NCBI GenBank assembly: GCA_018889975.1
Contig: CP076546.1
Coordinates: 1,488,001-1,552,000, forward strand
Source of the DNA: Bacillus sp. NP157
Lineage (GTDB): Bacteria > Pseudomonadota > Gammaproteobacteria > Xanthomonadales > Rhodanobacteraceae
DNA length: 64,000 nt
Direction of reading: 5' to 3'
In this document: in pieces, positions 1 to 64,000 of the stretch
Position numbering within the stretch: position 1 is the stretch's first letter
Layout of the letters: each line of letters opens with the position of its first letter
The notes under the pieces: model-generated
Told to the model about the DNA's origin: nothing
Databases searched by the model: none
Seen by the model: only the letters and a program-made list of their open reading frames with translations
Position numbers and translations under genes: made by a program

Positions 1-1
1 C

Positions 2-1498
2 GAGGGCACGGCGCACGGTGGCCTGCCCTTCGACATGGCGCACTCGCGCATGCGCGTGTTTGGCGGCAGCTGCACCCTATGGGGCGGTGGCTGCATCCCG
101 CTTGCCGACAGCGACCTCGAACCACGCGAATGGGTGCCTGACAGTGGCTGGCCGCTGCGCTACGCCGACCTCGCCCCGTGGTACGCGAAGGCACGCGATT
201 TCTGCCAGATCGACACGGCCCACGGCTTCGGCCCCGGGCAGTTCGATGGTCCGCCGCCACGCAAGCCGCTCGACCTCGACCCGGATGCGCTGGTCAACCT
301 GCTGTTCGCGCGCAGCCCGATCCTGTTCGGCGACGCTTACCGCGACGAGTTGCGCGCGGCACCGAACATCCAGGTCCTGCTGCACGCCAACCTGCTCGAA
401 CTCGAAGCCAACCCGGCCGCCACGGCAGTCATGCGCGCACGGCTGGGTTCGTTGACCGGCCGCCGTGGCCACGTGCGTGCACGGCACTTCGTGCTCGCCG
501 CCGGCGGCATCGAAAACGCGCGCATGTTGCTCGCCTCCGATGGCGTCGCCGCCTGCGGCCTCGGCAACGATCGCGACATGGTCGGCCGCTACTTCATGGA
601 TCACCCACGCGGCACGCTAGGCAACGTGCAGTCGCGCACGCCCGACCGGCTGACCCGGCCCTACGAGCGCACCATCGGCAAGGAGCGTGCGGCGATCGCC
701 CCGGAGATCGGCCTGGCCGGTGCCGCGCAACGCCAGCACCGCGTCCTCAATGGGCGCGTGCATCCGTTTGCCGTCGAGGGTGCCGTGCCCAAGGGCATCC
801 GCGCCCTGCGCAACGTGCGCACCGCCTTGCGGCCGCCGAATCGCAACGAGGCGGCGCTGCTGGAAGCGCGCCTTTCCGCCGCCATGCAGAACGGGCCGGG
901 TGGCACCGCCGTGGCGGCATCGCCGCGGCTGGCCGCCAGCGCGGTGAGCCTCGCCCTGCACATGGGCGACGTGATCCGCGCCGTGGCCCAGAAAGCCGCC
1001 GACAAGCCCACCGTACAGAGCGACCGTGTCGAACTGGTCGGCTTCTTCGAGCAGGCACCGAACCGCGATTCGAGGGTCACGCTGGGCCATGTGCGTGATC
1101 CGCTGGGCCTGCGCCGGGTCAACATCGACTGGCGCCTGACCGAACTGGACCGTTACACCTACCGAACCCTGGCCGCGGTGGCCGGCCGGCCGCTCGCCGA
1201 CGCCTGCGGCGGCACGTTCGTGCCCTCGGCCTGGACGGTCGACGCGGGCGCGACGCCGGAAGTGTTCGGCACCGCGCACCACATGGGCACCACGCGCATG
1301 TCCACCGACCCGTCCACGGGCGTCGTCGACACCGCCGGCACGGTGCATGGCATGCATAACCTGCACGTCGCCGGCAGCTCGGTCTTCCCGACCAGCGGCT
1401 GGGCCTTCCCCACCTTCACCATCGTCGCCCTCAGCCTGCGCCTTGCCGAGCACCTGCGCGTGCTCCTGAGCGTCTGCGAAGGCAGCGGGCTAAGCTGA
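2..1498 (+). CDS. GMC-family oxidoreductase, 5' end cut off by window
   Basis: This is an FAD-dependent alcohol/sugar-type oxidoreductase of the glucose-methanol-choline family; its substrate cannot be read from sequence. The frame is open from base 2, so the N-terminal Rossmann GxGxxG segment lies outside the window and the apparent ATG at 35 is internal. Visible family features are the flavin-contact segment GGSCTLWGGGCIP near the visible start, the LAAGGIENARMLLAS segment at about 490-535, and the C-terminal HHMGTTRMS and PTSGWAFPTFTIV segments (1276-1430), which carry the catalytic-domain histidine region. The next gene, a phosphopantetheinyl transferase, starts 10 bp after the stop, so the two are probably co-transcribed. 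A role in tailoring the NRPS-PKS or EPS product is possible but is inferred only from position. Confidence 0.85.
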   Translation, partial: EGTAHGGLPFDMAHSRMRVFGGSCTLWGGGCIPLADSDLEPREWVPDSGWPLRYADLAPWYAKARDFCQIDTAHGFGPGQFDGPPPRKPLDLDPDALVNLLFARSPILFGDAYRDELRAAPNIQVLLHANLLELEANPAATAVMRARLGSLTGRRGHVRARHFVLAAGGIENARMLLASDGVAACGLGNDRDMVGRYFMDHPRGTLGNVQSRTPDRLTRPYERTIGKERAAIAPEIGLAGAAQRQHRVLNGRVHPFAVEGAVPKGIRALRNVRTALRPPNRNEAALLEARLSAAMQNGPGGTAVAASPRLAASAVSLALHMGDVIRAVAQKAADKPTVQSDRVELVGFFEQAPNRDSRVTLGHVRDPLGLRRVNIDWRLTELDRYTYRTLAAVAGRPLADACGGTFVPSAWTVDAGATPEVFGTAHHMGTTRMSTDPSTGVVDTAGTVHGMHNLHVAGSSVFPTSGWAFPTFTIVALSLRLAEHLRVLLSVCEGSGLS

Positions 1499-1508
1499 CG
1501 AGGCGCGC

Positions 1509-2273
1509 ATGTCTGGCGAGCGCAGGGACCAGTTCGTCCGCCATGTGGGTTCGCGCCTGCGCGAGTGTGGTTTCAGCGCAGGCACTGCGCGCCAGGCGGT
1601 GGTGGTCGTCTTCGACGCCGCCGAATTCGGCGAGCACCAGGCCGGCGCCAACGACGTGCTCGACCGGACCGAGCGTGCCCGCGCGGCGCGTTTTCGCTTC
1701 CGCGATGATCGCGACGCGTATGCGATGGCGCACGCGGTCTGGCGCGTCGCGCTGGGCCAGTGCCTCGCCGTCGCACCCGAAGAAGTGCCGCTGGCGGCGA
1801 CGACGACGGGCCAGCCAAGGCTGCCCGGCAGCGCCCTGTCCACCAGCCTCAGCCACAGTGGCAGCATGATCGCGATATCGGTATGCACTGCCGCGACGGT
1901 CGGCATCGACATCGAACGCATGCCGGCGAAGATCGACCTGGAATCGCTGGCCCCGGTGTTCTGCACGCGCCAGGAAATCGAGGACATGACCGCCTTCGAC
2001 GGCGAGGTTCGCCATCGCCGGCTGATGGAACTGTGGACGCGCAAGGAGGCCTTGCTGAAGGCCTTCGGCGTCGGCCTGCGCACCGATCCGGCGAGCACGC
2101 CGGCGCCTGCGTTCGAGTTGCTGTTGCCACCACCGGATGCCGCGCACTACCCCGCGTGTGCAACCCGCAACGTCGGCCACGAGGACGGCTGGGTCGCCGC
2201 CGTCGCGACGCCCGCCGGTGTCCATGACGCGCGCCTGCACGTGCTCGCGCCCACGGCCGGCCATCCGAACTGA
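1509..2273 (+). CDS. Sfp-type 4'-phosphopantetheinyl transferase
   Basis: A 254-residue protein that transfers phosphopantetheine from CoA onto the serine of carrier-protein domains. The two diagnostic motifs are present: VGIDIE around residues 131-136 (magnesium-binding Asp) and WTRKEALLKAFG around 176-187 (WxxKEAxxK). The length is typical of the Sfp/EntD class rather than the short AcpS class. The window contains an NRPS-PKS with five carrier domains (19.3-32.5 kb), so this enzyme is the obvious activator. The ATG at 1509 follows a modest GAGG and lies 10 bp after the oxidoreductase stop. The N-terminal 60 residues are poorly conserved, as is usual in this family. Confidence 0.9.
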   Translation: MSGERRDQFVRHVGSRLRECGFSAGTARQAVVVVFDAAEFGEHQAGANDVLDRTERARAARFRFRDDRDAYAMAHAVWRVALGQCLAVAPEEVPLAATTTGQPRLPGSALSTSLSHSGSMIAISVCTAATVGIDIERMPAKIDLESLAPVFCTRQEIEDMTAFDGEVRHRRLMELWTRKEALLKAFGVGLRTDPASTPAPAFELLLPPPDAAHYPACATRNVGHEDGWVAAVATPAGVHDARLHVLAPTAGHPN

Positions 2274-2398
2274 CACACCGCTGTTACAACCATTCGGACT
2301 AGCCATCCCACGACCGGAAGTGCAATCGACACACCTGCGCACGGCGCCTAGCCTCGCTGCATCGGCACGCTACACGGCGTGCGACTAGGGGATCTCCG

Positions 2399-3799
2399 AT
2401 GCTTCGCCTGTTCCGACAGCCGATCGTTCGCTGGCTTACGTTGCTCGGTGCCGTCGAGCTGGCGCTGCTGGCCTTCTCGCTCAACGTCGCCACCTGGATC
2501 CGTTTCGCTCCGTCGCCCGAAGACCTGCAGGCCTCAAACAATACGGTGGTCGCCCGCGCCACCATGTTCGCCGTGGTGATCTTCCTCGGCATGGCGGCGC
2601 TGGGCGAATACCGTGGCAACCTGCGCATGAGCTGGCGCGGCCAGCTTGCCCGCCACGCCATCGCCTTCGTCCTCGGCGGTTTCGCGCTGATCGTCGGTTA
2701 CTACGTCATCCCGCCCGCTTACGTGGGCCGTGGCGTGCTCGGCATGGGTCTGGTCATCGGCTTCGTCACCACCGCGGCCTTCCGCGGCCTGTTCATGCGC
2801 CTGGTCGAAATGGATGCGCTGAAGCGCCGCGTGCTGGTGTTCGGCGCCGGCACCCGTGCCGCCCAGATCCACACCCGCATGCGTCGCCGCTCCGATCGCC
2901 GTGGTTTTTACCTCGTCGGCTACGTACCCGGGCCGAACGACACAGCGCAGGTGCCCGAATCGCTGCTGCTGGATCGCCAGATGCCGCTCGCCGAGCTGGC
3001 CGCGCGCGAGCGGATCAGCGAAATCGTGGTGGGCGTCGACGACCGGCGTGGCTCGCTGCCGATGGAAGACCTGCTGGCCTGTCGCCAGCTCGGCGTGCAG
3101 ATCACCGACCTGACCACCTTCGTCGAGCGCGAAGCCGGCCGCGTGCAGCTGACCATGCTCGATCCCTCGTGGCTGGTGTTCTCCTCCGGCTTCAACGCCA
3201 CGCCGCTGGCATTGTTCGCCAAGCGCGCATTCGACATCGTCGCGTCGTTCACCATCGCCCTGCTCTGCTGGCCGCTGATGCTCGGCGTCGCCCTGGCCAT
3301 CCGCCTTGAATCCGGCCGCGGCCAGCCGATCTTCTACCGCCAGGAGCGCGTGGGCGAACACGGCCGTACGTTCTGGTTGTACAAGTTCCGCAGCATGCGC
3401 ACCGATGCCGAGATGGACGGCGTGGCCCGCTGGGCGAAGGCCAACGACGACCGCGTCACCCGCGTGGGCAAGATCTGCCGCAAGCTTCGCTTCGACGAGC
3501 TACCGCAGCTGTGGAACGTGGTGCGCGGCGACATGAGCATCGTGGGACCGCGCCCGGAACGCCCGCAGTTCGTTTCCGACCTGGAAGGCAAGATCCGTTA
3601 TTACAACCTGCGCCACAGCATCAAGCCGGGCCTCGCCGGCTGGGCGCAGCTCTGCTACTCCTACGGCGCCTCCGAAGAGGACGCTGCCGAGAAGCTGAAA
3701 TACGACCTGTTCTACGTGAAGAACCACAGCATCTTCCTCGACCTGGTCATCCTGATCGAAACCGTGGAAGTGGTGATCTTCGGCCGTGGCGCGCGCTAA
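2399..3799 (+). CDS. EPS-initiating polyprenyl-phosphate sugar-1-phosphate transferase (exosortase-A-associated type)
   Basis: The 466-residue membrane enzyme starts EPS repeat-unit assembly by moving a sugar phosphate onto undecaprenyl phosphate at the inner membrane. N-terminal hydrophobic segments lie at about residues 15-120. A Rossmann-like domain follows (VLVFGAGTRAAQIH near 147), then the segment LTTFVEREAGRVQL near 240, one more membrane helix near 280, and the catalytic bacterial sugar-transferase domain with MSIVGPRPERPQF near 380. The segment TTFVEREAGRV followed by PSWLVFSSGF is characteristic, as I recall it, of the family TIGR03013 found with XrtA/PEP-CTERM loci. The ATG at 2399 is preceded by AGGGGATC. 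This is the first committed gene of the EPS locus, although it lies 30 kb from the other sugar genes. Confidence 0.92.
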   Translation: MLRLFRQPIVRWLTLLGAVELALLAFSLNVATWIRFAPSPEDLQASNNTVVARATMFAVVIFLGMAALGEYRGNLRMSWRGQLARHAIAFVLGGFALIVGYYVIPPAYVGRGVLGMGLVIGFVTTAAFRGLFMRLVEMDALKRRVLVFGAGTRAAQIHTRMRRRSDRRGFYLVGYVPGPNDTAQVPESLLLDRQMPLAELAARERISEIVVGVDDRRGSLPMEDLLACRQLGVQITDLTTFVEREAGRVQLTMLDPSWLVFSSGFNATPLALFAKRAFDIVASFTIALLCWPLMLGVALAIRLESGRGQPIFYRQERVGEHGRTFWLYKFRSMRTDAEMDGVARWAKANDDRVTRVGKICRKLRFDELPQLWNVVRGDMSIVGPRPERPQFVSDLEGKIRYYNLRHSIKPGLAGWAQLCYSYGASEEDAAEKLKYDLFYVKNHSIFLDLVILIETVEVVIFGRGAR

Positions 3800-3808
3800 A
3801 CCCGCGCG

Positions 3809-4711
3809 TCAGCGCGGCGCATGCGCCGACGAGGTATGCAGGGTCCGCAACGGCGAGCTGTACCAGTCGACCACCGAGCCGCCTTCGAACTGCACCCACG
3901 AGGGACCGTACTCCCAGCGATCCGCCCCGCGCAGGGTCGGTTCGCCTTCGACGGCGACCACGTCGTCGTCCTTCATGCCAACGCTCAGCATCGCCGAGGC
4001 GACGGCGTGCGCCGGACGCTCCAGCGCGACGACGGGCAGGTTTTCGTTCTCCGGATCGATCCGGTCGGGGTCGGGAATCAGCGTCCAGACCAGCACCCCG
4101 GCGATGACGATGCTGGCCAGCAGGAAGATGCGCCGCGTCGGGAAGCCGGGCGAATCCACGCTGGCACGGCTGCTTTCCGGACGATCCGACACGTGCGCCG
4201 TCGCATGCGGCACGGAGCGATGGCCTGCCGTCGATGGCGGGGTGACGAACACCACCAGTTCGGTCGATGCGTCGTCCTGCGCGGCCGCCTCCGACGGGAC
4301 CGACGCGACGGAGGCAGCGAAGCCGGTCGACGCGTCGACGTACGACACGTCGTCGCCTGCCGGCACGCCCGTGTCGTCATCCTCGCGCTCGACGACGTCG
4401 TCGCAAGGACCCGCCGCCACGGCCGCGGAAGGAACCAGCGGTACGACATTCGCGCGAGGAGGATTCACCCGCGCCGCGCCGGGAAGCCGCCCATGTTGCT
4501 TGTGGAACGACATCGCCGCCGAATACTGCGCCATCAGGCGCTGCAGGCGCCGCGCCGCCAATGCATCCGCGCGCGGGCCGCGGCTGCGCCGGTCGGGATG
4601 CCATTGCGACACATGCCGGCGATATGCCTGCTTGAAGTCGGCCAACGAACAGTCCGGCTGCAGGCGCAGCTTGCCGTACAGGTCCAGGAAATCGGTTTCG
4701 TCTGCCGCCAT
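3809..4711 (-). CDS. J-domain protein with one membrane helix
   Basis: A 300-residue protein read from the ATG at 4711, which has GGGGG six to seven bases upstream; an in-frame ATG at 4735 would add eight residues. Residues 5-60 form a J domain with the HPD tripeptide at 38-40 (WHPDRR), the motif that stimulates the ATPase of a DnaK-type Hsp70. A low-complexity Ser/Asp/Val-rich linker (about 85-190) follows, then a membrane helix at about 194-212, then a C-terminal tail whose MLSVGMKDDDVVAVEGEP segment resembles the SmpA/OmlA type of periplasmic domain by eye. This would put the J domain in the cytoplasm and the tail in the periplasm. It is convergent with the sugar transferase (9 bp between stops). 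A role in folding or assembly of the EPS machinery is conjecture. Confidence 0.75.
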   Translation of the reverse strand: MAADETDFLDLYGKLRLQPDCSLADFKQAYRRHVSQWHPDRRSRGPRADALAARRLQRLMAQYSAAMSFHKQHGRLPGAARVNPPRANVVPLVPSAAVAAGPCDDVVEREDDDTGVPAGDDVSYVDASTGFAASVASVPSEAAAQDDASTELVVFVTPPSTAGHRSVPHATAHVSDRPESSRASVDSPGFPTRRIFLLASIVIAGVLVWTLIPDPDRIDPENENLPVVALERPAHAVASAMLSVGMKDDDVVAVEGEPTLRGADRWEYGPSWVQFEGGSVVDWYSSPLRTLHTSSAHAPR

Positions 4712-4819
4712 CGCTGGCCCCCAGGGGTGGCGCACGCGTTATCGTCCCGACAGTGCGCCTCAGCGTGAAGCGTGGCCTACGCCTTGCCACGTGACAAGTA
4801 CAACTTATGGAGGATGCCC

Positions 4820-5545
4820 ATGCCCATGCCCACGCCACGCCTGCTCGCCTGCCTGCTCGGCCTCGCCCTGATTGCCACCGCCAGCATGGCCGCCGAGCCA
4901 CCGCCGTCGCTGGGCGCGCATGTCTTCCTTGGCCAGGGCGAAGGTCTCGGCACCGATCCGGCGGTGACGCCCGCGATGGATACGGCACCCACGGGTAGCG
5001 TGCTGATCGCGTTCAACGCCGGCTATGCCAGCAACGATGGCCGCCTGGAGGACACCTACGCGAACCGCTGGAAATCGCTGGGCCGGCCCATGACCTACGC
5101 CAACTACGGCGAACGCTTCGACGTGAAGGCCTTCGTCGCGCTGGCGGCGAAGGGCGGCACGGGGCATCGGGTCTCCATCGCCAAGCCCGGCGAGCCGAAG
5201 GGCGAGCTATCCCTGCCCTTCATCGAGGTGCGCAACGCCACGCGGGTGCAAGCCATGGCGCAGAACTATGCGGATCCGTCGATGGTCGTCGCGAGCAAGT
5301 CGATCACCGTGGACGGACCGGCGACGCTGCTGGCGTTCTGGTGGGGCGATGGCGGCGTCAAGCGGATGACCGCCGTACCCGGCGACGGCTTTACGCTCAT
5401 CGACAGCTTCCTCCAGTTGCCCGACGAAAGTGGCGTGCAAGGTGCGGTCGCGTGGCGCCAGGTGGATAGCGCCGGCACCTACCAGGTGCACTGGACCGTC
5501 GCGCCCGTGCAGGGCGCCGCGCTGTGGATCATCGCGATCCGCTGA
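4820..5545 (+). CDS. Exported protein of unknown function
   Basis: I do not recognise this gene. The best start is the ATG at 4820, six bases after GGAGG (4809-4813); an ATG at 4814 abuts the ribosome site and a further in-frame ATG lies at 4772. Read from 4820 it is 241 residues with a signal peptide: a short basic start, then LLACLLGLALIATASMAA, with cleavage likely before EPPPS. The mature part has no cysteine clusters or recognisable catalytic motif. Alternating hydrophobic stretches, such as GPATLLAFWWGDGG and AGTYQVHWTVAPV, suggest a small beta-sandwich domain. It is divergent from the J-domain gene and is followed by a hairpin, so it is probably monocistronic. Confidence 0.7.
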   Translation: MPMPTPRLLACLLGLALIATASMAAEPPPSLGAHVFLGQGEGLGTDPAVTPAMDTAPTGSVLIAFNAGYASNDGRLEDTYANRWKSLGRPMTYANYGERFDVKAFVALAAKGGTGHRVSIAKPGEPKGELSLPFIEVRNATRVQAMAQNYADPSMVVASKSITVDGPATLLAFWWGDGGVKRMTAVPGDGFTLIDSFLQLPDESGVQGAVAWRQVDSAGTYQVHWTVAPVQGAALWIIAIR

Positions 5546-5556
5546 GGATTCGTCCG

Positions 5557-5580
5557 TATCCGGACGCTGGTGTCCGGATA
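5557..5580 (+). terminator. Hairpin after the exported-protein gene
   Basis: TATCCGGAC and GTCCGGATA form a perfect 9-bp stem around a 6-base loop, 11 bp after the stop at 5545. There is no following T tract, so it may be a weak terminator or an mRNA 3'-end stabiliser. Confidence 0.45.
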
Positions 5581-5644
5581 AGGTAGGCACGAATGGCATA
5601 CCTGCGCGAGTCTCCGCAAACACGCGACGAGAGGCTGTTTTCCT

Positions 5645-5662
5645 GCGTCCGAAAGCGGACGC
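5645..5662. repeat. Small perfect hairpin
   Basis: GCGTCCG and CGGACGC pair around AAAG. It could serve as a terminator in either direction, but it has no T tract. Confidence 0.35.
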
Positions 5663-5866
5663 GCGCGCCTACAACCACCGGCCTATTCTCTTTCTAAATC
5701 ATCAGCCTATAGTCGAATCCACGATATCACCCGGGCCCCTCGACAGCCCAATGCGGATGGATTCCGCCTGGGACGCAAGGGACACACCACGCGCAGCGGA
5801 TGCGCCGCTGGAAGCGACACGGATGACGGGCCGCAGGCGACCCGGGCGATATCGGCAGGGGGGGAA

Positions 5867-8401
5867 TCAGAACGTCACGCGCAGGCCTGCATACCCGGCC
5901 CAGCCACGCATACCGTAGGTGCCGGTAAACGTCTGCCACGTACCCTCGCCATACACCTGCACGTGCCGGCCAAGCTGCGCCGTGGCACCCGCCGCGGCGC
6001 GCACGGCGTTGCCCACGCGCCCGCTGGCAAACCGCGCACCGACGTCGAAGGCTTCGCTGGAGACATCCACGCCAGGCGCACCGCCGGTGGTGTGGATCAG
6101 GTCGACGCGGCCGTAGGGTGCGAACGCGGGATTGACCGACCAGCCCAGCTGCACGCCCAGACGCGCACTGGTCTGCCCTGCCGTGCCCAGTGCGACATCC
6201 AGCCCATCGCTGTCCTGGAAGCGACGGAAGTTGAGCTGCTGGCGCTTGAGCTGGAACTGCGGCTCCACCGTCCAGTCGCCACCGATCGCCAGCGGCATGC
6301 CGGCCTCGACCGACATCACCCAGCCTGTGGCGCGGATATCGGCCACCTCGTCGCCGCGCATCGCGGTGGATACGTTGCCGTGGTAACGCGTACCCGAGAG
6401 CACGCCATCGACCCAGAAGCCATCGCCATGCTGCCACGTGATCCAGGCGGCCAAACCGTTCGCGGTGTACTTCGAGGAACTTTCGCCATCCAGTGCCTTC
6501 GGCGTCACGCGCGTGGTGCCGTGATCCACCGCCCAGCCAGCACGCAGCGAGCCGTTGTCGCCATCCAGCGCGATGACGCTACCGCCCACCTGCAGCGCGT
6601 TGACCTGCTGGTCGAAGTCATAGCCGAACTGCTTGAACGACAGGTTCGACGAATAACGCAACTGGCCGCCGAGGTAGCGCGCGAACATTTCACCGCCGAC
6701 CGGGTCATGCGATTCACCGTTGCGGATATCGCCCAGTCGCTGGTGCAGGCCATCGTTGAGCATGTCGCCGTAGGTGAGCAGCGCGGCGGGTGCCGAAAGG
6801 TAGGCAGGCACCTGCGGGACCACTTCGACGCGATCGCCCGGCTCGGGACCGGGGTTCGGGATTTCCGGTTCGTCAGGATTGCCCGGATTCTCCGGCTCGC
6901 CCGGGTTCTCCGGTTCACCGGGATTTTCGGGATCGACAGGCTTCACCGGCCCGCAGTCTTCCTCGCAGACATAGCTGTTACCCAGGCGGTAATCCCAGTT
7001 GAAGCCGCTGCCCACGAGTTGCTTCTGCGCGGGATCGACCTCACCCGGGCCGAAGGCGTAAAGCTTGTACTGGTACGGACCGGCCGCGACGTAGCCACCG
7101 GCCAGCTCGAACGCATCGCGACGCGAGGTGCCACCGACCTGGATCAGCGAGATGCCTTCGTTGGCATCGACGATGCCGTCCTTGTTGAGGTCGGTGAGGC
7201 CACCATTGCCCGTGGGCGTTACCACGACCCTGGTCGGCCCCGTGGTGGTGACATCGCCTTCGATGAGCAGGCGATCGGTCTGCTGCACGCCCAGCGAGCC
7301 GCCTTCGTTCAGCACGGTGTTGAAAGTGAGCACACCTCCCGTGCCGCCGAAATCTCCGCGTACGTGAAGGTCACGGTGCGACGCATCCGCAGCGGACATG
7401 AAGCTCGCCGCGCCATCGAGCGTCAGCGCGCTGACGTCCGATGCCGCCGTAACGTTCCAGCGCGACGTCGCGTCGACACCCACCGTGACATCACCATTGA
7501 TGGCACCCGTGAGGCTTGCCTGTCCACCCAGCGCCAGATTGAGGCTGCCCTGCTCGCCCACCACGACATTGCCGACGATATCGCTTGAACGAAGCGTTAC
7601 GTCGGCACTGGCCGGGGCGATGACACCAGGGCGCGATGTACCACCCACCACTTCCAGCGCGGTGCCATTGGAGCCGGTCAGCGTGCTGCCGTTGCTGATG
7701 TCGATGGTGACGTTGTCGGTGCCGCCGGCCAGCAGCGAGGTGACGCGGACCGCACTACCGCCCGTGGCTACTACCCGGGTGTTGTCCAGGGTGAGCTGGC
7801 GCACGGGCGCACCCACCCCGCCGCCGCGCTCGTCCTTGAAGACGGAAACGCCACTGGCCACGCCGGTGATGGTGGAATCGCGGACATCCACGCTGCCCCA
7901 GATGACGCCAAGCCCGGCATCGGCCCCGGTCAGCTGCGACCCACGGACCTGGGTGATCGAACCGCCGCTGGAACGCACGCCCATCCGCGCACCGGTGATG
8001 CTGCTCGAAGCGATGGTGACGTTGTTTGGCAGCGTAGCCACGCCGTCGGCCGCGGCCTGGACGCCGTCGCCCGTCGTCGACCGGATCGTCGCATCGGTGA
8101 TCACGCCGGTGCTGCCGTTGCGCAGCTCCACCGCGGCCGCGTTGGCGCCGTTGTGCAGCACACTGCCACCGGACATGAACAGCTTGCCCGACAGCGCGGT
8201 GACGCCTAGCGCATCGCCACCTTCGATTCGAAGCGTGGCACTGTTGAGCAACCACGTCTCGACAGGATCGCCTGGTGCCACCGTGGCTTCCCTGCCAGGG
8301 CCCAGCGTCGCTGCGTAGGCGGTGAAAGGCTGCAGCGAAAGGGCAGCAAGCACGGCGATAAAGAGGGGCGCACGACGCGCACGGGGATATAAGACGTCCA
8401 T
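5867..8401 (-). CDS. Autotransporter 1 (type V secretion): beta-helix-like passenger plus outer-membrane barrel
   Basis: 844 residues from the ATG at 8401 (GGAACGTTT upstream); the ORF stays open to 8509, but the segment before 8401 has no signal peptide. Residues 1 to about 30 form a signal peptide ending FTAYA. The passenger (about 31-480) is rich in Ser/Thr/Gly/Val with short repeating strands typical of a right-handed beta helix. A calcium-loop-like segment DLNKDGIVD (DNA 7166-7192) and a cysteine pair VCEEDCG follow. A linker of PENPGEP-type repeats lies near residues 485-517. The C-terminal ~280 residues are a beta-barrel ending GYAGLRVTF with the terminal Phe expected for Bam-dependent insertion. 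It is divergent from the repeat-protein operon starting at 8755 and is a clear paralogue of the autotransporter at 45026-47473. Confidence 0.92.
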   Translation of the reverse strand: MDVLYPRARRAPLFIAVLAALSLQPFTAYAATLGPGREATVAPGDPVETWLLNSATLRIEGGDALGVTALSGKLFMSGGSVLHNGANAAAVELRNGSTGVITDATIRSTTGDGVQAAADGVATLPNNVTIASSSITGARMGVRSSGGSITQVRGSQLTGADAGLGVIWGSVDVRDSTITGVASGVSVFKDERGGGVGAPVRQLTLDNTRVVATGGSAVRVTSLLAGGTDNVTIDISNGSTLTGSNGTALEVVGGTSRPGVIAPASADVTLRSSDIVGNVVVGEQGSLNLALGGQASLTGAINGDVTVGVDATSRWNVTAASDVSALTLDGAASFMSAADASHRDLHVRGDFGGTGGVLTFNTVLNEGGSLGVQQTDRLLIEGDVTTTGPTRVVVTPTGNGGLTDLNKDGIVDANEGISLIQVGGTSRRDAFELAGGYVAAGPYQYKLYAFGPGEVDPAQKQLVGSGFNWDYRLGNSYVCEEDCGPVKPVDPENPGEPENPGEPENPGNPDEPEIPNPGPEPGDRVEVVPQVPAYLSAPAALLTYGDMLNDGLHQRLGDIRNGESHDPVGGEMFARYLGGQLRYSSNLSFKQFGYDFDQQVNALQVGGSVIALDGDNGSLRAGWAVDHGTTRVTPKALDGESSSKYTANGLAAWITWQHGDGFWVDGVLSGTRYHGNVSTAMRGDEVADIRATGWVMSVEAGMPLAIGGDWTVEPQFQLKRQQLNFRRFQDSDGLDVALGTAGQTSARLGVQLGWSVNPAFAPYGRVDLIHTTGGAPGVDVSSEAFDVGARFASGRVGNAVRAAAGATAQLGRHVQVYGEGTWQTFTGTYGMRGWAGYAGLRVTF

Positions 8402-8754
8402 AAACGTTCCGGAAATGAGTGGGGGCCTCCGCAGCCGACGGGACGAAGCGGCGCTGCTTCGGGACTGAAACACGGGAGGGCAGGTAGCCTGCAATGCACA
8501 TTGCAGCACGCGTGATGGCGTCCGCCTATTAGGCGAACTCCTAAAAATGCACGACGATCGTTACCTTCCCCCGCCCCGGCAGTGGGCCACCGCTCGCGGA
8601 GATCACGTGGTTCCGGCACGTGGCCGCTAACCTACGCCGCCCGCATGAAGCGCGCGTGAAACCGCGGATCCTACGTCGAAAGGCCTATTCCATTGGCACG
8701 CGATCGGCGTAGCGTGCGCTGAAACGGAGTTCCAACCACGACAAGGAGTCGGCC
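8402..8754. promoter_or_regulatory. Divergent control region of island 1, 353 bp
   Basis: Non-coding region between autotransporter 1 and the first repeat protein. It must hold both promoters. It contains the palindrome at 8529-8544 (listed separately), preceded by an overlapping GCCTA-T-TAGGC element (8524-8534). I could not assign -35/-10 boxes with confidence. Confidence 0.6.
8529..8544. promoter_or_regulatory. Palindromic operator candidate TTAGG-N6-CCTAA
   Basis: The sequence is TTAGGCGAACTCCTAA. The spacing and half-sites match the palindrome at 43818-43833 (TTAGGCGATTGCCTAC) and, with one mismatch in the left arm, the one at 47670-47685. It lies 128 bp upstream of autotransporter 1 and about 210 bp upstream of the gene at 8755. 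Half-sites of this type suit a LuxR/NarL-class dimer, but the regulator is unknown. Confidence 0.5.
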
Positions 8755-10875
8755 ATGGCACGCAGCACCCCCCGCAAGCGCACGCATGTTTTTCCAGCCC
8801 GGCGCATCTATCTGCGCAACGGCAAAGGCCAGCCGGTCAGCCGATTCTTCATCACGCCGCTCGCTGCGGCTCCGGGGACCCGGGCCGTCCTTGACGGTGT
8901 CATAGAATTCGACGAGACGAAGTTTGCGCTCAAGGCGACGGGTACGCCGAACGAGGCCGAGCCCGACCATATCCTGCTCAAGAGCGAGCAAGGCAAAGAC
9001 ATCGAGGTCAAGGTGCCGATGGGGGACGAGCTCAACAAGGGAGAAGAAGTCACCCTTATCCTCAACGGCATCGAGCTCGAGACCAAGATCGTCCCGGAAG
9101 AGACGGACTTCTCGCCATTGCCCTTCACCATACCCGGTAACACGCCGCTGCTCGAGGGCACCAATTTCCTCAACTATCGACTCTATTATTCGAAAGGAAG
9201 CGGCGGCACGGACACCGGTCCCGGCGACCGTTTTGTCATTGATAAAGTAGCGCCCGGCGGCAGCCATTTCCTCGGCGCACCCGACGTGGATGCAGCTATC
9301 CGCGATGGCGGGCTGACCAAAGACAAGCTCGTCACCTTACCCGACGGCGTGACCAAGGGCCTCGCGTTGACGATTCCCAGCTACGAGGGCTTCGCCTACG
9401 GCGACAAGGTCGTCGCCATCGTCGACGGCAGCGCCGACTCCTACGTCACCGAATTCCCTTACGGCCACACCGGAGACCAGGTCGCCTACGCGACCCAGGC
9501 TGTGATTGCAGCCGCAGGCGATGGACTCATTGGCTTCCAGTACAGGATTACCGACCGGGCGGGCAACGTTTCCAGCAACTCCAACACGCTCACGGTGCAG
9601 GTTGTCCTGGAAGGTGCGCCGAACCTGAAGGCCGTCGAGGTACCGGCGTTCGACGACGATGACGACACAGGGGGCAAGCAGAAGCTGATCGACCTTGCCG
9701 ATGCGACCGCGAACGACGGTGTGGTCGTGATCATTCCGTGGAGCGTGGATTTCAAGCCGGGCGACGTACTCACGCTCTTCTGGGGTGAGGCGATGCTTAC
9801 GCCGTATACCATCACGGCAAGTGATGCCGACGCCGAGGACGACATCGTCATCGGCGTGATGTACCCCGCGATCTACGAGGAATGGACCGCCACCGCCAAC
9901 GACGCCGACCAGATCGTCCCCGTCGACGTGCTTTATCGTTTGAAGCGCGGTAGCGTTGACGTAGACACGTCTCCCTCGAAGACTGTCGACGTAAACGTCT
10001 ACCAGATTGGTGGTGGGGATCCCGACCCCGAGACCCCCGGAAACGACAACCTGCAAAAGCCCACCCTGGTCGCCGCCAGCAACGCCCGCGACAAGATCGA
10101 GGGGGATGATTTTGGCAAGCCTGCGACAGTCGAAGTGCCTAAGCAGACACGCCACGCCACGCCGCGCGATGTCTTCAAGCTGGACGATGTCGTCACCGTG
10201 ACCTACCAGGACGAGGCATTGCCGCCCCATACCATCGTCGCGGGCGACCTGACGGATCTTACCGAGCCCCTTGTTTTCAGTATCCCCGCCAAGGTCATCG
10301 AGGATGCCGGAAGCGGGACGATGGCCCTGCAATACGCCATTACCCGTGCCGTCCAGGGCGGTGAGAACACGACCATGTCACCCGTCAAGGACGTCGTCGT
10401 CCATGGCAAGGATGAACTGCCGGGTGACGGCCAGGAGCTCGCTGCCGCGCTATGCCCCGAGAGCGAGGACACCTGGATGGATATGTCTAAGATCAATGAC
10501 GGGACCTTGCTCGCCCTGCCAGAGTGGACGCGGTTCAACGGCACCGGGCAGGAAGTCCTCATCGAGTTCATGTACTTCAGCGCGCGGGACGGCTCACCCA
10601 TTCCGGCACGCGGCTTCCAGCAGCGACTGGCTTCGCCGCTTACGTTGCTCGACGCGGAGTCACAACCGGTGAAGGAGCCGGACGGCAACGAAAGGCAGCC
10701 GGTCGAGGTTCCCTACGTGGCCTACCGCATCCCGCGGGAACGACTGGTCTACCAGCTGCCCGACAACCGCTTTTTCTATATCGAGGCGGTCTACAAGGTG
10801 AACAACACGTCAGGTGAAACCACGCCGGTCGCATCCGCCCCCGTGCAGATCAAGATCGATACACGCGGCTCCTGA
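8755..10875 (+). CDS. Ig-like-repeat protein, island 1, first gene (706 aa)
   Basis: No known function. The start is firm, with AAGGAG six bases before the ATG. The protein has no signal peptide; it opens with a basic stretch (MARSTPRKRTHVFPARR). After that come tandem beta-sandwich-like units of about 100-130 residues. Each has an x-IPxxxxxxxGDxVxVxW-like strand in its middle and ends in a phrase such as IGFQYRITDRAGNVSSNS. Residues about 420-435 carry the linker GGGDPDPETPGNDNL, which recurs in other members (PGGQDPNPATPENEAL at 47788; PGDPADPSARFNEAL at 10899). The gene heads the operon opposite autotransporter 1, 23 bp before the next paralogue. A surface adhesin-type role is possible, but the export route is unclear. 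Confidence 0.8.
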   Translation: MARSTPRKRTHVFPARRIYLRNGKGQPVSRFFITPLAAAPGTRAVLDGVIEFDETKFALKATGTPNEAEPDHILLKSEQGKDIEVKVPMGDELNKGEEVTLILNGIELETKIVPEETDFSPLPFTIPGNTPLLEGTNFLNYRLYYSKGSGGTDTGPGDRFVIDKVAPGGSHFLGAPDVDAAIRDGGLTKDKLVTLPDGVTKGLALTIPSYEGFAYGDKVVAIVDGSADSYVTEFPYGHTGDQVAYATQAVIAAAGDGLIGFQYRITDRAGNVSSNSNTLTVQVVLEGAPNLKAVEVPAFDDDDDTGGKQKLIDLADATANDGVVVIIPWSVDFKPGDVLTLFWGEAMLTPYTITASDADAEDDIVIGVMYPAIYEEWTATANDADQIVPVDVLYRLKRGSVDVDTSPSKTVDVNVYQIGGGDPDPETPGNDNLQKPTLVAASNARDKIEGDDFGKPATVEVPKQTRHATPRDVFKLDDVVTVTYQDEALPPHTIVAGDLTDLTEPLVFSIPAKVIEDAGSGTMALQYAITRAVQGGENTTMSPVKDVVVHGKDELPGDGQELAAALCPESEDTWMDMSKINDGTLLALPEWTRFNGTGQEVLIEFMYFSARDGSPIPARGFQQRLASPLTLLDAESQPVKEPDGNERQPVEVPYVAYRIPRERLVYQLPDNRFFYIEAVYKVNNTSGETTPVASAPVQIKIDTRGS

Positions 10876-10898
10876 GACCCAACCGCAAGGATGCGACC
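10876..10898 (+). repeat. Conserved 23-bp leader, copy 1
   Basis: A GACCC...CGCAAGGATGCGACC leader lies directly before the ATG at 10899 and recurs nearly unchanged before 14416 and 17451. It contains the ribosome-binding AAGGA. The three copies show that the genes arose by tandem duplication including their translation signal. Confidence 0.85.
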
Positions 10899-13800
10899 AT
10901 GCATACCCACCCACGTTCCACCCGCCGCCCGCGCGCGGCGGTACTGCCCCAGATGATCATGCCCGACATCAAAGATGGCGGACTGGGGCATTTCGATTTG
11001 ATCGCCGATCCCTACGCCCGTGTGCGGATGGTGATGGGTCCGCTGAGCCTCGACGAAGTAGGCCCCGGCGACACCCTGCGCGCCTTCATGAAGGTCGGCG
11101 CTGAAGAAAAGCAGATCGCCAGCCATGTCATCCAGCCTGGCGACCTGCCAGAGAGTCGCCAGGGCAGTCCGGTCTTTACGCTGGAAGCCAACGCATCGGA
11201 GATCAACAAGTATCCCGATGGCGAGTACGACTTCAGTTACGACGTGCTCTACAGCAACGGCAATTCCGATGGAAGCATCGAGCCCTTGCGCGTTCGGATC
11301 AAGCGCACGATCCCGGGTGATCCGGCCGATCCGAGCGCGCGTTTCAACGAGGCATTGGTCCTAGCCGAGGTCGTGCCCAGTCCGGTACCAGCGTCAGCGA
11401 CCGCGGTCACGGTCACCGTGCCCGCTTGGACTAACATGGCCGAGGGCGACGTCGCCATCGTGGACTGGGAAAGGCTACGCCTGACACTGCCAGCGGTGAC
11501 CGCCAGCGACGTCGGGCGGCCCGTATCCGTCACGCTCACGCGCGAGCAGCTGGAGCAGGTGGGTGGGATTCAGGATCTGCCGGTGTCGTATGAGATCTTC
11601 GACGTGGTCAGCAACCATTCGGGGCACTCGCGTTTCACCCTGGTCGACGTGGAGATTGAGCCGCCGGATGCGCTGACGGCCCCACGGATTCGCGAGGCCG
11701 ACAACGGCACGATCGATCCGCTGAAACAGGGCGACACGCCCTTTACAATCCAGATTCCAACCGCCGGCCGGCGGCAGGTGCGCGCCGCGCGCAATATCGA
11801 GCCGGGCGACACCATTACCGCGACCTTCGAGGGACGCATTCCCGGTACCGGTGCATCCCACAAATGGGTCAGTCCGTCGCTCACCGTGCCCGGCGCCATT
11901 TTTGATCTCACCATCGCCTTGCCGGTGGAAGAGGTCACGCCACTGGCCGGTGGCACCGCCCGCGTCTCTTATACCGTCCTGCCAGTCGGCGGCGATCCCG
12001 CCTTGCCATCCCGCCATCTCGGCATCGTCGTCGCTGGCGTCCCCGCATTGTTGCCCGCCGTCACGATTCCAGAAGATGCAAACGGCGACGAAACACTCGA
12101 TCCGAAAACGGAGATCGCCGATGGTGCAACTGCGGTCATCGAGTACCCCAACATGGCGCTGGATGACTACATCACCCTCGACCTGCTCGGCCGCCGCGCC
12201 AACGGCATGGCCGACAATGACCAGAAATACCGGCAGGTCTCCCACCTCGGACCGCAATCGGTGCATATCGGCACCGATTACCTCGGTCGCCTCGACGGCG
12301 GCACGCTAGAACTAAAATACACCTCGGTAAGCTTCGATGGTGTCGCGGAATTGCGAGCTACCCGCGAATCCGAAACGCGCACCTTCACCATCGGCAGCCA
12401 GCCGGTAGAGCCGAAGCTTCCCGCGCCCTTCGTAGCCGGCGTCGTCGACAGCCTTCTGCCACCGTCAACACGCCAGAGCGAAGTCGTCGTCTCCCGTAGC
12501 GTGCTTCAGGTCGGCGACGGTGTCGACTACATATGGGCCAGCGTCAAGAGCGACAGCGCGCATCTCACCGTGCGCAATCTCAACGATGACCTGCGTTTCG
12601 ACGTGGATGGTGAGTTGATCAGGGCCAACGACGGAAGTGAGGTGGCGGTAAGCTACATCCGTACACGGAATGGTAACGTCGCACGCTCGGAGGAAGCGCG
12701 CTTTGCTATCGAGGAGGCTGTCTTCCTGCCTGCGCCGATGGTCAAGGAGGCTGTTGCGGACAACCTGGTGCCCGGCGCCGCGACGGGTGGTGCAACCGTG
12801 CAGGTGCCCGCCCGCCTCACCCAGACCGACACTGTCATCGTGCATTTCGCCAGCTACGACAGCCCGCCGACTAACTGGTCAGATGACCTGGAAATCGTCG
12901 TACCTCCGGGCGAAGTGGCGAAGGTACTGGGGACTACCATCGACGTTACATATACCGTCAATGGCAGACGCACTTCCGCGCTGTACGCACTCCATGTACT
13001 CGATTTCAGGGCCGACGATCCGGCACTTCCGCGGCCGTCCATCCTGCAAGCCGTCAACGGCGAGCTCGACCTAAGGACGTTTGAAGGCGATGCGACATTG
13101 AGAATCGCACCCTGGCCGCTCATGGCAACCGGGCAAAAGGTCTGGCTCAGTGTCGAGGGCACGGCGGCCGATGGAACCACGGACGAGCTTGTCGTACTGA
13201 CAGCTGCTGCCGTCACGGACGGTGACGTATCCAACGGGCTCGAGAAGCCACTAAGTCGCACGTGGCTCGAATCCCTGGCGGCGACGTCAATCCTCAGCGT
13301 GTCGTGTTCTGCGACGTTTGACGGAAGCAGCGAGCCATCACGTTCTACGGCGTTCCCCGTGGGCTACTACACCTTACGTCGCGGTACCGACGACGACGAC
13401 GGACACGCCTATCTTCTCGAACCGTTCGATATTCCTTTCCCGGCGATCAATCGGACATACAATTTTCCCTACTTCGACGTGGCAGTATCGGTTTCGAACA
13501 CCTATTTGCGTAGCGATACCCACGAAACGCTGCCATACCTCACCGGCACGTCGATGCGCTTCTCCGACACGAGCAGACCATACACCCTCACGTTCATGCG
13601 ACCCTTCACCTTCGTGAAGCTAGGCGCTGGGCACACGTCGGTGACCTTCTTCGCCGAAGATGGTTCGGTACTAGCTACCAAGAACTCGACAACATACGGC
13701 AGCTGGATCGAATTCTCCAGCTCACCTGACAAGCCGATCGCCCGCCTTGACGTCCGGGAAACGGGCGGAGCCTACTCAATCGTGGACAACATCCAGATGG

Positions 13801-14288
13801 GGGGCAGCTCATGGGCGGAGCGAGCGCCCCCATTCAGAGAAACGTTCAAGGACATCGCACTTGGTGACTATGGAAAGCGTGCAAGGATTCCGCGCTGGCT
13901 GATCAACACAGATGGCGAGCACTTTTCGATCCACGACGCGCCGGAAGGCATGGATGGACGGGCACTCTTCTTCAATCACAGCATTGGCCAGACGCACCAA
14001 CTGACGCCTCGTTTCGCGATCGCGCCAAGATCGAGGATCGTGCTTCGCGTCAGCTCCACCCTTCAGACGGAGAAGATGATCAGGATCAGCCTCGCCTACG
14101 TGGACACTGTCGAACACACACAAAGATTTGCAAGCATGGCCGTACAGCTAGGCCAGACCCCAACGGATGTTGAATTCGCGGGCGGCGACTATGTCGCTCA
14201 CCCAGGAGAGTATCTGGCTCAGATCTTCATGGATCTCACCTCTGCGCCGGGCGCATCCATCTACTACGATGCCATCGAAATTGATTGA
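10899..14288 (+). CDS. Ig-like-repeat protein, tandem copy 1 (1129 aa), unique C-terminal module
   Basis: Closely related in its first ~820 residues to the next gene (14416). The N-terminal block contains MIMPDIKDGGLGHFDLIADP and the linker TIPGDPADPSARFNEAL. About six to seven beta-sandwich repeats follow, each opening with a phrase such as APRIREADNGTIDPL or KEAVADNLVPGAA and containing a GDxVxVxF/W strand. One repeat has a calcium-loop-like DANGDETLD (12075-12101). No signal peptide is seen. From about residue 830 the protein departs from its neighbour and ends in ~300 residues of two carbohydrate-binding-like beta-sandwich units (ITFxEDGS...IVDNIQ type), ending YYDAIEID. This terminal module resembles the last ~150 residues of the protein at 51946 in style. 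Function unknown; binding to a glycan is a hypothesis. Confidence 0.82.
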   Translation: MHTHPRSTRRPRAAVLPQMIMPDIKDGGLGHFDLIADPYARVRMVMGPLSLDEVGPGDTLRAFMKVGAEEKQIASHVIQPGDLPESRQGSPVFTLEANASEINKYPDGEYDFSYDVLYSNGNSDGSIEPLRVRIKRTIPGDPADPSARFNEALVLAEVVPSPVPASATAVTVTVPAWTNMAEGDVAIVDWERLRLTLPAVTASDVGRPVSVTLTREQLEQVGGIQDLPVSYEIFDVVSNHSGHSRFTLVDVEIEPPDALTAPRIREADNGTIDPLKQGDTPFTIQIPTAGRRQVRAARNIEPGDTITATFEGRIPGTGASHKWVSPSLTVPGAIFDLTIALPVEEVTPLAGGTARVSYTVLPVGGDPALPSRHLGIVVAGVPALLPAVTIPEDANGDETLDPKTEIADGATAVIEYPNMALDDYITLDLLGRRANGMADNDQKYRQVSHLGPQSVHIGTDYLGRLDGGTLELKYTSVSFDGVAELRATRESETRTFTIGSQPVEPKLPAPFVAGVVDSLLPPSTRQSEVVVSRSVLQVGDGVDYIWASVKSDSAHLTVRNLNDDLRFDVDGELIRANDGSEVAVSYIRTRNGNVARSEEARFAIEEAVFLPAPMVKEAVADNLVPGAATGGATVQVPARLTQTDTVIVHFASYDSPPTNWSDDLEIVVPPGEVAKVLGTTIDVTYTVNGRRTSALYALHVLDFRADDPALPRPSILQAVNGELDLRTFEGDATLRIAPWPLMATGQKVWLSVEGTAADGTTDELVVLTAAAVTDGDVSNGLEKPLSRTWLESLAATSILSVSCSATFDGSSEPSRSTAFPVGYYTLRRGTDDDDGHAYLLEPFDIPFPAINRTYNFPYFDVAVSVSNTYLRSDTHETLPYLTGTSMRFSDTSRPYTLTFMRPFTFVKLGAGHTSVTFFAEDGSVLATKNSTTYGSWIEFSSSPDKPIARLDVRETGGAYSIVDNIQMGGSSWAERAPPFRETFKDIALGDYGKRARIPRWLINTDGEHFSIHDAPEGMDGRALFFNHSIGQTHQLTPRFAIAPRSRIVLRVSSTLQTEKMIRISLAYVDTVEHTQRFASMAVQLGQTPTDVEFAGGDYVAHPGEYLAQIFMDLTSAPGASIYYDAIEID

Positions 14289-14306
14289 TTCACCGAAGCG
14301 AATCAA
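14285..14306 (+). terminator. Weak hairpin over the stop codon
   Basis: TTGATTC and GAATCAA pair across 8 bases and include the TGA stop of the preceding gene. The stem is short and A/T-rich with no T run, so it is at best a partial terminator between tandem copies. Confidence 0.25.
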
Positions 14307-14392
14307 GTCGAGCGAGGCCAGAACGTTTTTCCTGCAGGACCAGGCCGTTTGACTCGGTCGAGCCTGAGTAAGCCAACACTCCAGAACGGATA

Positions 14393-14415
14393 GACCCGAA
14401 CGCAAGGATGCGACC
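14393..14415 (+). repeat. Conserved 23-bp leader, copy 2
   Basis: GACCCGAACGC-AAGGATGCGACC directly before the ATG at 14416. It differs from copy 1 at two positions. Confidence 0.85.
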
Positions 14416-17394
14416 ATGCATACCCACCCACGCACCCTCCGCCGCCCTCGCGCCGCGGTACTGCCCAAAATGATCATCACCGACATCGACGATGGCGGCC
14501 TCGGGCATTTCGATTTGATCGCCGACCCCTACGCCCGCGTGGCGATGGTGATGGGTCCGCTGAGCCTCGACGAATTAGCTCCCGGCGACATGCTGCGCGC
14601 CTTCATGAACGTCGGCGGCGAAGAGAAGCAGATCGCCAGCCATGTGATCCAGCCGGGCGACCTGCCCGAGAGTCGCCAGGGCAGTCCGGTCTTTACGCTG
14701 GAAGCGAACGCCTCGGAGATCAACAGGTATCCCGATGGCGAGTACGACTTCAGTTACGACGTGCTCTACACCAACGGCAAGTCGGACGGCAGCATCGAGC
14801 CCTTGCGGGTGCGGATCAAGCGAACCATACCGGGCGATCCGGACGATCCGAGCGCGACGGTGAACGAAGGCCTGGCCCTCGCCGAGGTGGTGCCCAGCCC
14901 GGTGCAGTCGTCGGCCAGTTCAGTCACCGTCACCATTCCCGCCTGGACGAACATGGCCGAAGGTGATGTCCCCACCGTGGACTGGGAGCGCCTGCACCTG
15001 ACGCTGCCCGCCGTAAACACAGGCGGTGTCGGGCGGCCCGTGTCCGTCACGCTTACCCGCGACCAGCTCGAAGAAGTGGGCGGGATGCAGGATCTGCCGG
15101 TGTCGTATGAGATCTTCGACGTGGTCAGCAATCACTCTGGGCACTCGCGTTTCACCCTGGTCGACGTGGAGATCGAGCCGCCCGGTGCGCTGACGGCACC
15201 GCGGATCCGGGAGGCGGTCGATGGCGTGATCGATCCGAGGCAACAGGGAACTGATCCGTTTACGATCCAGATTCCCGCCATTGGCAGCCGGCAAGGACGC
15301 GAGGCACGTGACATCGCCCCAGGCGACCGGATCACCGCCACCTTCGAAGGCCGCATTCCCGGTACCGGCGCGTCGCACCAGTGGGTCAGCCCACCGCTCA
15401 TCGTGCCAAACCCCATTTTCAACCTGACCATTGCGTTGCCGGTGGACGAAGTCGCGCCATTGGCGGGCGGGACCGCAAGGGTTTCATATACGGTGTTGCC
15501 CGTCGGCGGCGGGCCAGCCCTGCCCTCTCGCCACCTCGGCATTGCCGTGGCCGGCGTACCCGAGCTGTTACCAGCCGTCACGATCCCCGAAGATGCCAAC
15601 GGCGACGACGTGCTCGATCCGCTCACCGAGATCGCCGAAGGTGCCACCGCGGTGATCGATTATCCCAACATGGCGCTGGACGACTACATCACTCTCGACC
15701 TGCTCGGTCGCCGCGCTAACGGCATGGCAGACAATGACCGGAAGTACCGTCAGGTTTCACACCTGGGGCCGCAGTCACTGACGATCAGCACTGACTACCT
15801 CACCCGCCTCGATGGCGGCACGCTGGAGCTCAAATACACCGCGGATAGCTTCGACGGCATCGCAGGAGTGCTGGCTCTGCGCGAATCCGAATCACGCACC
15901 GTCATCATCGGCAGCCAGCCTGAAGAGCCGAAGCTGCCCGCGCCTGCCGTCGCAGGGGTCGTCGACGGACTTCTCCCACCGTCTACACGGCAGAGCGAAG
16001 TGGTCGTCCCCCGCAGCGTGCTGCAGGTCGGCGACGGCGTGGACTACACCTGGCGCAGCGCCGTCAGCGACGGCGCCCACCTCACGGTGCGCAACCTCAA
16101 CGACGACCTGCGCTTCGACGTGGATGGTGAGTTGATCAAGGCTAACGACGGAAGCGACGTGGCGGTCGGTTACACGCGCACGCGCGACGGAACCGTCGCC
16201 CGGTCGGACGAGACCGTGTTTACCATTGCCGCGGCGGCACTCCTTCCCGCACCCACGGTCAAGGAGGCCGTGGCCGATCAACTGGATCCAGGTGCCGTGG
16301 CTGACGCTGGCGGGGCCACGGTACTCATCACCGCGGATCTGAAGCAGGGCGACGAAATCGTCGTTCACTTCGGCACTTGGGACAGTGCACCAGTGGCATG
16401 GACGCAGATGCTTGCCGTGATCGTGCCACCCGGGGCCGTCGCGCAATACCTGGGCGAGGCTATCGACGTCCTGTACACGGTGAACGGAAAAGCGAGTTCG
16501 CTGCCGCTTAGGCTGTATGTCCTGGCGTTTCGCGACGCGGATGCGCGATTGCCGAAACCGACCATAAAGGAGGCAAACGACGGCGTGATTGACCTGACGT
16601 CGTTCTCCGGGGACGCGACTGTCATCGTGGCACCATGGCAGCTCATGGCCGAGAGACAGAAAGCATGGCTTTACATCGAAGGTAGGGCGCCCGACGGCGC
16701 CACCAGCAAGCTGGATCTCCTGGATGCCATCGACATGTCAAGGGACGACCTGGTTAATGGCCTGACACGCGAGGTCGACCGTGGCTGGCTCGAAAGGCTG
16801 TCCGAAGGCTCAACGGTAACGCCGGTCCTCCTGGTCACGTTCAACCGCTCGCCCGAGGTGGCAGACGCCGTTCGCTTCCCTGCAAACGACTATCAACTGG
16901 TTCTCTACACTGATTTCTTCATCGACCCATCGGCCGTCACACTTCGCATCGGTCAACAGATGACCCGCGCGGCCAGCGGAGGGGCCCCGCCCTACAGCTA
17001 TGCCTCGGAGAACCCGAATGTAGCCAGCGTGGTCAACCCGTCCACCGGCATCGTACGCGGTATCGACGTCGGCACCACGACCATCGTCGCCACCGATGCC
17101 GCCAGGCATCGGGCCACCTATCCCGCATCCGTTACCGGGGCAATCGTCATCACTCCGCCGTCGCCAACCATGCACGTTGGCGACCGGGTCACCTTCACCT
17201 GCTCGGGTGGGTATCCGCCCTACAGATGGGTCATCCCGGACATTGATCGGTCAAGTCTCAGGATCGCTTCCGCGAGCGGTAACACGGCCGTCGTCGAAGC
17301 CATCGGGACTCTGCCGCCTCCTCCGCTGAAGGTGGTCCAGGTATTCGACTCGCATGGAACGCAGGGTGATGCAGGGCCGCATGTATACCCGTGA
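14416..17394 (+). CDS. Ig-like-repeat protein, tandem copy 2 (992 aa), Big_2-type C-terminus
   Basis: Nearly collinear with the 10899 gene from its first codon to about residue 810, sharing the N-terminal block, the GDPDDPSATVNEGL linker, the repeats and the DANGDDVLD calcium-loop-like segment (15592-15618). It then switches to a different end: two bacterial Ig-like (Big_2) units. The first contains PPYSYASENPNVASVV followed by GIVRGIDVGTTTIVATDA, a classic Big_2 pattern. The second contains VTFTCSGGYPPYRWVI. No signal peptide is present. The pattern of shared body and exchanged tip suggests module shuffling between paralogues. The same Big_2 tip occurs in the genes at 17751 and 49812. Confidence 0.85.
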   Translation: MHTHPRTLRRPRAAVLPKMIITDIDDGGLGHFDLIADPYARVAMVMGPLSLDELAPGDMLRAFMNVGGEEKQIASHVIQPGDLPESRQGSPVFTLEANASEINRYPDGEYDFSYDVLYTNGKSDGSIEPLRVRIKRTIPGDPDDPSATVNEGLALAEVVPSPVQSSASSVTVTIPAWTNMAEGDVPTVDWERLHLTLPAVNTGGVGRPVSVTLTRDQLEEVGGMQDLPVSYEIFDVVSNHSGHSRFTLVDVEIEPPGALTAPRIREAVDGVIDPRQQGTDPFTIQIPAIGSRQGREARDIAPGDRITATFEGRIPGTGASHQWVSPPLIVPNPIFNLTIALPVDEVAPLAGGTARVSYTVLPVGGGPALPSRHLGIAVAGVPELLPAVTIPEDANGDDVLDPLTEIAEGATAVIDYPNMALDDYITLDLLGRRANGMADNDRKYRQVSHLGPQSLTISTDYLTRLDGGTLELKYTADSFDGIAGVLALRESESRTVIIGSQPEEPKLPAPAVAGVVDGLLPPSTRQSEVVVPRSVLQVGDGVDYTWRSAVSDGAHLTVRNLNDDLRFDVDGELIKANDGSDVAVGYTRTRDGTVARSDETVFTIAAAALLPAPTVKEAVADQLDPGAVADAGGATVLITADLKQGDEIVVHFGTWDSAPVAWTQMLAVIVPPGAVAQYLGEAIDVLYTVNGKASSLPLRLYVLAFRDADARLPKPTIKEANDGVIDLTSFSGDATVIVAPWQLMAERQKAWLYIEGRAPDGATSKLDLLDAIDMSRDDLVNGLTREVDRGWLERLSEGSTVTPVLLVTFNRSPEVADAVRFPANDYQLVLYTDFFIDPSAVTLRIGQQMTRAASGGAPPYSYASENPNVASVVNPSTGIVRGIDVGTTTIVATDAARHRATYPASVTGAIVITPPSPTMHVGDRVTFTCSGGYPPYRWVIPDIDRSSLRIASASGNTAVVEAIGTLPPPPLKVVQVFDSHGTQGDAGPHVYP

Positions 17395-17427
17395 TATGTG
17401 GCCAGACGCACCCGCTGATGCCTGAAC

Positions 17428-17450
17428 GACCCGAACGCAAGGATGCAACC
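17428..17450 (+). repeat. Conserved 23-bp leader, copy 3
   Basis: GACCCGAACGC-AAGGATGCAACC lies before the ATG of the broken third copy at 17451. Only one base differs from copy 2. Confidence 0.85.
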
Positions 17451-17709
17451 ATGAAAACCACGCCGCTCCCCCGCCCGCCGCCCGCGCGCGGCCGTATTGC
17501 CCAAGATGATCATCACCGACATCGAAGATGGCGGGCTGCAAAATGACTCGGCCGAGATCCTGCAACTCCCAGAGGGCATTTCGACGTTCGATAGCGGGGC
17601 GCTCGGCTTGCCTGGCGAGATCGTCAACGTGGCGATCGCTGCCGAAGATGAAAAAAACAAGGAAAAAATGGACCTGTATCTTGGCTCGATCACCGCTATC
17701 TACCGGTAG
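17451..17709 (+). pseudogene. Frameshifted, truncated third copy of the Ig-repeat gene
   Basis: The leader and first codons match the two full-length copies, but a single extra base lies in the C-rich run between 17451 and 17500: 55 rather than 54 bases separate the ATG from the ATG of the MIITDI block. Reading from 17451 therefore ends at a TGA after 31 residues. In the other frame the block MIITDIEDGGL is recognisable from 17506, followed by about 58 unrelated residues ending at 17709. The rest of the body is missing. A TTG at 17497 or the ATG at 17506 could still make a peptide of 67-70 residues. It is most simply a decaying copy whose 3' part may survive as the gene at 17751. Confidence 0.7.
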
Positions 17710-17750
17710 GCCTCGATGAGGCCGGCCCAACGGGTGTCAAGGAGAGCGAC

Positions 17751-18980
17751 ATGAACGGACGTAACTCCCGTAACAAACCTTCCGCCACTTTCGACCCGCC
17801 CTTCGTACGTGGCGCGGTGAACGACCATGTCGACCCGGGACAGGGGAACGTCTACCTGGTGATCCCCCTCGACATCTTTATCGAGAAGGGCGATGAAATC
17901 GTCGTGACGCTTCGGGTCGATGACGGGTCGTCACGCGAGGAAACGCTTCATGCGACCAATGACGATGCCGCCGCGAGCATGCACCTCACGCCTGCCTACC
18001 TTGCCGCATGCGACGGCCATTCGGTCACGGCATCCTACAGCGTTACCGGCAAGGCCAACTCCCTGCCGTATCAGTTCAGCGTGGGACAGATCGGGCCCGC
18101 ACTGCCCGTCCCGATCGTCGCGGAGGCAGCTGGCGACAACCTGGACCCGGTCGCCGCACAGCGGGGCGCGACGGTGGAGATCCACGCCCAACTCAGCCAC
18201 AGCGATACCGTGGTCGTCCACTTCGGCGAATACAGCAGCGCACCCGTGAACGGGAAAGCCAACCTCAAGGTCGTCATCCCGCCGGGGGAGGTTGCCAGGG
18301 TGCTCGGTGAGGCGGTCGATGTCGTCTATACGGTCAATGAAAAACGTACCTCGCCTGCCCTGGTCCTGCACGTTCTCAACTTCCACGAGGACGACGCGAG
18401 GCTTCCGTTGCCGAGCATAAGGGAGGCCTTTGGAACCGCGGAGCTCGACCTTTTGCTCGTGCATGGATCAGCCCATGCCTCGGTATCGGCGTGGCCGCTC
18501 ATGGCCGAGGGGCAGGTTCTCTGGATGGATATCAGCTGGGAGGGCGGTGAGATCGCGATGTTTACCGCGCACCGGCTGACGGCAGCCGAAGCGGGAAAGT
18601 CCTTCACCGTTGCCATCGTGCGTGATGAACTGGACCGCATGAGCGCCGGAACCCCGTTCATCCTGCGGCTTAGAGTCACGTTCAACGGCTCGACCCGCGA
18701 GTCCGAGGCCATAACGTTCAGGGTGCACCGCTACACGCTCCTCAAAACCCTGCCGATCGACATCGACCGGACGCCGGTGACCCTCAAGGTCGGTGAGAAA
18801 TACCAGCGGTCCGCGACCAACGGAAAACTCCCGTACCGGTATGAGTCGCTCGTGCCGTCGGTCGTCCGCGTCACCGACGCGGCGCAGGGGGACATCGTCG
18901 CGGTGGCGCGTGGCGAAAGCTACATCATGGTCAGCGATGCGACGGGCGAGGAAGTGCCGTATCACGTGTATGTCACCTGA
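17751..18980 (+). CDS. Ig-like-repeat protein, short member (409 aa)
   Basis: AAGGAGAGCGAC precedes the ATG. The protein matches the last third of the 14416 and 10899 proteins: a repeat opening AEAAGDNLDPVAAQRGATV, one containing SVSAWPLMAEGQVLW, and a Big_2-like end (LPYRYESLVPSVVRVT ... YIMVSDATGEE). It lacks the conserved N-terminal block, which sits instead in the broken copy just upstream, so the pair looks like one ancestral gene that lost its middle. No signal peptide. A strong terminator follows. Function unknown; it probably shares the job of the longer paralogues. Confidence 0.8.
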   Translation: MNGRNSRNKPSATFDPPFVRGAVNDHVDPGQGNVYLVIPLDIFIEKGDEIVVTLRVDDGSSREETLHATNDDAAASMHLTPAYLAACDGHSVTASYSVTGKANSLPYQFSVGQIGPALPVPIVAEAAGDNLDPVAAQRGATVEIHAQLSHSDTVVVHFGEYSSAPVNGKANLKVVIPPGEVARVLGEAVDVVYTVNEKRTSPALVLHVLNFHEDDARLPLPSIREAFGTAELDLLLVHGSAHASVSAWPLMAEGQVLWMDISWEGGEIAMFTAHRLTAAEAGKSFTVAIVRDELDRMSAGTPFILRLRVTFNGSTRESEAITFRVHRYTLLKTLPIDIDRTPVTLKVGEKYQRSATNGKLPYRYESLVPSVVRVTDAAQGDIVAVARGESYIMVSDATGEEVPYHVYVT

Positions 18981-19006
18981 CGTTGCGACAGGCGGCCGTT
19001 CCAGGC

Positions 19007-19034
19007 GGCCCCGCTCCGGCGGGGCCTTCTCATT
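19007..19034 (+). terminator. Rho-independent terminator closing island 1
   Basis: GGCCCCGC and GCGGGGCC form a perfect 8-bp stem with loop TCCG (19007-19026), followed by TTCTCATT, 26 bp after the stop at 18980. This is the clearest terminator in the window. Confidence 0.85.
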
Positions 19035-19079
19035 CCAGCTCCATCGGCCAAACGCCTACCCCGGCTAGCGCGCTGGTTG

Positions 19080-19108
19080 TATAGGCCTGCCGCCCGGCGA
19101 AGCCTATA
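19080..19108. promoter_or_regulatory. Inverted repeat upstream of the NRPS-PKS
   Basis: TATAGGC and GCCTATA face each other across 15 bases, about 200 bp before the NRPS-PKS start. They could be a regulator site or part of the promoter; the spacing differs from the island palindromes. Confidence 0.35.
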
Positions 19109-19163
19109 AATGATTCCGCGACCACAGGCGCCCTTGGCCCTGTGGATGAACACGGGGGATCGC

Positions 19164-19316
19164 ATGAAAGCCGACGGGAAGCTGCGGGATTCGAAGGACC
19201 AGGGGACGTGGGGTGGCGGGCTGGCCGGTCTGGCCGGGTCCGCTATCGCGTACCTGGCCATTCGGCCTATGCCTTCGCGTCGCTCCATCAGCAGCGCGGG
19301 GCACGGCCATGAATGA
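19164..19316 (+). CDS. Possible 50-residue membrane peptide overlapping the NRPS-PKS start
   Basis: An ATG at 19164 preceded by GGGGGATCGC opens a 50-codon frame ending 8 bp inside the next gene. It begins [13 protein letters not shown] and has one hydrophobic helix, [17 protein letters not shown]. The overlap would allow translational coupling to the NRPS-PKS start at 19309. The rest of the 328-bp gap (18981-19308) holds only the terminator and the inverted repeat. The hydrophobic stretch could be chance in such G/C-rich sequence. Confidence 0.35.
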
Positions 19317-22300
19317 TGCGTTTCTCCCAGTCGACTCGTTCGATGCCACGGTGCACGGCCGCTTCGCGCGGGTCGCTGCCGAAGTTCCCGAACGGCTGGC
19401 CGTCGCCTCGGACGATCTTTCCCTGACCTATGCCGAACTGGATGCACGCAGCGATGCGGTGGCCCAGGGGTTGCGCGCTGCCGGCGTCGAACCGGGGGCG
19501 TATGTCGCGTTGTTGATGGAGCGTTCGGCGCTGGCGATCGTTGCGGTGTTCGGGGTGCTCAAGGCTGGGGCGGCCTATTTGCCGATCGATGGGAGCTGGC
19601 CTGCGGATCGCGTGGCGTTTGCGTTGCGGGATGCGGATGTGGCGGCGGTGATTGCGGATGAGCCTTCTTCGGTGGTTGGGGATGATGCGCCGGTTTTTGG
19701 GATGTCGGAGTTTGAGGCGTTGGGTGGGTGGGGTCGCGCGCAGGCGCGCTCCTACAACAGCGTGGGTGGGGATGAGCTGGCTTATGCGATGTATACGTCG
19801 GGGTCGACGGGTACGCCGAAGGGCGTGGAGATCCGGCATAAGTCGATCCTTCGCCTTGTCCTCAAATCCAGCTACATCGATTTCGATGCGCCGAAGATCC
19901 TGCATGCGGCGCCGCTGGGGTTCGATGCGTCCACCCTGGAGATCTTCGGGCCACTGCTGAATGGCGGTACCTGCGTGGTTTACCAGCAGCGCGTGCCCAC
20001 CGGTTGCGGTATCCGCCGCACGTTGGAGGCGCACGGTGCCGAGGTAGCGTGGCTCACGGCGGCGCTGTTCAACGCCATCGTCGACGACGATGCCAGCAAC
20101 CTCGCGGGCCTGCGCTGCATCCTCACCGGTGGCGAGGCCCTGTCGGTACCGCACGTGCGCAAGGCACTGGCGGCCTTGCCGGCCACCACGCTGATGAACG
20201 GCTACGGGCCGACCGAGTGCACCACGTTCACCACCACCTATCGCATCCCGCACGAGCTGGCGGACGACGCCGGCGCGATTCCCATTGGCATGCCCATCGG
20301 CGAGACCTCGCTGCATGTGTGGGACGAGAACCGCCAGCCGGTAGTCGATGGCGAGATCGGTGAGCTGTATATCGGTGGCACGGGCGTGGCGCGGGGGTAT
20401 CTGAATCGGCCGGAGCTTACGGCGGAGCGCTTCGTGGCTTCCGAGCATGGGACGCTGTATCGCACGGGTGACCTGGTGCGGTTCCTGCCGGATGGAAATC
20501 TTGCCTTTATCGGGCGGGCCGATGGGCAGGTGAAGATTCGTGGGTATCGGATCGAGACGGGTGAGGTGGAGTTTGCGTTGCGGGCGCTGGCCGGGATTGC
20601 GGCGGCTGCGGTGATTGCCCGGGAGGATCAGCCGGGTGATAAGCGGTTGGTGGCTTATTACGTGGTGGGGGATCGCGCGGACGGTCGCACGGACGGTCGC
20701 GCGCAGGCGCGCTCCTACAGGGATGCGTTGTTGGCCTCGTTGCCGGAATACATGGTGCCTACCGCCTGGGTGCGGATGGAGGCACTGCCGATCAATGCCA
20801 ATGGCAAGCTGGATCGCAAGGCGCTGCCGGCCCCGGACCGTGCACGGCCGGAACTGGCCGCGCCCTTCGTCGCCGCGCGCGGTAACGTCGAGCTTGTCCT
20901 TTGCACCGTCTTCGCGGAAACCCTCGGCGTGGAACGCGTCGGCCGCGAAGACAACTTCTTCGACCTCGGCGGTAACTCGCTGCTGGCCACGCGCGCCATG
21001 GCGCGCATCCATGCCGAGCTCTCCGCCACCCCTACCCTCGTCGGCTTTTTCGCGGAGCCGACCCCGGCCGCGGTCGCGGCCACGATCGAAGGGCGCGCCA
21101 CCCGCCAGGCGTTGGCAGGGCGGCTGGCGAGTGGCGCGCAGGCAGCGGGCGAGCCGGTGGCGATCATCGCCATGGCCGGCCGCTTCCCCGGTGCCCCGGA
21201 CGTGGAAACCTTCTGGGACAACCTGTGCGAAGGCCGCGAGTCCATTCGCTTCTTCGCCCCAGAGGAACTCGATCCCGCCGTGCCGGCCTCCGACCGCGAC
21301 GACCCGGGCTATGTGTTCGCCCGCGGCATCGTCGACAACGTCGGCGATTTCGATGCGCCATTCTTCGGCATGTCGCCGCGCGAAGCCGAGCTGACCGACC
21401 CGCAGCAGCGGCTGTTCATGGAGCTTTGCTGGGAGTGCATGGAGCGCGCCGGTTACGTGCCCGACGGCCAGGACACGCCGGTGGGGGTGTTCGGCGGCAT
21501 GCACAACGCCACCTATTACCAGAAGCACATCAGCGGCCGCCCCGATCTCATCGAGAAGCTCGGCGCCTTCCAGGTGATGCTCGGTAACGAGAAGGATTAC
21601 GTCGCCACCCGCGTGGCGCACAAGCTCAACCTCACCGGCCCGGCGATCAGCGTCAACACCGCCTGCTCGACCTCACTGGTGGCCATCGCCCAAGCGTTCG
21701 ACGCGCTACGCGCGGGCCGCTGCAACATGGCCCTGGCCGGCGGCGCGTCCATCGCCTGCCCGCCGAACAGTGGCTACATCGCCCAGGAAGGCTCGATGCT
21801 CTCGCCGGACGGCCACACCCGCACGTTCGACGTGAACGCGCAGGGCACGGTGTTCAGCGATGGCGCGGCCGTTGTGCTGCTCAAGCGCCTTTCCGACGCG
21901 CTGCGCGACGGCGATCCCATCTACGCGACGATCCGCGGCGCGGCGATCAACAACGATGGCGGCGTCAAGGCGAGCTTCACCGCGCCGAACGCCGCCGGCC
22001 AGGCCGCGGTGATCACCATGGCGCTGGACAACGCGGGCGTCGAAGCCCGCGACATCTCCTACGTCGAAGCGCATGGCACGGCCACGCCGCTGGGCGATCC
22101 GATCGAAATCGAGGGTCTCACCCAGGCGTTTCGCCAGACCACGGCCGATAGCGGCTTCTGTGCGATCGGTTCGCTGAAGAGCAATGTCGGCCACCTGGTG
22201 ATGGCGGCCGGCGCGGCCGGCGTGATCAAGACCGCACTGGCGATGACCGAGCGCCGCCTGCCGCCGTCGCTGCACTTCACCGCACCGAACCCGCGGTTGA

Positions 22301-25300
22301 ACCTCGATGCCTCGCCGTTCGTCGTCAACGATACGCTCCGGCCCTGGCAGAGCGCCGGCCCGCTGCTTGCCGGCGTCAGTTCGTTCGGCGTGGGTGGCAC
22401 CAATGCCCACGTCATCCTCGAGGAAGCCCCGTCACGCACGCCGTCGGATGCCGCCACGGGCGCCCAGCTGCTCACGCTGTCCGCACGCACGCCGGCCGCC
22501 CTCGCCGCCGCGGCCGCACGCCTGGCCGACCACCTGGCGATGCATCCGGACGGCAACCTGGCCGATACCGCGTTCACCCTCGCACGCGGCCGCAAGGCCT
22601 TCGGCCAGCGCACGCATGTCGTGGCCGCGTCCGCCGCCGACGCCGAGGAGCGCCTGCGCGACATCGCCGCCGCCGCGATCTGCCACACCAGCAGCAATCC
22701 GGCACCGGGTGTCGTCTTCCTGTTCCCGGGCCAGGGCTCGCAGTACGCCGGCATGGGCCGTGAGCTGCATGCCACCGAACCGGTGTTCCGCACGGCGATC
22801 GACGAGGTCGCCAACGCGCTGCGCGACGAACTCGGCTTCGACCTGCGTGAGCGGATGTTCGATGACGATGCCGAGGCGCTGAAGGCCACCGAGCTCACCC
22901 AGCCGGCCACCTTCGCCATCGAATACGCCCTCGCCCGCCTGTGGATGAGCCTGGGCGTGCAGCCGGTGGCGATGATCGGGCACAGCGTCGGCGAATTCAC
23001 CGCCGCCGTGCTGGCCGGGGTGATGCCGCTGGCCGATGCCGCCCGCCTGGTCGCACGCCGTGGCCGCCTCATGCAGGCGCTGCCTTCGGGTGCCATGCTT
23101 TCCGTTCGCCTGGGGGCCGCCGAACTGCGGGCGCGACTCCCGGGTGCTTTGTCTCTCGCCGCCGAGAACGCACCGAACGCCTCGGTCGCCTCCGGTACCC
23201 ACGAAGAAATCGAGGCCTTCCGCCTGGCCCTCGACGCCGACGGCGTCGCCTGCCGCCTGCTGCATACCTCGCACGCCTTCCACTCGGCGATGATGGATCC
23301 GGTGCTGGAGGCGTTCCGCGCCGAAGTCGCCGGCATCGCGTTGCAGGCACCGACGCTGCCGATCGTTTCCACCGCCACCGGGTTGCCGCTTACCGACGGT
23401 GAAGCTACCTCGGCGGAGTACTGGACCCACCACCTGCGCCACACCGTGCGCTTCTCGCCGGCCCTGCTGCATACGCTCGAAGAATCGACCCTCGCCTTCG
23501 TCGAAGTCGGCCCGCGCGGCAGCCTGACCCAGCTTGGCCGCCAGCATGCACAGGCGCGCGGCCGGACGTTCATTGCCAGCCTGGGTGACAACGCTGGTGA
23601 AGAACGCGCGGCGCTGTTGAACGCCGCAGGTGCCCTGTGGGCGGCTGGCGTGGCAGTCGAGGTGGATGCGTTCGACCACCGCGAGCAGCGCCGCCGGGTG
23701 CGCCTGCCGACGTATCCGTTCGAGCGGAAGCGGCATTGGGTCGAGGCGCGGGTGGCGGCTTCGGTGACTTCCATTGCTGCGGCGTTGCCGTTGGTGGGGG
23801 CCGTGTCGCAGCCGATGCCGGTGTCGCAGGTTGCCGCCGATGGCATCGGCGGATCGCGCGCGGGGCGCGCTCCTACAGGGGAGCCCACCGTATCTGAAAC
23901 CCTTTCTCTTTTGCCTCAGTCCGTGGAGCAGCCCATGCCCCTGTCCAACCGCCCGCAGCGTCTCGTGACCGAACTCGTCGCCCTGTTCGAGGATGTATCG
24001 GGCACCGAACTGGAAAACATCGACCCCGGCGCGAACTTCGTGGAACTGGGCCTGGATTCGCTGTCGCTGACGCAGGTTGCCTTGCAACTGCAGAAGACCT
24101 ACGCACTGAAGATCACCTTCCGCGAACTGATGGATGGCTGCTCTTCGTTCGAGCGCCTCGCGGCGCATATCGATCGTCTCCTGCCGGCGGATACCGCGCC
24201 GGCAGCACCCGTGGCCGCGCCGGTCCCAACCGCGCCGGCCATGGCGGCAGTACCGGTCGCAACTAGCGTGGCCGGTGGTGGCTTGATCCAGGACGTGATC
24301 GCGCAGCAGATGCAGATCATGCGGGACCAGCTGGCGTTGCTGTCGGGTGCTGCCGCACCGGCAGCGATCCCCTCCCCAGTGATGGCGGCCGATGCCGTGG
24401 CCTTGGCCGACGCCAACGCCAACACCCCGTCACCCGCCCCCGCTTTTGTAGGAGCGCGCCCCGCGCGCGATCCGGCGCCCCAGGCGGCGGCCGCCACACC
24501 GTCTCCCGCCCAATCCGCCCAATCCCCCGCCGCCAACGACGCCGAAGAAGCCGCCCTCGCCCACACCACCTACGACGTCAAGAAAGCCTTCGGCGCCATC
24601 GCCCGCATCCACAGCGGCGGCACCGACCTCAGTGCCCGCCAGCGCGCACGCCTGGACGCTTTCATGCGCCGCTACATCGAGCGCACGAAAGCCTCCAAGG
24701 CCTACACCACCGAACATCGCGGCCACCTCGCCGACCCGCGCGTGGTCAACGGCTTCCGCCCGCTGCTGAAGGAAATCATCTACCAGATCGTGGTCGAGCG
24801 CTCGAAGGGCGCGAAGGTCTGGGACCTGGACGGCAACGAGTACGTCGACGCCCTCAACGGCTTCGGCATGAACCTGTTCGGCTGGCAGCCCGACTTCGTG
24901 CTCGACGCCGTACGCGCGCAGCTCGACGCCGGCTACGAAATCGGCCCGCAGCATCCGCTGGCCGGCACCGTGGCGAAGCAGGTCTGCGAGCTCACCGGCT
25001 TCGACCGCGCCGCCCTGTGCAACACCGGCTCCGAAGCCGTGATGGGCTGCGTCCGCGTCGCCCGCACCGTCACCGGCCGCGACACTCTGGTGATCTTCAC
25101 CGGCTCCTACCACGGCATCTTCGACGAAGTGATCGTGCGCGGCACGAAGAAGCTGAAGTCAGTTCCCGCGGCGCCAGGAATCCTGCGCAACACCTCCGAA
25201 CACGTGCTGGTGCTCGACTACGGCACACCCGAATCGCTGCAGATCATCCGCGAGCGTGCCCATGAGATCGCCGCGGTGCTGGTCGAGCCCGTGCAGAGCC

Positions 25301-26109
25301 GCCGTCCGGACTTCCAGCCGGTGGAGTTCCTGCAGGAGCTGCGTGCGATCACCGAAGAAGCCGGCTCCCTGCTGATCTTCGACGAAGTGGTCACCGGTTT
25401 CCGCTCGCATCCGCGCGGCGCGCAGCACGTTCTGGGCATCGATGCGGACATGGCCTCGTATGGCAAGGTCGTCGGCGGAGGCTTCCCGATCGGCGTCATC
25501 GCCGGCAAGCGTCGCTTCATGGACGCGCTGGACGGCGGCGACTGGCGCTTCGGGGATGCCTCCGTGCCGACGGTCGGCGTCACCTATTTCGCCGGCACCT
25601 TCGTCCGCCACCCCCTGGCCCTGGCCGCCGCACACGCGGTGCTCACCCACCTGGCCGAGCATGGCGAAGGCCTGCAGGCAGCGCTCAACGCGCGGGTCAC
25701 CGCGATGGCCCAGGAGATGAACGACTTCTGCGCGAGCGTCGGCGCGCCGCTGAAGATCGTCCACTTCGCCTCGGTGTGGAAAACCACCTTCACCGAAGAC
25801 CATCCGCTGCAGGAGCTGGTGTTCGCGATGATGCGCAGCCGCGGCATCCACATCCTCGACAACTTCCCCTGCTTCTTCACCACCGCGCACCGCGAGGAAG
25901 ATTTCGCCGCCATCGTCGGTGCGTTCCGCGAATCGATCCTTGAAATGCAAGAAGCGGAATTCCTGCCGCGCTACCGCGAAGCACCCGCCTTCGACGCCAG
26001 CCACCCGCCGATCCCCGGTGCGCGGCTGGGCAAGGACCCCGACGGCCAGCCCGCGTGGTTCGTTCCCAACCCGGATGCGCCGGGCAAGTACCTGAGGGTT
26101 ACCGCATGA
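19309..26109 (+). CDS. Hybrid NRPS-PKS, A-T-KS-AT-ACP-aminotransferase (2266 aa)
   Basis: The ATG at 19309 begins the first adenylation sequence; the ORF is open further upstream but unrelated there. Order: A domain (~10-520) with [11 protein letters not shown] at 162, NGYGPTE near 300, YRTGDL near 383 and [10 protein letters not shown] near 503; T domain ([13 protein letters not shown] near 548); KS (~615-1040) with NTACSTS near 785, [12 protein letters not shown] and KSNVGHLV, all three catalytic residues present; AT (~1125-1450) with GHSVGE near 1224 and HAFHS, typical of malonyl-CoA; ACP (ELGLDSLS near 1583); class III aminotransferase (~1770-2250) with its PLP lysine in SYGKVVGGG near 2053. 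There is no KR. Expected chemistry: load an amino acid, add malonate, convert the beta-keto group to an amine. A hand-aligned pocket D-A-L-W-L-G-G-T-F resembles valine codes as I recall them (low certainty). Four in-frame REP elements lie in linkers. Confidence 0.93.
19732..19755 (-). repeat. REP element 1, in frame in the A domain
   Basis: On the plus strand it reads GGTCGCGCGC...GCGCGCTCCTAC; the minus strand starts GTAGGAGC. It encodes GRAQARSY in the variable loop before the A3 core motif. It is identical to element 2 over all 24 bases and is in the same reading frame (963 bp apart). Confidence 0.88.
20695..20718 (-). repeat. REP element 2, in frame in the A domain C-terminal part
   Basis: A 24-base copy identical to element 1, again encoding GRAQARSY, in the loop before the LPEYMVP segment. 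Just upstream, ACGGTCGC is repeated, giving DGRTDGRA. Confidence 0.88.
23852..23876 (-). repeat. REP element 3, in frame between AT and ACP
   Basis: A 25-base palindrome (GATCGCGCGC...GCGCGCTCCTAC on the plus strand) encoding SRAGRAPT in the linker before the ACP. It is the exact reverse complement of element 4. Confidence 0.88.
24448..24472 (+). repeat. REP element 4, in frame between ACP and aminotransferase
   Basis: On the plus strand it begins GTAGGAGCGCGC and ends GCGCGCGATC. It encodes [10 protein letters not shown] in an Ala/Pro-rich linker. With element 3 it forms an inverted pair around the ACP-coding segment. Confidence 0.88.
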
Positions 26110-29100
26110 CGCCCAACGAGCTGACTGCCGCCAGGGCGGTCGACTATGACCCGTTCGCCGGTGCGCCTGTCTCGCACCTCGTGCCGACGACGGAGCCACA
26201 ACGCGAGGTCTGGCTGGCATCCCGGCTGGAGCCGGAAGCCTCGCTGGCGTACAACGAAGCGATTGCGGTCAACCTGAAAGGCTTGCTCGACGTCCCGGCC
26301 CTGGAAGAGGCCCTGCAGGCCATCGTGGATCGCCACGAGGCCCTGCGCTCCACCTTCAGCGGCGACGGCGAAAGCCTGTTCGTCGCCGAGCGCGTCGCCC
26401 TGTCGGTCGGCTTCCACGACCTGGGCCTGCTGGCGCCGTTCGAAAGCGATGCGCGACTGATGGCTGCGTATTCGCGCATCGTCACCACGCCGTTCGATCT
26501 CGAACACGGCCCGCTCCTGCGGGCGGAGCTGTTCCGCCTCGCGCCGGACCGGCACATCCTGACCATCGCCGCGCACCACATCGTGTGCGACGGCTGGTCC
26601 TTCGGCGTGATCGTGCGCGATCTCGCCGCGCTTTACGCGCAACGCACCAGCCAGGGCCCCGGCCCGGCCGACGCGGGCGCGTTTTCGAACTTCGCGTTGG
26701 CCGAGGCCGCGCACGCTGGTTCGGGAGCGGCACGGGAAGACGAACAGTATTGGCTCGCCCGCTTTGCCGGCACGGCGCCCGCACTGGACCTCCCCACCGA
26801 CCGCTCGCGTCCGCGCCGCCGTACGTTCACCTCACGGCGCGAAGACCGCACCCTGGACGCTACCGACGTCGCGACCATCCGCCGGCTCGGCGCCTCCAAC
26901 GGCGCCAGCCTCTACGCCACCCTGCTGGCCGGCTTCGCCATCCTGCTGCGGCGCATCGCCGGCCAGGACGACGTGGTGATCGGCATCCCCACCGCCGGGC
27001 AAGCCGCCGAAGGCCTCGGTACGCTGGTCGGCCACTGCGTGAACGTGCTGCCGTTGCGTGCCCGGATCGAAGACGGCGCCGGCTTTGCCAGCGTGCTCGG
27101 CACCGTGCGCAACGACCTGCTCGATGCCTTCGAGCACCAGCGCTACACCCTCGGTAGCCTGCTGCCGAAGCTATCGATGGCCCGCGATCCCTCGCGCCTG
27201 CCGCTGGTCAGCGTGTTGTTCAACCTCGATGCGGTGCTCGACGAAAGCACCGTCGCCTTCCCGGGCCTGCGCTTCTCCGTCGAAGCCATCCCGCGCGAAT
27301 ACGAGAACTTCGAGCTGTTCATCAACGCGGTGCAGGTCGACGGCGCCCTGCGCCTGGAATGCCAGTACAACGCCGACCTGTTCGAAGGCGCGACGATCCA
27401 GGGCTGGCTGGATGCCTATGCCACCCTGCTGCGCGAAGCCGCGCTCGCGCCGACCGAACCGGTCGTCGCCCTGCCGGTGGTGTCCGATGCGGTGTACCGC
27501 GAACTGGCCGCGCTGCAGCCGGCGCCGACCCCATTCCCGGAGCTACGCCTCGCACACGAATACTTCGAACAGCAGGTCGACCGTGCACCCGAGCGTGCCG
27601 CTGCACGCCACGCCGATCGCTCGCTGACCTACGCCGCGCTGGAATCGCGCGCCAACCGCATCGCCAACAGCCTGCGCGATCGCGGCATTGGCCACGGGGT
27701 GCTCGTCGGCATCTCGCTGGCCCGTGGCCTGGACATGGTGGCGGCCGTGCTCGGCGTCCTGAAATCGGGTGCCGGCTATGTCCCGCTCGATCCCGCCTTC
27801 CCCGCCGACCGCCTCGCCTTCATGGCGGAAGACGCCGCGCTTGCGGCGTTGGTCGTCGATGACGCCAGCCCGCTGACCTTCGCCTTCGATCCGAGTCGCG
27901 TGCTCGCGCTGAACAGCGATGAAGTGGTGCATGCCTCGGTCGATCGCCCCGAGCGCAACCGCAAGGCCGCGACGCCGGATTCCGTGGCGTATGTCATCTT
28001 CACCTCAGGCTCCACCGGCCGGCCGAAGGGCGTGCGCGTGCCGCACCGCGCCGCCGGCAACTTCCTGACCAGCATGCAGCGCGTGCCTGGCATCGCGCCG
28101 GACGACCGGCTCGTCGCCGTCACCACGCTGTCGTTCGACATCGCCTTCATGGAGCTGATGCTGCCGCTGACCAGCGGCGCCGAGATCGTGGTGGCCGGCC
28201 GTGACGACGTCCGCGACGGTGCACAGCTGCGTCGCCTGATCGAAGAATGCGACGCGACGATGATGCAGGCCACGCCTGCCGGCTGGCGCCTGCTGGTCGA
28301 TGCCGGCTGGCATGGCCGCCCGGCCTTCCGCGCGGTGTCCGGTGGCGAGCCGCTGCCGGTCGACCTCGCCGAAGCCCTGCTTGAACGTTGCGGCGAAGTC
28401 TGGAACGGTTACGGCCCGACCGAAACGACCGTGTACTCGACTTACTGGCGGGTCTCCGATCCACGCGAAGGCATCTACATCGGCCGGCCGATCGCCAACA
28501 CCACGGTGCACATCCTCGACGAACAGGGTAACCACTGCCCACTCGGCGTTCCCGGTGAAATCCACATCGGCGGCGCCGGCGTGACGCTCGGCTACCTCGA
28601 CCGTCCCGAGCTCACCGCCGAACGCTTCCTGCCCGATCCGTGGTCCGAATCGCTCGACTCGCGCATGTACAAGACCGGCGACCGCGGCCGCTGGCTCGCC
28701 AACGGCATGCTCGAACACCTCGGCCGACTGGATTTCCAGGTCAAGGTGCGCGGCTACCGGATCGAGCCGGGCGAGATCGAATGCGTGCTGGCCGACGTGC
28801 CCGAAGTGACCCGGGCCGTGGTGATCGCGCGCGAGGATCGTCCCGGCGATGTGCGCCTGGTCGCCTACGTGGTCGCGCGCGACGGCGCCGACCTCGACGA
28901 AGACAGCCTGCGTGGCCGCCTGCGCGCGCGCCTGCCCGATTACATGGTTCCGCAGCACATCATGCTGCTGGACGCGATCCCGCTGCTGCCCAACGGCAAG
29001 ATCGACCGCAAGGCGCTGCCGGCGCCGATGGCGCACTCGATGGCCGAGTCCGGCGAGCGCATCGCTCCGCGCAACGACGACGAGCGTCGCGTCGCCGCCG

Positions 29101-32100
29101 CCATGCAAGCCGTGCTCTGCCTGCCCGACCTCGACGTGCGCGATGACTTCTTCGCGCTCGGCGGCCACTCCCTGCTGGCCGCGCAACTCACCGCACGCCT
29201 GAACCGCGAGTTCGACGTCATGCTGTCGTTCCGCACCCTGTTCGATGCCCCGACGATCGAACAGCTGGCCGCGGCGATCGGTTCGCACGTCGCCAGCGGC
29301 AGCACGCCCGCGGCCGAACCGATCAGCCATCGCGCCGAACAGGACCATGCACCGCTGTCGCTGATGCAGCGGCGCCTGTGGGCGCTGGAGAAGATGCATC
29401 CGGGTCGGGTGACCTACAACGCACCCTCAGCGCACCGCCTGCGCGGGCGGATGGACGAAGCCGCGTTCGAACAGGCCTTCCAGGCGCTGATCCAACGCCA
29501 GCCGAGCATGCGCACGGCGATCCGCGACATGGGCCACGACGTGATGCAGGTCGTCGACGCCCAGCTGCACTATCCGCTGTTCCCCGCCGAAGACCTCAGC
29601 CACCTCGCCCCGGCCGAACGCGACGAGCAGCTGATGGCACGCTTGCGCGAGCTGACCGACACTCCGTTCAACCTGGGCAGCGCCCCGCTGTTCAGTGCAC
29701 GCGTATTCAAGCTCGCCGACGACGAACACGCGATGTTCTTCATGCCGCACCACATCATCTGGGACGGCTGGTCGTTCGACATCTTCTACAACGAGCTTTC
29801 GGCCCTCTACCGAGCCTTCGCCGCTGGCCTGCCCTCGCCGCTCGCGCCTTTGACGGTGACTTACGGTGACTACGCCGAGTGGCATGCGCACTGGCTCGAG
29901 TCGCCCGCCTTCCAGACCCAGCTATCGTTCTGGCGCGAACGCCTTGCCCAGGTCGGCGACGTGCGCGCACTGCCCACCGATTACCCGCGGCGCCCCGGCA
30001 TGTCCGGGTTGGGTCGGACCGAGTGGATCCACGTCTCGCGCGAACAGACCGACGCGATGCACGAGGTCGCCCGCCAGGCCGACGCCACGCTCAACATGAC
30101 CCTGCTCGCGTTGTACTACGCGATGCTGTCCAGCTCGGCCGGCCAGCGCGACCTGGTGGTCGGCACGCCCGTGCGTGCCCGCAACCAGACCGAAGTCGAA
30201 TCGGTCATGGGTTACTTCAACAACCTGCTGCCGCTGCACGTGCATGTCGACCCGGGCCTGTCGTTCCTGGAGTTCGTCCGCCACGTAAAGCGCACCGCGA
30301 TCGATGCCTTCGGCTGCCCGGACGTGCCGCTGGAATACCTGCAGCGCGAGCTGAAGGTCGGCCATGGCGCGGGCGCCACGCTCTACCAGGCCCTGTTCTC
30401 GTTCCAGGACGCCCGCCAGCGCGCGGTCGACTGGGGCGGCCTGGACCACGAGCAGATCCTGCTGTTCCAGAGCGGCGCGACCGAAGACCTGGGCATGTGG
30501 TTCCTCGAAGGCCACAAGGGCATGGTCGGCGGCGTGACCTACAACGCCGACCTGCTGCAGGCCGGCACGGCGCGGCTGATGCGCGAACGCTACCTCGACA
30601 TGATGCAGCTGGTGGCGACCAACCCGTCGGTATCGGTCGGCCAGCTGACCGCGGCCAGCGCGCTCGAGCGCGAACGCATCCGCGGCTGGAACGTCGGCTG
30701 CGGCGGCGCGGCGCTCCCGGCCGACCTGTTCGCCATGGTCGACGCACAGGCCCGGCTGACCCCGGAAACCACGGCGATCCACCACGGCGTGCGCCGGATC
30801 AGCTACGCCCGCCTGGTCGGCCACGCCGTACGCATGGCCTCGCTGTTACGCGACCGTGGCGCGGTGAACGGCTCGGTCGTCGGCCTCTGCATCGAACCCG
30901 GCTTCGACCGCATCGCCGGCCTGCTCGCGATCAGCCTGGCCGGCGGCACCGCGTTGCTGCTCGACCGAGCGGATCCGTCGGCGCGGCTGCGCGACATCGT
31001 CACCGACGGCCGGATGACCGTGCTGATCGGCGATGCCGCGCTCGAAGCCTCGCTGGACTGGCCGCGCGCCTGCGCCTTGTGGCTCGACGCCGACCACACC
31101 GAGATCGAAGGCACCATCGGCGACGCGTCGACCTTCGACAACCGCGCCTGCGCCGACTCACCCGCCATCGCCTTCCATGCACCCGGTGCGGATGGTCGTG
31201 CGCACGGTGCCTCGCTCTCGCACGCCGCGGTCGCCGGCATGGTTCGTGGCCTTGCAGACGCGTTGCTCATCGACGCCGGCCAGTGCATCGGCGGCGATGC
31301 CCTGCCGGCCGATCCGATGTCGGTGATCGAACCCTTGCTTGCCCTGTCCTGCGGCGCGACGTGGTCCCTGCAGGAGCCCGCCGCCCTCGCCCGCGGCGAA
31401 CTCGGCGACCTGGACTGCTTCATCGCCACGCCGGAAACCTGGAACACCCTGTTCGCCCAGGGCTGGGATGGCGACGGCCAGCTGCGCGCCGGCATGCTCG
31501 GCGGCACGCCCACCCAGGAAACGGCCACGCGGATCGCCGATGCGACCGCTGGCCTGTGGACCCTGTTCGGTGACGCGCTGTCCGCGCCCGCGGCAACCTG
31601 CGGCCGGGTCGAACGCGCCGCCGATGCGCTGCACGAAGGCCGCCCGATCGGCAGCAACGATGTGTGGATCCTCGACGGCGACGGCGAGCCCTGCCCGATC
31701 GGTGCCACCGGCGAGATCGCCATGGCCGGACTGTCGCTGTCGCTGCCGTTCGGCACGCGGGCCAGCGCCAACCGCCAGCCCGGCGACGACCGCCTGGTCC
31801 GCACCGGTTACCGCGGCCGCTGGCTGGCCGACGGCCAGGTCCAGGCCCTCGACCGTGCCGACCGGCGCATCCGCCGGCATGGGCTGGACGTGGAGCCGGC
31901 GGCGATCGAAGCCGTGCTGCTCACCCAGACCGGCATCGTCCGCGCCCTCGCCGTGCCACGCACCAATGGCCTGGGCGAACAGCGCATCGATGCCTACGCA
32001 CTAACCGCACCCGGCTTCCAGTCCGACGTGGAAAGCCTGCGCGCGGCGCTCGCGGCACAGCTGCCGGCATGGTCGATGCCATCGAACCTGATGTTGCTCG

Positions 32101-32483
32101 ATGCGATGCCGCTGCTGGCCACTGGTGAACCCGATATCGATGCCCTGCCCTTGCCGGGTGAAGGGGCCGATGCGCACGTCGCCGAAGGCCACGGCACCGA
32201 GCCGTCCACCGAAAGCGAGCGGCTGCTGGCCAGCGTGTGGCACGAACTGCTCGGCCTGGCACGCGTACGCACCAGCGACAACTTCTTCGACGTGGGCGGC
32301 CATTCGCTGCTCGCCGTGGACATGGCGCAGCGCGTGCAGAAGCTGACCGGCGTGCAGATGAACCTGCTCGACATCGCCAACGGCACGCTGGGCACGCTCG
32401 CCGCCGACCTGGCGGTGGCAAGGCCCGCGTCGCCACCACCGGAGAAACGTGGGTTGTTCGGCCGCTTGTTCGGTCGCGCCTGA
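26106..32483 (+). CDS. NRPS, C-A-T-C-A*-T with a degenerate second A domain (2125 aa)
   Basis: The ATG at 26106 overlaps the previous stop (ATGA), so the two giant proteins are translationally coupled. Order: C domain (~25-460; HHIVCDG near 158); A domain (~485-975; [11 protein letters not shown] near 633, [26 protein letters not shown]); T domain ([10 protein letters not shown] near 1017); second C domain (~1080-1510; HHIIWDG near 1215); a second A-like domain (~1535-2015); T domain ([10 protein letters not shown] near 2060). The second A-like domain has lost its active motifs: [14 protein letters not shown] replaces the phosphate loop, WTLFGDAL replaces NxYGPTE, RTGY replaces TGD, and [11 protein letters not shown] replaces the NGK catalytic lysine. 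It probably cannot adenylate, so the last carrier may be loaded by another A domain or left empty. There is no thioesterase or reductase; the C-terminus is basic ([10 protein letters not shown]). Confidence 0.93.
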
Positions 32484-32512
32484 GCCACGACGTCGAAAGG
32501 GGGGGAGACGTC

Positions 32513-33643
32513 ATGACACACATCGCATGGTTTGCCTGCTGGGGATCGGCCCTGCTGCTGGTCCACATGTTCGCCGGCTATCCCGCACTGATGTGGCTGG
32601 GGGCGCGCATGCGCCCGCGGCCCGTGCAGCGCAAGGCGTGGCTGCCCACCGTGAGCATCGTGGTCGCGGTGCACGACGGCGAGCGTTACGTGCGCGCGAA
32701 GCTGGCCAACCTGCAGGGGCTGGATTACCCGCCCGAGCTGATCGACATCGTGCTCGCCTGCGATGGCTGCCACGACCACAGCGTGTCGATCGCCCGTCGT
32801 TGCAACGATGCGCGGGTGACCGTGCTCGACTTCCCCAACCGGCGCGGCAAGGCCGCCTGCCTCAACGACGCCGTCGCGCTGACCCGCGGCGAAGTGCTGC
32901 TGATGACGGACATCCGCCAGCGCCTGTCGCCCAGCGCACTGAAGGAGCTGGTCGCCAACCTCGCCGATCCGGAGGTGGGTGCGGTCGGTGGCGAGCTGCA
33001 CATGGAAAACGTCCGCACGGGCTTCGCCCAGGGCGTGGACTTCTACTGGCGCTACGAAAAGATGATCCGCCATGCGGAGAGTGAAACCGGCTCGACGGTG
33101 GGCGTCAGTGGCGCGCTCTATGCGATGCGCCGGTCGCTGTTCCAGCCGCTGCCCGCGGGCACCGTGCTGGACGACGTGCTGGTGCCGATGCGCGTCGCGG
33201 CGCAGGGCAAGCGCGTGGTGTTCGAACCGCGCGCCATGGCCTGGGACCAGCCGTCGCAGGAGCCGGAGGCCGAACGCCGGCGCAAGATCCGCACCCTGGC
33301 CGGCAACTTCCAGCTGATCCAGCTGGCGCCGTGGCTGTTGTTGCCCACGCGCAATCCGCTCTGGTTCCGCTTCGTCAGCCACAAGATGCTGCGGCTGCTC
33401 GCACCGTGGCTGATCGTCGCGCTGACCCTCAGCACCGGCTTCCTGTTCAATCGCCACCCGCTGTATGCGCTGGCCTTCTGCGGACTGGGCGCCGGCGCCC
33501 TGCTGGTCGGCCTCGCCCGCCTGCGCCCGCGACTGGGCCGCTGGTTGCCGGCGCGCATCGCCGTCGCCTTCTTCTACCTCAACCTTTTCGCGGCACAGGC
33601 ACTGCTTGCCTTCGCCCGTAATCGCAGGCTGCACCTATGGTGA
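32513..33643 (+). CDS. Membrane glycosyltransferase, family 2
   Basis: 376 residues from the ATG at 32513, after a G-rich ribosome site (GGGGGAGACGTC). One N-terminal membrane helix precedes the GT-A domain (WLPTVSIVVAVHDGERYV near 45). Further features are CDGCHDHS, NRRGKAACLNDAV and LLMTDIRQRLS, where the usual DxD is replaced by TDIRQ. Two to three C-terminal membrane helices follow. The topology resembles PgaC/IcaA-type processive or EPS transferases that use a nucleotide sugar at the inner membrane. It follows the NRPS by 29 bp and overlaps the next gene, so it opens the sugar half of the operon. Confidence 0.87.
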   Translation: MTHIAWFACWGSALLLVHMFAGYPALMWLGARMRPRPVQRKAWLPTVSIVVAVHDGERYVRAKLANLQGLDYPPELIDIVLACDGCHDHSVSIARRCNDARVTVLDFPNRRGKAACLNDAVALTRGEVLLMTDIRQRLSPSALKELVANLADPEVGAVGGELHMENVRTGFAQGVDFYWRYEKMIRHAESETGSTVGVSGALYAMRRSLFQPLPAGTVLDDVLVPMRVAAQGKRVVFEPRAMAWDQPSQEPEAERRRKIRTLAGNFQLIQLAPWLLLPTRNPLWFRFVSHKMLRLLAPWLIVALTLSTGFLFNRHPLYALAFCGLGAGALLVGLARLRPRLGRWLPARIAVAFFYLNLFAAQALLAFARNRRLHLW

Positions 33644-34746
33644 TCGATATGAACCAACGTGGCGCCCCAGGCATTCGTGGCCGGCTCGGCGAGCTGTGCT
33701 ATTCCAGCGGCCTGCTGCATTCCCTGCAGCGGGTGCGGGCGTGGTGGCAGCGCGACCTGCGCATCCTCGCCTACCACCGCGTGATGCCGTTGCCGGACCC
33801 GGATACCTACGAGTTCGACATGGAGCTGATCAGCACGCCGCCGGACGAGTTCCGCGACCAGATGCGCAGGCTGAAGCGCTACTTCCGGCCGATGCGGCTG
33901 ACCGACGTGGTCGCTGCGCTCGACGCCGGCGAAGCCCTGCCGCCCGACACGGTGGCGGTGACCTTCGACGACGGCTACGACGACAACTATCGGATCGCCG
34001 CGCCGATCCTCGACGAGGTCGGCGTGCCGGCCACGTTCTTCGTCTCCACCGGGCATATCGACAGCGGCCGGCCGTATTCCTACGACTGGCTGGTGCACAT
34101 GATCCTGGTGACGCGTGCGCCGCGGTTGCTCTTGCCCGAACTGGGCATCGACATCGCGCTGCCCGCCGAACGCGCCCTGCGCCGGCGCATCGCGGGCAAC
34201 GTGCTGCTGCGCATGAAGTGGCTGGACGCCCACGGCCAGAGCGCGATGACCGAGCGCCTGGAAGTGGAATGGAACATGCCGTCCGCCGGCGCCCGCCCGA
34301 TCGACTGCCGCCCGATGACCTGGGACCAGGCCCGCGAGATGGAATCGGCGGGCATGGAGTTCGGCTCGCATGGCGTGCACCACCGGATGCTCGCCCGCCT
34401 TCCACTCGCCGACATGGAAGCGGAGATCCTCGAGTCCAAGCGCACGCTCGACCGTGAGCTGCGCAATCCGGCACTGCTGATGTCCTACCCGGTCGGCGGC
34501 GACCGCGCCTACAACGAGGCGGTGATCGCCGCGACGCGCAACGCCGGCTTCCAGCTTGCCTGCAGCTACGTGTGCGGGACCAATCCCGAGCCCTCGGTCA
34601 ACCGTTATTCGCTGTACCGGCTGCCGGTGGAAGCGAACATGGGCCCGGGCTGGTTCGCCGCCATGCTGGCCCTGCCACGCCTGATGAGCTACCCCACCGC
34701 GGCCCACGAAGCACAGGGACCGCAGGAGCAGGCATGTTCCCCCTGA
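33637..34746 (+). CDS. Polysaccharide deacetylase-family protein (NodB fold)
   Basis: 369 residues; its start overlaps the end of the glycosyltransferase by 7 bp, with an alternative ATG at 33649. The NodB motif 1 is TFDDGYDDN near residue 110, and the metal-binding motif is SHGVHHRML near 247, giving the D-H-H triad of carbohydrate esterase family 4. No signal peptide is seen; the N-terminus carries a basic LRILAYHRV segment usual in EPS-linked deacetylases. Likely role: removing acetyl groups from amino sugars or their precursors during EPS maturation. A second, shorter NodB protein lies at 39626. Confidence 0.88.
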   Translation: MVIDMNQRGAPGIRGRLGELCYSSGLLHSLQRVRAWWQRDLRILAYHRVMPLPDPDTYEFDMELISTPPDEFRDQMRRLKRYFRPMRLTDVVAALDAGEALPPDTVAVTFDDGYDDNYRIAAPILDEVGVPATFFVSTGHIDSGRPYSYDWLVHMILVTRAPRLLLPELGIDIALPAERALRRRIAGNVLLRMKWLDAHGQSAMTERLEVEWNMPSAGARPIDCRPMTWDQAREMESAGMEFGSHGVHHRMLARLPLADMEAEILESKRTLDRELRNPALLMSYPVGGDRAYNEAVIAATRNAGFQLACSYVCGTNPEPSVNRYSLYRLPVEANMGPGWFAAMLALPRLMSYPTAAHEAQGPQEQACSP

Positions 34747-35993
34747 TCCTCCTGTACGTCGTCCTCACGATCATCCGGCCGCAGGATTACATCCCCGGCC
34801 TGGATACCGTGCCGATCCTCCCGGCCGTGCTCGGCCTCGCCTTCCTGGCCTGGCTGCCGTCGCGGGAGAAAACCTTCGCCGCGCCGCAGTTCGTGATCCT
34901 GCCGGCCTTCCTTGCCGTGCTGATGGTCTCGCAGGTGGCCAACGGCTGGACCGGCGGCGCCCTCGACGAACTGGCCCACTTCGGCCCGGTGGTGATCGCC
35001 TTCTTCATCCTCGGCGCCGCCTGCACCACCCAGCGGCGCGTGCGCGTGGCCATGGCGGTGATGGTGGCCTGTGCCGTCGTGCTGGCCCTGCACGGCGTCG
35101 AGCAGGCCAAGACCGGCATGGGCTGGACCGGCATCCCGATCGGCGAAGGCAACCGCATCCAGTACGTGGGCATCTTCAACGATCCCAACGACCTTGGCCT
35201 GCTGTTCGCCGCCACCCTGCCGATGGCGATGTTCCTCGGCCGCCGCGGCGCCCCGGGACGCTGGCTGTGGCTCAGCGGCGCCCTGCTGCTGGTCTACGGC
35301 ACCTACCTGACCAACTCGCGCGGCGCCATGCTGGCGGTGCTGGTCGTAGCCGGCTGCTACATCTGGTACCGCAAGGGCATCGCCGTGGCCGGCGTGCTCG
35401 GCGTGATCGGCCTGGCCGCCATGAAGCTGCTTTCTTCGCGCATGGACGAGCTGGACGCCGGCGAGGAGTCGGCCGCCGGCCGTGTCGACGCCTGGTACGC
35501 GGGCCTGGAAATGTTCCGCGACAGCCCGCTGTTTGGCGTGGGCCCGGGCAATTTCACCGAGTACAACGAGCTCACCGCGCATAACTCGTTCGTCCTGGTG
35601 CTGGCCGAGACCGGCTTCGCGGGCTTCGTCCTCTGGCTCGCCTTTGTAGGCTATGGCTTCTGGATGATGTTGACGATCGTCCGGCATCCGCATACTGCCG
35701 ACAACGATACGGGGCGCGAGGCGGAATGGGCGATGGAACGGCAACTGGCCCTGACCCTGCTGCTTTCGCTCTGTGGCCTGTTCGCCGCGGCGTTTTTCCT
35801 CAGCCGCAGCTACATGGTGGTGCTGTACCTGATCGCCGCCATGGTCGCCGGCCACTACGTCGGCGCCAAACAGCGCTGGCCCGAACTGCGCGCCTTCCAC
35901 CTGTCCACGGATGGCTGGCGTTGGGTACCGGCGGCGTTCTGCAGCGTCGCCGGCCTGTTCGTGCTGGTTGCCGTCCTGCTGCGCACCCAATGA
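34734..35993 (+). CDS. O-antigen ligase/polymerase-like membrane protein
   Basis: 419 residues from the ATG at 34734, 13 bp inside the preceding gene. About ten to twelve hydrophobic segments span the length. The large periplasmic loop holds the pattern GVGPGNF ... AHNSFVLVLAETGF, which is the hallmark of the Wzy/WaaL C-terminal region, and an earlier IFNDPNDLGL segment is also typical. The start MFPLILLYVVLTIIRPQDY suggests the exosortase-A-associated ligase group (TIGR03097) as I recall it. Likely role: polymerising or ligating the lipid-linked EPS unit at the periplasmic face. Confidence 0.9.
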   Translation: MFPLILLYVVLTIIRPQDYIPGLDTVPILPAVLGLAFLAWLPSREKTFAAPQFVILPAFLAVLMVSQVANGWTGGALDELAHFGPVVIAFFILGAACTTQRRVRVAMAVMVACAVVLALHGVEQAKTGMGWTGIPIGEGNRIQYVGIFNDPNDLGLLFAATLPMAMFLGRRGAPGRWLWLSGALLLVYGTYLTNSRGAMLAVLVVAGCYIWYRKGIAVAGVLGVIGLAAMKLLSSRMDELDAGEESAAGRVDAWYAGLEMFRDSPLFGVGPGNFTEYNELTAHNSFVLVLAETGFAGFVLWLAFVGYGFWMMLTIVRHPHTADNDTGREAEWAMERQLALTLLLSLCGLFAAAFFLSRSYMVVLYLIAAMVAGHYVGAKQRWPELRAFHLSTDGWRWVPAAFCSVAGLFVLVAVLLRTQ

Positions 35994-37345
35994 GCCTCTA
36001 CGCGCCCCTGCTGCGCAACGTGCTTTGGCCGGCCTACGAAGGTGGGCTGCGCCGGCGCGACACCCCACGTTACCTGCGTGAGTACGCACGCACGCAGTGG
36101 CTGTCCGCCGACGAGATCGCCCAGCTCCAGTTCAAGCGCGTCAAGCGCCTGCTCGACTGGTGCCAGCGGGAAGTGCCGTTCTACCGCGACCGCTGGGCGG
36201 CGATGGGCCTGTCACCGGCCGATATCCGCGAGCCGTCCGACATCGCCCTGCTGCCCCTGCTGACCAAGGCCGACATCCGCCAGCACGCCGAGGCGCTGAA
36301 GGCGACGTCGCTGAAAGACAGCCTGGCCTACAAGGCGACCGGCGGTTCGACGGGTGAACCGCTGCGCTTCGGTTACACCCGGGAAAGCAACGATCGCCGT
36401 GTGGCGGTGATGTGGCGCGGCTACGGCTGGGCCGGCTCGCGCATGGGCCGGCGGACGCTGTTCCTGTGGGGCGGTGCCGTGGGCGAGCCGACCGCGGCGC
36501 ATCGGTTCAAGGATCGCGTCTACAACGCGGTGTTCGCGCGCAAGCTGCTCAACAGCTTCGCGATGACCGAAGGCAACCTGGCTTCCTACGCCGATGCGAT
36601 CGACCGCTACCGCCCGGAAGTGATCGTCGCCTACGTTGGCCCGCTGGTTCGCCTCGCCCAGTACCTGCTGGCCGAGGGCCGTCGCGTGGCTCGCCCCGTA
36701 TCGATCATCGGCGCCGCCGAAGCCCTGCATCCGTTCCAGCGCGAACTGATCGAGAAGGCCTTCGGCGCGCCGGCCTTCAACACGTATGGATGCCGCGAGT
36801 TCATGCTGATCGCGTCCGAATGCGAACACCGCGACGGCCTGCACGTGAACGCCGACCACCTGCTGGTCGAGACGCTCGGCGTCGATGGCCAGCCGACCCA
36901 CAAGGGCAGCGGCGAAGTGGCCATCACCGACCTGTCCAACCGCGGCATGCCGTTCATCCGTTACGTCAACGGCGACATGGCCACGCACGGCCACGGCCGC
37001 TGCGCCTGTGGCCGCGGCCTGCCGCTGCTGGCCAGCGTCGACGGCCGCAAGCTCGACGCGATCCGCACGCCGGCCGGCCACGTGCTGCCCGGCGAGTTCT
37101 TCCCGCACATGCTGAAGGACGTGCCCGGGCTGGCTCGCTTCCAGCTCGTGCAGAAAGAACTGGACCGGCTCGACCTGTCGATCGTCCGCGGCGAAGGCTT
37201 CGACGACGCGTCGCTTGCCTACATCCAGCGCGAAGTTTCCAAGGTACTCGGCGACAGTGCACGACTGCACTGCCACTTCGTCGACGACATCCCCCTCACC
37301 CGGAGCGGCAAGCTCCGCGTCACCGTCTCGGAGCTGTCGTCGTGA
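35990..37345 (+). CDS. CapK/phenylacetate-CoA-ligase-like adenylate-forming enzyme
   Basis: 451 residues; the ATG overlaps the previous stop (ATGA). The adenylate-forming P-loop is KATGGSTGEPLRF near residue 115. Later features are NTYGCREF (the YGxxE-like position), RYVNGDMA (near the TGD position) and CxCGRGLPLL, which fits the PaaK/CapK group. These enzymes activate a carboxylic acid as acyl-AMP; in capsule and EPS loci they are thought to prepare acyl or amino-acyl decorations. With an NRPS-PKS in the same locus, this could be the enzyme linking its product to sugar or another carrier, but that is inference. Confidence 0.85.
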   Translation: MSLYAPLLRNVLWPAYEGGLRRRDTPRYLREYARTQWLSADEIAQLQFKRVKRLLDWCQREVPFYRDRWAAMGLSPADIREPSDIALLPLLTKADIRQHAEALKATSLKDSLAYKATGGSTGEPLRFGYTRESNDRRVAVMWRGYGWAGSRMGRRTLFLWGGAVGEPTAAHRFKDRVYNAVFARKLLNSFAMTEGNLASYADAIDRYRPEVIVAYVGPLVRLAQYLLAEGRRVARPVSIIGAAEALHPFQRELIEKAFGAPAFNTYGCREFMLIASECEHRDGLHVNADHLLVETLGVDGQPTHKGSGEVAITDLSNRGMPFIRYVNGDMATHGHGRCACGRGLPLLASVDGRKLDAIRTPAGHVLPGEFFPHMLKDVPGLARFQLVQKELDRLDLSIVRGEGFDDASLAYIQREVSKVLGDSARLHCHFVDDIPLTRSGKLRVTVSELSS

Positions 37346-38460
37346 ACATCACCCATGTGGTCGAAAACCTGAATCGCGGCGGCCTGGAGCGGATGGTCAT
37401 CGACCTGGTGACCCAGCAGTTCCGCGAAGGTCACAAGGTGCAGGTGGTCTGCCTGTTCGAGCGCGGCGCCATGGCGACCGAGCTCGAGATCAAGGGCATC
37501 CCTGTGCGCGCCTGCGAGAAGCGCACCGGCTTCGACCTGCGTGCGATCGGTCGCGCACGTGGGTACATCGCCGGACATCGCACCGAGGTGCTGCATACGC
37601 ATAACGCGGTGGCGCACTACCAGGCCGTGCTCGCCACGGCGGGGCTGGGCATCCGCCAGGTGGTCAACACCCGCCACGGCATGGGCGCCACGCGCAAGCC
37701 AGGTCGCCGCGAGTGGCTGTTCCGCCGCTCGATGGCGGCGACCGATACCGTGGTCGCCGTGTGCGAAGCGGCCCGGCGCGACGCGGTGGATCGCGGCATG
37801 TTCCAGGCGCGCAAGTGCTGCGTGGTGCCCAACGGGATCCATCTGGACGGCTTCGACGTCGCGTCCGACACCATGCATGAGCGGCTCGCGCGGATCATCA
37901 ACGTGCCCCCGCGCACGCGGATCATCGGCACCGTGGGCCGGCTCAACTGGGCGAAGGACCAGGCCAGCCTGATCCGCGCGTTCCGTGCGGTACGCCACCA
38001 CCGGCGCGACACCGTGCTCGTGCTGATCGGCGACGGCGAGTTGCGCGAGACCCTGCGTGCGTGTGCCTTCGACGAAGGCATCGCCGGCTGCGTGCACTTC
38101 CTCGGCGATCGCAGTGACGTGCGCGAGCTCCTGCAGGGGCTCGACCTGTTCGTGCTGTCGTCGGTCACCGAAGGCTATTCGATGGCGCTGCTCGAAGCCT
38201 GCGCGACCGGCCTGCCGATCGTCGCCACCGACGTCGGCGGCAATGCCGAGATCGTGCGCGACCAGGCCACCGGCCGTCTGGTGCCCGCCTGCGACGCGCC
38301 GGCGCTGGCCGATGCGATGCTCGAGATGTTGCACGCCTCGCAGCAGGCCTCGGCCTTCGGTCGCGCCGCGCGCAGCTGGGTCGAACAGCACGGCTCGCTG
38401 CAGGCCATGGCCGCGCGTTATACGCGGCTGTATTTCGGGCACATGGACGCGCCGGCATGA
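37342..38460 (+). CDS. Glycosyltransferase, family 4 (exosortase-A-associated type)
   Basis: 372 residues; the GTG start at 37342 overlaps the previous stop (GTGA) and is chosen because the protein then begins MNITHVVENLNRGGLERMV, the classic GT-B N-terminus. The donor-binding half contains IIGTVGRLNWAKDQ near residue 195 and SSVTEGYSMALLEACATGLP near 275, with the E-x7-E retaining motif. It adds one sugar to the lipid-linked EPS unit on the cytoplasmic side. It resembles the transferase TIGR03088 of PEP-CTERM/EpsH loci as I recall it. Confidence 0.9.
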   Translation: MNITHVVENLNRGGLERMVIDLVTQQFREGHKVQVVCLFERGAMATELEIKGIPVRACEKRTGFDLRAIGRARGYIAGHRTEVLHTHNAVAHYQAVLATAGLGIRQVVNTRHGMGATRKPGRREWLFRRSMAATDTVVAVCEAARRDAVDRGMFQARKCCVVPNGIHLDGFDVASDTMHERLARIINVPPRTRIIGTVGRLNWAKDQASLIRAFRAVRHHRRDTVLVLIGDGELRETLRACAFDEGIAGCVHFLGDRSDVRELLQGLDLFVLSSVTEGYSMALLEACATGLPIVATDVGGNAEIVRDQATGRLVPACDAPALADAMLEMLHASQQASAFGRAARSWVEQHGSLQAMAARYTRLYFGHMDAPA

Positions 38461-39629
38461 AGATCCTGGTGCTCACCAACCTGTTTCCCACGCCGTGGGA
38501 TCCGCGCCGTGGGGCGTTCAATCGCCAGCAGTTCCAGCGGCTGGGCGAGCGCCACGACGTGGACGTGCTCACCGCCGTGGATTTCCGCGAGCGGATGGCC
38601 GGGGCGAAGGGCCAGGTGCATGTGCCGAACGTCAAACGCGACCACTTCACCTTTTACCATCCGCCGGGTATCGGCCGCTTCCTCAATGCCTTGTGCTACG
38701 TCGCCTGCGTGATGTGGCAGCGCGGCCGCGAACTGCGCCGCGCCAATTACGACGTGGTGCTCGGCAGCTGGGCGTTTCCGGATGGCGTGGCCGCGGCGTG
38801 GATCGCGCGCCTGCTGGGCGTGCCGTACGCAGTGAAGGTGCACGGCAGCGACCTCAACGTGCAGGCGAACGCGCGGCTGCGGCGGATGCAGATCCGCCAC
38901 TCGCTGCGCGGTGCGGGTGCGGTGCTGGCGGTGAGCAAGGCGCTGGCACAGAAAGCCATCGACATTGGCGCACGCCCGGATGCCGTCGAGACGGTCTACA
39001 ACGGCGTCGACGGTAAGCTGTTCCGCCGTGGCAACCGTGCGGCCGCCCGCGAACGGCTGGGCCTGCCGCTCGACGTGCCGCTGGTGCTGTACGTCGGCAA
39101 CCTGAAGGTGAGCAAGGGCTGCATGGACCTGATCGACGCCTTCCCGTCACTGGCGAAGCAGCGTCGCGATGCGCGGCTGTACTTCGTCGGCGATGGCCCG
39201 GACTTCACGACCCTGGAAGACCGTGCGGCTTCCCTGTGTTGCGCATCGGCCGTGCACTTCGCCGGCCCGGTCGGCCATGCCGCCCTGCCTGACTGGTTCC
39301 GCGCCGCCGACCTGCTGTGCCTGCCCAGCCATAACGAAGGCGTGCCGAACGTGGTGCTGGAAGCCATGGCCTGCGGTACGCCCGTGGTCGCGACCTCGGT
39401 CGGCGGCATCCCCGAAGTGGTGCCCACCTTCGCCGGGATCCTCGTGCCGGCCCACCACCCCGACCTCCTCGCCCGCGCGCTGGCCGACATGCTCGACCGC
39501 CACGTCGACGCCGAGGCCATCGCCGCGCATGCCACCAGCTTCCGCTGGGAAGACAACATCGACCGGCTGGAGCGGATGCTCGGCCGGGTTGCCGCCGGAG
39601 CCCCGGCCCACGTGAGTGCCAACGCATGA
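38457..39629 (+). CDS. Glycosyltransferase, family 4
   Basis: 390 residues, starting in an ATGA overlap. The GT-B fold is clear from the start MKILVLTNLFPTPWDPRRGA, with AVKVHGSDLN near residue 125, VLYVGNLKVSKG near 210, and SHNEGVPNVVLEAMACGTP near 285 (E-x7-E). The HGSD pattern and length are like TuaC/EpsF-type EPS transferases. It lies in a run of genes overlapping by 4 bp and is expected to act on the growing EPS unit. Confidence 0.9.
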   Translation: MKILVLTNLFPTPWDPRRGAFNRQQFQRLGERHDVDVLTAVDFRERMAGAKGQVHVPNVKRDHFTFYHPPGIGRFLNALCYVACVMWQRGRELRRANYDVVLGSWAFPDGVAAAWIARLLGVPYAVKVHGSDLNVQANARLRRMQIRHSLRGAGAVLAVSKALAQKAIDIGARPDAVETVYNGVDGKLFRRGNRAAARERLGLPLDVPLVLYVGNLKVSKGCMDLIDAFPSLAKQRRDARLYFVGDGPDFTTLEDRAASLCCASAVHFAGPVGHAALPDWFRAADLLCLPSHNEGVPNVVLEAMACGTPVVATSVGGIPEVVPTFAGILVPAHHPDLLARALADMLDRHVDAEAIAAHATSFRWEDNIDRLERMLGRVAAGAPAHVSANA

Positions 39630-40264
39630 TCCGCCGACCGAAGAAGCACGAACTGCTGGGCCTGCTGCCCGAACGCCTGCTGATGACGCGGGCGCGCGAC
39701 GACCATCGCTGCTATCTCAGCTTCGACGATGGCCCGGAGCCGGGCCATACGCCGAAACTGCTGGACGTGCTCGCCCGGCATGGCGTGAAGGCCAGCTTCT
39801 TCCTCGTCGGCGAGAAGATCGAGCAGTACCCGGAGATCGTCCAGCGGATCGTGGCCGAGGGGCACATGATCGGCAACCACTCCTATAGCCACTGGTCGTT
39901 CCGCAACATGAACCTGCGCGAGCAGCTGGACGAGGTGTATCGCACCGACGCCCTGCTGCGCCTGTTCGACGATCGCAACCACCACCGGATGCGTCCGCCG
40001 CATGGCTACGTGGGTGCGCAGCTGTTGCTGCACTTCGCCCGGCGCAAGCGCAGCTTCGTCTACTGGTCGTACGACAGCATGGATTACCAGGACCAGCCGG
40101 TCGAACGGCTGATCGACCGGCTCCGCACCGATCCGCCCGCGGCGGGTGACATCGTGCTGATGCACGACGACAGCGACAAGGCCGCCGAGGCCCTGGACGT
40201 GATGCTGCCCGAGTGGCTGGCCGGCGGCATGCGCTTCGACGCCCTGCCGGGGACCCACGCGTGA
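39626..40264 (+). CDS. Short polysaccharide deacetylase (NodB domain)
   Basis: 212 residues, ATGA overlap with the previous gene. It is a minimal carbohydrate esterase 4 domain: YLSFDDGPEPGHTPKLLD near residue 30 (motif 1), GNHSYSHWSF near 85 (HSxxH metal motif), MRPPHGY near 122 and LMHDDS near 173. There is no signal peptide or membrane segment, so it probably acts on a cytoplasmic or lipid-linked intermediate, unless it is exported by an unseen route. It is shorter than the other NodB protein in the locus and closer to the canonical chitooligosaccharide deacetylase pattern. Confidence 0.9.
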   Translation: MIRRPKKHELLGLLPERLLMTRARDDHRCYLSFDDGPEPGHTPKLLDVLARHGVKASFFLVGEKIEQYPEIVQRIVAEGHMIGNHSYSHWSFRNMNLREQLDEVYRTDALLRLFDDRNHHRMRPPHGYVGAQLLLHFARRKRSFVYWSYDSMDYQDQPVERLIDRLRTDPPAAGDIVLMHDDSDKAAEALDVMLPEWLAGGMRFDALPGTHA

Positions 40265-41496
40265 ACATCCTCTACCATCACCGCACTCGCGGCCGGCACG
40301 TCGAAGGCGTGCATATCCGTGGGATCGTCAACGCCCTGCGCGCGCTCGGCCACTCGGTCACGGTGATGTCGTTCCCCGGGGCGGATCCCGAGCACGAAGT
40401 GCCCGAGGCGACCGGAGCGGCGCCGCGCAAGGGCCGCCTTGCCGGCGTGGTGACCCGCCTTCCCGGCGTGGTCTTCGAACTCTTCGAGATCGCCTATAAC
40501 CTCGTCACCCAGTTCCGCATGTCGCGGACGCTTCGCGTCGCACCCGACCTGATCTACGAACGCTACTCGCTGTTTCTCTTCGCCACCGTCTGGATGGCCC
40601 GCCGTCGCGGCATCCCCATCGTGCTGGAGATCAATGACTCGGCGCTGGTGCAGCGCGTGCGCCCGCTCACGATGAAGGCGCTGGCCCGGCGCGTCGAGGC
40701 GTGGTGTTTCCGCCAGGCTACGGGACTCGTCTTCATCTCCACGTATTTTCGCGACCATGCGCGCGAGGCTTACGGCGACATCGCGCCCTCCGTGGTGTCC
40801 CCGAATGCGGTCGACGTGGCGAGCTTCGAACCCGGTGACTTTGACCGGGATGCCCTGCGTGCGGCCCGCGGCCTCACCGGACGCACCGTCTGCGGCCACA
40901 TGGGTGCCTTCGCTCCCTGGCACGGCGTGGACAAGTTCATCGAGTCGGTGGCGACGCGGCTGGACGAGGCCCCGTCGCTGGCCCTGCTCTTCGTGGGCGA
41001 CGGCCGGATGTTGCCCGCCATCCGCGAGCGGGTCGCCGACCTGGGGCTGGCCGACCGGATCCTCCTGCCCGGCCGCGTGCCGCACACCGAGATCGCCAGC
41101 TGGATCGCCTGCATGGATTACGCGGTGTTGCCGGACTCGAACGAATACGGGTCGCCCATGAAACTTTTCGAGCAGATGTGCATGGGGGTCGCCGTGGTCT
41201 CGCCGGATTACGCGCCGTGTGCCGAAGTGATCACCGACGGTGTCACCGGCTGGCTGTTCCCCCGTGGCGACGCCGCGGCGTGCGTGCAGCGGGTGCTCGA
41301 TCTGGCCGATCGCGGTGACGAGTGCCGTCGTATCGGCGCCGCCGCCCGCGAGTACATCGTCCGCGAGCGCCAGTGGCGCAATAACGCGGAAGACCTGCTG
41401 ACCCTGGTGCCGACGCGCGACGCCGGCCTGGCCACGCCCAGGAACGTTACAGCCGCCGACAAGGCGTCGAAAGCCACGGCCGGAGTTTCCGCATGA
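40261..41496 (+). CDS. Glycosyltransferase, family 4
   Basis: 411 residues from a GTG at 40261 that overlaps the previous stop (GTGA). It begins MNILYHHRTRGRHVEGVHIR. The acceptor half includes PDLIYERYSLFLFA and VLEINDSAL. The donor half includes VCGHMGAFAPWHGVDKFI near residue 220 and DSNEYGSPMKLFEQMCMGVA near 293, the E-x7-E-like site. The C-terminal ~25 residues are Ala/Thr-rich. It is probably the third GT4 enzyme in sequence on the EPS repeat unit. Confidence 0.88.
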   Translation: MNILYHHRTRGRHVEGVHIRGIVNALRALGHSVTVMSFPGADPEHEVPEATGAAPRKGRLAGVVTRLPGVVFELFEIAYNLVTQFRMSRTLRVAPDLIYERYSLFLFATVWMARRRGIPIVLEINDSALVQRVRPLTMKALARRVEAWCFRQATGLVFISTYFRDHAREAYGDIAPSVVSPNAVDVASFEPGDFDRDALRAARGLTGRTVCGHMGAFAPWHGVDKFIESVATRLDEAPSLALLFVGDGRMLPAIRERVADLGLADRILLPGRVPHTEIASWIACMDYAVLPDSNEYGSPMKLFEQMCMGVAVVSPDYAPCAEVITDGVTGWLFPRGDAAACVQRVLDLADRGDECRRIGAAAREYIVRERQWRNNAEDLLTLVPTRDAGLATPRNVTAADKASKATAGVSA

Positions 41497-42755
41497 TCAT
41501 CCTCGCCGTCTTCCTCGGACTGGTCGTCCTGTTCGCAGCCGCCGTCACGGTGGCCATCCGCGCGCGCAACATGCAGTACTGGCTGTGGGGCTACCTCACC
41601 CGACGCAAGGCGCCGAAGGCCGAGGGGACCCGGCATATCGTGTTCTGCTTCGTCGACCATTTCGAACCCAACTGGGGCCGGGTCGACCTGGATCGCCAGC
41701 GCCAACGCGTCAACCGCTGGTGCAAGGATTACCGCGAACTGGCCGGTCGCCATCGTGACGCCGACGGTCGCCCGCCCCAGCACAGCTTCTTCTACCCCGA
41801 AGAGGAATACGTCGAGGAACACCTGGACAAGCTGGCCAGCCTCTGTGCGGACGGTTACGGCGAGATCGAAATCCACCTGCACCACGACGACGACACCGCC
41901 GAAAACTTCACGGCCACCATCGACCGGTTCAACACGCTGTTGCACGAGCGCCACGGGGCCCTCCCGCGCGACCCGGTCACCGGGCAGCTGAAGTTCGCCT
42001 TCATCCACGGCAACTGGTGCCTGGCCAACAGCCGGCCGGACGGAAAGTGGTGCGGTATCAACAACGAGCTGGTGCTGCTCCGCGAGCTTGGCTGCTATGC
42101 CGACTTCACGCTGCCCTCGGCACCCAGCGATACCCAGACGAGGATGTCCAACGCGATCTACTACGCGGCCGACAACCCCGGTAAGCCGAAGGGCCACGAC
42201 ACCGGCGTGCGCATGCGCGTCGGCGGCAAGCCCAGCGGCGACCTGCTGATCATCCAGGGTGTCCTCGGGCTCAACTGGAAGAAGCGCCGCTTCGGCATCC
42301 TCCCCCGCATCGAGAACTCCGATATCCGCCAGGGCTGCCCGCCGACGCGCGACCGCGTGGACCAGTGGGTCGATACCGCCATCCATGTCGAGGGGCGCCC
42401 GGAGTGGATCTTCATCAAGATCCACACCCACGGCACCCAGGAACGGGACATGGACACGTTGCTAGGCCAGCCCGTCGATGCGATGCACAGCTATCTCGAG
42501 TCGCGCTACAACGATGGCAAGGACTACGCGCTGCACTACGTGACAGCGCGCGAGATGTACAACATCGCCAAGGCCGCCGAAGCCGGGATGACGGGAAACC
42601 CGAACCTCTACCGCAATTTCGAGCTCGGCGTACCGCCGGGCGTCCGTCAGGACGGCACGCCAGAGTCCGGAAAGTCCTCCTCGGACTCCAGGAAATCGAA
42701 CATCACGTTCGCCGGGTCGGACACGCTCAGGATGCCCTCCCGCTCGACGTCGTAG
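41493..42755 (+). CDS. Membrane-anchored EPS-locus protein of unknown function, 3' end antisense to next gene
   Basis: 420 residues in an ATGA overlap. An N-terminal membrane helix (IILAVFLGLVVLFAAAVTVAI) is followed by a soluble domain with metal-site-like clusters: CFVDHFEPNW, EIHLHHDDDT, FIHGNWCLANS and IKIHTHGTQERD. The arrangement suggests a distant deacetylase or glycosidase-type barrel, but I do not recognise the family. The last ~36 residues (from about QDGTPES) are encoded opposite the 3' end of the repeat protein on the minus strand and look unlike the rest. This suggests the original stop was lost when island 2 joined here. Confidence 0.75.
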   Translation: MIILAVFLGLVVLFAAAVTVAIRARNMQYWLWGYLTRRKAPKAEGTRHIVFCFVDHFEPNWGRVDLDRQRQRVNRWCKDYRELAGRHRDADGRPPQHSFFYPEEEYVEEHLDKLASLCADGYGEIEIHLHHDDDTAENFTATIDRFNTLLHERHGALPRDPVTGQLKFAFIHGNWCLANSRPDGKWCGINNELVLLRELGCYADFTLPSAPSDTQTRMSNAIYYAADNPGKPKGHDTGVRMRVGGKPSGDLLIIQGVLGLNWKKRRFGILPRIENSDIRQGCPPTRDRVDQWVDTAIHVEGRPEWIFIKIHTHGTQERDMDTLLGQPVDAMHSYLESRYNDGKDYALHYVTAREMYNIAKAAEAGMTGNPNLYRNFELGVPPGVRQDGTPESGKSSSDSRKSNITFAGSDTLRMPSRSTS

Positions 42756-43528
42756 GCCACCTCGAGCGGGAACGTGCAGGAACCGCGGTCACGGAGGATG
42801 TCCATCAGGTCCTCGTACGACACGAGCAGTTGCACCATGGGGTCCTGCGTGACGTCGGTGCGCAGCAGGGTCACCTCGCCCGAGAACACGTCACCGACAC
42901 GCAGGCGGATGCGGTCGCCGGTCACGCACGGCGGGGTCGTCGCCGGGATCGTCACGATCAACTCGGGGCTGATGTCCGTCTGCGAGATCTTCGTCCAGCC
43001 CAGGCGCACGCCCGGCGCAGGCATCACGGCAGGCGCATCCTTGATGAGCATATGCACCGTGGTCACAGGCGCACGCCCCTTCGAAGCGCCATCGGCATCC
43101 CACACTTCGTAGAAGATCTCCACGCGACCGTTCTCACGAAAGCTTTCGAAGACATCGCGGCCAAAGCGCACCGTCAGCGGCATGTCGCTCACGCCGGGCG
43201 ACAGCACGCCGATACGAATGGTCTGGCGCATGCCCCGCGGGCGAGCAAGCAGGACGATGTGGTCGTCCTTCGCCTGCCCCTTGTACGCGGGGATGATCCC
43301 AACCAGCTCCGCACACGGCATGGCCAGCAGGCTCACCAGCGAAAGGCCATCCTGCTCGATGGCATCCGGGAACACGATCCGCGAGAGATGCTGGCGACGC
43401 TTATGGGTGCGCTCGCTCTGCATCACGACGGGGCAGCCACGCTCGTTACGCAGCGGGGACTGGGTCAACATGAGGTACTCGTACGACTGATCGCGATCGG
43501 TGACCGACGGTTTCTCTTCTTGCGTCAC
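42647..43528 (-). CDS. Ig-like-repeat family protein (293 aa), island 2
   Basis: The GTG at 43528 is preferred because AAGGAG lies eight bases upstream; an upstream GTG at 43567 has no ribosome site. The protein contains HLSRIVFPDAIEQDGLSL, which matches LLPRIIF...IERDGIS in the 47788 protein and LLSRIMFPQRFHAEGV in the 43934 protein, then a GDxIxLxV strand (VTGDRIRLRVGDVF) and a Big-like end. No signal peptide. Its last 109 bp run antisense to the end of the EPS gene at 41493. It is divergent from the 43934 gene across the 43818 palindrome. Function unknown. Confidence 0.75.
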   Translation of the reverse strand: MTQEEKPSVTDRDQSYEYLMLTQSPLRNERGCPVVMQSERTHKRRQHLSRIVFPDAIEQDGLSLVSLLAMPCAELVGIIPAYKGQAKDDHIVLLARPRGMRQTIRIGVLSPGVSDMPLTVRFGRDVFESFRENGRVEIFYEVWDADGASKGRAPVTTVHMLIKDAPAVMPAPGVRLGWTKISQTDISPELIVTIPATTPPCVTGDRIRLRVGDVFSGEVTLLRTDVTQDPMVQLLVSYEDLMDILRDRGSCTFPLEVAYDVEREGILSVSDPANVMFDFLESEEDFPDSGVPS

Positions 43529-43933
43529 GACGGCAACTCCTTCTGTGCGTGTTGGTGGTGAGGGCACAGGTTAGGCGTCGAGGAAGCCCTGAAAAATCGG
43601 GGAATGCCTCGAATGCGGCGGCATGCCGCCCATAAAGGTTTGTAAGCCCCCACCTCCCGTAAACACCAAAAGCTCTATTTATCATATAGTTGTGGCGTAG
43701 CAGGGGCGTTGTCGTGAGCTGCGCAACCTGCATCCGTGGGGCGATCGCCTCCAATGCACCTACCCGAGCGCCCTAGGGCCGCTACGGGGAAATTCCTTCA
43801 GAAAAGCCCTACGCTTGTTAGGCGATTGCCTACCCAAGACGGAGTGGATAACCGGCGGTCCGATGGCCAGTTCGCTGATTCTGGGTAGAAGCGCAAATGT
43901 TTAGATTTGCTGCTCCTTCAACCGGAGCACGAA
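43529..43933. promoter_or_regulatory. Divergent control region in island 2, 405 bp
   Basis: Non-coding, with an A/T-rich patch at about 43660-43695 (CTCTATTTATCATATAG) that is a reasonable promoter candidate, and the palindrome at 43818-43833. No RNA gene or ORF stands out. Confidence 0.55.
43818..43833. promoter_or_regulatory. Palindromic operator candidate TTAGG-N6-CCTAC
   Basis: TTAGGCGATTGCCTAC. It shares its first eight bases and half-site spacing with the island 1 element at 8529-8544, and lies 100 bp before the 43934 start. Confidence 0.5.
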
Positions 43934-44854
43934 ATGAACGAAGCAACCTCGAACTCACCCATGTCCAATGCTGACTCGACAGTTGAGCCCGCCCGTCAGG
44001 ACCAACCGAACGAGCACACGAAGATGCCTCCGCTCTCGGAGATCAAGGTCGTCAAGGGACTGATTCCGATCATCCCAGACGCGTTCTCCGACCTGGTCGT
44101 GCCCAACACCCTCATGACTGAGGGACTGCTTGTGCACGCGCCGATCATTACGGATCAGGACGGTCAGAACTACACGGATCCCGGGTTTGATTTCGATCTC
44201 TACTACGGAGAGCAGCGGATCCCGAACGGCCACGCCGTTTATAGTGACACCACCCATAAATACGTACCGATCATCATCCCTGCCGAATTCATCGACGGTC
44301 TCGATGAAGGAGTCGTCCATTCCATTCGCTACATGGTGTCCGCGCGCCCGTTCGGTGACATGGTGTTCTCAGAAGATGCACATTTCCGGATCGACCGAAC
44401 GCCCGCCGGCGGGCGGCTGCTGTCTCGCATCATGTTCCCGCAACGCTTTCACGCAGAGGGCGTGTGCCTCGACACCCTGTTTTCGTTGCCGGGTGGCGCA
44501 CTTGAGGGCGTTATCGCGGACTACCGCGACCTGGATCCCCTGGACATCGTCAGCGTCCGCATGAGGCTCCAGGGCCAGGCGAATGAGATTCCCGTGTGTG
44601 AGTTCGCCGCCGGAGAGGATCGCACCCCCATGACGATCCACCTCACCCGTTCGGATTTCGAAAAACTTGGCGAAGATGGTCCGGTAGACATCTACTACCG
44701 CGTGCGCGACAAGGCTGGCAACCTTAGTGAGGAGTCGGTTACGGCGACGCTGGAGCAGAGCTTCGTAGACACGATCGATGAACCCGAAATGTCGACCATC
44801 ACGGTATTTGTTGCTGTCATCATAAGTGGCGACTGCGCCAACGTGGTTTTGTAA
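43934..44854 (+). CDS. Ig-like-repeat family protein (306 aa), island 2
   Basis: The ATG at 43934 has GGAG about seven bases upstream; the ORF is open from 43907. The first 40 residues are polar and disordered-looking, with no signal peptide. The body has the family pattern: TEGLLVHAPI, FIDGLDEGVVHSIRYMVS, DRTPAGGRLLSRIMFPQRF, then VDIYYRVRDKAGNLSEES. It aligns well with the N-terminal half of the 47788 protein. It ends soon after one repeat, with an odd hydrophobic tail (VFVAVIISGDCANVVL) that may mark truncation of a once longer gene. Confidence 0.75.
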   Translation: MNEATSNSPMSNADSTVEPARQDQPNEHTKMPPLSEIKVVKGLIPIIPDAFSDLVVPNTLMTEGLLVHAPIITDQDGQNYTDPGFDFDLYYGEQRIPNGHAVYSDTTHKYVPIIIPAEFIDGLDEGVVHSIRYMVSARPFGDMVFSEDAHFRIDRTPAGGRLLSRIMFPQRFHAEGVCLDTLFSLPGGALEGVIADYRDLDPLDIVSVRMRLQGQANEIPVCEFAAGEDRTPMTIHLTRSDFEKLGEDGPVDIYYRVRDKAGNLSEESVTATLEQSFVDTIDEPEMSTITVFVAVIISGDCANVVL

Positions 44855-44915
44855 TCTGCAAGTATCCGAAGCACTTCAAACGATCGAAGTGACTGAGACG
44901 TGCTGGTCTCCTGAA

Positions 44916-44958
44916 GTCAATTGATGATCGCCCGTGGTCGACGCGATCATCAATTGAC
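44916..44958. terminator. Long inverted repeat between convergent genes
   Basis: GTCAATTGATGATCG and its exact reverse complement CGATCATCAATTGAC are separated by 13 bases; one more inner C-G pair makes 16 bp. It lies between the convergent stops at 44854 and 45026 and probably acts as a bidirectional terminator, although no T tract follows. It could instead be a protein-binding palindrome or a remnant insertion site. Confidence 0.5.
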
Positions 44959-45025
44959 GTGTCAAGGGTGCCCTACTGGAAGACGCCTCAGCCGCAATTG
45001 GGCCGGGCGTCACCGACCGAATTAA

Positions 45026-47473
45026 TCAAAAAGCAATACGAATTCCCGCGGTCAAGCCAAAGGACCGCATGCCAGCCGCCCCTAAGCCGTGCCGATACTC
45101 GGCTTGCGCGTAAAGCAGAGTGTTTCGCCCGACTTGCGCTGAGGCGCCCGTCGACAGCCGATAAGCACTACCGACGCGACCGGAATCGAACGATTCCACC
45201 TTGGCCAGTCCATCTCCTCTAATGCTCCATGACGACGCTCCCTTGCGGGCCACCGTCACATCCATAGCAACGAACTGACGTATGGATTCGAAAAGATCAC
45301 CCGACAATCGTGCGCCAAAGGTGATATCAACGTTCGTCATTGGCCGCATGTCAGCCACCAGACCATCCGTATCGCGCCGTTGACGCGAGTTCAGTCGGCT
45401 GATCGTCGTGCCGATGCGAGGCTCCAGGACATACGCGTCTGAGAGGCTAATAGGCCAGCCCATCGCAAGGGACATCGACCCGGTACGGGTAACGATCTTA
45501 GCTGCATGCCGCCCGCGCGCCGCAGTATCAACATACCCGACCATTCGCCGGGATCCACCCAAGGCCTCGACCCAGGCTCCATTGCTGTGCAGCCAGGTCA
45601 ACCACGTCGAGAAACCGTAAGCGTGATACCTCGACATGCTTTTACCGTCCACGGCAAAGGGCGAAACCGTCGTAGACCCGCGATCCCAGCTCCAGCCTGC
45701 CCTGAGCGAGGAACTATCGCCGTCCAGCGAAAGGACTGATCCACCGATTTGCATGGCCTCAATGCGCTGATCAAAGCCGTATCCGTACTGCTTGAAGGAG
45801 AGGTTCGAACGGTATCTGCCGTGAGCACCGACGTAGTGCGCAAACAGATCTCCGGCAGCAACGCCATCCGCCTGCCCCCGTCGAACCTCGCTGAGGCGTT
45901 CCGTCAGACCACCATCGAGGACCCTCCCATAGGCCAGCGCAGCGGCAGGTCCAGAAAGATACTGTGCGACCTGCGGTGCGACGGCAGACCGGGAAACGCC
46001 ACCATCCCCACCGCTACCCGAAGCACCATCACTCCCAGACTCGCCGCCGGGTCCGCAACCTTCTTTACAGACTGTTTTGGTAGCGAGGCGAAAATCCCAG
46101 GCAAGAGGGGTATCGCCCAGGCGGTTCCCCCCTTGATCAACTTCCCCAGGCGAAAAGGGCTTGAGCTCGTACTGGTACGGTCCAACAGCAAGATATTCAC
46201 CCTCGAGTCGAAAGGAATCCTTCGAAGCATTCCCGCCCACCTGGATGACCGAATATCCTTCATTAGCATCCGCGATGCCGTTGGCATTGGCATCCGTGCT
46301 GTGGCCATCACCGACCCAACGAATCAACACCCGCGTCTCGGGCGAAACGACATCGCCCTTGATCAGAAGGGAATCGGCGCCTTGACTAGCCGCGGGCGCT
46401 CCGCGGTCATTCCTCACGGCAAGCAAAATACGGCCACCAGACGAAGTGAGGCTCTCACGCAGGATCAGCGCAGATGGCGCCTCGTCCACGCGCCCAATTT
46501 CGATCGTACCACCGCGCAGGTCGAGCGAGCGGATACCTGACGTACCCGACGTGTGTATCAAACCGCCGGCATCGACCACCGCCTGGATGGCGCCGTCCAC
46601 ACGCCCCTCCACGACGCCCTTGTTGCGGACCCGGAGGTAGGCGTCAGAGCCACGGTCAGCGAGGACGTCACCACGTAGGTACGACTCACCTATCGAAACA
46701 CGAGCAATTGCTCGATCCCGAACGTGTATCGCGACGCCTGCTCCGCTCTCAATGGCAACGTTATCCCCTATAACCACGTCTGCATTGATCGTGCGCTCTC
46801 CAGATCCTGATATATCAATAGCGGGACCAGTCTGGCTCCGAATCGTAGAAGACTCAATATTGATCTTACTCAAAGTTCCGCTGCCAAACCTAGGCATCGC
46901 CTCAATTTTCACGCCAGCCCTTACGCCTTCGACAACGGACCCTGCTGCAACATCAAGCTCCCCATCACGCAGGAGGATTCCGTAAGAATCGGATCCCGTG
47001 GCGGTCACTTGCGATCCGTAAAGCGCCAATGTTCCGCCACGAAGCACGTGCGCGCCCGTAGTACCCCCGGAGACGGAACTGTGCGCTAACCGGGCTACTG
47101 ATCCTGGAAGCACGGGTGAAAAGTACTGATCGCCGTCAACTTCAATCCCATTATTGATCCCGCTGACAGAAGCATCTTGGACAAGAACGGACGAAGCGCC
47201 ATATGCGCGGATACCGTTATCCACGCCCGAAACAACGGATCCTTGAGTCACCTGCAGCGATGCATCTTGGGTGATCAGTGCAAGTGTTCTCGCCGAAGAC
47301 GTGATGTGCAAACGCCCTTTTTCGCGAACAAACCACGTTTCCGGTTCCGTATTCGCACCTTCGACAACGAGCCACTTCCCGGGAGCGACCTCGCCTGCCC
47401 ATGCCGACGGAATGCCGAGTACGAGCCCGACCGCGGCACCGATAGCCGACCTTCTCAAAAAAAATTCTTTCAT
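45026..47473 (-). CDS. Autotransporter 2 (type V secretion)
   Basis: 815 residues from the ATG at 47473 (GGAAGAACGG upstream; the ORF opens at 47503). The signal peptide is MKEFFLRRSAIGAAVGLVLGI... ending PSAWA. The passenger has short Val/Ser/Gly strands of beta-helix type. It carries DANANGIAD (46268-46294) at the same place as the calcium-loop-like DLNKDGIVD of autotransporter 1, followed by IQVGGNASKDSF, GPYQYELKPFSPGEVD and VCKEGCG, all closely matching the paralogue. The linker is a short Gly/Ser run rather than PENPGEP repeats. The barrel (~540-815) ends LTAGIRIAF. DNA here is visibly less G/C-rich than the EPS genes, a sign of separate ancestry. Confidence 0.92.
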   Translation of the reverse strand: MKEFFLRRSAIGAAVGLVLGIPSAWAGEVAPGKWLVVEGANTEPETWFVREKGRLHITSSARTLALITQDASLQVTQGSVVSGVDNGIRAYGASSVLVQDASVSGINNGIEVDGDQYFSPVLPGSVARLAHSSVSGGTTGAHVLRGGTLALYGSQVTATGSDSYGILLRDGELDVAAGSVVEGVRAGVKIEAMPRFGSGTLSKINIESSTIRSQTGPAIDISGSGERTINADVVIGDNVAIESGAGVAIHVRDRAIARVSIGESYLRGDVLADRGSDAYLRVRNKGVVEGRVDGAIQAVVDAGGLIHTSGTSGIRSLDLRGGTIEIGRVDEAPSALILRESLTSSGGRILLAVRNDRGAPAASQGADSLLIKGDVVSPETRVLIRWVGDGHSTDANANGIADANEGYSVIQVGGNASKDSFRLEGEYLAVGPYQYELKPFSPGEVDQGGNRLGDTPLAWDFRLATKTVCKEGCGPGGESGSDGASGSGGDGGVSRSAVAPQVAQYLSGPAAALAYGRVLDGGLTERLSEVRRGQADGVAAGDLFAHYVGAHGRYRSNLSFKQYGYGFDQRIEAMQIGGSVLSLDGDSSSLRAGWSWDRGSTTVSPFAVDGKSMSRYHAYGFSTWLTWLHSNGAWVEALGGSRRMVGYVDTAARGRHAAKIVTRTGSMSLAMGWPISLSDAYVLEPRIGTTISRLNSRQRRDTDGLVADMRPMTNVDITFGARLSGDLFESIRQFVAMDVTVARKGASSWSIRGDGLAKVESFDSGRVGSAYRLSTGASAQVGRNTLLYAQAEYRHGLGAAGMRSFGLTAGIRIAF

Positions 47474-47787
47474 CCGTTCTTCCGTAAGTTGCGTAGCGCT
47501 CACGCGCCCCGGCGCTGGGTGGCATCACCCGTCGTCCAGGTCAACCGCATAAGCAGCGGAATTCGACCACGCCCATCCGGCATGACGTGTAGGGTAAGGA
47601 CGAAGCTTGGGTAGGCCATCGGCCACTATGCGGTAGTCCCGTCCGACCTCTTACGGTTGTCCTACATGAGTAGTCCTGCGCCTACGTCATCAGTGGACGT
47701 ATCTGCGCAGAAACAGAGCCGTCCGCTGATTCGCTTCGTGTCGAGCGCGACGTACTGTTCTCCTCCACAACAACGGAGGAAAAAAGC
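47474..47787. promoter_or_regulatory. Divergent control region of island 2 autotransporter, 314 bp
   Basis: Separates autotransporter 2 from the repeat-protein operon at 47788. It holds the palindrome at 47670-47685 and a weaker look-alike, GTAGG-CCATCG-GCCAC, at 47611-47626. No ORF or RNA gene was recognised. Confidence 0.55.
47670..47685. promoter_or_regulatory. Palindromic operator candidate GTAGT-N6-CCTAC
   Basis: GTAGTCCTGCGCCTAC has the same arm spacing as the elements at 8529 and 43818 with one changed base in the left half-site. It lies 103 bp before the 47788 start. Confidence 0.4.
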
Positions 47788-49797
47788 ATGACCCACATCG
47801 CGAAGCGCCTGCCGACGCAAGAACGCAACGTTGGATTCGAATCGATCATTCGTGCCGGAAGGCTCGGCTTGTCGCGCAGGCCACGCATTGAGGTGGACAT
47901 CTCAGTCGAGCCATCGATCCCTGAAATGCTCGACGACGGGACGCTCCCAATCGAAGCAATTTCCGACGGGCTGTTGGTGCTGGCTCCGACGGGAGGGGAA
48001 GGTGGATTCCTGCCTCGCGCCGGCGACGTTTTCCTCGTCGCGGTCAACGACATCCCTATCGCGGCCACCGCCCAAACCCTGATCGACTCGACCCCCAACC
48101 CGATGCAACTGGTTGTCCCCGCGTCCTTCTTCAAGTCTCTCGACGATGGATTTCACACGATTTCCTACATCGTTACCGTGTCTCCAAGCGTCACTGCTCA
48201 GTCTTTGCCGGTGAATGTTCTTGTCGACCGCAAACCGAGCGGCGGGTCCTTGCTTCCGCGCATCATCTTCGAGGAACACATCGAACGAGACGGCATTTCC
48301 GCTGCCGAACTCGTGTCGCGACCTGACCAATCAATTCCTGTTCGAATTCCTGACTATCGTCACCAGGCCGCTGGCGACGTCATTGAGATCTTCTATTGCT
48401 CGCGTAACTCAAGTCTTGCAATTGCGCACCCTCCTATCAACGTCATGACGGATGCGCAGGAGATCACTGCGATGTTCACACTGAGTGACCTGGAGCGCGT
48501 CGAGGACGACGGTATTGTCGACTTCTTCTATCGAGTGACGGACAGGGCGCATAACGTATCGGCGCCATCCCCAAGAACACCTGTCCGATCGAACGCGAAG
48601 TACGGTCCGCGAGTTATGTACAAGGCAGACGTCAAGCGAGTGGAAGGCAGCGTGGTTCTTGATCACGACATTCGTCCGCAAATGCACATTGCCATTCCTC
48701 AGTGCGATCCGCCGTCGCGCGATGGCGACTATGTCGGCTTTTCGATCGGCACGGAACAGTTCATGGCCGGCCCGCTCAAGCTGACCGACTCGGATAAGGG
48801 ACTGATTGGCGATATTTCTTTGACCTACGCCGATGCGTGGAGTCTGGTTCCGCAGGACGGGAGAATGCCATTCGATGCTCCCATTAATTACGCCCTCATT
48901 CGTACCGGAGTGGCGAGCAAGGGGCCTTCAAGTACGGCATCGTTCAACTTCTCGCTCCCAGGAGGACAGGATCCGAACCCTGCGACGCCCGAGAATGAGG
49001 CACTCGTCGTCCCGCTACTCCGATCTGCAGGCGGTGAGGACAACGTCATCAAACCAGACGACCTCGGCAATCCGGCCAAAATTATTCTCCAACACGCGAC
49101 CTCACCAGACACTAGCCTTGGGCTCGTTGATGGTGATCGGGTAACGATGGAAGTAGATACGAAACTGATAAGTCTATCCGTCCTCGTTCGCGGAAATCCA
49201 TCTCGACTCGAGATCGATGTCCCGCCGGGATACTTGCGGGATTACCGCGGACAGAAAGCACTTTCCTATCAAGTTGAGAGACGCTTAGAAGAAGGCGTAT
49301 CTATCAATGTGCGTTCTCGTGCACAGAACGTCTCGATTTATTCCCAGGACATGCTACCGGGAGATGGGCTGCCGCTCAGCCCATCGAAGTTCGTTCTCCC
49401 TGGCATCGACGAGGTCGGCGGCGCTTCCTACATCCTGTTGTCAGCGCACCTGAGGCATCCGGAAAATAGGATTCGCATCTATTCGTATACGAACATGCTC
49501 CCCGGTGATCTGGTCAGCATTGATGTCACCGGCTTCGATGGCGTTGACGGCGGCCAAGAGGTGGGTCGCTTCAGTCTCACATACATGGTGAAGGAAGACG
49601 ACCTCGAAGCACGAGCAGACATGCTGCGGCCCAAGGATGGAATGCTCGTCTATTTCGATGTGCCCGTTGGAAGCGCTGGTACCTCCCTCTTGCCAATTCG
49701 CTATGGACGCGCCGAAACCGTCTACAGCGTGTCCAACAAGGTAGGACGCACCGAGTCTGAAGTTGACCGCGTAATCGTTCGCAATCTCGACAGCTAA
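47788..49797 (+). CDS. Ig-like-repeat protein, island 2 (669 aa)
   Basis: A strong ribosome site (GGAGGAAAAAAGC) fixes the ATG. The N-terminal half aligns with the 43934 protein (SDGLLVLAPTGG, SLDDGFHTISYIVTVS, DRKPSGGSLLPRIIFEEHI, VDFFYRVTDRAHNVSAPS). Then comes the family linker PGGQDPNPATPENEALVVP near residue 400 and two or three further beta-sandwich repeats. No signal peptide. The gene is much lower in G+C than its surroundings (32 of 60 bases at 48421-48480 by hand count). It begins a three-gene operon opposite autotransporter 2 and mirrors the 8755 gene of island 1. Confidence 0.82.
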   Translation: MTHIAKRLPTQERNVGFESIIRAGRLGLSRRPRIEVDISVEPSIPEMLDDGTLPIEAISDGLLVLAPTGGEGGFLPRAGDVFLVAVNDIPIAATAQTLIDSTPNPMQLVVPASFFKSLDDGFHTISYIVTVSPSVTAQSLPVNVLVDRKPSGGSLLPRIIFEEHIERDGISAAELVSRPDQSIPVRIPDYRHQAAGDVIEIFYCSRNSSLAIAHPPINVMTDAQEITAMFTLSDLERVEDDGIVDFFYRVTDRAHNVSAPSPRTPVRSNAKYGPRVMYKADVKRVEGSVVLDHDIRPQMHIAIPQCDPPSRDGDYVGFSIGTEQFMAGPLKLTDSDKGLIGDISLTYADAWSLVPQDGRMPFDAPINYALIRTGVASKGPSSTASFNFSLPGGQDPNPATPENEALVVPLLRSAGGEDNVIKPDDLGNPAKIILQHATSPDTSLGLVDGDRVTMEVDTKLISLSVLVRGNPSRLEIDVPPGYLRDYRGQKALSYQVERRLEEGVSINVRSRAQNVSIYSQDMLPGDGLPLSPSKFVLPGIDEVGGASYILLSAHLRHPENRIRIYSYTNMLPGDLVSIDVTGFDGVDGGQEVGRFSLTYMVKEDDLEARADMLRPKDGMLVYFDVPVGSAGTSLLPIRYGRAETVYSVSNKVGRTESEVDRVIVRNLDS

Positions 49798-49811
49798 AAG
49801 GAAATATCGAA

Positions 49812-51872
49812 ATGGATGTTAAAGATCAACGAGCATCGAGTGCGCCTCCGGCGCCCGTTATTCCGGCGCTACACGATGGTGCAATTGACTATTCCGATGT
49901 CGGCGTCGATCCCGGCGCGGTGGTCGTAGTGAGTGTTGGACCGTGGCTTGATTTTGCAAGCGGAGACCAGGTCGAGGTGCTCTGGGGCAAGGAAATGACG
50001 AGCGTCGCGGCAGTCGTATACTCAAAAGAGCAACAGGCTACCGCACAGGTTCCAGTGCTTGCGCGTCGAATCGTCGAGCTCGGTGAAGGTGTGCACCCTG
50101 TGGTGGCCCGAGTCACGGCAGGAAAGAATATCGAGGTCGTGTCGCCGGCCGTCGACGTGCTTGTGAAGTTCAAGGTCCCCGGCGGTGTCCACCCGACACC
50201 TGGCAACCCGTATGAGAATGCAGCACTTACGCCGGCCGCGATCAACCCGCCCGAACTGCCGCAAGACCTGTCCTCAGTGAGCGTAGTCCTTGCTCCCTAC
50301 GAGAATATGAGTGAGGGAGACCGTATTGCGGTGCGCTGGGGCAAGGCATTGATCGGCCGCACCACGATCGAGTCGAGCGAAGTAGGACAGGAGACCTCTG
50401 TCCACATTCCCGAAGAGACGATCCGCTCGGAGGGCGGCGGGAGCGTTGCAGTTGCGTACCAGATCCACGATATCGCGGGAAACTGGTCGTGCTGGTCGCG
50501 TCCGGTCACGATCACTGTCCCCCTCGACGATCCAGGCGCGCCTCAGTCACCCTGGGTCATCGGCACCGTGGATGATCTGGGCGTCGAGCTCGTGCCGCCG
50601 TCTGAAGGTTCCGACGGCGTCACCGTTCGCATTGAGAATCACCCAGGCGTGCCAGGCAGCTTCGTCGTCGCCCACTGGGAAGGAGTAACCAGCGCAGGCA
50701 AGTCCATTCACTACGCAGCACCTGCCGTGACGGTGGGTCGCCCCGGCCAGACGATCGACGTGGTTGTCCCGCGGATCCATGTGGACGCGCTAGCCGGCTC
50801 CTCTGCCGAGGTCTCGTATGAGATTTCTCTCCCCGTAGGTGACTGGCTGCGCTCGCAGCGGCGAAAGATCGCAGTCCGCGGCGTAGTGAGGCCGTTGCCC
50901 CCGCCGCGCGTCGTGGAATCTGTTGAAGATTTGATCGATCCCGCGGCGGCCAATCATGGTCTCCACGTGTCGGTGAGCGCATGGCCTGGGTTCTCAACGG
51001 ACGATGCGTGCGACCTCGAGTGGGTCGGGACGAAGAAAGACGGTCACCTGACTCATTACCGGGCCCAGCTGTCTGGCGAGGACGTGGGTGTCGACGATGT
51101 GCTGGTGTTTACGGTTCCGGCCGACGAGGTGGACAGGCTGGCAGGCGGATCGGTTCGGATCAGGTATGCGATCACCATGCGTGCGCCCGCTCTTCATCGA
51201 TCCGAAGTTCGGAGCGAACCTGTTGCACGGCAACATTCGCCATGGGTGGGATTCCACGTGCTGGAGGCGTCGGCTCCCTTGAGCATCGACTCAACCCCCG
51301 TGGCCCTCTCCGCACTACTCATCCGCCTGGACAAGCCCGTAACCGTGCCCACCGAAGGCAGTTTCCTGACCCGGGTAGCGACGGGTGGCACGCCGCCGTA
51401 CCGTTACACGGCGTCCAATGCCGCCGTCGACATCGACGAGGCGACCGGGCGCATCGTGTCGGCAAGGATCGGTTCCGCCGTCGTCACGGTCACCGACGCC
51501 AAGGGTGCCACGGCGACGTATCCGGTCGAGGTGAGCAACGTGTACCACCTGGTCGACATGGGTGGAGCGACGACGTTCGGGTTCACGGGTAATGCGGCAC
51601 GTGGCCGTGGCGCACGCGTGCCTTCGCTGAGCGAATGGGATGCCATGCGCGCCGCCTACGGCGGTTCGCCCGAGATCGATCCGGCCCCTGCGTGGACGGC
51701 GGACGGTGCCGGCGGCAACCAGCATTACGTGATCTATCCGACGACCGGTGCACGTGAGGCTCGTCGATCCTCGGGCATTGGCCGGATGGATCACGAGCGG
51801 AACATCTGGATCCCGATCGGCAAACCCCTTCCCTCAGCGCGTTCCTGGTGCATCACCGCGCTGACGGCTTGA
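49812..51872 (+). CDS. Ig-like-repeat protein with Big_2-type unit (686 aa)
   Basis: Starts 14 bp after the previous stop with AAGGAAATATCGAA before the ATG. The family linker VPGGVHPTPGNPYENAAL is near residue 130. Repeats follow with phrases such as YENMSEGDRIAVRWGKAL, YQIHDIAGNWSCWS and SAWPGFSTDDACDLEW. A Big_2-like unit (TPPYRYTASNAAVDIDEATGRIV ... VVTVTDAKGATATYPVEV) comes next, then a ~100-residue tail containing PSLSEWDAMRAAYGG. No signal peptide. The 3' third is more G/C-rich than the 5' part, so the gene may be a mosaic. Function unknown. Confidence 0.82.
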   Translation: MDVKDQRASSAPPAPVIPALHDGAIDYSDVGVDPGAVVVVSVGPWLDFASGDQVEVLWGKEMTSVAAVVYSKEQQATAQVPVLARRIVELGEGVHPVVARVTAGKNIEVVSPAVDVLVKFKVPGGVHPTPGNPYENAALTPAAINPPELPQDLSSVSVVLAPYENMSEGDRIAVRWGKALIGRTTIESSEVGQETSVHIPEETIRSEGGGSVAVAYQIHDIAGNWSCWSRPVTITVPLDDPGAPQSPWVIGTVDDLGVELVPPSEGSDGVTVRIENHPGVPGSFVVAHWEGVTSAGKSIHYAAPAVTVGRPGQTIDVVVPRIHVDALAGSSAEVSYEISLPVGDWLRSQRRKIAVRGVVRPLPPPRVVESVEDLIDPAAANHGLHVSVSAWPGFSTDDACDLEWVGTKKDGHLTHYRAQLSGEDVGVDDVLVFTVPADEVDRLAGGSVRIRYAITMRAPALHRSEVRSEPVARQHSPWVGFHVLEASAPLSIDSTPVALSALLIRLDKPVTVPTEGSFLTRVATGGTPPYRYTASNAAVDIDEATGRIVSARIGSAVVTVTDAKGATATYPVEVSNVYHLVDMGGATTFGFTGNAARGRGARVPSLSEWDAMRAAYGGSPEIDPAPAWTADGAGGNQHYVIYPTTGAREARRSSGIGRMDHERNIWIPIGKPLPSARSWCITALTA

Positions 51873-51945
51873 AGCAAGACGGCGCGTCCCAGGCGATGGC
51901 ACGCGCCGAAACCCACCCTGATAATTTCCAAGGAGAACACCAGCC

Positions 51946-53181
51946 ATGTACGGCCTGGACTACCGCTTGTATACCCCCGTCCCCGCGCCCGTCTTTGCCA
52001 TGGAGCGAGCTTCCACCCTCGGACCGGAATCCGTTATTGGCAACCCCGGCGACTTCCTGGTCCGTGTCGGCCCATGGTCTGGCTTCGTCGACGGTGACCA
52101 GGTGTTCCTCACGATGGGTCGACCGGCCAAGGTGATCGGCATCTACCATTACGTCGCGGAGCGCGATGCCGACCGCGTTTGCCTCTCCATCCCCTCGAAC
52201 GTGCTTCCCATGCGCGGGCCGCACACCATCGCTGCGCACGTGATGCGCGACGGCAAGCGCTTCGTGTCGGCGCTGCGCTCGATCATGCTTGACATGACGC
52301 CCATTGAAGTCGATCCCGAGCTGCTCGCGCCGTGGGTTGAACACGCGAACGGGAACTCGCTCAATCCCAGCGACGGCGCGGGCGGCGTGTGCGTCCGTGT
52401 GCCGCCGTGGCCGGACATGGATCCCGCTGACGAATGCGAGTTGCTCTGGCTCGGCATCCCGATCATAGGCTCGCGTAGCTTCGTCAACGAAAAAGCGTTC
52501 GCCCGGGAGGCATCCGGCCATGGCGGCGACCTGCGCTTCCCCGTGCCTGCCCACGAAGTGAAGCGCATCGCTGGCGGCTACGCGAGGATCGGCTATCGGG
52601 TCACGCGCAAGCGCGCTACCGGCCAGATCCCTGTCGTTGGTGAAAGCGTGCCGACGACCTGCGAATCGGCGTGGCTAGACCTGAGCATCGAACCCTTCAG
52701 GCCACAACCCGACATCGTCATCGACGACCTCAACGATGCCAGCGGCGAGCGTTTCGAGGCTATGCAGCGGCCGTTCCTCACCTTCAGCGTCCTGTCCGGC
52801 CACTGGTCGATCGGCGGTGGCAAGGGAGCGATGGCGCCCTTCCACGACGGCCGCTTCATTTACACCGCGTCGGCCAATGCGACGATGCGCGTGGACCTCA
52901 AACATCCGTGCGAATCGGTGCGGTTCGGGTACGGCGCGGGCGGACCCGGTGCCGCGGGGTCGGTGCTGCACGTGGGGGTGTTCGGGGAAACCGGCGACGA
53001 ACTCGCCGAAGTCGCCTACTCGACGCCGAAGACGGGCGTCGCCGGGCTCTGGGTCAACCTGCAGGCACGCGAGTTTGGCGCACCCATCGGTGCGATCACC
53101 CTGCGCAAGGAGGGCCCCGCGACCAGCCAGGCCGCCACGGCCCTGTTCGACAACTTCACGATGCGTTACTGGCCGGAGTAA
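51946..53181 (+). CDS. Ig-like-repeat protein with carbohydrate-binding-like C-terminus (411 aa)
   Basis: AAGGAGAACACCAGCC precedes the ATG. Two family units (GDFLVRVGPWSGFVDGDQVF; CVRVPPWPDMDPADECELLW) are followed by ~170 residues of a jelly-roll-like domain with FIYTASANATMRVDL, SVRFGYGAGGPG and an end ALFDNFTMRYWPE. The closing DNFxM phrase is typical of carbohydrate-binding-like modules and echoes the IVDNIQM and YYDAIEID endings in the 10899 protein. No signal peptide. The stop is only 12 bp from the end of the convergent EPS gene, marking the right edge of island 2. Confidence 0.8.
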   Translation: MYGLDYRLYTPVPAPVFAMERASTLGPESVIGNPGDFLVRVGPWSGFVDGDQVFLTMGRPAKVIGIYHYVAERDADRVCLSIPSNVLPMRGPHTIAAHVMRDGKRFVSALRSIMLDMTPIEVDPELLAPWVEHANGNSLNPSDGAGGVCVRVPPWPDMDPADECELLWLGIPIIGSRSFVNEKAFAREASGHGGDLRFPVPAHEVKRIAGGYARIGYRVTRKRATGQIPVVGESVPTTCESAWLDLSIEPFRPQPDIVIDDLNDASGERFEAMQRPFLTFSVLSGHWSIGGGKGAMAPFHDGRFIYTASANATMRVDLKHPCESVRFGYGAGGPGAAGSVLHVGVFGETGDELAEVAYSTPKTGVAGLWVNLQAREFGAPIGAITLRKEGPATSQAATALFDNFTMRYWPE

Positions 53182-53193
53182 CCCGCTATGGGC

Positions 53194-54327
53194 CTACCCA
53201 CGTTTGCGTGCGCGCATGTCCTCGCGGACGCGATGCAATCCGCGGTACAGCCAGCGGACGGGGGCGTAAACGTGGAAACCCGCCGTGGCCCGGCTGGAGC
53301 GGACGACGTAGAGGGAGCCACAGTCCTGCCGGTCGGTCGCGAGCAGTCGCTTGTACTGGTTGTCGCCATAGCCAAAGCTGATCCGCTCGCCGGGAAAGCG
53401 ATCGAGCAAGGCCTTGATCGCCTGGAACACCGCGACCGAACCGATACCCACTTTGGCGATCTCTTCGTCATAGCCAAGGTCGTCGACCAGGTAGGTGCCG
53501 GCGACGCGGTAGCCATGCACGTAGGCCAGCGGCTTGCGGTCGCGCACCACGACGTGGCCGACGATGTGGCCGGCGGCGGCCAGTCGTTCGAACAGGGCAA
53601 CCCGCAGCGGGTGTTGCCACTGGATGGGCAAGTCGGCGTGGTGCCAGGTGCGTGCATACACCTCATCCATCAGCCGGCAGTATTCGGGCATCGACCCGGG
53701 CGTGTCGAAAACGTGCAGCGCGGCATCGCCGCCGAGCTTGCGGTAGGCACGCCCGACGCGCTGGGTCAGGTCGGTACGCCGCTTCTTGTCCATGCTGGCG
53801 AGCCATGCCTCCGACGAGGCCTGCGGCTCGATCGTCCACTGGACCTGCTCGAGCAGGTTCGCCGACACCACCCGGAATGCCTCACCCTTGCCCAGCGCGG
53901 CCGCGAAGGGATTGGGCAGCACGCTTTCCTGGATACGGATGACCCGCACCCGGTCGTCGCCCTGCAGTTGCCGGACGATGGCCAGTTCGACGGTGGCGCG
54001 TTCGTCGTCGCGCGCCACCACGCCCGCACCGAGCAGGCGCAGGGCCTGCCCGCGGTAAACATCCAGCCGGCGACCGGCGAGGTCGAGCCTCGCCGTATGC
54101 CGGATGGCCAGCATGGGCGCGTAGCCCGCGAGGCGTCCCGCGTGGTCGCGTACGGCGACGACATACGGCGCGGTGCCGTCGTCGCGGCTCTCCACCTCGT
54201 AGGCGATCCAGTCGGGATGCTGGACAACGCCATCGCATCCACCGGGCGACTCCGCCAGCGCAGCCATCTCGTCGCGCGCGGCGCGCAGCGCGTCCAGGGT
54301 TCGCAGGATCGAGCAGACGTAGTTCAT
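53194..54327 (-). CDS. FemAB/GNAT-like acyl or aminoacyl transferase of the EPS locus
   Basis: 377 residues; the ATG overlaps the flippase stop. The core VGHVVVRDRKPLAYVHGYRVAG and GIGSVAVFQAIKALL (about residues 245-310) match the GNAT-like half of BioF2/FemAB-type transferases, and MDKKRRTDLTQRVGRAYRKLGG lies just before. Exosortase-A-linked EPS loci commonly carry such a FemAB-like protein (TIGR03019 as I recall). The reaction is not established; transfer of an acyl or aminoacyl group to the polymer or its precursor is likely, which makes it a candidate acceptor enzyme for the NRPS-PKS product (inference). Confidence 0.82.
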   Translation of the reverse strand: MNYVCSILRTLDALRAARDEMAALAESPGGCDGVVQHPDWIAYEVESRDDGTAPYVVAVRDHAGRLAGYAPMLAIRHTARLDLAGRRLDVYRGQALRLLGAGVVARDDERATVELAIVRQLQGDDRVRVIRIQESVLPNPFAAALGKGEAFRVVSANLLEQVQWTIEPQASSEAWLASMDKKRRTDLTQRVGRAYRKLGGDAALHVFDTPGSMPEYCRLMDEVYARTWHHADLPIQWQHPLRVALFERLAAAGHIVGHVVVRDRKPLAYVHGYRVAGTYLVDDLGYDEEIAKVGIGSVAVFQAIKALLDRFPGERISFGYGDNQYKRLLATDRQDCGSLYVVRSSRATAGFHVYAPVRWLYRGLHRVREDMRARKRG

Positions 54328-55871
54328 GGACTGGCCTTGGCCGCCGCGGGCGGCACGATGGCGAGCACGCGCGAGAGCGCACGCCCGGGCGGACCCAGCC
54401 GTCGGCTGATGCCCGCCATCAACTGGAGGTCCCCGGCCGACCAGTAACGCACCCAGGCGCTACCCGGCACGTAGATGGCGACGAAGGCTAGGGCACCGAG
54501 GATGAAGCCGAGCCGCGACGGCGTCGCCTCGGTGGCGGCCCATGCCGCCAGCGTCGCGACGACGCCAACGCCGAACAGGCGCAGCATGGCCGCCCAGGGC
54601 ATCCCGCCCTGGGTCGCCTTGCGCAGGTAGTGCACGGCCAGGGCCATCTCGACGATGCGCGTGGCGGCATAGGTACACACGGCACCGGCAAGGCCGAACG
54701 GCGGCACCAGCAGCCCGCCGAGCACGGCGTTGGCGACCAGCGCCACCACCGCGATGCGGACGCGATCGTCCTGCCGGTCGACCACCGTCTGGAACGCGGC
54801 GATGCCATTGCCGATCAGCAGCAAGCCGCCGAGCACCAGCGTGGCCTCGATCGCCGGGATCGCATCCACGTAGCGCGTGCCGTACATCAGCCGCACGATC
54901 TCCGGCGTCGTCACCACGCCGATACCGGCGATCGCGATGCCCACGGCCCAGTAGAACCGCGTGGCTTCGGAAAGGAAGCGCGCCGCCTTCGCCGTGCCGC
55001 TCTCGCCGTAGGTCTTGGCCATGTAGGGCAGCAGCGTCGAGGTAAGCCCCACCGAGAACAGCTGCACGGCACCGCGTGTCAGCGTGCCGGCGATGGCGAA
55101 GTAACCCACCGCCACCGAGCCGGTGAAGGTGTTGAGCAGGAACACCTCGATGGTGCCGGTGCGGAACGAGCCCATCAGCACCAGCATGGCCGTGAGCTTC
55201 AGGTGCCGGTTCACCCGGGTCGTCATCGCCGCGGGCACCACCCCCGGCGCATACGGCCGGCACAGTCGCCGGTACATGATCCGGTTGATCAGGTTGAGCA
55301 AGAGGCAGGCGATGGCGAACAGGGCGACGAAGTCGAGCAGGCCCGCATGGGCAAACATCGCGCCGAGCACGAACAGCATGCCGGCGATGCCGCCGATGAC
55401 GGTCGCGACCGCCTCCGGCTCGAATCGCTCCTGCCCCTTGCCGATCGCGACCAGCATCGCGTAGTTCGCCTTGGCGACCACGGCGACGACGACCAGCAGC
55501 ATGATCGGCAGCAGCGACTGGTCCCACTCAGCGGGCCGGAAGACCACCGCGACCAACAGGAACAGGCCGATCACCACCAGCGAACTCCAGCCCTGGATGC
55601 GCGAGAAACGCGCCGCCAGGCTCGATGCGAGCGCGGGGTCACCCATGCCATCCGCCTCGGCGATGAACTTGGTCGACGAGGTGGTCAACGCATGGTTCGA
55701 ACAGACGATCAGCCAGCCGCACAGCCACACGGTGAAGGCATACCGGCCGAAATCCGCCGGCCCGAGCGAACGCGCGATCCACACGCTCATCAACAGGCCA
55801 AGCGCGTATTCGATGTAGGTCGACACGGTGACGATGCCGACGCTGCGAAGGACGTCGATCCGACGGCTCAT
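54324..55871 (-). CDS. Oligosaccharide flippase (Wzx/MATE-like)
   Basis: 515 residues from the ATG at 55871, in an ATGA overlap with the upstream gene; the ORF runs on to 55961 without similarity. The protein is almost entirely membrane segments, about 14, with the polysaccharide-synthase N-terminus STYIEYALGLLMSVWIARSLGPADFGRYAF (two adjacent blocks) typical of Wzx. A second half-repeat begins near residue 290. Role: moving the undecaprenyl-linked EPS unit across the inner membrane before polymerisation by the ligase-like protein at 34734. Confidence 0.9.
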   Translation of the reverse strand: MSRRIDVLRSVGIVTVSTYIEYALGLLMSVWIARSLGPADFGRYAFTVWLCGWLIVCSNHALTTSSTKFIAEADGMGDPALASSLAARFSRIQGWSSLVVIGLFLLVAVVFRPAEWDQSLLPIMLLVVVAVVAKANYAMLVAIGKGQERFEPEAVATVIGGIAGMLFVLGAMFAHAGLLDFVALFAIACLLLNLINRIMYRRLCRPYAPGVVPAAMTTRVNRHLKLTAMLVLMGSFRTGTIEVFLLNTFTGSVAVGYFAIAGTLTRGAVQLFSVGLTSTLLPYMAKTYGESGTAKAARFLSEATRFYWAVGIAIAGIGVVTTPEIVRLMYGTRYVDAIPAIEATLVLGGLLLIGNGIAAFQTVVDRQDDRVRIAVVALVANAVLGGLLVPPFGLAGAVCTYAATRIVEMALAVHYLRKATQGGMPWAAMLRLFGVGVVATLAAWAATEATPSRLGFILGALAFVAIYVPGSAWVRYWSAGDLQLMAGISRRLGPPGRALSRVLAIVPPAAAKASP

Positions 55872-57634
55872 GGCGAATGCCCCTCGGCCGACGCACCACG
55901 CGACGCCACGGGGTTGGCGCCCGGCTTGAGCCCTGCCCCCGCCGGCTGCGCCATCATCCACTGCGCGACGCCCGCGCCGCGATTATTCCAGTTGAAGCGG
56001 CGCAGCGTGTCCGAAATTGCCGCGCACGACGGGCTGTAGGAATGGGCGATCGCCTCGAAGCGTTTTTGCAGCGCCGCGGCACGGGCCGGGTCGGTCTCGA
56101 AATAACGCGCTGCGGCCACCGGCAAGCCGAGCTCCACGGTATGCCCGTCGCTATACCAGCCCTCGCTCTCCTGGATCTTCGCGATCGCCGCGGCCGGCGC
56201 GTGCGAGGACGACCAGTACCAGGCGATCTGCCCGTCCGGGCCGGAACAATCGTTGCGCCAGTTATGCGGCGAGACCAGCTCCTTCGACGCGATCCAACCG
56301 TAGCGTTCGAGGTAACGGCCAAAGTCGACGATCATCGGCGGGATCCGCGCATCGCCGGTCACCAGCCACGCGTGCCATAGGCCGTCGATGATGTTCTCGG
56401 ACATCCACGGCGAGGCACCGCGTACGTCGTCGGTGCCATGCGGGTCGTTCTCGTGGACGTTCCAGCTGTTCCGCCAGGAACCGTCGTCGCCGAGGCCATC
56501 GGGATTCTTGCGCTGGTGGTCGTAGAGCCAGCCCACGCGCTGCTCGACGCGTTCGCGGTCGCGCTTGGCACCCGTGAGTTCGTAGGCAGCGACGGTCTCG
56601 ATCAGGCCAAGGCCGGCGAGCCGCTCGGTGAAGTAGTCGTTCGGTGCGCGGTACGCGCCGGGCGTGGTGTTCCAGCCACCGCTCGCCCACAGGTCGGCCA
56701 TCTTCGACACCGTGTCGGCGTCGTGCATGCTGTCGTCGCCGGCGAGGCCCATGGCCAGCAGGATCGGTTCGATGTAGACGTATTTCACGTCGCAGGGCTT
56801 TTCGTCGGGCAGCCAGCCACCGGCGCAGGACGGGCTGGCCGGGATGCCGTCGCGCTTGATGCCGGCCATGTACCAGCGATAGCTCTCTTCGGCCGCCGCG
56901 AGGTAGTCGGCGCGGCCGGTGCGAACGTAGGCCTTGAACAGGGTCGAGGGCCGGTCGAATAGCCACGCGGTGGTGTCCTTCACCGGCAGCTCGCGGGCCC
57001 AGTGGAACTGGGCGTCGACATAGGCGGCGTAGGGTTCGTTCTTGCCGGCGACGCTTTGCGGGCCGGCGATGAGGGAGGCGGTGAGCCAGTCGGGGGTTAG
57101 GGTGGCTATGGCGGCTGGGGTGTTTTTTATCAGGCCTTGGGGGTAGGGCCAGGAGGGGGGGCATGGGGGGTTTGAGGGATTTCGGTCGCGCGCGGGCGCG
57201 CTCCTACAGGGGCTGACACCGGTGGTGGTGAAGTAGTAGGTGCCTTGGGTGGCGCGGAACTGGGCACGGACGGCGCGGATGCTGCCGTCGCGGAAGTGCC
57301 AGGTCAGCATGGGCTTGATCGCCGCGGGGACGTCGTTGCCGTATGCATCGACGATGTGCACGTCGTCCGCGTTTTTCAGCATGCCCGGCGGAAACGGGAT
57401 ACCCACCGACACCGGCAGTGCATCGCCCTGCCCGGCCAACCGCTTGACCTCGATTTTCTGGATCGCCGGTGGCAGGCCATCGGCCGCGGCGGCGTCGGGT
57501 CCGATCACCGCGCCCAGGGCCAGCAGGCAGGCGATCAAAAACAGGAAACGCCGGGTCAGTGCACCGGCGGCCTCGCCTGCGTCGCGACCGGCGACGCACG
57601 AGCGATGGAAAGCGCGGGCAGCCTTGCGGGTCAT
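55868..57634 (-). CDS. Exported glycan-active enzyme candidate with a REP element inside
   Basis: 588 residues; the ATG at 57634 overlaps the galE stop. A long basic N-terminus precedes the signal segment LTRRFLFLIACLLALGAVIG, with likely cleavage near DAAAA. Residues about 55-130 (DALPVSVGIPFPPGML, WHFRDGSIRAVRAQF) resemble the N-terminal RIFT-barrel of PcRGLX/YetA-type enzymes. The rest is alpha-helical with repeated W/Y-rich turns (AAEESYRWYMAGIK, HAWLVTGDARIPPM), suggesting an alpha/alpha-toroid lyase or hydrolase. Between the two parts, REP element 5 and C-rich DNA encode CRSAPARDR and a Pro-rich run. A periplasmic EPS-trimming lyase is my best guess. Confidence 0.7.
   Translation of the reverse strand: MTRKAARAFHRSCVAGRDAGEAAGALTRRFLFLIACLLALGAVIGPDAAAADGLPPAIQKIEVKRLAGQGDALPVSVGIPFPPGMLKNADDVHIVDAYGNDVPAAIKPMLTWHFRDGSIRAVRAQFRATQGTYYFTTTGVSPCRSAPARDRNPSNPPCPPSWPYPQGLIKNTPAAIATLTPDWLTASLIAGPQSVAGKNEPYAAYVDAQFHWARELPVKDTTAWLFDRPSTLFKAYVRTGRADYLAAAEESYRWYMAGIKRDGIPASPSCAGGWLPDEKPCDVKYVYIEPILLAMGLAGDDSMHDADTVSKMADLWASGGWNTTPGAYRAPNDYFTERLAGLGLIETVAAYELTGAKRDRERVEQRVGWLYDHQRKNPDGLGDDGSWRNSWNVHENDPHGTDDVRGASPWMSENIIDGLWHAWLVTGDARIPPMIVDFGRYLERYGWIASKELVSPHNWRNDCSGPDGQIAWYWSSSHAPAAAIAKIQESEGWYSDGHTVELGLPVAAARYFETDPARAAALQKRFEAIAHSYSPSCAAISDTLRRFNWNNRGAGVAQWMMAQPAGAGLKPGANPVASRGASAEGHSP
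57184..57207 (-). repeat. REP element 5, in frame in the exported enzyme
   Basis: Plus strand GGTCGCGCGC...GCGCGCTCCTAC, differing from elements 1 and 2 at one base. It encodes CRSAPARDR on the minus strand, at the junction of the RIFT-like and toroid-like parts. Confidence 0.88.
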
Positions 57635-58632
57635 GCGACCGAGGCGATCGGTGCCGTCCCGGCGAGCTGGTATTCCCAACTCAGCGCGGTGCGCACGATG
57701 AAGTCGAGGTCGTCGTAACGCGGTTCCCAACCCAGCACCTGGCGGAGCTTGTCGCTTCGGGCGATCAGCATGGGGATGTCACCCTGGCGACGCGGCAGCT
57801 CCACGACATTCAACGCGTGGCCGCCCACGCGTGTCACGGCGTCCACGACTTCGCGGACGCTGTATCCGTGGCCGTAGCCACAGTTGAGGGTCAGCGACGC
57901 CCCGCCCTCGCGCAGGTGGTCCAGCGCGCGCAGGTGCGCCGCGGCCAGGTCGTCGACATGGATGTAGTCGCGCACGCCGGTGCCGTCGGGCGTGTCGTAG
58001 TCGGTGCCGTAGATCGAGATGCAATGGCGCTTGCCCACCGCATGCTCGCAGGCCACCTTGATCAACAGGGTTGCCTGCGGCGTGGAATGACCGATGCGCC
58101 CTTCCGGATCGCAGCCGGCGACGTTGAAATAGCGCAGGATCACGTGGCGCATCGCGCCCGTCGACGACCAGTCGCGCAGCATCGTCTCCGACATCAGCTT
58201 GGATGTGCCGTAGGGATTGATCGGCCGCGTGGCGGTGTTTTCGTCGGCGATGCCGTCATCGGTGGTGCCGTACACCGCCGCCGTGGAGGAAAAGATGAAC
58301 TTGTCCACGCCAGCCGCCGCGCACGAGGCGAGCAGGTTGCGCGTGTTGCAGGTGTTGTTGCCGTAGTACTTCAAGGGGTCGCTGACCGACTCGGGAACCA
58401 CCGTATGCGCCGCGAAGTGCAGCACCGCGTCGACGCGGTAGGTCTCCAGCGTGCGCGCCACAAGATCGCAATCGCCGACGTTGCCTTCGACGAAGGCGGC
58501 GCCGCGCACCGCTTCGCGGAAGCCAGTGGAGAGGTTATCGATCACCACGACGCGCTCACCGCGCGCCACCAGTTGTTGCACCGTGTGGCTACCGATGTAG
58601 CCAGCGCCACCCGTGACCAGGACCGTACTCAT
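57631..58632 (-). CDS. galE: UDP-glucose 4-epimerase
   Basis: 333 residues from the ATG at 58632 (ATGA overlap with the hydrolase gene). It interconverts UDP-glucose and UDP-galactose for EPS synthesis. The NAD-binding TGGAGYIGSH is at residues 7-16, FSSTAAVYG near 118, and the catalytic pair in NPYGTSK near 145; RDYIHVDDLAAAH and LNCGYGHGYSVREV are typical of bacterial GalE. The length matches the family. It could also act on N-acetylated sugars, which sequence alone does not settle. Confidence 0.95.
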   Translation of the reverse strand: MSTVLVTGGAGYIGSHTVQQLVARGERVVVIDNLSTGFREAVRGAAFVEGNVGDCDLVARTLETYRVDAVLHFAAHTVVPESVSDPLKYYGNNTCNTRNLLASCAAAGVDKFIFSSTAAVYGTTDDGIADENTATRPINPYGTSKLMSETMLRDWSSTGAMRHVILRYFNVAGCDPEGRIGHSTPQATLLIKVACEHAVGKRHCISIYGTDYDTPDGTGVRDYIHVDDLAAAHLRALDHLREGGASLTLNCGYGHGYSVREVVDAVTRVGGHALNVVELPRRQGDIPMLIARSDKLRQVLGWEPRYDDLDFIVRTALSWEYQLAGTAPIASVA

Positions 58633-59462
58633 GCGTGCCTCCCCGTGGCGGGCGGGAAATTGCGTGCCAGCCAGCCGCCGATGCCATCGACGAGCCGCGC
58701 GCGGTCGCCGGTAAGGATGTAGGTGTGGTCGGTTTCCGCGCGATAGCTCGTGGTCACGGCGGGGTGGTCCATCACCTTGCCGAAGCATTCGCGGAACTGA
58801 CGCGAGTGGTTGAAGCAATAACTGATGCCGCCCGAGTACACGAGGTAGAGCTTCACGCCGCGACCGACCATGCCGGTGAAATCGGCGATGACTTCCTCGC
58901 GCGGCGCGGGCGCCACGGAAAAGACGGGTTCGGACGCGGGCTTGTCGCTGCCACCGCCGCCCGGGCGATGGCGCAGGAAGCGTGCCCAGCGCGCGGGGTC
59001 GAACATGCGTGGCAGGTAGTGCCGCAGCTTGTAACCCAGCGTGCGGTACGCATAGCCGTCGAGGAACACGGCACCGCTGACCCTCGGGTCGCTGGCCGCC
59101 ACGGTATGCGCGTTCTGCGCCCCCGAGCAGAGGCCGACCAGGACGAAGCGTTCGCAGCCGGCGCGCTCGGCCAGCAGCTTCATGGCGTCGTCCACGTCGG
59201 CACAGACCTGCTGCGTACGGGTCAGGCCGCCGCCGCTGGCGCCGCTGTCACCCAGCGTGGAAAGGTCGAAGCGCAGGGTCGGATAGCCCGCGGCATTCAG
59301 CTGCCGGGTCAGTTCGACATGCAGGCGGAACGGGCCGATGCGATGGACCAGGCCGGCGTTGAGGACAATGACACCGGTCTCGCCGGTGGCTTCCTCGGGC
59401 ACGCCAGCAATGCCGACGAGGTGGCGGGCACGACCGAAACGGAAGGCTTCTTCACGCATCAT
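58629..59462 (-). CDS. Exosortase-A-associated hydrolase 1 (alpha/beta hydrolase)
   Basis: 277 residues from the first of two tandem ATGs (59462), which overlaps the upstream stop; the second ATG (59459) has better spacing from GGAGG. The alpha/beta-hydrolase fold is seen in VIVLNAGLVHRIGPFRLHV near residue 30, TLRFDLSTLGDSG near 65 and the nucleophile elbow VLVGLCSGAQN near 105, where a cysteine replaces serine (GLCSG). This matches what I recall of TIGR03100, which occurs beside hydrolase 2 in EPS loci. The substrate is unknown. Acting on a carrier-bound acyl product would fit the missing thioesterase of the NRPS-PKS, but this is speculative. Confidence 0.85.
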   Translation of the reverse strand: MMREEAFRFGRARHLVGIAGVPEEATGETGVIVLNAGLVHRIGPFRLHVELTRQLNAAGYPTLRFDLSTLGDSGASGGGLTRTQQVCADVDDAMKLLAERAGCERFVLVGLCSGAQNAHTVAASDPRVSGAVFLDGYAYRTLGYKLRHYLPRMFDPARWARFLRHRPGGGGSDKPASEPVFSVAPAPREEVIADFTGMVGRGVKLYLVYSGGISYCFNHSRQFRECFGKVMDHPAVTTSYRAETDHTYILTGDRARLVDGIGGWLARNFPPATGRHA

Positions 59463-60235
59463 GCGTCCTCCGCCAGGCGGCCGCTGACGGCCTGGATCAA
59501 GGGGTGCGACAGGATCGCGCTCTCCAGCCGGCGCAGGTCGGTCCACGGGGTCGGCGGCGAGATCGGCGACACCTTGCCGCGCCGGGCGACCAGGCTTTCC
59601 CAATCGGGGCGGGCAGACGAGGGCGACGAATCCAGCACAAGGGTCGGCACGCTAGCTGGCGCGACGCGCAGCGCGGCGATCTGCTTGCGCAGGCTGCCGC
59701 CGATGTCGAAGCCGAGCCACTGTTCCGCGACGTCGGCATGCGCGCGCGGCTGGTTGAATCGATCGCCGTCTTCGCGCAAGGCCGCCTGCATGGCGTCGAG
59801 CGCGGCGACGTAGTCATGCCCGTCCAGCACGGGATCCCATGCGATGACCTCGGCGAAGCGCGCACGATCGGCCGCGGCCAGGGCGATGCTGCCACCCAGC
59901 CGGGCACCGAAGGCGATCACCCGATCGACGCCGGCACGCGAGCGCAGTTCGCCCGCGGCGGTGATCGCGTCGCCCACGCAACGGTTCCAGTCCACCTCGG
60001 CGCTGTCGCCGGCGGAATCGCCGGTGCCGTGGTAGTCGAAGCGCAGCACGGCGAGCCCCTGCGCTGCGAGTGCCTGGGCCAGCTGGCGATACAACCGGTG
60101 GCAACGGATCAGCTCCTGGCCCAGCGGTGGGCACATCAGCACCGCACGCCGCGGCGGCGTGGCCGGCGCGTGGTACATGCCGAACAGCCCGCCATCCACG
60201 CCGAAGAAGAACGGCATTTCGGGATCGTGTCGCAT
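59459..60235 (-). CDS. Exosortase-A-associated hydrolase 2 (alpha/beta hydrolase)
   Basis: 258 residues from the ATG at 60235, after GGAGGTGAGG and 2 bp after the upstream stop. Features: FFFGVDGGLFGMYHAP at the start, VLMCPPLGQELIRCHRLY near residue 30, VLRFDYHGTGDSAGD near 62, and the elbow VIAFGARLGGSIAL near 103, in which the usual serine of GxSxG is arginine. The same kind of change is, as I recall, seen in the family TIGR03101, so the protein may be non-hydrolytic or use another residue. It is always paired with hydrolase 1, with which it overlaps here. Confidence 0.85.
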   Translation of the reverse strand: MRHDPEMPFFFGVDGGLFGMYHAPATPPRRAVLMCPPLGQELIRCHRLYRQLAQALAAQGLAVLRFDYHGTGDSAGDSAEVDWNRCVGDAITAAGELRSRAGVDRVIAFGARLGGSIALAAADRARFAEVIAWDPVLDGHDYVAALDAMQAALREDGDRFNQPRAHADVAEQWLGFDIGGSLRKQIAALRVAPASVPTLVLDSSPSSARPDWESLVARRGKVSPISPPTPWTDLRRLESAILSHPLIQAVSGRLAEDA

Positions 60236-60237
60236 CC

Positions 60238-61605
60238 TCACCTCCGGTACACCACGCCGATGAAGAACTGGGATTCGCGGTAGCTCTGGCCGACCGCATC
60301 GCTGTTGCGACGCTCGCGCGCCACGGCGGCGTGCCAGCTCCAGTGCCGGTTCCATTGCTGGCCGAGGTCGATGCCCAGGCGCGCCGTGTTGTCATGGCGC
60401 CCGATGGTGTCGTAGCTCAGCTTGTCGTAGGTGCCGAAGCCCGACAGCGTCAGGGTCGGGCTCAGCCGATAACCGACGCCGACGCTGAGGCCCTTGCCGG
60501 TCTGGTTGAACGTGCCGTCGTCGATGTAGCGCAGGCGGTTCCAGGCGGGCGACACGGTGATGTTCAACCGCTCGCTCTTCCAGTTCCAGGTCGCCTCGAA
60601 ACGCTTTTCCTTGTACACGTCCGAACCGATCACGGCGCTGCCGATGCCGATCCCGGACAGGCTGCCGCTACCGAGTCCGCCGGTGTTGGCGAACGGATCC
60701 AGCGCCTGGGTCCGGTCGGCGTTATCGGTCGGGCCCAGGCCGTAGACGGATGGCGAGGTCAGCATGTCGCTGGCCGCGTCGGCGTACTGGTAGGTGCCAG
60801 CGATGGCCAGCGAATTGCGCAGGGTCGGCTGCCAGCCGAGCTGCATGCGGACCAGCGGCGAGTTTTCGCTCTTGCCTTCGTGGAACTCCAGCCGCGTGCC
60901 GCCGACCATGATGTTCGCGTCGACATGCGCCAGCTGGCTGGTGTAGCGCAGGTAGGCTTCCTCGCGGTTGTAGTCCGCGGTGCTCGGCTGGTTATCGAAA
61001 TTGATGTGCTGGTATTCGACATTGCCCGAGATGGTGTCGGTCGGGGTCAGGTCGCGGAACAGGCGCAGGGCGACCATGCCGCGCTTGGAATCGAATTCGT
61101 CCACCCGCGAGGCGTAGCTGTTGATGAAGCGCACTTCCGCCTGGCCCCGCGTCGAATCGCCGAAACGCAGGTGCAGCGTCGGCCCCAGCGCCAGCACGTT
61201 GGTCTGCTGCTGGTTGCCTGGCGCATCGGCCGAGAGCTGGTCCACCGGCTGCACGCCGGCATAGTCCTCGACGGAGAAGTCGAGGCGGTCGGGCATCACG
61301 GTCCAGTTCGCCTGGCCCGCGATCTGGGTCTGGGTCTGCGGGTCGAAATGGTTTTCCAGGTAGCGGCGGTACTCGAAGGTGCCGAGCACGTTGGCCTGGA
61401 AGGTCGAGCCCAGCTGGTTGTACTGGAAGGTGGCACCCGGCGACAGCACGTTCTCGCTGACCGGGTTGTCCGAGGACAGCGTGATGTTGTTGCTGTGCTC
61501 CAGTCCGGCATACAGCGAGTAATCCAGCGTGCCCGCCATGCTCATCGCGGGCACGCTTGTCAGGCCAAGCACGACGGCCTGGGCGAGGCGCTTTACTGCC
61601 GGCAT
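60238..61605 (-). CDS. Outer-membrane beta-barrel protein of the EPS locus
   Basis: 455 residues from the ATG at 61605 (GGGAGGGAAC upstream). The signal peptide is AQAVVLGLTSVPAMSMA, cleaved before GTLDYSLY. Strands alternate hydrophobic and polar residues and include SNNITLSSDNPVSENVLSPG, the start pattern of TIGR03016 proteins (as I recall them), and DSKRGMVALRLFRDLTPTDT. It ends ESQFFIGVVYRR. Such proteins accompany Wza/Wzz in exosortase-A loci and may help the polymer through or into the outer membrane. It lies directly downstream of the kinase-like gene. Confidence 0.87.
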   Translation of the reverse strand: MPAVKRLAQAVVLGLTSVPAMSMAGTLDYSLYAGLEHSNNITLSSDNPVSENVLSPGATFQYNQLGSTFQANVLGTFEYRRYLENHFDPQTQTQIAGQANWTVMPDRLDFSVEDYAGVQPVDQLSADAPGNQQQTNVLALGPTLHLRFGDSTRGQAEVRFINSYASRVDEFDSKRGMVALRLFRDLTPTDTISGNVEYQHINFDNQPSTADYNREEAYLRYTSQLAHVDANIMVGGTRLEFHEGKSENSPLVRMQLGWQPTLRNSLAIAGTYQYADAASDMLTSPSVYGLGPTDNADRTQALDPFANTGGLGSGSLSGIGIGSAVIGSDVYKEKRFEATWNWKSERLNITVSPAWNRLRYIDDGTFNQTGKGLSVGVGYRLSPTLTLSGFGTYDKLSYDTIGRHDNTARLGIDLGQQWNRHWSWHAAVARERRNSDAVGQSYRESQFFIGVVYRR

Positions 61606-61628
61606 GTTCCCTCCCCTGGAGCCGTGGC

Positions 61629-62384
61629 TCACGGTGACTCGTTGAACACCACGCCCGCCAGCTTGGCGGGATCGAAATTCGCAACGGCCTGGTTGATCGC
61701 AGCAGGTGAGTCGCGGCCGTAGCCGGCCACCAACACCACGAAATCGGCGAGGTCGGACAGGATGCGTGCATCCGGCGCGCCCTTCACGGGCGGGCCGTCG
61801 AGGAACAGGTAGCGATCCGGGTAGCGGCAACGCAGCGAATCGAGCACCGCGCGCATGCGGAACGACGAGAAGTATTCGCTGCTGTTCTCGCGCGACTTGC
61901 CGGCCGGGATCATGCGCAGCCGCGGCACGCCGGTCTGGTACATGATCGAGGCGATGCCGCGCGAGGGATGTTCGAGGAAGTCGACCAGGCCACCGGTAGT
62001 CGGCTCGACGCCCATCGCCTTGTGCTGGTTCGGGTAACGCAGGTTGCAGTCGATCAACAGGCTGGTCTTGGATTCGTCGAAAGCGAACGCGGTGGCTAGG
62101 TTGCGCGAGACGAAGCTGCCGCCCGATCGCGGGCTCACGGCCGCCACCAGGGTGATGAAGTTGCTGTCGCCGCCCATCTCGAGCAGGCGCGTGCGGATGC
62201 CGCGAAAGGCGTCGGACTGCTGGCGGACGGACTCTTCGCGATGGATGAGCCGCTTACGCTCGCAGTCGATCGGCGCCAGCGTGCCGGTCTCCTCGCGCAT
62301 CCGCGCGATCGAGTGGTTCGGCGTCGCCTGGGATTCGTGGTGCGTGGCGACCACGTCGCCCAGCTCGATGTTGTTCACGGCCAT
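61629..62384 (-). CDS. BY-kinase-like ATPase with degenerate Walker A
   Basis: 251 residues. It has the layout of the cytoplasmic tyrosine autokinase that partners Wzz (Walker A', LLIDCNLRYPNQ near 110; Walker B-like YLFLDGPPV near 195), but the P-loop reads SPRSGGSF near 84 instead of GEGKS/T, so the ATP-binding lysine is missing. It ends VVFNESP without the usual C-terminal tyrosine cluster. It may therefore be a non-catalytic regulator of the copolymerase. The family resembles TIGR03018 as I recall. It sits 9 bp after the Wzz-like gene. Confidence 0.85.
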   Translation of the reverse strand: MAVNNIELGDVVATHHESQATPNHSIARMREETGTLAPIDCERKRLIHREESVRQQSDAFRGIRTRLLEMGGDSNFITLVAAVSPRSGGSFVSRNLATAFAFDESKTSLLIDCNLRYPNQHKAMGVEPTTGGLVDFLEHPSRGIASIMYQTGVPRLRMIPAGKSRENSSEYFSSFRMRAVLDSLRCRYPDRYLFLDGPPVKGAPDARILSDLADFVVLVAGYGRDSPAAINQAVANFDPAKLAGVVFNESP

Positions 62385-62393
62385 GTCTCGTCC

Positions 62394-63926
62394 TCAGCCC
62401 TTCAGGCGCAGCCAGATCACAAGGAGGTAAACCATGCCGACCCCGAACACGATCGTGGCCAGCATCATGTTCTGCAGGTGGCTGCGGCGACGGTCGCGCG
62501 GGGTGGGATAGAACGGGATGGACGCGAGCACCGGGAAGCCGGTGGCACGCTCCAGCTGGGCCACCGAACGCACGCGCGGATCGAAGCGGGCGACCATGAA
62601 CAGCAGGCCCAGCGGCACGGCCACGGCGAGCGCAAGCCCGGCCAGGCCAAAGTGCATGAAGCGCAGGCCCGACGGCACCAGCGGCATCACCGCCGGGTTC
62701 TGCACCAGGAAGGTCAGGCCGCGCTGCTCGGCGTCCAGGTTCATCGACACGCGGGCGTTCTCGCGGCGCTTCAGCAGGTCCTGGTAGACGTCGCGATTTA
62801 CGTTGTAGTCGCGGGTGAGCTCGGCCACCACGTTCTCGGAATTGGCGATGCGCTTGCTGCGCTCCAGCTCCGAGGCGAGCATCGATTCACTGGCGCTGAC
62901 CCGCGCGGCGCTCGCCGCGGCATCGCCACGCGTCTGCACCAGCTGGATGCGCATCTGCTGGTAAACCGGGTTCATCGCGATGTTGTGGTCCACCGGCGTG
63001 CCGCTGCCGAGCGCGCGCTGCGCATCCGACGAGGCCATCTGCTTGCGCACGTCTTCGATCTGGTGGCGCAGGCGGATCACGTCCGGGTAGTCATCGGTGT
63101 AGTTGAGCAGCAGCTTGTCGAGCTGGCCCTGCAGGTCGGCCAGCTGGGTCTGGTAGACGCCGCCGACGGTCTGCACCGCGTTGACTTCGGATTCGCCGTT
63201 GAGCTGGGACGAGATGGCCGAGGCCTGCGACAGCTTCTGCATGTAGTCCATGCGGTTGCTTTCGATCTGCGTGCGCAGCTGGCTGATCCGCGAATTGGTG
63301 TCGACTTCGCTGCCGGGGCGCGCATCCGCATTGGCTTCACGGTAGGCCTTGAGCTTGTCTTCGGCGTCGGTGAGCTTGCTGCGATACGCCTCGACCTGGC
63401 TGTTGATGAATTCATACGCCTCGCGGCTCTCGCGCTGCTTGGAGGCCAGGCTCTCGCTGATGAACAGTTCGCCGAACGCACGCGTCACCGCGAAGGCGCG
63501 GCGCGGGTCGGAGTCGAAATAGGTGATGGTGATGAGGTTGTCGCGGGTGTTGATGATCTTCGTCCGCGACTTGATGCCCTCGACGAGCTTGTCGCGTTCG
63601 ATCGGCGAGGGGTTGGACGCGGTCCAGCCACCCGTGGCCAGCACCTGGTCGAGCACTGGCTGGCTGAAGATCACGTCGCGGGCGATGCCGGCGCGGTTCT
63701 TGGTGCCGGTGGCGGAGGCGGCGCCTTCCATCAGCGGGGTGATGATGCTGGACTCCTGGGCCAGGATCGTCACCGACGCCTCGTACTTCTTCGGCCACAG
63801 CATGCCCACGACCAGCGCGACCAGCGCGATCGCGGCGAACACCAGGCCCATGGTGATGCGGCGCCTGCGCGCCTCGCCCACCAGCGCGGGAAGCATCCCC
63901 GCAAACGGTACGACTTCCGAACTCAT
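62394..63926 (-). CDS. Wzz-like EPS chain-length/copolymerase protein
   Basis: About 510 residues. The second ATG (63926) is eight bases after AAGGGG and is preferred over 63932. One membrane helix near residue 27-45 (MGLVFAAIALVALVVGMLW) is followed by a periplasmic domain with long coiled coil (about 160-400; ESREAYEFINSQVEAYRSKL). A second helix lies near 430-450 after the Pro-rich NPAVMPLVPSG, then a short cytoplasmic loop and a last hydrophobic segment. This is the Wzz/GumC topology and matches the exosortase-A-linked TIGR03007 group as I recall. It controls EPS chain length and talks to the kinase-like protein next door. Confidence 0.92.
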   Translation of the reverse strand: MSSEVVPFAGMLPALVGEARRRRITMGLVFAAIALVALVVGMLWPKKYEASVTILAQESSIITPLMEGAASATGTKNRAGIARDVIFSQPVLDQVLATGGWTASNPSPIERDKLVEGIKSRTKIINTRDNLITITYFDSDPRRAFAVTRAFGELFISESLASKQRESREAYEFINSQVEAYRSKLTDAEDKLKAYREANADARPGSEVDTNSRISQLRTQIESNRMDYMQKLSQASAISSQLNGESEVNAVQTVGGVYQTQLADLQGQLDKLLLNYTDDYPDVIRLRHQIEDVRKQMASSDAQRALGSGTPVDHNIAMNPVYQQMRIQLVQTRGDAAASAARVSASESMLASELERSKRIANSENVVAELTRDYNVNRDVYQDLLKRRENARVSMNLDAEQRGLTFLVQNPAVMPLVPSGLRFMHFGLAGLALAVAVPLGLLFMVARFDPRVRSVAQLERATGFPVLASIPFYPTPRDRRRSHLQNMMLATIVFGVGMVYLLVIWLRLKG

Positions 63927-63964
63927 CGACATAACCCCTTGCCACCGGCAGCGCCGGCGGTCGG

Positions 63965-64000
63965 TCAGAAAGCGCGTTGCGGAACGGTGATGACGTCGCC
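63965..64000 (-). CDS. 3' tip of a Wza-like polysaccharide export protein
   Basis: Only 11 codons and a stop lie in the window: GDVITVPQRAF. GDVITVP is the standard end of the last SLBB/OPX domain in Wza-type exporters, and the position just upstream of the Wzz-like gene is the usual one. The gene continues beyond the right edge. Confidence 0.7.
   Translation of the reverse strand, partial: GDVITVPQRAF

Follow-up and report, generated by a model that had tools for sequence, protein, structure and literature searches.

Signal-less Ig-array proteins are kept beside a type Va autotransporter across distant genera and diversify with its passenger in Luteibacter

Why should an autotransporter (AT) be encoded next to a set of large adhesin-like proteins that have no signal peptide, and do these proteins leave the cytosol at all? 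The question is raised by two islands in the window, the 64,000-nucleotide stretch of DNA analyzed here; the host genome is 4.88 Mb in size and belongs to the genus Luteibacter. The original prediction described, in island 1, an AT divergent from an operon of four repeat proteins of 706, 1129, 992 and 409 aa plus one broken copy, and every one of these genes was recovered in that arrangement (Table 1). The pairing was also said to recur in island 2, where we indeed found AT2 on the minus strand and three repeat genes on the plus strand. Island 2 follows the plan of island 1 with the addition of two half-length A-type genes beyond AT2. Rfam and tRNA scans of the window gave no matches.

Table 1. 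Positions in the window of the autotransporter and repeat-protein genes of islands 1 and 2.
Feature	Coordinates	Strand	Remarks
AT1, type Va autotransporter of island 1	5867..8401	-	ATG start is the beginning of the signal peptide
Protein A, island 1	8755..10875	+	706 aa; signal-less Ig-array; nearest to the AT among the repeat genes
Protein B1, island 1	10899..14288	+	1129 aa; 7 Ig-like units and a C-terminal tip without family match
Protein B2, island 1	14416..17394	+	992 aa; tip with Big_2
Third B copy, truncated, island 1	17395..17709	+	N-terminal remnant; reads RRPRAAVLPKMIITDIEDGGL as at the B start, then diverges and stops
B-type protein, island 1	17751..18980	+	409 aa; 3 units and a Big_2-like tail
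Half-length A-type relative, island 2	42647..43567	-	far side of AT2
Half-length A-type relative, island 2	43934..44854	+	306 aa; 2 units
AT2, autotransporter of island 2	45026..47473	-	AC_1 30 bits; barrel homologous to AT1
Protein A, island 2	47788..49797	+	669 aa; PGGQDPNPATPENE linker
Protein B, island 2	49812..51872	+	686 aa; four Ig-like units, then a tip without confident model
Second B-type protein, island 2	51946..53181	+	411 aa; 2 units

The AT of island 1 consists, in this order, of a signal peptide, a beta-helix passenger, an AC_1 autochaperone, a Pro-rich linker and a C-terminal beta-domain. It matches PF03797 at 100 bits (cut-off 26), PF18883 (AC_1) at 65 bits (cut-off 27) and TIGR01414 at 169 bits, and it meets the criteria for type Va, namely a Sec signal, a passenger and a PF03797 beta-domain on a single polypeptide. 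The ORF can alternatively be read from a GTG at 8509 (5867-8509).

Most of the A and B proteins have no family name in Pfam or NCBIfam. An iterated profile seeded with two units converged at ~100 residues; the fetched loci contain 404 copies of this unit in 92 proteins, and each repeat protein of island 1 has 3-8 of them (consensus LPAPTVPEADDGVLDP...GATVRVP...GDTVTLTWGG...VSYTV...). The repeat proteins of islands 1 and 2 are built from Ig-like units of ~100 aa and form a single family without a name. When the unit profile was searched against PDB sequences, the matches, to Ig-like and other proteins, did not rise above chance level. Structure models of one A and one B protein are strings of beta-sandwiches with mean pLDDT values of 68 and 65, respectively, and match Ig and FnIII arrays in the PDB, including those of SiiE, MpAFP and other bacterial adhesins. 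The B model has a pLDDT of mostly 70-90 over its first 470 residues, and its tip has no usable model. As modeled, A and B meet the definition of the bacterial Ig-like (Big/FnIII-type) fold, that is, tandem beta-sandwich domains. Of the Ig-like, Big_2 and carbohydrate-binding architecture foreseen in the original prediction, the Ig-like arrays stood, Big_2 exceeded the curated cut-off only in the 992-aa protein, and the supposed carbohydrate-binding C-terminus of the 1129-aa protein has no family match.

Type A proteins are about 650-750 residues long and usually adjoin the AT. They begin with a low-confidence stretch that often contains several basic residues, and their last beta-strand lies within about 15 residues of the protein end. 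In type B proteins the units begin at once, and both the length (about 480-2600 residues) and the tip vary; the tips are exchangeable and carry Big_2, RCC1 or no assignment. The linker PGGxDPxPxTPxNE, to which attention had been drawn beforehand, is present in many A and B proteins. B1 and B2 are 74% identical over residues 1-833 and then carry different tips, and the tip of B2 has thus been exchanged relative to that of B1. The truncated B copy, which sits between the genes of the 992-aa and 409-aa proteins, matches at 80% over 25 aa. A C-type-lectin tip was suspected by eye in the 686-aa B protein of island 2 and is not claimed, the pLDDT of this tip being about 30.

Signal peptides were evaluated by a script based on hydrophobicity and charge, not by SignalP, and in-frame starts upstream to the previous stop codon were allowed, up to 60 codons. 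The island 1 repeat proteins have no Sec or Tat signal even with this extension, as had been predicted. A convincing signal peptide was found in 4 of 134 unit-bearing proteins, and the same script gave a positive result for about 33 of 39 ATs. Mis-annotated starts as the cause of the missing signals were ruled out by the upstream extension. The four signal-bearing proteins (orphan clusters L058 and L065) have, ahead of the units, an additional domain of about 300 residues at the N-terminus. The Cys content of the signal-less repeat proteins is 0.36%, compared with 0.91% in the other signal-less genes of the same loci and 0.24% in the ATs. This low content is suggestive of an extracellular location, which is weak evidence from composition, and may instead be a general trait of Ig-array proteins.

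The AT and the repeat genes lie in one fetched locus (≤20 kb) in 19 of the 22 other Luteibacter genomes. About 10 kb of genes separates them in G007, G010 and G002, the last of which has a pseudogene in place of the island 1 AT, and contig ends interrupt the loci of G006 and G016. In G021 both A and B are missing, and all that is left of the AT is a 312-aa barrel remnant beside the nonribosomal peptide synthetase (NRPS) gene; this is a case of co-loss and supports the linkage between the AT and A/B. Beyond this genus, a scan of 84,980 genomes with the gene B alignment alone, without any AT query, returned seven loci in Pseudomonas and four in Pandoraea, along with two in Luteibacter, and a plasmid search returned Yersinia frederiksenii. 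The AT adjoins the repeat genes in all 11 informative loci with enough flank (Pseudomonas, Pandoraea and the Yersinia plasmid), and in two Pandoraea loci it starts just past the 10-kb flank. A second draw was made from genomes of the phylum and family with the gene A profile, the selection being blind to ATs. An AT was present in 7 of its 8 strong loci (L127-L131, L133 and L134), among them one in a genome of another class. The weak relatives L135 and L136 have no type Va AT in 20 kb and adjoin YadA-head proteins.

Since the genomes counted (4.2-6.7 Mb) encode 3-16 AT barrels each, the chance of an AT lying within 10 kb is roughly 1-8% per locus. Gene order and orientation are shuffled among divergent, convergent and co-directional arrangements, and the linkage persists. 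Shared NRPS context was ruled out as the cause of the pairing by the loci in other genera. These results show that the association of the AT with the signal-less A and B is maintained in distantly related genera. The conserved functional system that had been inferred is well supported, as the pairing is kept in strong relatives with enough flank and no dedicated exporter common to the carriers was found. The co-occurrence survey suggested with that inference met a single failure, the AT-less strong locus of the gene A draw (L132), a second copy situated near a contig end. No match outside this genome came from a class-wide sample with the unit profile A1; this profile was too insensitive, because the full-length A profile found further carriers in the phylum and family. 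No relative of A3 was found in viral contigs, and a phage collection yielded one unannotated 5.7-kb metagenomic record, not convincingly phage, with a B-type gene beside an alpha/beta-hydrolase-like gene.

We compared the divergence of the individual segments among 14 Luteibacter genomes whose island 1 loci were comparable. On average, two A proteins are 27% identical, two B proteins 25% and two passengers 31%; the corresponding values are higher for the autochaperone and linker region (63%), the barrel (74%) and the adjacent NRPS (79%). The distances of A follow those of the passenger (r=0.70) and neither those of the barrel (r=0.14) nor those of the NRPS (0.14). The partial correlation between A and the passenger, given NRPS and barrel, is 0.72, a value reached in none of 10,000 permutations, and the correlation between A and the passenger holds after removal of the closest pairs. 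Segment analysis separated two blocks, one made up of the passenger, A and the start of B, the other of the linker, barrel and NRPS, with the autochaperone intermediate. Thus, the passenger, A and B diversify together, and the barrel and neighboring genes do not.

The sister species G03 and G22 are 95% identical in DNA over the barrel and 93% over the NRPS side, and the intervening 5.6 kb have no detectable similarity between the two; therefore, in this pair at least, the passenger and its signal-less neighbors have been exchanged as one block, the break lying inside the AT gene. In the pair G07/G10, the passengers are 60% and the A proteins 48% identical, with about 10 kb of other genes between them. 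Of the four intervening genes compared, two are 91-93% identical and the others 77% and 52%. This single pair argues that the variability belongs to the passenger-A pair and is not just one contiguous exchange. The source of the co-variation could nevertheless be the exchange of a linked block rather than physical contact, against which only G07/G10 speaks.

The reading that we favor, with a probability of roughly 0.45, is that the locus encodes a polymorphic two-component surface module in which A and B are the cognate partners of the passenger. No interaction, localization or expression data are available for it, and the surface location, the docking and the export route of A and B are inferred. 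The passenger would be displayed outside the cell by its own barrel and would be the cognate partner of A and, through A, also of B. A would act as the conserved connector, usually beside the AT and ending at the last beta-strand, and B as an arm of variable length whose exchangeable tip may serve in adhesion or in the recognition of other cells. Both would leave the cytosol without a Sec/Tat signal, via an unidentified route or lysis, and dock on the passenger, neither step having been shown. We counted pairing, co-loss, co-variation, block replacement, low Cys, adhesin-like folds and the four Sec-exported unit relatives for this module, and the lack of any export signal found, the lack of an identified exporter and models with a pLDDT of only 65-68 against it. 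A more specific version, in which the AT helps to export or display the separate signal-less Ig-array proteins by a two-partner route independent of Sec, the passenger serving as their allele-specific dock, would make this a new polymorphic surface system and is, for now, doubtful.

The main rival to the surface module is that A and B stay in the cytosol. By analogy, they might be holding factors for the AT before its export, or the inner half of a kin-recognition pair whose passenger is outside. About 130 proteins have no signal peptide, in line with this idea, and co-variation of the passenger with a signal-less partner would also be expected of cognate pairs split between the inside and the outside. 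However, the passenger is far smaller than either A or B, whose Ig arrays, exchangeable tips and Cys depletion point the other way, extra B copies would be awkward for a holding factor, and no added toxin-like domain was detected in the passenger with Pfam. We regard a cytosolic role as unlikely, though not to be set aside. Cys depletion, variable tips, co-variation with the passenger and the Sec-exported cousins tilt towards export without proving it. The alternative posed by the original prediction, an unexplained export route or an intracellular role, is still an either/or.

If A and B are exported, a known Sec-independent machine of type I, III or VI encoded elsewhere could be responsible, the AT being merely a co-regulated adhesin. 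Their closest solved folds include the Ig arrays of the type I adhesins SiiE and MpAFP, which likewise have no Sec signal. TolC is ubiquitous, being present in all carriers examined, and as such is uninformative. Against such a machine, 8 of 23 Luteibacter genomes, this one included, lack the T6SS protein VipA, and the type I adaptor HlyD is above the cut-off in only 6 of 23. The search for the T3SS needle gave no match, and its control was equally silent. Moreover, no more than about 15 residues follow the last beta-strand of A, so that there is no room for a C-terminal type I signal. As far as types I and VI are concerned, the known Sec-independent machines do not fit the distribution of the carriers, and an unrelated dedicated exporter, which would have refuted the original prediction, was not found in common among them. 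We consider this explanation quite unlikely.

Exit only through lysis or leakage, with A and B as shared matrix adhesins captured by the AT, would fit the missing signals, the extracellular traits and the fact that the carriers share no exporter, and the Luteibacter islands are located in a polysaccharide-type cluster. As no lysis gene was seen in the modules and there are no data on extracellular A or B, this too appears improbable. An accident of neighborhood, in which variable genes are merely carried along in a hypervariable stretch of the polysaccharide/NRPS cluster, accords with the Luteibacter locus being a replacement hotspot between conserved genes but is hardly credible. The occurrence of the pairing in Pseudomonas, Pandoraea and Yersinia, without Luteibacter NRPS neighbors in the fetched maps and in other orientations, already contradicts it, and A tracks the passenger and not the barrel or NRPS.

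Several unrelated bacterial groups carry an AT with signal-less adhesin-like genes, and the variable regions of one vary along with those of the other, a pattern suggestive of a surface or recognition system not described so far. Should A and B act outside, as in the surface module, Proteobacteria would have a means of exporting very large Ig arrays that current knowledge lacks; should they act inside, variation in a cytosolic protein would follow, allele for allele, that of a passenger exported from the cell. We did not find the pairing described in the searchable literature, outside of which most subscription journals lie, and a prior description is not excluded.

The combination fits none of the secretion or adhesin systems tested, and we rate the system as new in kind on this ground, its parts having familiar folds. 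Two-partner secretion (type Vb) likewise pairs the gene of a beta-barrel protein of the outer membrane with that of a large adhesin-like protein. A Sec signal and a TPS domain are characteristic of TpsA, and POTRA domains of TpsB. Here, in contrast, no Sec signal is present on the large partner, and a passenger of its own is attached to the barrel protein. No convincing TpsA-type Sec signal was found on A or B with upstream in-frame extension included, and Pfam gave no match to the TPS (haemagglutination activity) domain in the four island 1 proteins, island 2 or the relatives.

Intimin and invasin (type Ve) share with the present proteins the Ig-like arrays, Big_2 and a variable tip, and weak NCBIfam intimin matches were obtained over the Big_2 region (E 1e-4 to 7e-6). 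However, the Ig-array protein here has neither a barrel nor a signal peptide, the barrel being on a separate type Va protein; no N-terminal type Ve barrel was found on the Ig arrays, whose units start within about 10-70 residues of the N-terminus. The giant type I adhesins of the SiiE and LapA/MpAFP type resemble A and B in their tandem Ig-like domains, the missing N-terminal Sec signal and a similar predicted fold, but A has no C-terminal secretion region, no ABC exporter is adjacent, and most carriers have no dedicated HlyD. The test for a C-terminal secretion region covered the A proteins, and the B tips, which vary, are not excluded. The criterion for T6SS cargo, a sheath gene in every carrier, is not met. 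As for the classical type Va ATs with AC_1, the AT gene itself is an ordinary member of this group, with its signal peptide, beta-helix passenger, AC_1 and PF03797 barrel. What sets it apart is that signal-less Ig-array genes accompany it almost everywhere and co-vary with its passenger.

An N-terminal leader, MKKHNGHSNG...PSGLQATLxxKIAxxLAQT, is common to unit-bearing proteins and to the huge YadA-head-repeat proteins that adjoin them in another genus of the same family (loci L135 and L136). This leader lacks a hydrophobic signal region and may be a common targeting element. The B protein encoded on a Yersinia frederiksenii plasmid finishes in RCC1 repeats (PF13540, 49 bits), an unusual tip.

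On the far side of AT2, the island 2 autotransporter, there are two A-type genes of half length, and the minus-strand copy overlaps the 3′ end of 41493-42755. Half-A genes of similar kind occur near the autotransporters of the Luteibacter genomes G001, G002, G007, G008 and G013. Island 1 is directly followed by hybrid NRPS/PKS genes of unknown product with an aminotransferase-like region, situated inside a polysaccharide-type cluster, and this order is conserved in most Luteibacter genomes. Assembly has probably broken the locus in G016 (L055 and L056): its island 1 autotransporter is split between two frames where one contig stops, and the contig after it finishes with six repeat genes.

Coordinates of the features described (L, fetched loci)
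Feature	Location	Strand
Half-length A-type gene	window 42647-43567	-
Half-length A-type gene	window 43934-44854	+
NRPS/PKS genes	window 19309-32483	
B protein, RCC1 tip	L083:11794-15327	
Unit-bearing and YadA-head-repeat proteins	L135:8702-19663	
Unit-bearing and YadA-head-repeat proteins	L136:2-10754	
RYNDTRANC/PSFLCSGV	L058:10914-14669	-
RYNDTRANC/PSFLCSGV	L065:4855-9534	-
RYNDTRANC/PSFLCSGV	L085:2-1646	-
RYNDTRANC/PSFLCSGV	L091:640-1572	-
RYNDTRANC/PSFLCSGV	L090:19639-21075	
RYNDTRANC/PSFLCSGV	L096:6406-8016	-

In Pseudomonas and Pandoraea, the repeat genes are found alongside a family of secreted proteins or lipoproteins marked by the signature ...RYNDTRANC...PSFLCSGV...; in two Luteibacter genomes, this family is fused to Ig units and has a signal peptide. 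None of the family models matched these proteins, which are reminiscent of the halovibrin type.

Follow-up and report, generated by a model that had tools for sequence, protein, structure and literature searches.

The synthase gene and its REP copies

The window, by which we mean the whole 64,000-nt stretch of DNA analysed, spans positions 1,488,001-1,552,000 of the 4.875-Mb single-contig genome of Bacillus sp. NP157 (G000 in what follows), a genome of ~67% GC. The window contains an NRPS-PKS gene (19309..26109, + strand) whose likely start, by our own gene caller, is ATG 19309; the surrounding stop-free frame opens at GTG 19213 and runs to 26109. Pfam matches (PF00501, PF13193, PF00550 twice, PF00109/PF02801, PF00698 and PF00202) give the domain order A-PCP-KS-AT-ACP-aminotransferase (class III), and a two-module NRPS gene comes next. 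The closest orthologues are in Luteibacter species, and the gene is present in all 23 Luteibacter genomes searched (G000 and 22 others).

Four GTAG-type REPs of 24, 24, 25 and 25 nt lie in frame within this gene, and all are translated without a stop. Each carries the GTAG tag, followed by a short palindrome (GTAGGAGCGCGC..GCGCGCGAYC). Site 1 (19732..19755, - strand; GTAGGAGCGCGCCTGCGCGCGACC) is read as GRAQARSY in the A-domain loop preceding motif A3. Site 2 (20695..20718, - strand) has the identical sequence and reading, and occupies a loop of the C-terminal adenylation subdomain, between KRLVAYYV and a helix. Site 3 (23852..23876, - strand) is of the 25-nt class GTAGGAGCGCGCCCCGCGCGCGATC and is read as SRAGRAPT in the AT-ACP linker, while site 4 (24448..24472, + strand), of the same class in opposite orientation, is read as VGARPARDP in the ACP-aminotransferase linker. 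The initial annotation had reported these four copies, their different codon phases and their placement in variable loops or linkers, and all of this is confirmed: three reading frames are used, sites 1 and 2 sharing one. Placement of sites 1 and 2 in A-domain loops is based on alignment to solved A domains; against the solved linear gramicidin synthetase, site 2 corresponds to 8 additional residues, and site 1 lies within a gap-bearing, poorly conserved loop just upstream of motif A3.

Sites 1 and 2 are identical direct repeats around the adenylation core, and sites 3 and 4 an identical inverted pair around the ACP. The nearest inverted pair among the four in-gene copies is 571 nt apart; we reserve the term REPIN for two inverted REPs ~20-120 nt apart. 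Chance expectation for the four elements in shuffled sequence is none. A fifth copy in the window (57184..57207, - strand) lies within an open frame of uncertain coding status. Cassette exchange of the adenylation core between the direct repeats of sites 1 and 2 was considered and rejected, the core being collinear and orthologous in alignments.

REP family and RAYT of the genome

The G000 genome has 157 exact copies of the REP, with none for the reversed-pattern control; a loose pattern gives 688 matches against 64 in its reversed control. When genes were called in the 1.89 Mb around the exact copies, 113 were intergenic, 30 lay across a gene edge and 14 were inside a called gene, although the calls are from our own gene caller and several of the 14 are 12-83 nt from a called gene end, where start and stop calls are least sure. 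The NRPS-PKS gene holds four exact copies and no other called gene more than one. The probability of at least four in this gene is 8e-5 for copies falling anywhere, and 7e-9 given 14 intragenic copies. This genome-wide count had been proposed as a check by the initial annotation. Equal frequency in all coding genes, which would have spoken against its proposal, is not what the count shows: 14 of 157 copies are inside genes, and four of these in one gene. A looser structural search yielded 420 REPs, of which 17 were deep within 14 genes: four in the NRPS-PKS gene and at most one in any other. In-frame REPs elsewhere give peptides of similar kinds: among them, a DUF3418 helicase protein has VGARPARDA in an Ala/Pro linker, an EcsC-like protein has VGAHPVRDP and an RlpA-like SPOR protein has GRSAPARDQ.

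A single RAYT gene was found in G000 (NF047646 equivalog; score 138.7 bits, cut-off 80), and its 3.3-kb locus (L061) carries three exact copies of the REP of sites 1 and 2, which has a 22-nt core. The expectation that the elements are RAYT-associated and normally intergenic is upheld, both by the REPs flanking this gene and by the 113 of 157 copies between genes. The base preceding GTAG is T in 89% of G000 REPs, and inverted pairs in the REPIN form are common in the genome. Tag and palindrome, high copy number, a cognate RAYT flanked by the same REP and mainly intergenic placement identify the elements as GTAG REPs.

Sites 3 and 4, both of the 25-nt class, share the core GCGCGCCCCGCGCGC. Of seven 15-nt cores of this kind in the structural scan of G000, six were inside genes, against 11 of 413 other REPs. 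Such cores may be intragenic because one additional base aids in maintaining the frame, or they may be relics of an older class, surviving where deletion or replacement must respect the frame.

The same linkers across Luteibacter

All 21 complete orthologues were aligned. Intact REPs are present in the same linkers of 17; two genomes have only degenerate ones (G009 and G004) and two have none (G011 and G017). Luteibacter yeojuensis (G022), whose gene is split over two contigs, has four intact REPs in the same places and orientations, with mostly different arms. In control stretches of the same genes relaxed REP matches occurred in just 9 of 483. Site 4 is the richest: in G005, G006, G007, G010, G014, G018 and G021 an inverted head-to-head REP pair, the REPIN form, is translated as the ACP-aminotransferase linker. 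The orientation series - - - + recurs in G000, G001 and G022.

Details differ between clades. At site 1, G000, G001 and (in degenerate form) G009 have in common the codon position and the SY frame, while G014 and G018 use the LLQ frame. Offsets at site 2 vary between clades, and the native ARxLRD residues that follow the REP there are kept in G003, G008 and G022 and lost in G000, G001 and G009.

REP load is very uneven among Luteibacter genomes, with G009 and G017 at or below background by both patterns; among genomes of background load, in-gene REPs are only decayed (G009) or absent (G017). G011 has ~290 genome-wide pattern matches, yet none in its NRPS-PKS gene. In 400 kb of G021 there were 43 REPs, and three were deep inside genes, namely two in the NRPS-PKS orthologue and one in the adjoining NRPS gene; in G001 none of 30 further REPs tested lay inside a gene.

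Scanning for the GTRGGAGC form alone, we found no such hairpin in the gene among the orthologues examined from Dyella, Rhodanobacter, Frateuria, Dokdonella, Pinirhizobacter, Lysobacter, Pseudoxanthomonas, Luteimonas and Variovorax. The proposal that the insertions became new peptide linkers is upheld; the condition named beforehand as refuting it, the same peptide in distant homologues from genomes without the repeat, finds no support in that scan.

In-gene arms and resident REP families

From species to species the in-gene REPs vary in their arms, which for the most part are those of REP families resident in the same genome. GTRGGAGCCGCTTCAGCGGCGA, with no copy in G000, has 519 copies in G014, 314 in G006, 237 in G010, 174 in G018 and 108 in G007, all of which bear it in the gene; G016 has 247 copies genome-wide and a degenerate form in the gene. 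A CTATAG family, likewise lacking in G000, has 417 copies in G021 and occurs twice in the gene of that genome. The CTTG-loop REP has 253 copies in G001, which bears it at sites 1 and 2. The core of site 3 is that of the REP adjoining the RAYT of G008.

A PF01797 gene was found in every Luteibacter genome except the incomplete G012; in G000 it is the RAYT gene described above. In 8 of 18 species the in-gene REP is identical to one flanking the RAYT, with 1.4 expected and none of 20000 shuffles as high, in a shuffling that ignores species relatedness. In the other 10 of 18 species it is not exactly equal to any RAYT-flanking REP, and so some in-gene copies may be relics of older classes.

Origin of the in-gene copies

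REPs occupy four permissive places in this gene, two A-domain loops and two interdomain linkers, in most of the genus and always in frame. We take them, with a probability of about 80%, to be ordinary non-autonomous GTAG-class REPs moved by the host's single RAYT, whose frame-keeping insertions are tolerated and renewed by the resident class. REPs would be mobile in these genomes. Insertions into spacers that keep the frame would survive by merely lengthening a loop by ~8-30 residues, and others would be purged. An occupied linker would be renewed in each lineage by the active REP class, through insertion beside or in place of the old REP or through REP-to-REP conversion, so that positions and orientations would persist while arms change. 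Copies would decay once a genome loses its REP population, and a benefit to the enzyme need not be assumed. The alignments do not let conversion be told from fresh insertion at every site, the ARxLRD difference at site 2 being an example.

The REPs of each species could instead be wholly fresh, independent insertions into hot linkers, without renewal or conversion, which we regard as possible but rather doubtful. Such insertions would be expected to leave offsets and frames differing by clade, as at site 1, and differing offsets, as at site 2, and an intact REP without a surrounding synonymous change, as at site 1 of G007 and G020, is what a young insertion should look like. Harder to reconcile with independence is that G000, G001 and G009 share the site 1 junction and frame, yet G000 has its own loop variant there and G009 a decayed one, and that the orientations - - - + recur in G000, G001 and G022.

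Selection of the REPs for a benefit to the synthase, be it better linkers, hairpins for translational pausing or recombination points for domain swaps, is unlikely. The identical direct repeats flanking the adenylation core, the identical inverted pair flanking the ACP and the strong over-representation of the NRPS-PKS gene among intragenic copies are all suggestive of it, but the A-domain core between sites 1 and 2 aligns continuously with no sign of exchange, G011 with its many matches elsewhere has none in the gene, and arms, orientation and frame all vary. The initial annotation held that the linkers tolerate and perhaps select such insertions. Tolerance is supported, and repeatedly so across the genus, and is the likely reason for the insertions; selection finds no such support, given decay or absence in the REP-poor G009 and G017, free turnover of arms and the lack of any REP in the genes of G011 and G017.

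Two further readings, chance runs of codons in GC-rich DNA and convergence of low-complexity linkers, might draw on the Ala/Pro/Arg-rich linkers and the ~67% GC. The copy counts refute them: the elements match a 157-copy family exactly over 24-25 nt, where none would be expected, and the arms are matched to the species, which leaves these readings practically no probability.

With tolerated insertion and renewal as the preferred reading, the NRPS-PKS gene would record repeated DNA invasion of a working enzyme, a natural experiment over >20 species in which a single-strand transposase system puts DNA into a working megasynthase. It informs on which linkers accept new peptide, how often they do so, and how one REP class succeeds another at a given site. 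REP-bearing linkers are also candidate safe insertion points for synthase engineering.

Relation to known systems

A 2013 study (Di Nocera et al., PMC3733652) had already described in-frame intragenic GTAG REPs and TAG stop codons derived from GTAG, and had suggested that insertion into the flexible linkers of modular proteins is harmless; recB of X. campestris and X. oryzae has different REPs at about the same site (PMC3733652). Our copies resemble those intragenic GTAG/CGTC REPs in that GTAG palindromes are translated in frame inside genes. Many targets there are repair or replication genes, with up to two insertion sites noted per gene, whereas in Luteibacter a single biosynthetic gene carries as many as four inserts, genus-wide, from species-matched families and with whole REPINs as linker.

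Rickettsia palindromic elements (RPEs) are likewise palindromic repeats in frame in many protein genes, where they make new peptide segments. They are described as ~150 bp long (reviewed in PMC10969869), RPE-4 and RPE-6 corresponding to CGTC repeats (PMC3733652); the present elements are, in contrast, 24-25 nt GTAG REPs with a RAYT, mostly intergenic, and do not belong to the RPEs. The REPIN/RAYT systems of Pseudomonas and Stenotrophomonas (PMC3116915, PMC3686654, PMC8266576) share with ours the GT(A/G)G tag, the short stem-loop, inverted pairs, a RAYT with matching flanking REPs and change of class between related genomes (orthoswitch); REP class switching is described in PMC3686654. Those REPINs are treated as extragenic, whereas the in-gene copies here follow the class changes of their genomes. 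The basic idea of in-frame linker REPs is already known; what is new is that several linkers of one megasynthase have been colonised time and again by REPs matched to the species. A limited literature search found no report of such recurrent colonisation of one gene, nor of the synonymous halo described below.

A strand-specific synonymous halo

Single REPs are surrounded by a strand-specific synonymous halo of ~150 nt, in which the REP strand has A or C in place of G. Around site 1 (19534..19850) coding-strand C3 falls to 0.03 and G3 is ~0.6. Around site 2 (20359..20850) coding-strand third-position A+C is 0.10 upstream and 0.31 downstream, against 0.40-0.76 in REP-less orthologues. A synonymous halo also surrounds site 3 (23659..23883). 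Downstream of site 4 (24473..24640) the sign is reversed, with C3 of 0.7-0.8 and G3 of 0.1, because the REP of site 4 is on the + strand. In the flanks of sites 1, 2 and 4 of REP-bearing clades, G has given way to A or C at 50-81% of the synonymous positions that can be compared, and in control regions at 22%; in G018, G010 and G014 the G replacement is 75% at the REP-bearing site 1 and 25% at the REP-less site 2.

The effect extends through the G000 genome: near REPs, third positions on the REP strand are poorer in G and richer in C and A in genes of either direction relative to the REP, and the shift fades over 150-200 nt. Among 137 single REPs lying outside the NRPS-PKS gene, REP-strand G rises from 0.301 in the nearest 120 nt to 0.423 at 400-1000 nt (P = 4e-15). 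The two orientations relative to replication direction are alike, with the contig start taken as origin. The halo was not visible in G021, which offers just 10 single REPs.

Selection at the mRNA level was rejected as the cause, since the halo tracks the REP strand irrespective of gene direction. A pre-existing preference for such insertion targets is less likely, because REP-less orthologues have no halo at sites 1 and 2 and neither do the intact site 1 REPs of G007 and G020. DnaE2/ImuC was set aside as a source of the G-to-C changes; the available part of the Caulobacter work (PMC7198004) shows no such signature.

Published work on RAYT proteins shows binding and cleavage of the single REP strand but not of its inverted complement, the cut falling at C|T next to the REP (PMC8266576). 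Exposure and mutation may affect the strand opposite the REP. We tentatively suggest, as an idea that may well prove wrong, that at sites already occupied the RAYT works on the REP strand again and again and bares the complementary strand; gap repair would then overwrite the REP with the resident class (homing or conversion) and hypermutate the bared strand, so that over ~150-200 nt centred on the REP its own strand would lose G and the other strand C, both within working genes and next to them. If so, REPs would be local, strand-directed mutators of host genes. As a quantitative footprint, the halo could reveal REP processing in the cell, a difficult subject since REP movement is seldom observed directly. 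Around clustered inverted REPs the halo is weak, as cancelling would predict, and it is seen again around 12 single REPs of G001.

Composition around single REPs

Throughout the genome of the window (G000) and a second Luteibacter genome (G001), single REPs, short palindromic elements tagged with GTAG, stand at the centre of a strand-specific, synonymous compositional halo. Third codon positions on the REP strand carry C and A in place of G for ~150-200 nt either side of the element, and near single REPs in both genomes the direction of this skew is independent of gene orientation. Halo stretches in the window lie at 19534-19850, 20359-20850, 23659-23883 and 24473-24640. The flanks of the window's fifth REP (57184-57207), which falls within a minus-strand frame lacking Pfam domains (55868-57634), also appear A/C-rich on the REP strand.

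REPs in other genes and at gene ends

Further G000 genes contain a single in-frame REP (genome stretches L085:3-2636, L163:10851-11930, L168:4173-5324, L105:4716-7208, L103:12263-13702 and L114:10778-11935); the proteins are a DUF3418 helicase protein, EcsC-like, RlpA/SPOR and DUF2339 proteins, a photolyase and a methyltransferase, and in several the VGAR-type peptide lies within an Ala/Pro-rich linker. Another Luteibacter genome, G021, has an in-frame REP (GTGGGAGCCGGCTATGCCGGCGA, translated as VAGIAGSH) in the NRPS gene adjoining its synthase orthologue (G021:C1:769587-775989, L270).

In G000, many REPs reach a few bases into the end of a gene and are placed so that the TAG in their GTAG tag serves as its stop codon; this holds for most of the 30 exact copies crossing a gene edge. 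REP-supplied TAG stops have been reported in other species (PMC3733652).

Neighbouring genes

After the NRPS-PKS genes come polysaccharide genes (window 33637-40264: deacetylases, an O-antigen ligase-like Wzy_C and glycosyltransferases), an arrangement that suggests a joint or neighbouring exopolysaccharide locus.

Follow-up and report, generated by a model that had tools for sequence, protein, structure and literature searches.

Few repeats are as common in bacterial genomes as REPs, and the DNA analysed here raises the question of why the sequence beside some of them, even inside conserved genes, is short of C on one strand. The window (the whole stretch of DNA that was analysed, C1:1488001-1552000, 64 kb of a 4.88-Mb single-contig genome) comes from an organism whose nearest named relatives at an NRPS gene are species of the soil bacterium Luteibacter, and 22 congeneric genomes served as the comparison panel. 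It appears that a solitary REP gives rise to a hotspot of mutation on one strand, also within working genes, and such a hotspot, coupled to a putative exposure of the element strand through cleavage by a RAYT protein, is the explanation of the data as a whole that we regard as probable.

REP orientation and strand composition

The repeat has the consensus TCGCGCGC[AG]GGCGCGCTCCTAC, in which GTAG (CTAC on the other strand) stands beside a short palindrome, placing it among GTAG-class REPs, and counts of 350 + 326 for GCGCTCCTAC, against 43 + 32 for the reversed pattern, indicate a dispersed family of high copy number. In what follows, the element strand is the one that reads GCGCTCCTAC, with the GGTCGC side called left and the CTAC side called right. 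Inverted pairs with GTAG outside (REPINs) account for 110 of 235 copies, an arrangement that the skewed solitary REPs do not share. Because the REP stem is almost identical on both strands, the GTAG foot should set the direction, although a congener with the foot CTCCCAC (G010) still has skew, which counts against a deciding role for GTAG itself.

Five REPs lie in the window. Unless another side is named, skew is GC skew read on the element strand over the 200 bp that flank the element at its GGTCGC/GATCGC end:

19526-19733, plus strand: C-depleted flank of element 1, 200-bp skew +0.45
19734-19755, plus strand: element 1, solitary REP, TCGCGCGCAGGCGCGCTCCTAC (complement starts GTAGGAGCGCGC), in the first adenylation domain of an NRPS
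20490-20696, plus strand: C-depleted flank of element 2, 200-bp skew +0.40
20697-20718, plus strand: element 2, solitary REP in the NRPS gene that also holds element 1
23650-23853, plus strand: weakly C-depleted flank of element 3, skew +0.18
23854-23876, plus strand: element 3, REP, TCGCGCGCGGGGCGCGCTCCTAC, with the weakest skew of the window elements
24448-24470, minus strand: element 4, REP in opposite orientation inside the same plus-strand gene
24471-24680, minus strand: C-depleted flank of element 4, skew +0.33 on the minus strand, with C/A-rich codons on the plus strand
56980-57185, plus strand: C-depleted flank of element 5, skew +0.43
57186-57207, plus strand: element 5, solitary REP, antisense within the minus-strand gene 55868-57634 (W57)
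57208-57270, plus strand: C-poor stretch to the right of element 5 (CTAC side), shorter than the left one, with a skew of +0.19 over 200 bp

The original prediction, made by eye, had placed C-poor DNA on the GGTCGC/GATCGC side of every REP in the window, and all five indeed have positive left skew on their own strand, including element 4, for which a mirror image on its own GATC side had been described. The hand counts of C per 60 bases offered with it were exact (8 at 19681-19740, 6 at 57121-57180 and 21 at 20161-20220). Elements 2 and 3 had been likened to element 1; their skews are +0.40 and +0.18. Stretches with |skew| as large make up 0.05% of the 64 kb for element 1, 0.4% for element 2, 0.9% for element 4 and 0.2% for element 5; for element 3 they make up 6.8%, so this element is weak. 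In the flank of element 1, C occupies 0.09 of fourfold sites over 70 codons, compared with 0.36 further upstream. In that of element 2, about 26 of 29 ancestral third-position C were lost and 8 of 8 ancestral G were kept.

Orientation-dependent skew had also been expected around copies elsewhere in the genome, and it was found in the 1.66 Mb of sequence that was sampled. The 79 solitary REPs have a mean left 200-bp GC skew of +0.170 (z 15.7 compared with random positions) and a right-side skew of +0.087 (z 7.6), with no appreciable skew beyond 216 bp. The skew around solitary REPs is therefore asymmetric rather than strictly one-sided: the predicted fading with distance is borne out, and of the predicted one-sidedness the asymmetry stands and the strictness does not, since the CTAC side is C-poor too, strongly over some 60 bp and weakly out to some 180 bp. 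Among 200-bp windows with |skew| of at least 0.4, 44 of 55 (80%) lie within 250 bp of a REP, compared with a background of 5.6%. The effect holds for solitary REPs as a class and fails for inverted pairs, where skew is almost nil (+0.040 and +0.004) and is lacking even on the outer side; age, or cancellation inside pairs, might account for this, as a guess. Even among solitary copies only about 40% are strongly skewed, and about half of isolated REPs show little skew.

The bias follows the orientation of the element, not the direction of the gene or of replication. At fourfold sites near REPs, element-strand C falls from about 0.50 to 0.32 in genes of the same sense and from 0.40 to 0.20 in antisense genes, and skew is 0.25 for REPs inside same-sense genes and 0.32 for those inside opposite-sense genes. 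With the origin set by the skew switch, skew in the two replication senses is 0.192 and 0.154 (p 0.23), indicating no dependence.

Strongly skewed solitary REPs often read CTCCTACAGGGG, as seen genome-wide in the right flank of isolated REPs. The GTAG strand of such copies is CCCCTGTAG, with a C|T step, the dinucleotide cut by RAYTs, one base before GTAG.

Base changes on the lineage that gained the repeat

One way to produce such flanks would be for REPs to insert where a strand is already G/T-rich, a preference that the original prediction had allowed for. REP-free orthologues argue against it. Element 5 is absent from 22 of 22 congeneric orthologues of the W57 gene, making the focal genome the sole carrier among 23 species, and the focal gene is an extreme outlier in sense fourfold G (0.12, compared with 0.30-0.62 in the 22 REP-free orthologues). 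At the NRPS site of element 2 (site 2), C is 0.11-0.31 in the six carriers and 0.45-0.77 in the 17 non-carriers, without overlap (p 2e-4), whereas far regions of the same genes barely separate the two groups (0.44 and 0.49). The trend at NRPS site 1 is alike but less clean (p 0.014), decayed REP copies being intermediate, and in two congeners (G018 and G014) REP and skew occur together at site 1 and are both missing from site 2. The codon pattern is thus absent from orthologues that lack the repeat (W57, folC, penicillin acylase and NRPS site 2), and the changes fall on the branch that gained the REP, which leaves the skew unexplained by a preference for certain insertion sites. In favour of a preference, NRPS linkers have been hit repeatedly in several congeners, by different REP families and, at site 1, in different frames. 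Taken together, these observations largely refute target preference as the source of the skew, and we consider it very improbable.

The NRPS linkers at elements 1 and 2 hold different REP families across congeners (GCGCAAGCGC, CGCTCGCGGAGCGAG, CGCTGAAGCGG and CCCACAGGGTGGG types), and REPs at site 1 occupy two reading frames, which indicates that REPs inserted there repeatedly or were overwritten as units. In congeners G002 and G015, a peptide PSFLRTQES / SFLRTQEPS near the site 1 REP position resembles what an unrelated family of palindromic repeats using the same linker would encode. Several congeners, and not the focal genome alone, likewise have REP-like peptides in the hrpA linker.

Changes on the focal branch were polarised by outgroup agreement at four loci (folC, penicillin acylase, hrpA and the W57 gene), using as outgroups 2-4 close congeners without an intact REP, with the caveat that some more distant congeners carry REP-like peptides in the hrpA linker. 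Within the near zone (-220 to -14 on the element strand), C was lost at 54 of 183 sites (29.5%), compared with 120 of 1632 (7.4%) far from the REP (OR 5.3, p 2e-16); three of the four loci are strongly skewed, so this effect size is biased upward. Element-strand A was also lost more often (10/86 near, 22/746 far, p 8e-4), which adds a second base to the predicted loss of C, and at these loci near and far rates did not differ for G (9/185 and 105/1567) or T (4/75 and 38/801). The near-to-far odds were raised 5.1-fold for C>G, 4.8-fold for C>T and 5.0-fold for A>G. Going outward on the left, the rate of C loss was 0.57, 0.44, 0.21, 0.21, 0.12 and then 0.07; on the right it was 0.43, 0.12, 0.15 and then 0.05. 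Element-strand C, and to a lesser degree A, is thus lost several-fold faster over about 250 bp on the GGTCGC side and over 60-180 bp on the other side, and of the expected C to T/G changes on one strand and one side, the single strand holds and the single side does not, as both flanks lose C.

These changes had been thought mostly synonymous, which the focal-branch counts contradict: of 54 C changes, 29 are synonymous and the other 25 alter the protein. At first and second codon positions, C was lost at 27 of 131 near sites and 42 of 1219 far sites (p 1e-11), and G loss was unchanged. Because substitution away from C and A is faster and substitution away from G and T is not, amino-acid-changing sites included, the pattern points to a damage-prone or miscopied strand rather than to a composition target.

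Among 64 isolated REPs with orthologues that were not selected for skew, C loss was 12.8%, compared with 8.9% (OR 1.5, p 6e-4), and G loss was 6.8%, compared with 8.9%. Paired copies showed no excess of C loss over G loss. The signal of an unselected pairwise comparison across all flanks was weak, since skew is missing from many isolated REPs. Between these species, C to G is in any case a common difference at fourfold sites.

Selection on an RNA feature offers another route to the same composition. If the strand with the GTAG hairpin were transcribed, the C-rich, G-poor RNA could serve as a Rho utilisation site, with the hairpin protecting the processed 3' end; the complementary strand is indeed C-rich and G-poor 3' of the hairpin, resembling a rut site, and many intergenic solitary REPs lie shortly past a stop codon in that orientation. 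The skew is equally strong, however, where the C-rich strand runs antisense to a gene or in sense inside an ORF, and a bias that is independent of replication and gene sense is no property of the transcript, as a Rho site would be. In addition, C>T and C>G rise equally, T>G and G loss show no clear change, amino-acid-changing C losses rise too, and it is implausible that dozens of sites in each gene, in essential ones such as folC, were selected for termination, all of which leave this alternative distinctly unlikely. The pattern fits hypermutation of one exposed strand, and does not fit target preference, codon selection or Rho-site selection.

Proposed exposure of one strand and its timing

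The original prediction had envisaged a directional mutagenic or repair event on single-stranded DNA, which the four- to fivefold rise in C>G, C>T and A>G with G and T unchanged supports. The element strand would have to be left single-stranded, either repeatedly or at insertion, and the most economical route would be through RAYT (TnpA-REP), an HUH nuclease. In other species, RAYT binds and cuts the REP as a single-stranded hairpin (PMC8266576); TnpA-REP is strand-specific on GTAG hairpins and cleaves at C|T on the 5' or the 3' side of the REP, generating a 3'-OH (PMC8266576) that by analogy could prime synthesis. A single PF01797 match was found in the genome: an ORF of 151 aa, with an HWH motif and the same REP on both sides, which is predicted to be the cognate RAYT. 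Each near-complete congener likewise has one or more such matches. If the enzyme cleaved the opposite (GTAG) strand beside the hairpin, and the cut strand were then displaced or resected on the 3' side of the hairpin, the element strand would become single-stranded on the left, which is just the side with the skew. C>G, C>T and A>G might then arise from damage to C and A, or from wrong bases inserted when an error-prone polymerase such as DnaE2/ImuC fills the gap. The REP could itself stay intact by being folded or bound, by being re-copied, or if mutated copies were no longer recognised.

Two precedents bear on the damage step. In Caulobacter, G:C to C:G changes depend on ImuB/ImuC (PMC3901139), and in yeast, oxidative mutagenesis of single-stranded DNA falls mainly on C (PMC3799438). 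An error-prone DnaE2 is encoded in this genome, with a match above the NCBIfam cut-off. Strand-specific nicking by RAYT, followed by damage or error-prone gap filling, is the likely, though putative, cause of the hotspot. A dedicated cytosine deaminase acting on DNA exposed at REPs would also give C>T and C>G, the outcome of deamination plus uracil repair; nevertheless, the changed C at the polarised loci has no preferred neighbour on its 5' or 3' side, as a deaminase motif would produce, and A is lost too, so that such an enzyme is highly improbable here.

Insertion by single-strand invasion and error-prone fill-in could have hypermutated the flank in one event, leaving the skew only to decay since. 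At NRPS site 2, most C losses are common to the carriers (C is lost in 4-6 of the six carriers at 33 of 61 sites), and T and G also change on terminal branches, both of which suit a single event. On the other hand, third-position C continued to be lost about twice as often on carrier terminal branches (10/27, compared with 236/1177 elsewhere, p 0.049; p 0.01 for C>G), and the carriers have different derived bases at 17 of 35 lost sites. With regard to acquisition in a single lineage, as in kataegis, shared and private C losses are both present among carriers. We judge a one-time event unlikely and lean towards a slow continuing process. Along these lines, solitary REPs may be living cut sites, at which RAYT keeps nicking the GTAG strand and each round mutates the opposite strand; this is a tentative reading that we hold to be somewhat less probable than even. 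If it is true, a REP is a permanent, orientation-dependent mutation accelerator for the adjoining 100-250 bp, including parts of NRPS adenylation domains.

Related systems and other genomes

The family resembles known GTAG-class REP/REPIN and RAYT systems in its GTAG foot and short palindrome, its hundreds of copies, a cognate RAYT flanked by the same REP, many inverted pairs and some intragenic copies (PMC3733652, PMC3116915). REP singlets have been described as defunct REPIN remnants (PMC3116915), whereas the Luteibacter singlets are intact, lie in frame in conserved genes and have a strand-specific mutational footprint. No earlier description of such REP flanks was found in the open-licence papers that were searched.

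As in yeast and tumour kataegis, changes are limited to C (and A) of one strand and to a limited tract (PMC3799438, PMC3521656), and the rise of C and A loss, with no rise for G and T, matches clusters of single-strand damage. Unlike kataegis, the Luteibacter footprint is fixed at a bacterial repeat, accumulates on an evolutionary time scale, spans 100-250 bp and lacks a deaminase motif. The ImuA-ImuB-DnaE2 (ImuC) cassette shares the G:C to C:G change seen in Caulobacter (PMC3901139), and DnaE2 is encoded in the Luteibacter genome; its action at these REPs would be a supposition, however, and C to G is common there anyway at fourfold sites. Diversity-generating retroelements also make base-specific, directional changes beside a recognition element, but they change A via an RNA template in one target gene, whereas REPs lose C on both sides of hundreds of scattered copies, with no template repeat seen.

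A footprint that records the opened strand, its direction and its extent would give in vivo evidence on the action of RAYT on chromosomes, and it bears on how REPs spread and on whether singlets are still active. It would reveal, too, a natural mutator of neighbouring genes that is specific to one strand, and it is a warning that codon bias and skew near REPs should not be read as selection for expression.

Congener G003 provides a weaker replicate (+0.094 +/- 0.025 for isolated REPs, +0.024 for paired ones). In other genera of the order, REPs are mostly clustered or paired, and the three solitary copies have skews of +0.25, +0.09 and +0.13, of which the first counts as skewed and the other two do not. 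In E. coli K-12, which to our knowledge lacks ImuB and DnaE2, the skew excess over matched intergenic controls is 0.046 +/- 0.033 for only 13 isolated REPs.

Several minor observations accompany these results. Congener G009 has a RAYT gene and essentially no REPs of this type in 400 kb, and its NRPS retains two REP relics with skewed flanks. In the focal genome, a unit of about 265 bp between two same-orientation REPs, distinct from the usual inverted REPINs, recurs (G000 C1, about 188-189k, 356k, 485k and 535k). Within the window, no ORF in 44855-51245 passes a codon-usage gene caller trained on this genome, despite long ORFs in the region (45026-47503, 47788-49797 and 49812-51872), and this segment is possibly foreign DNA.
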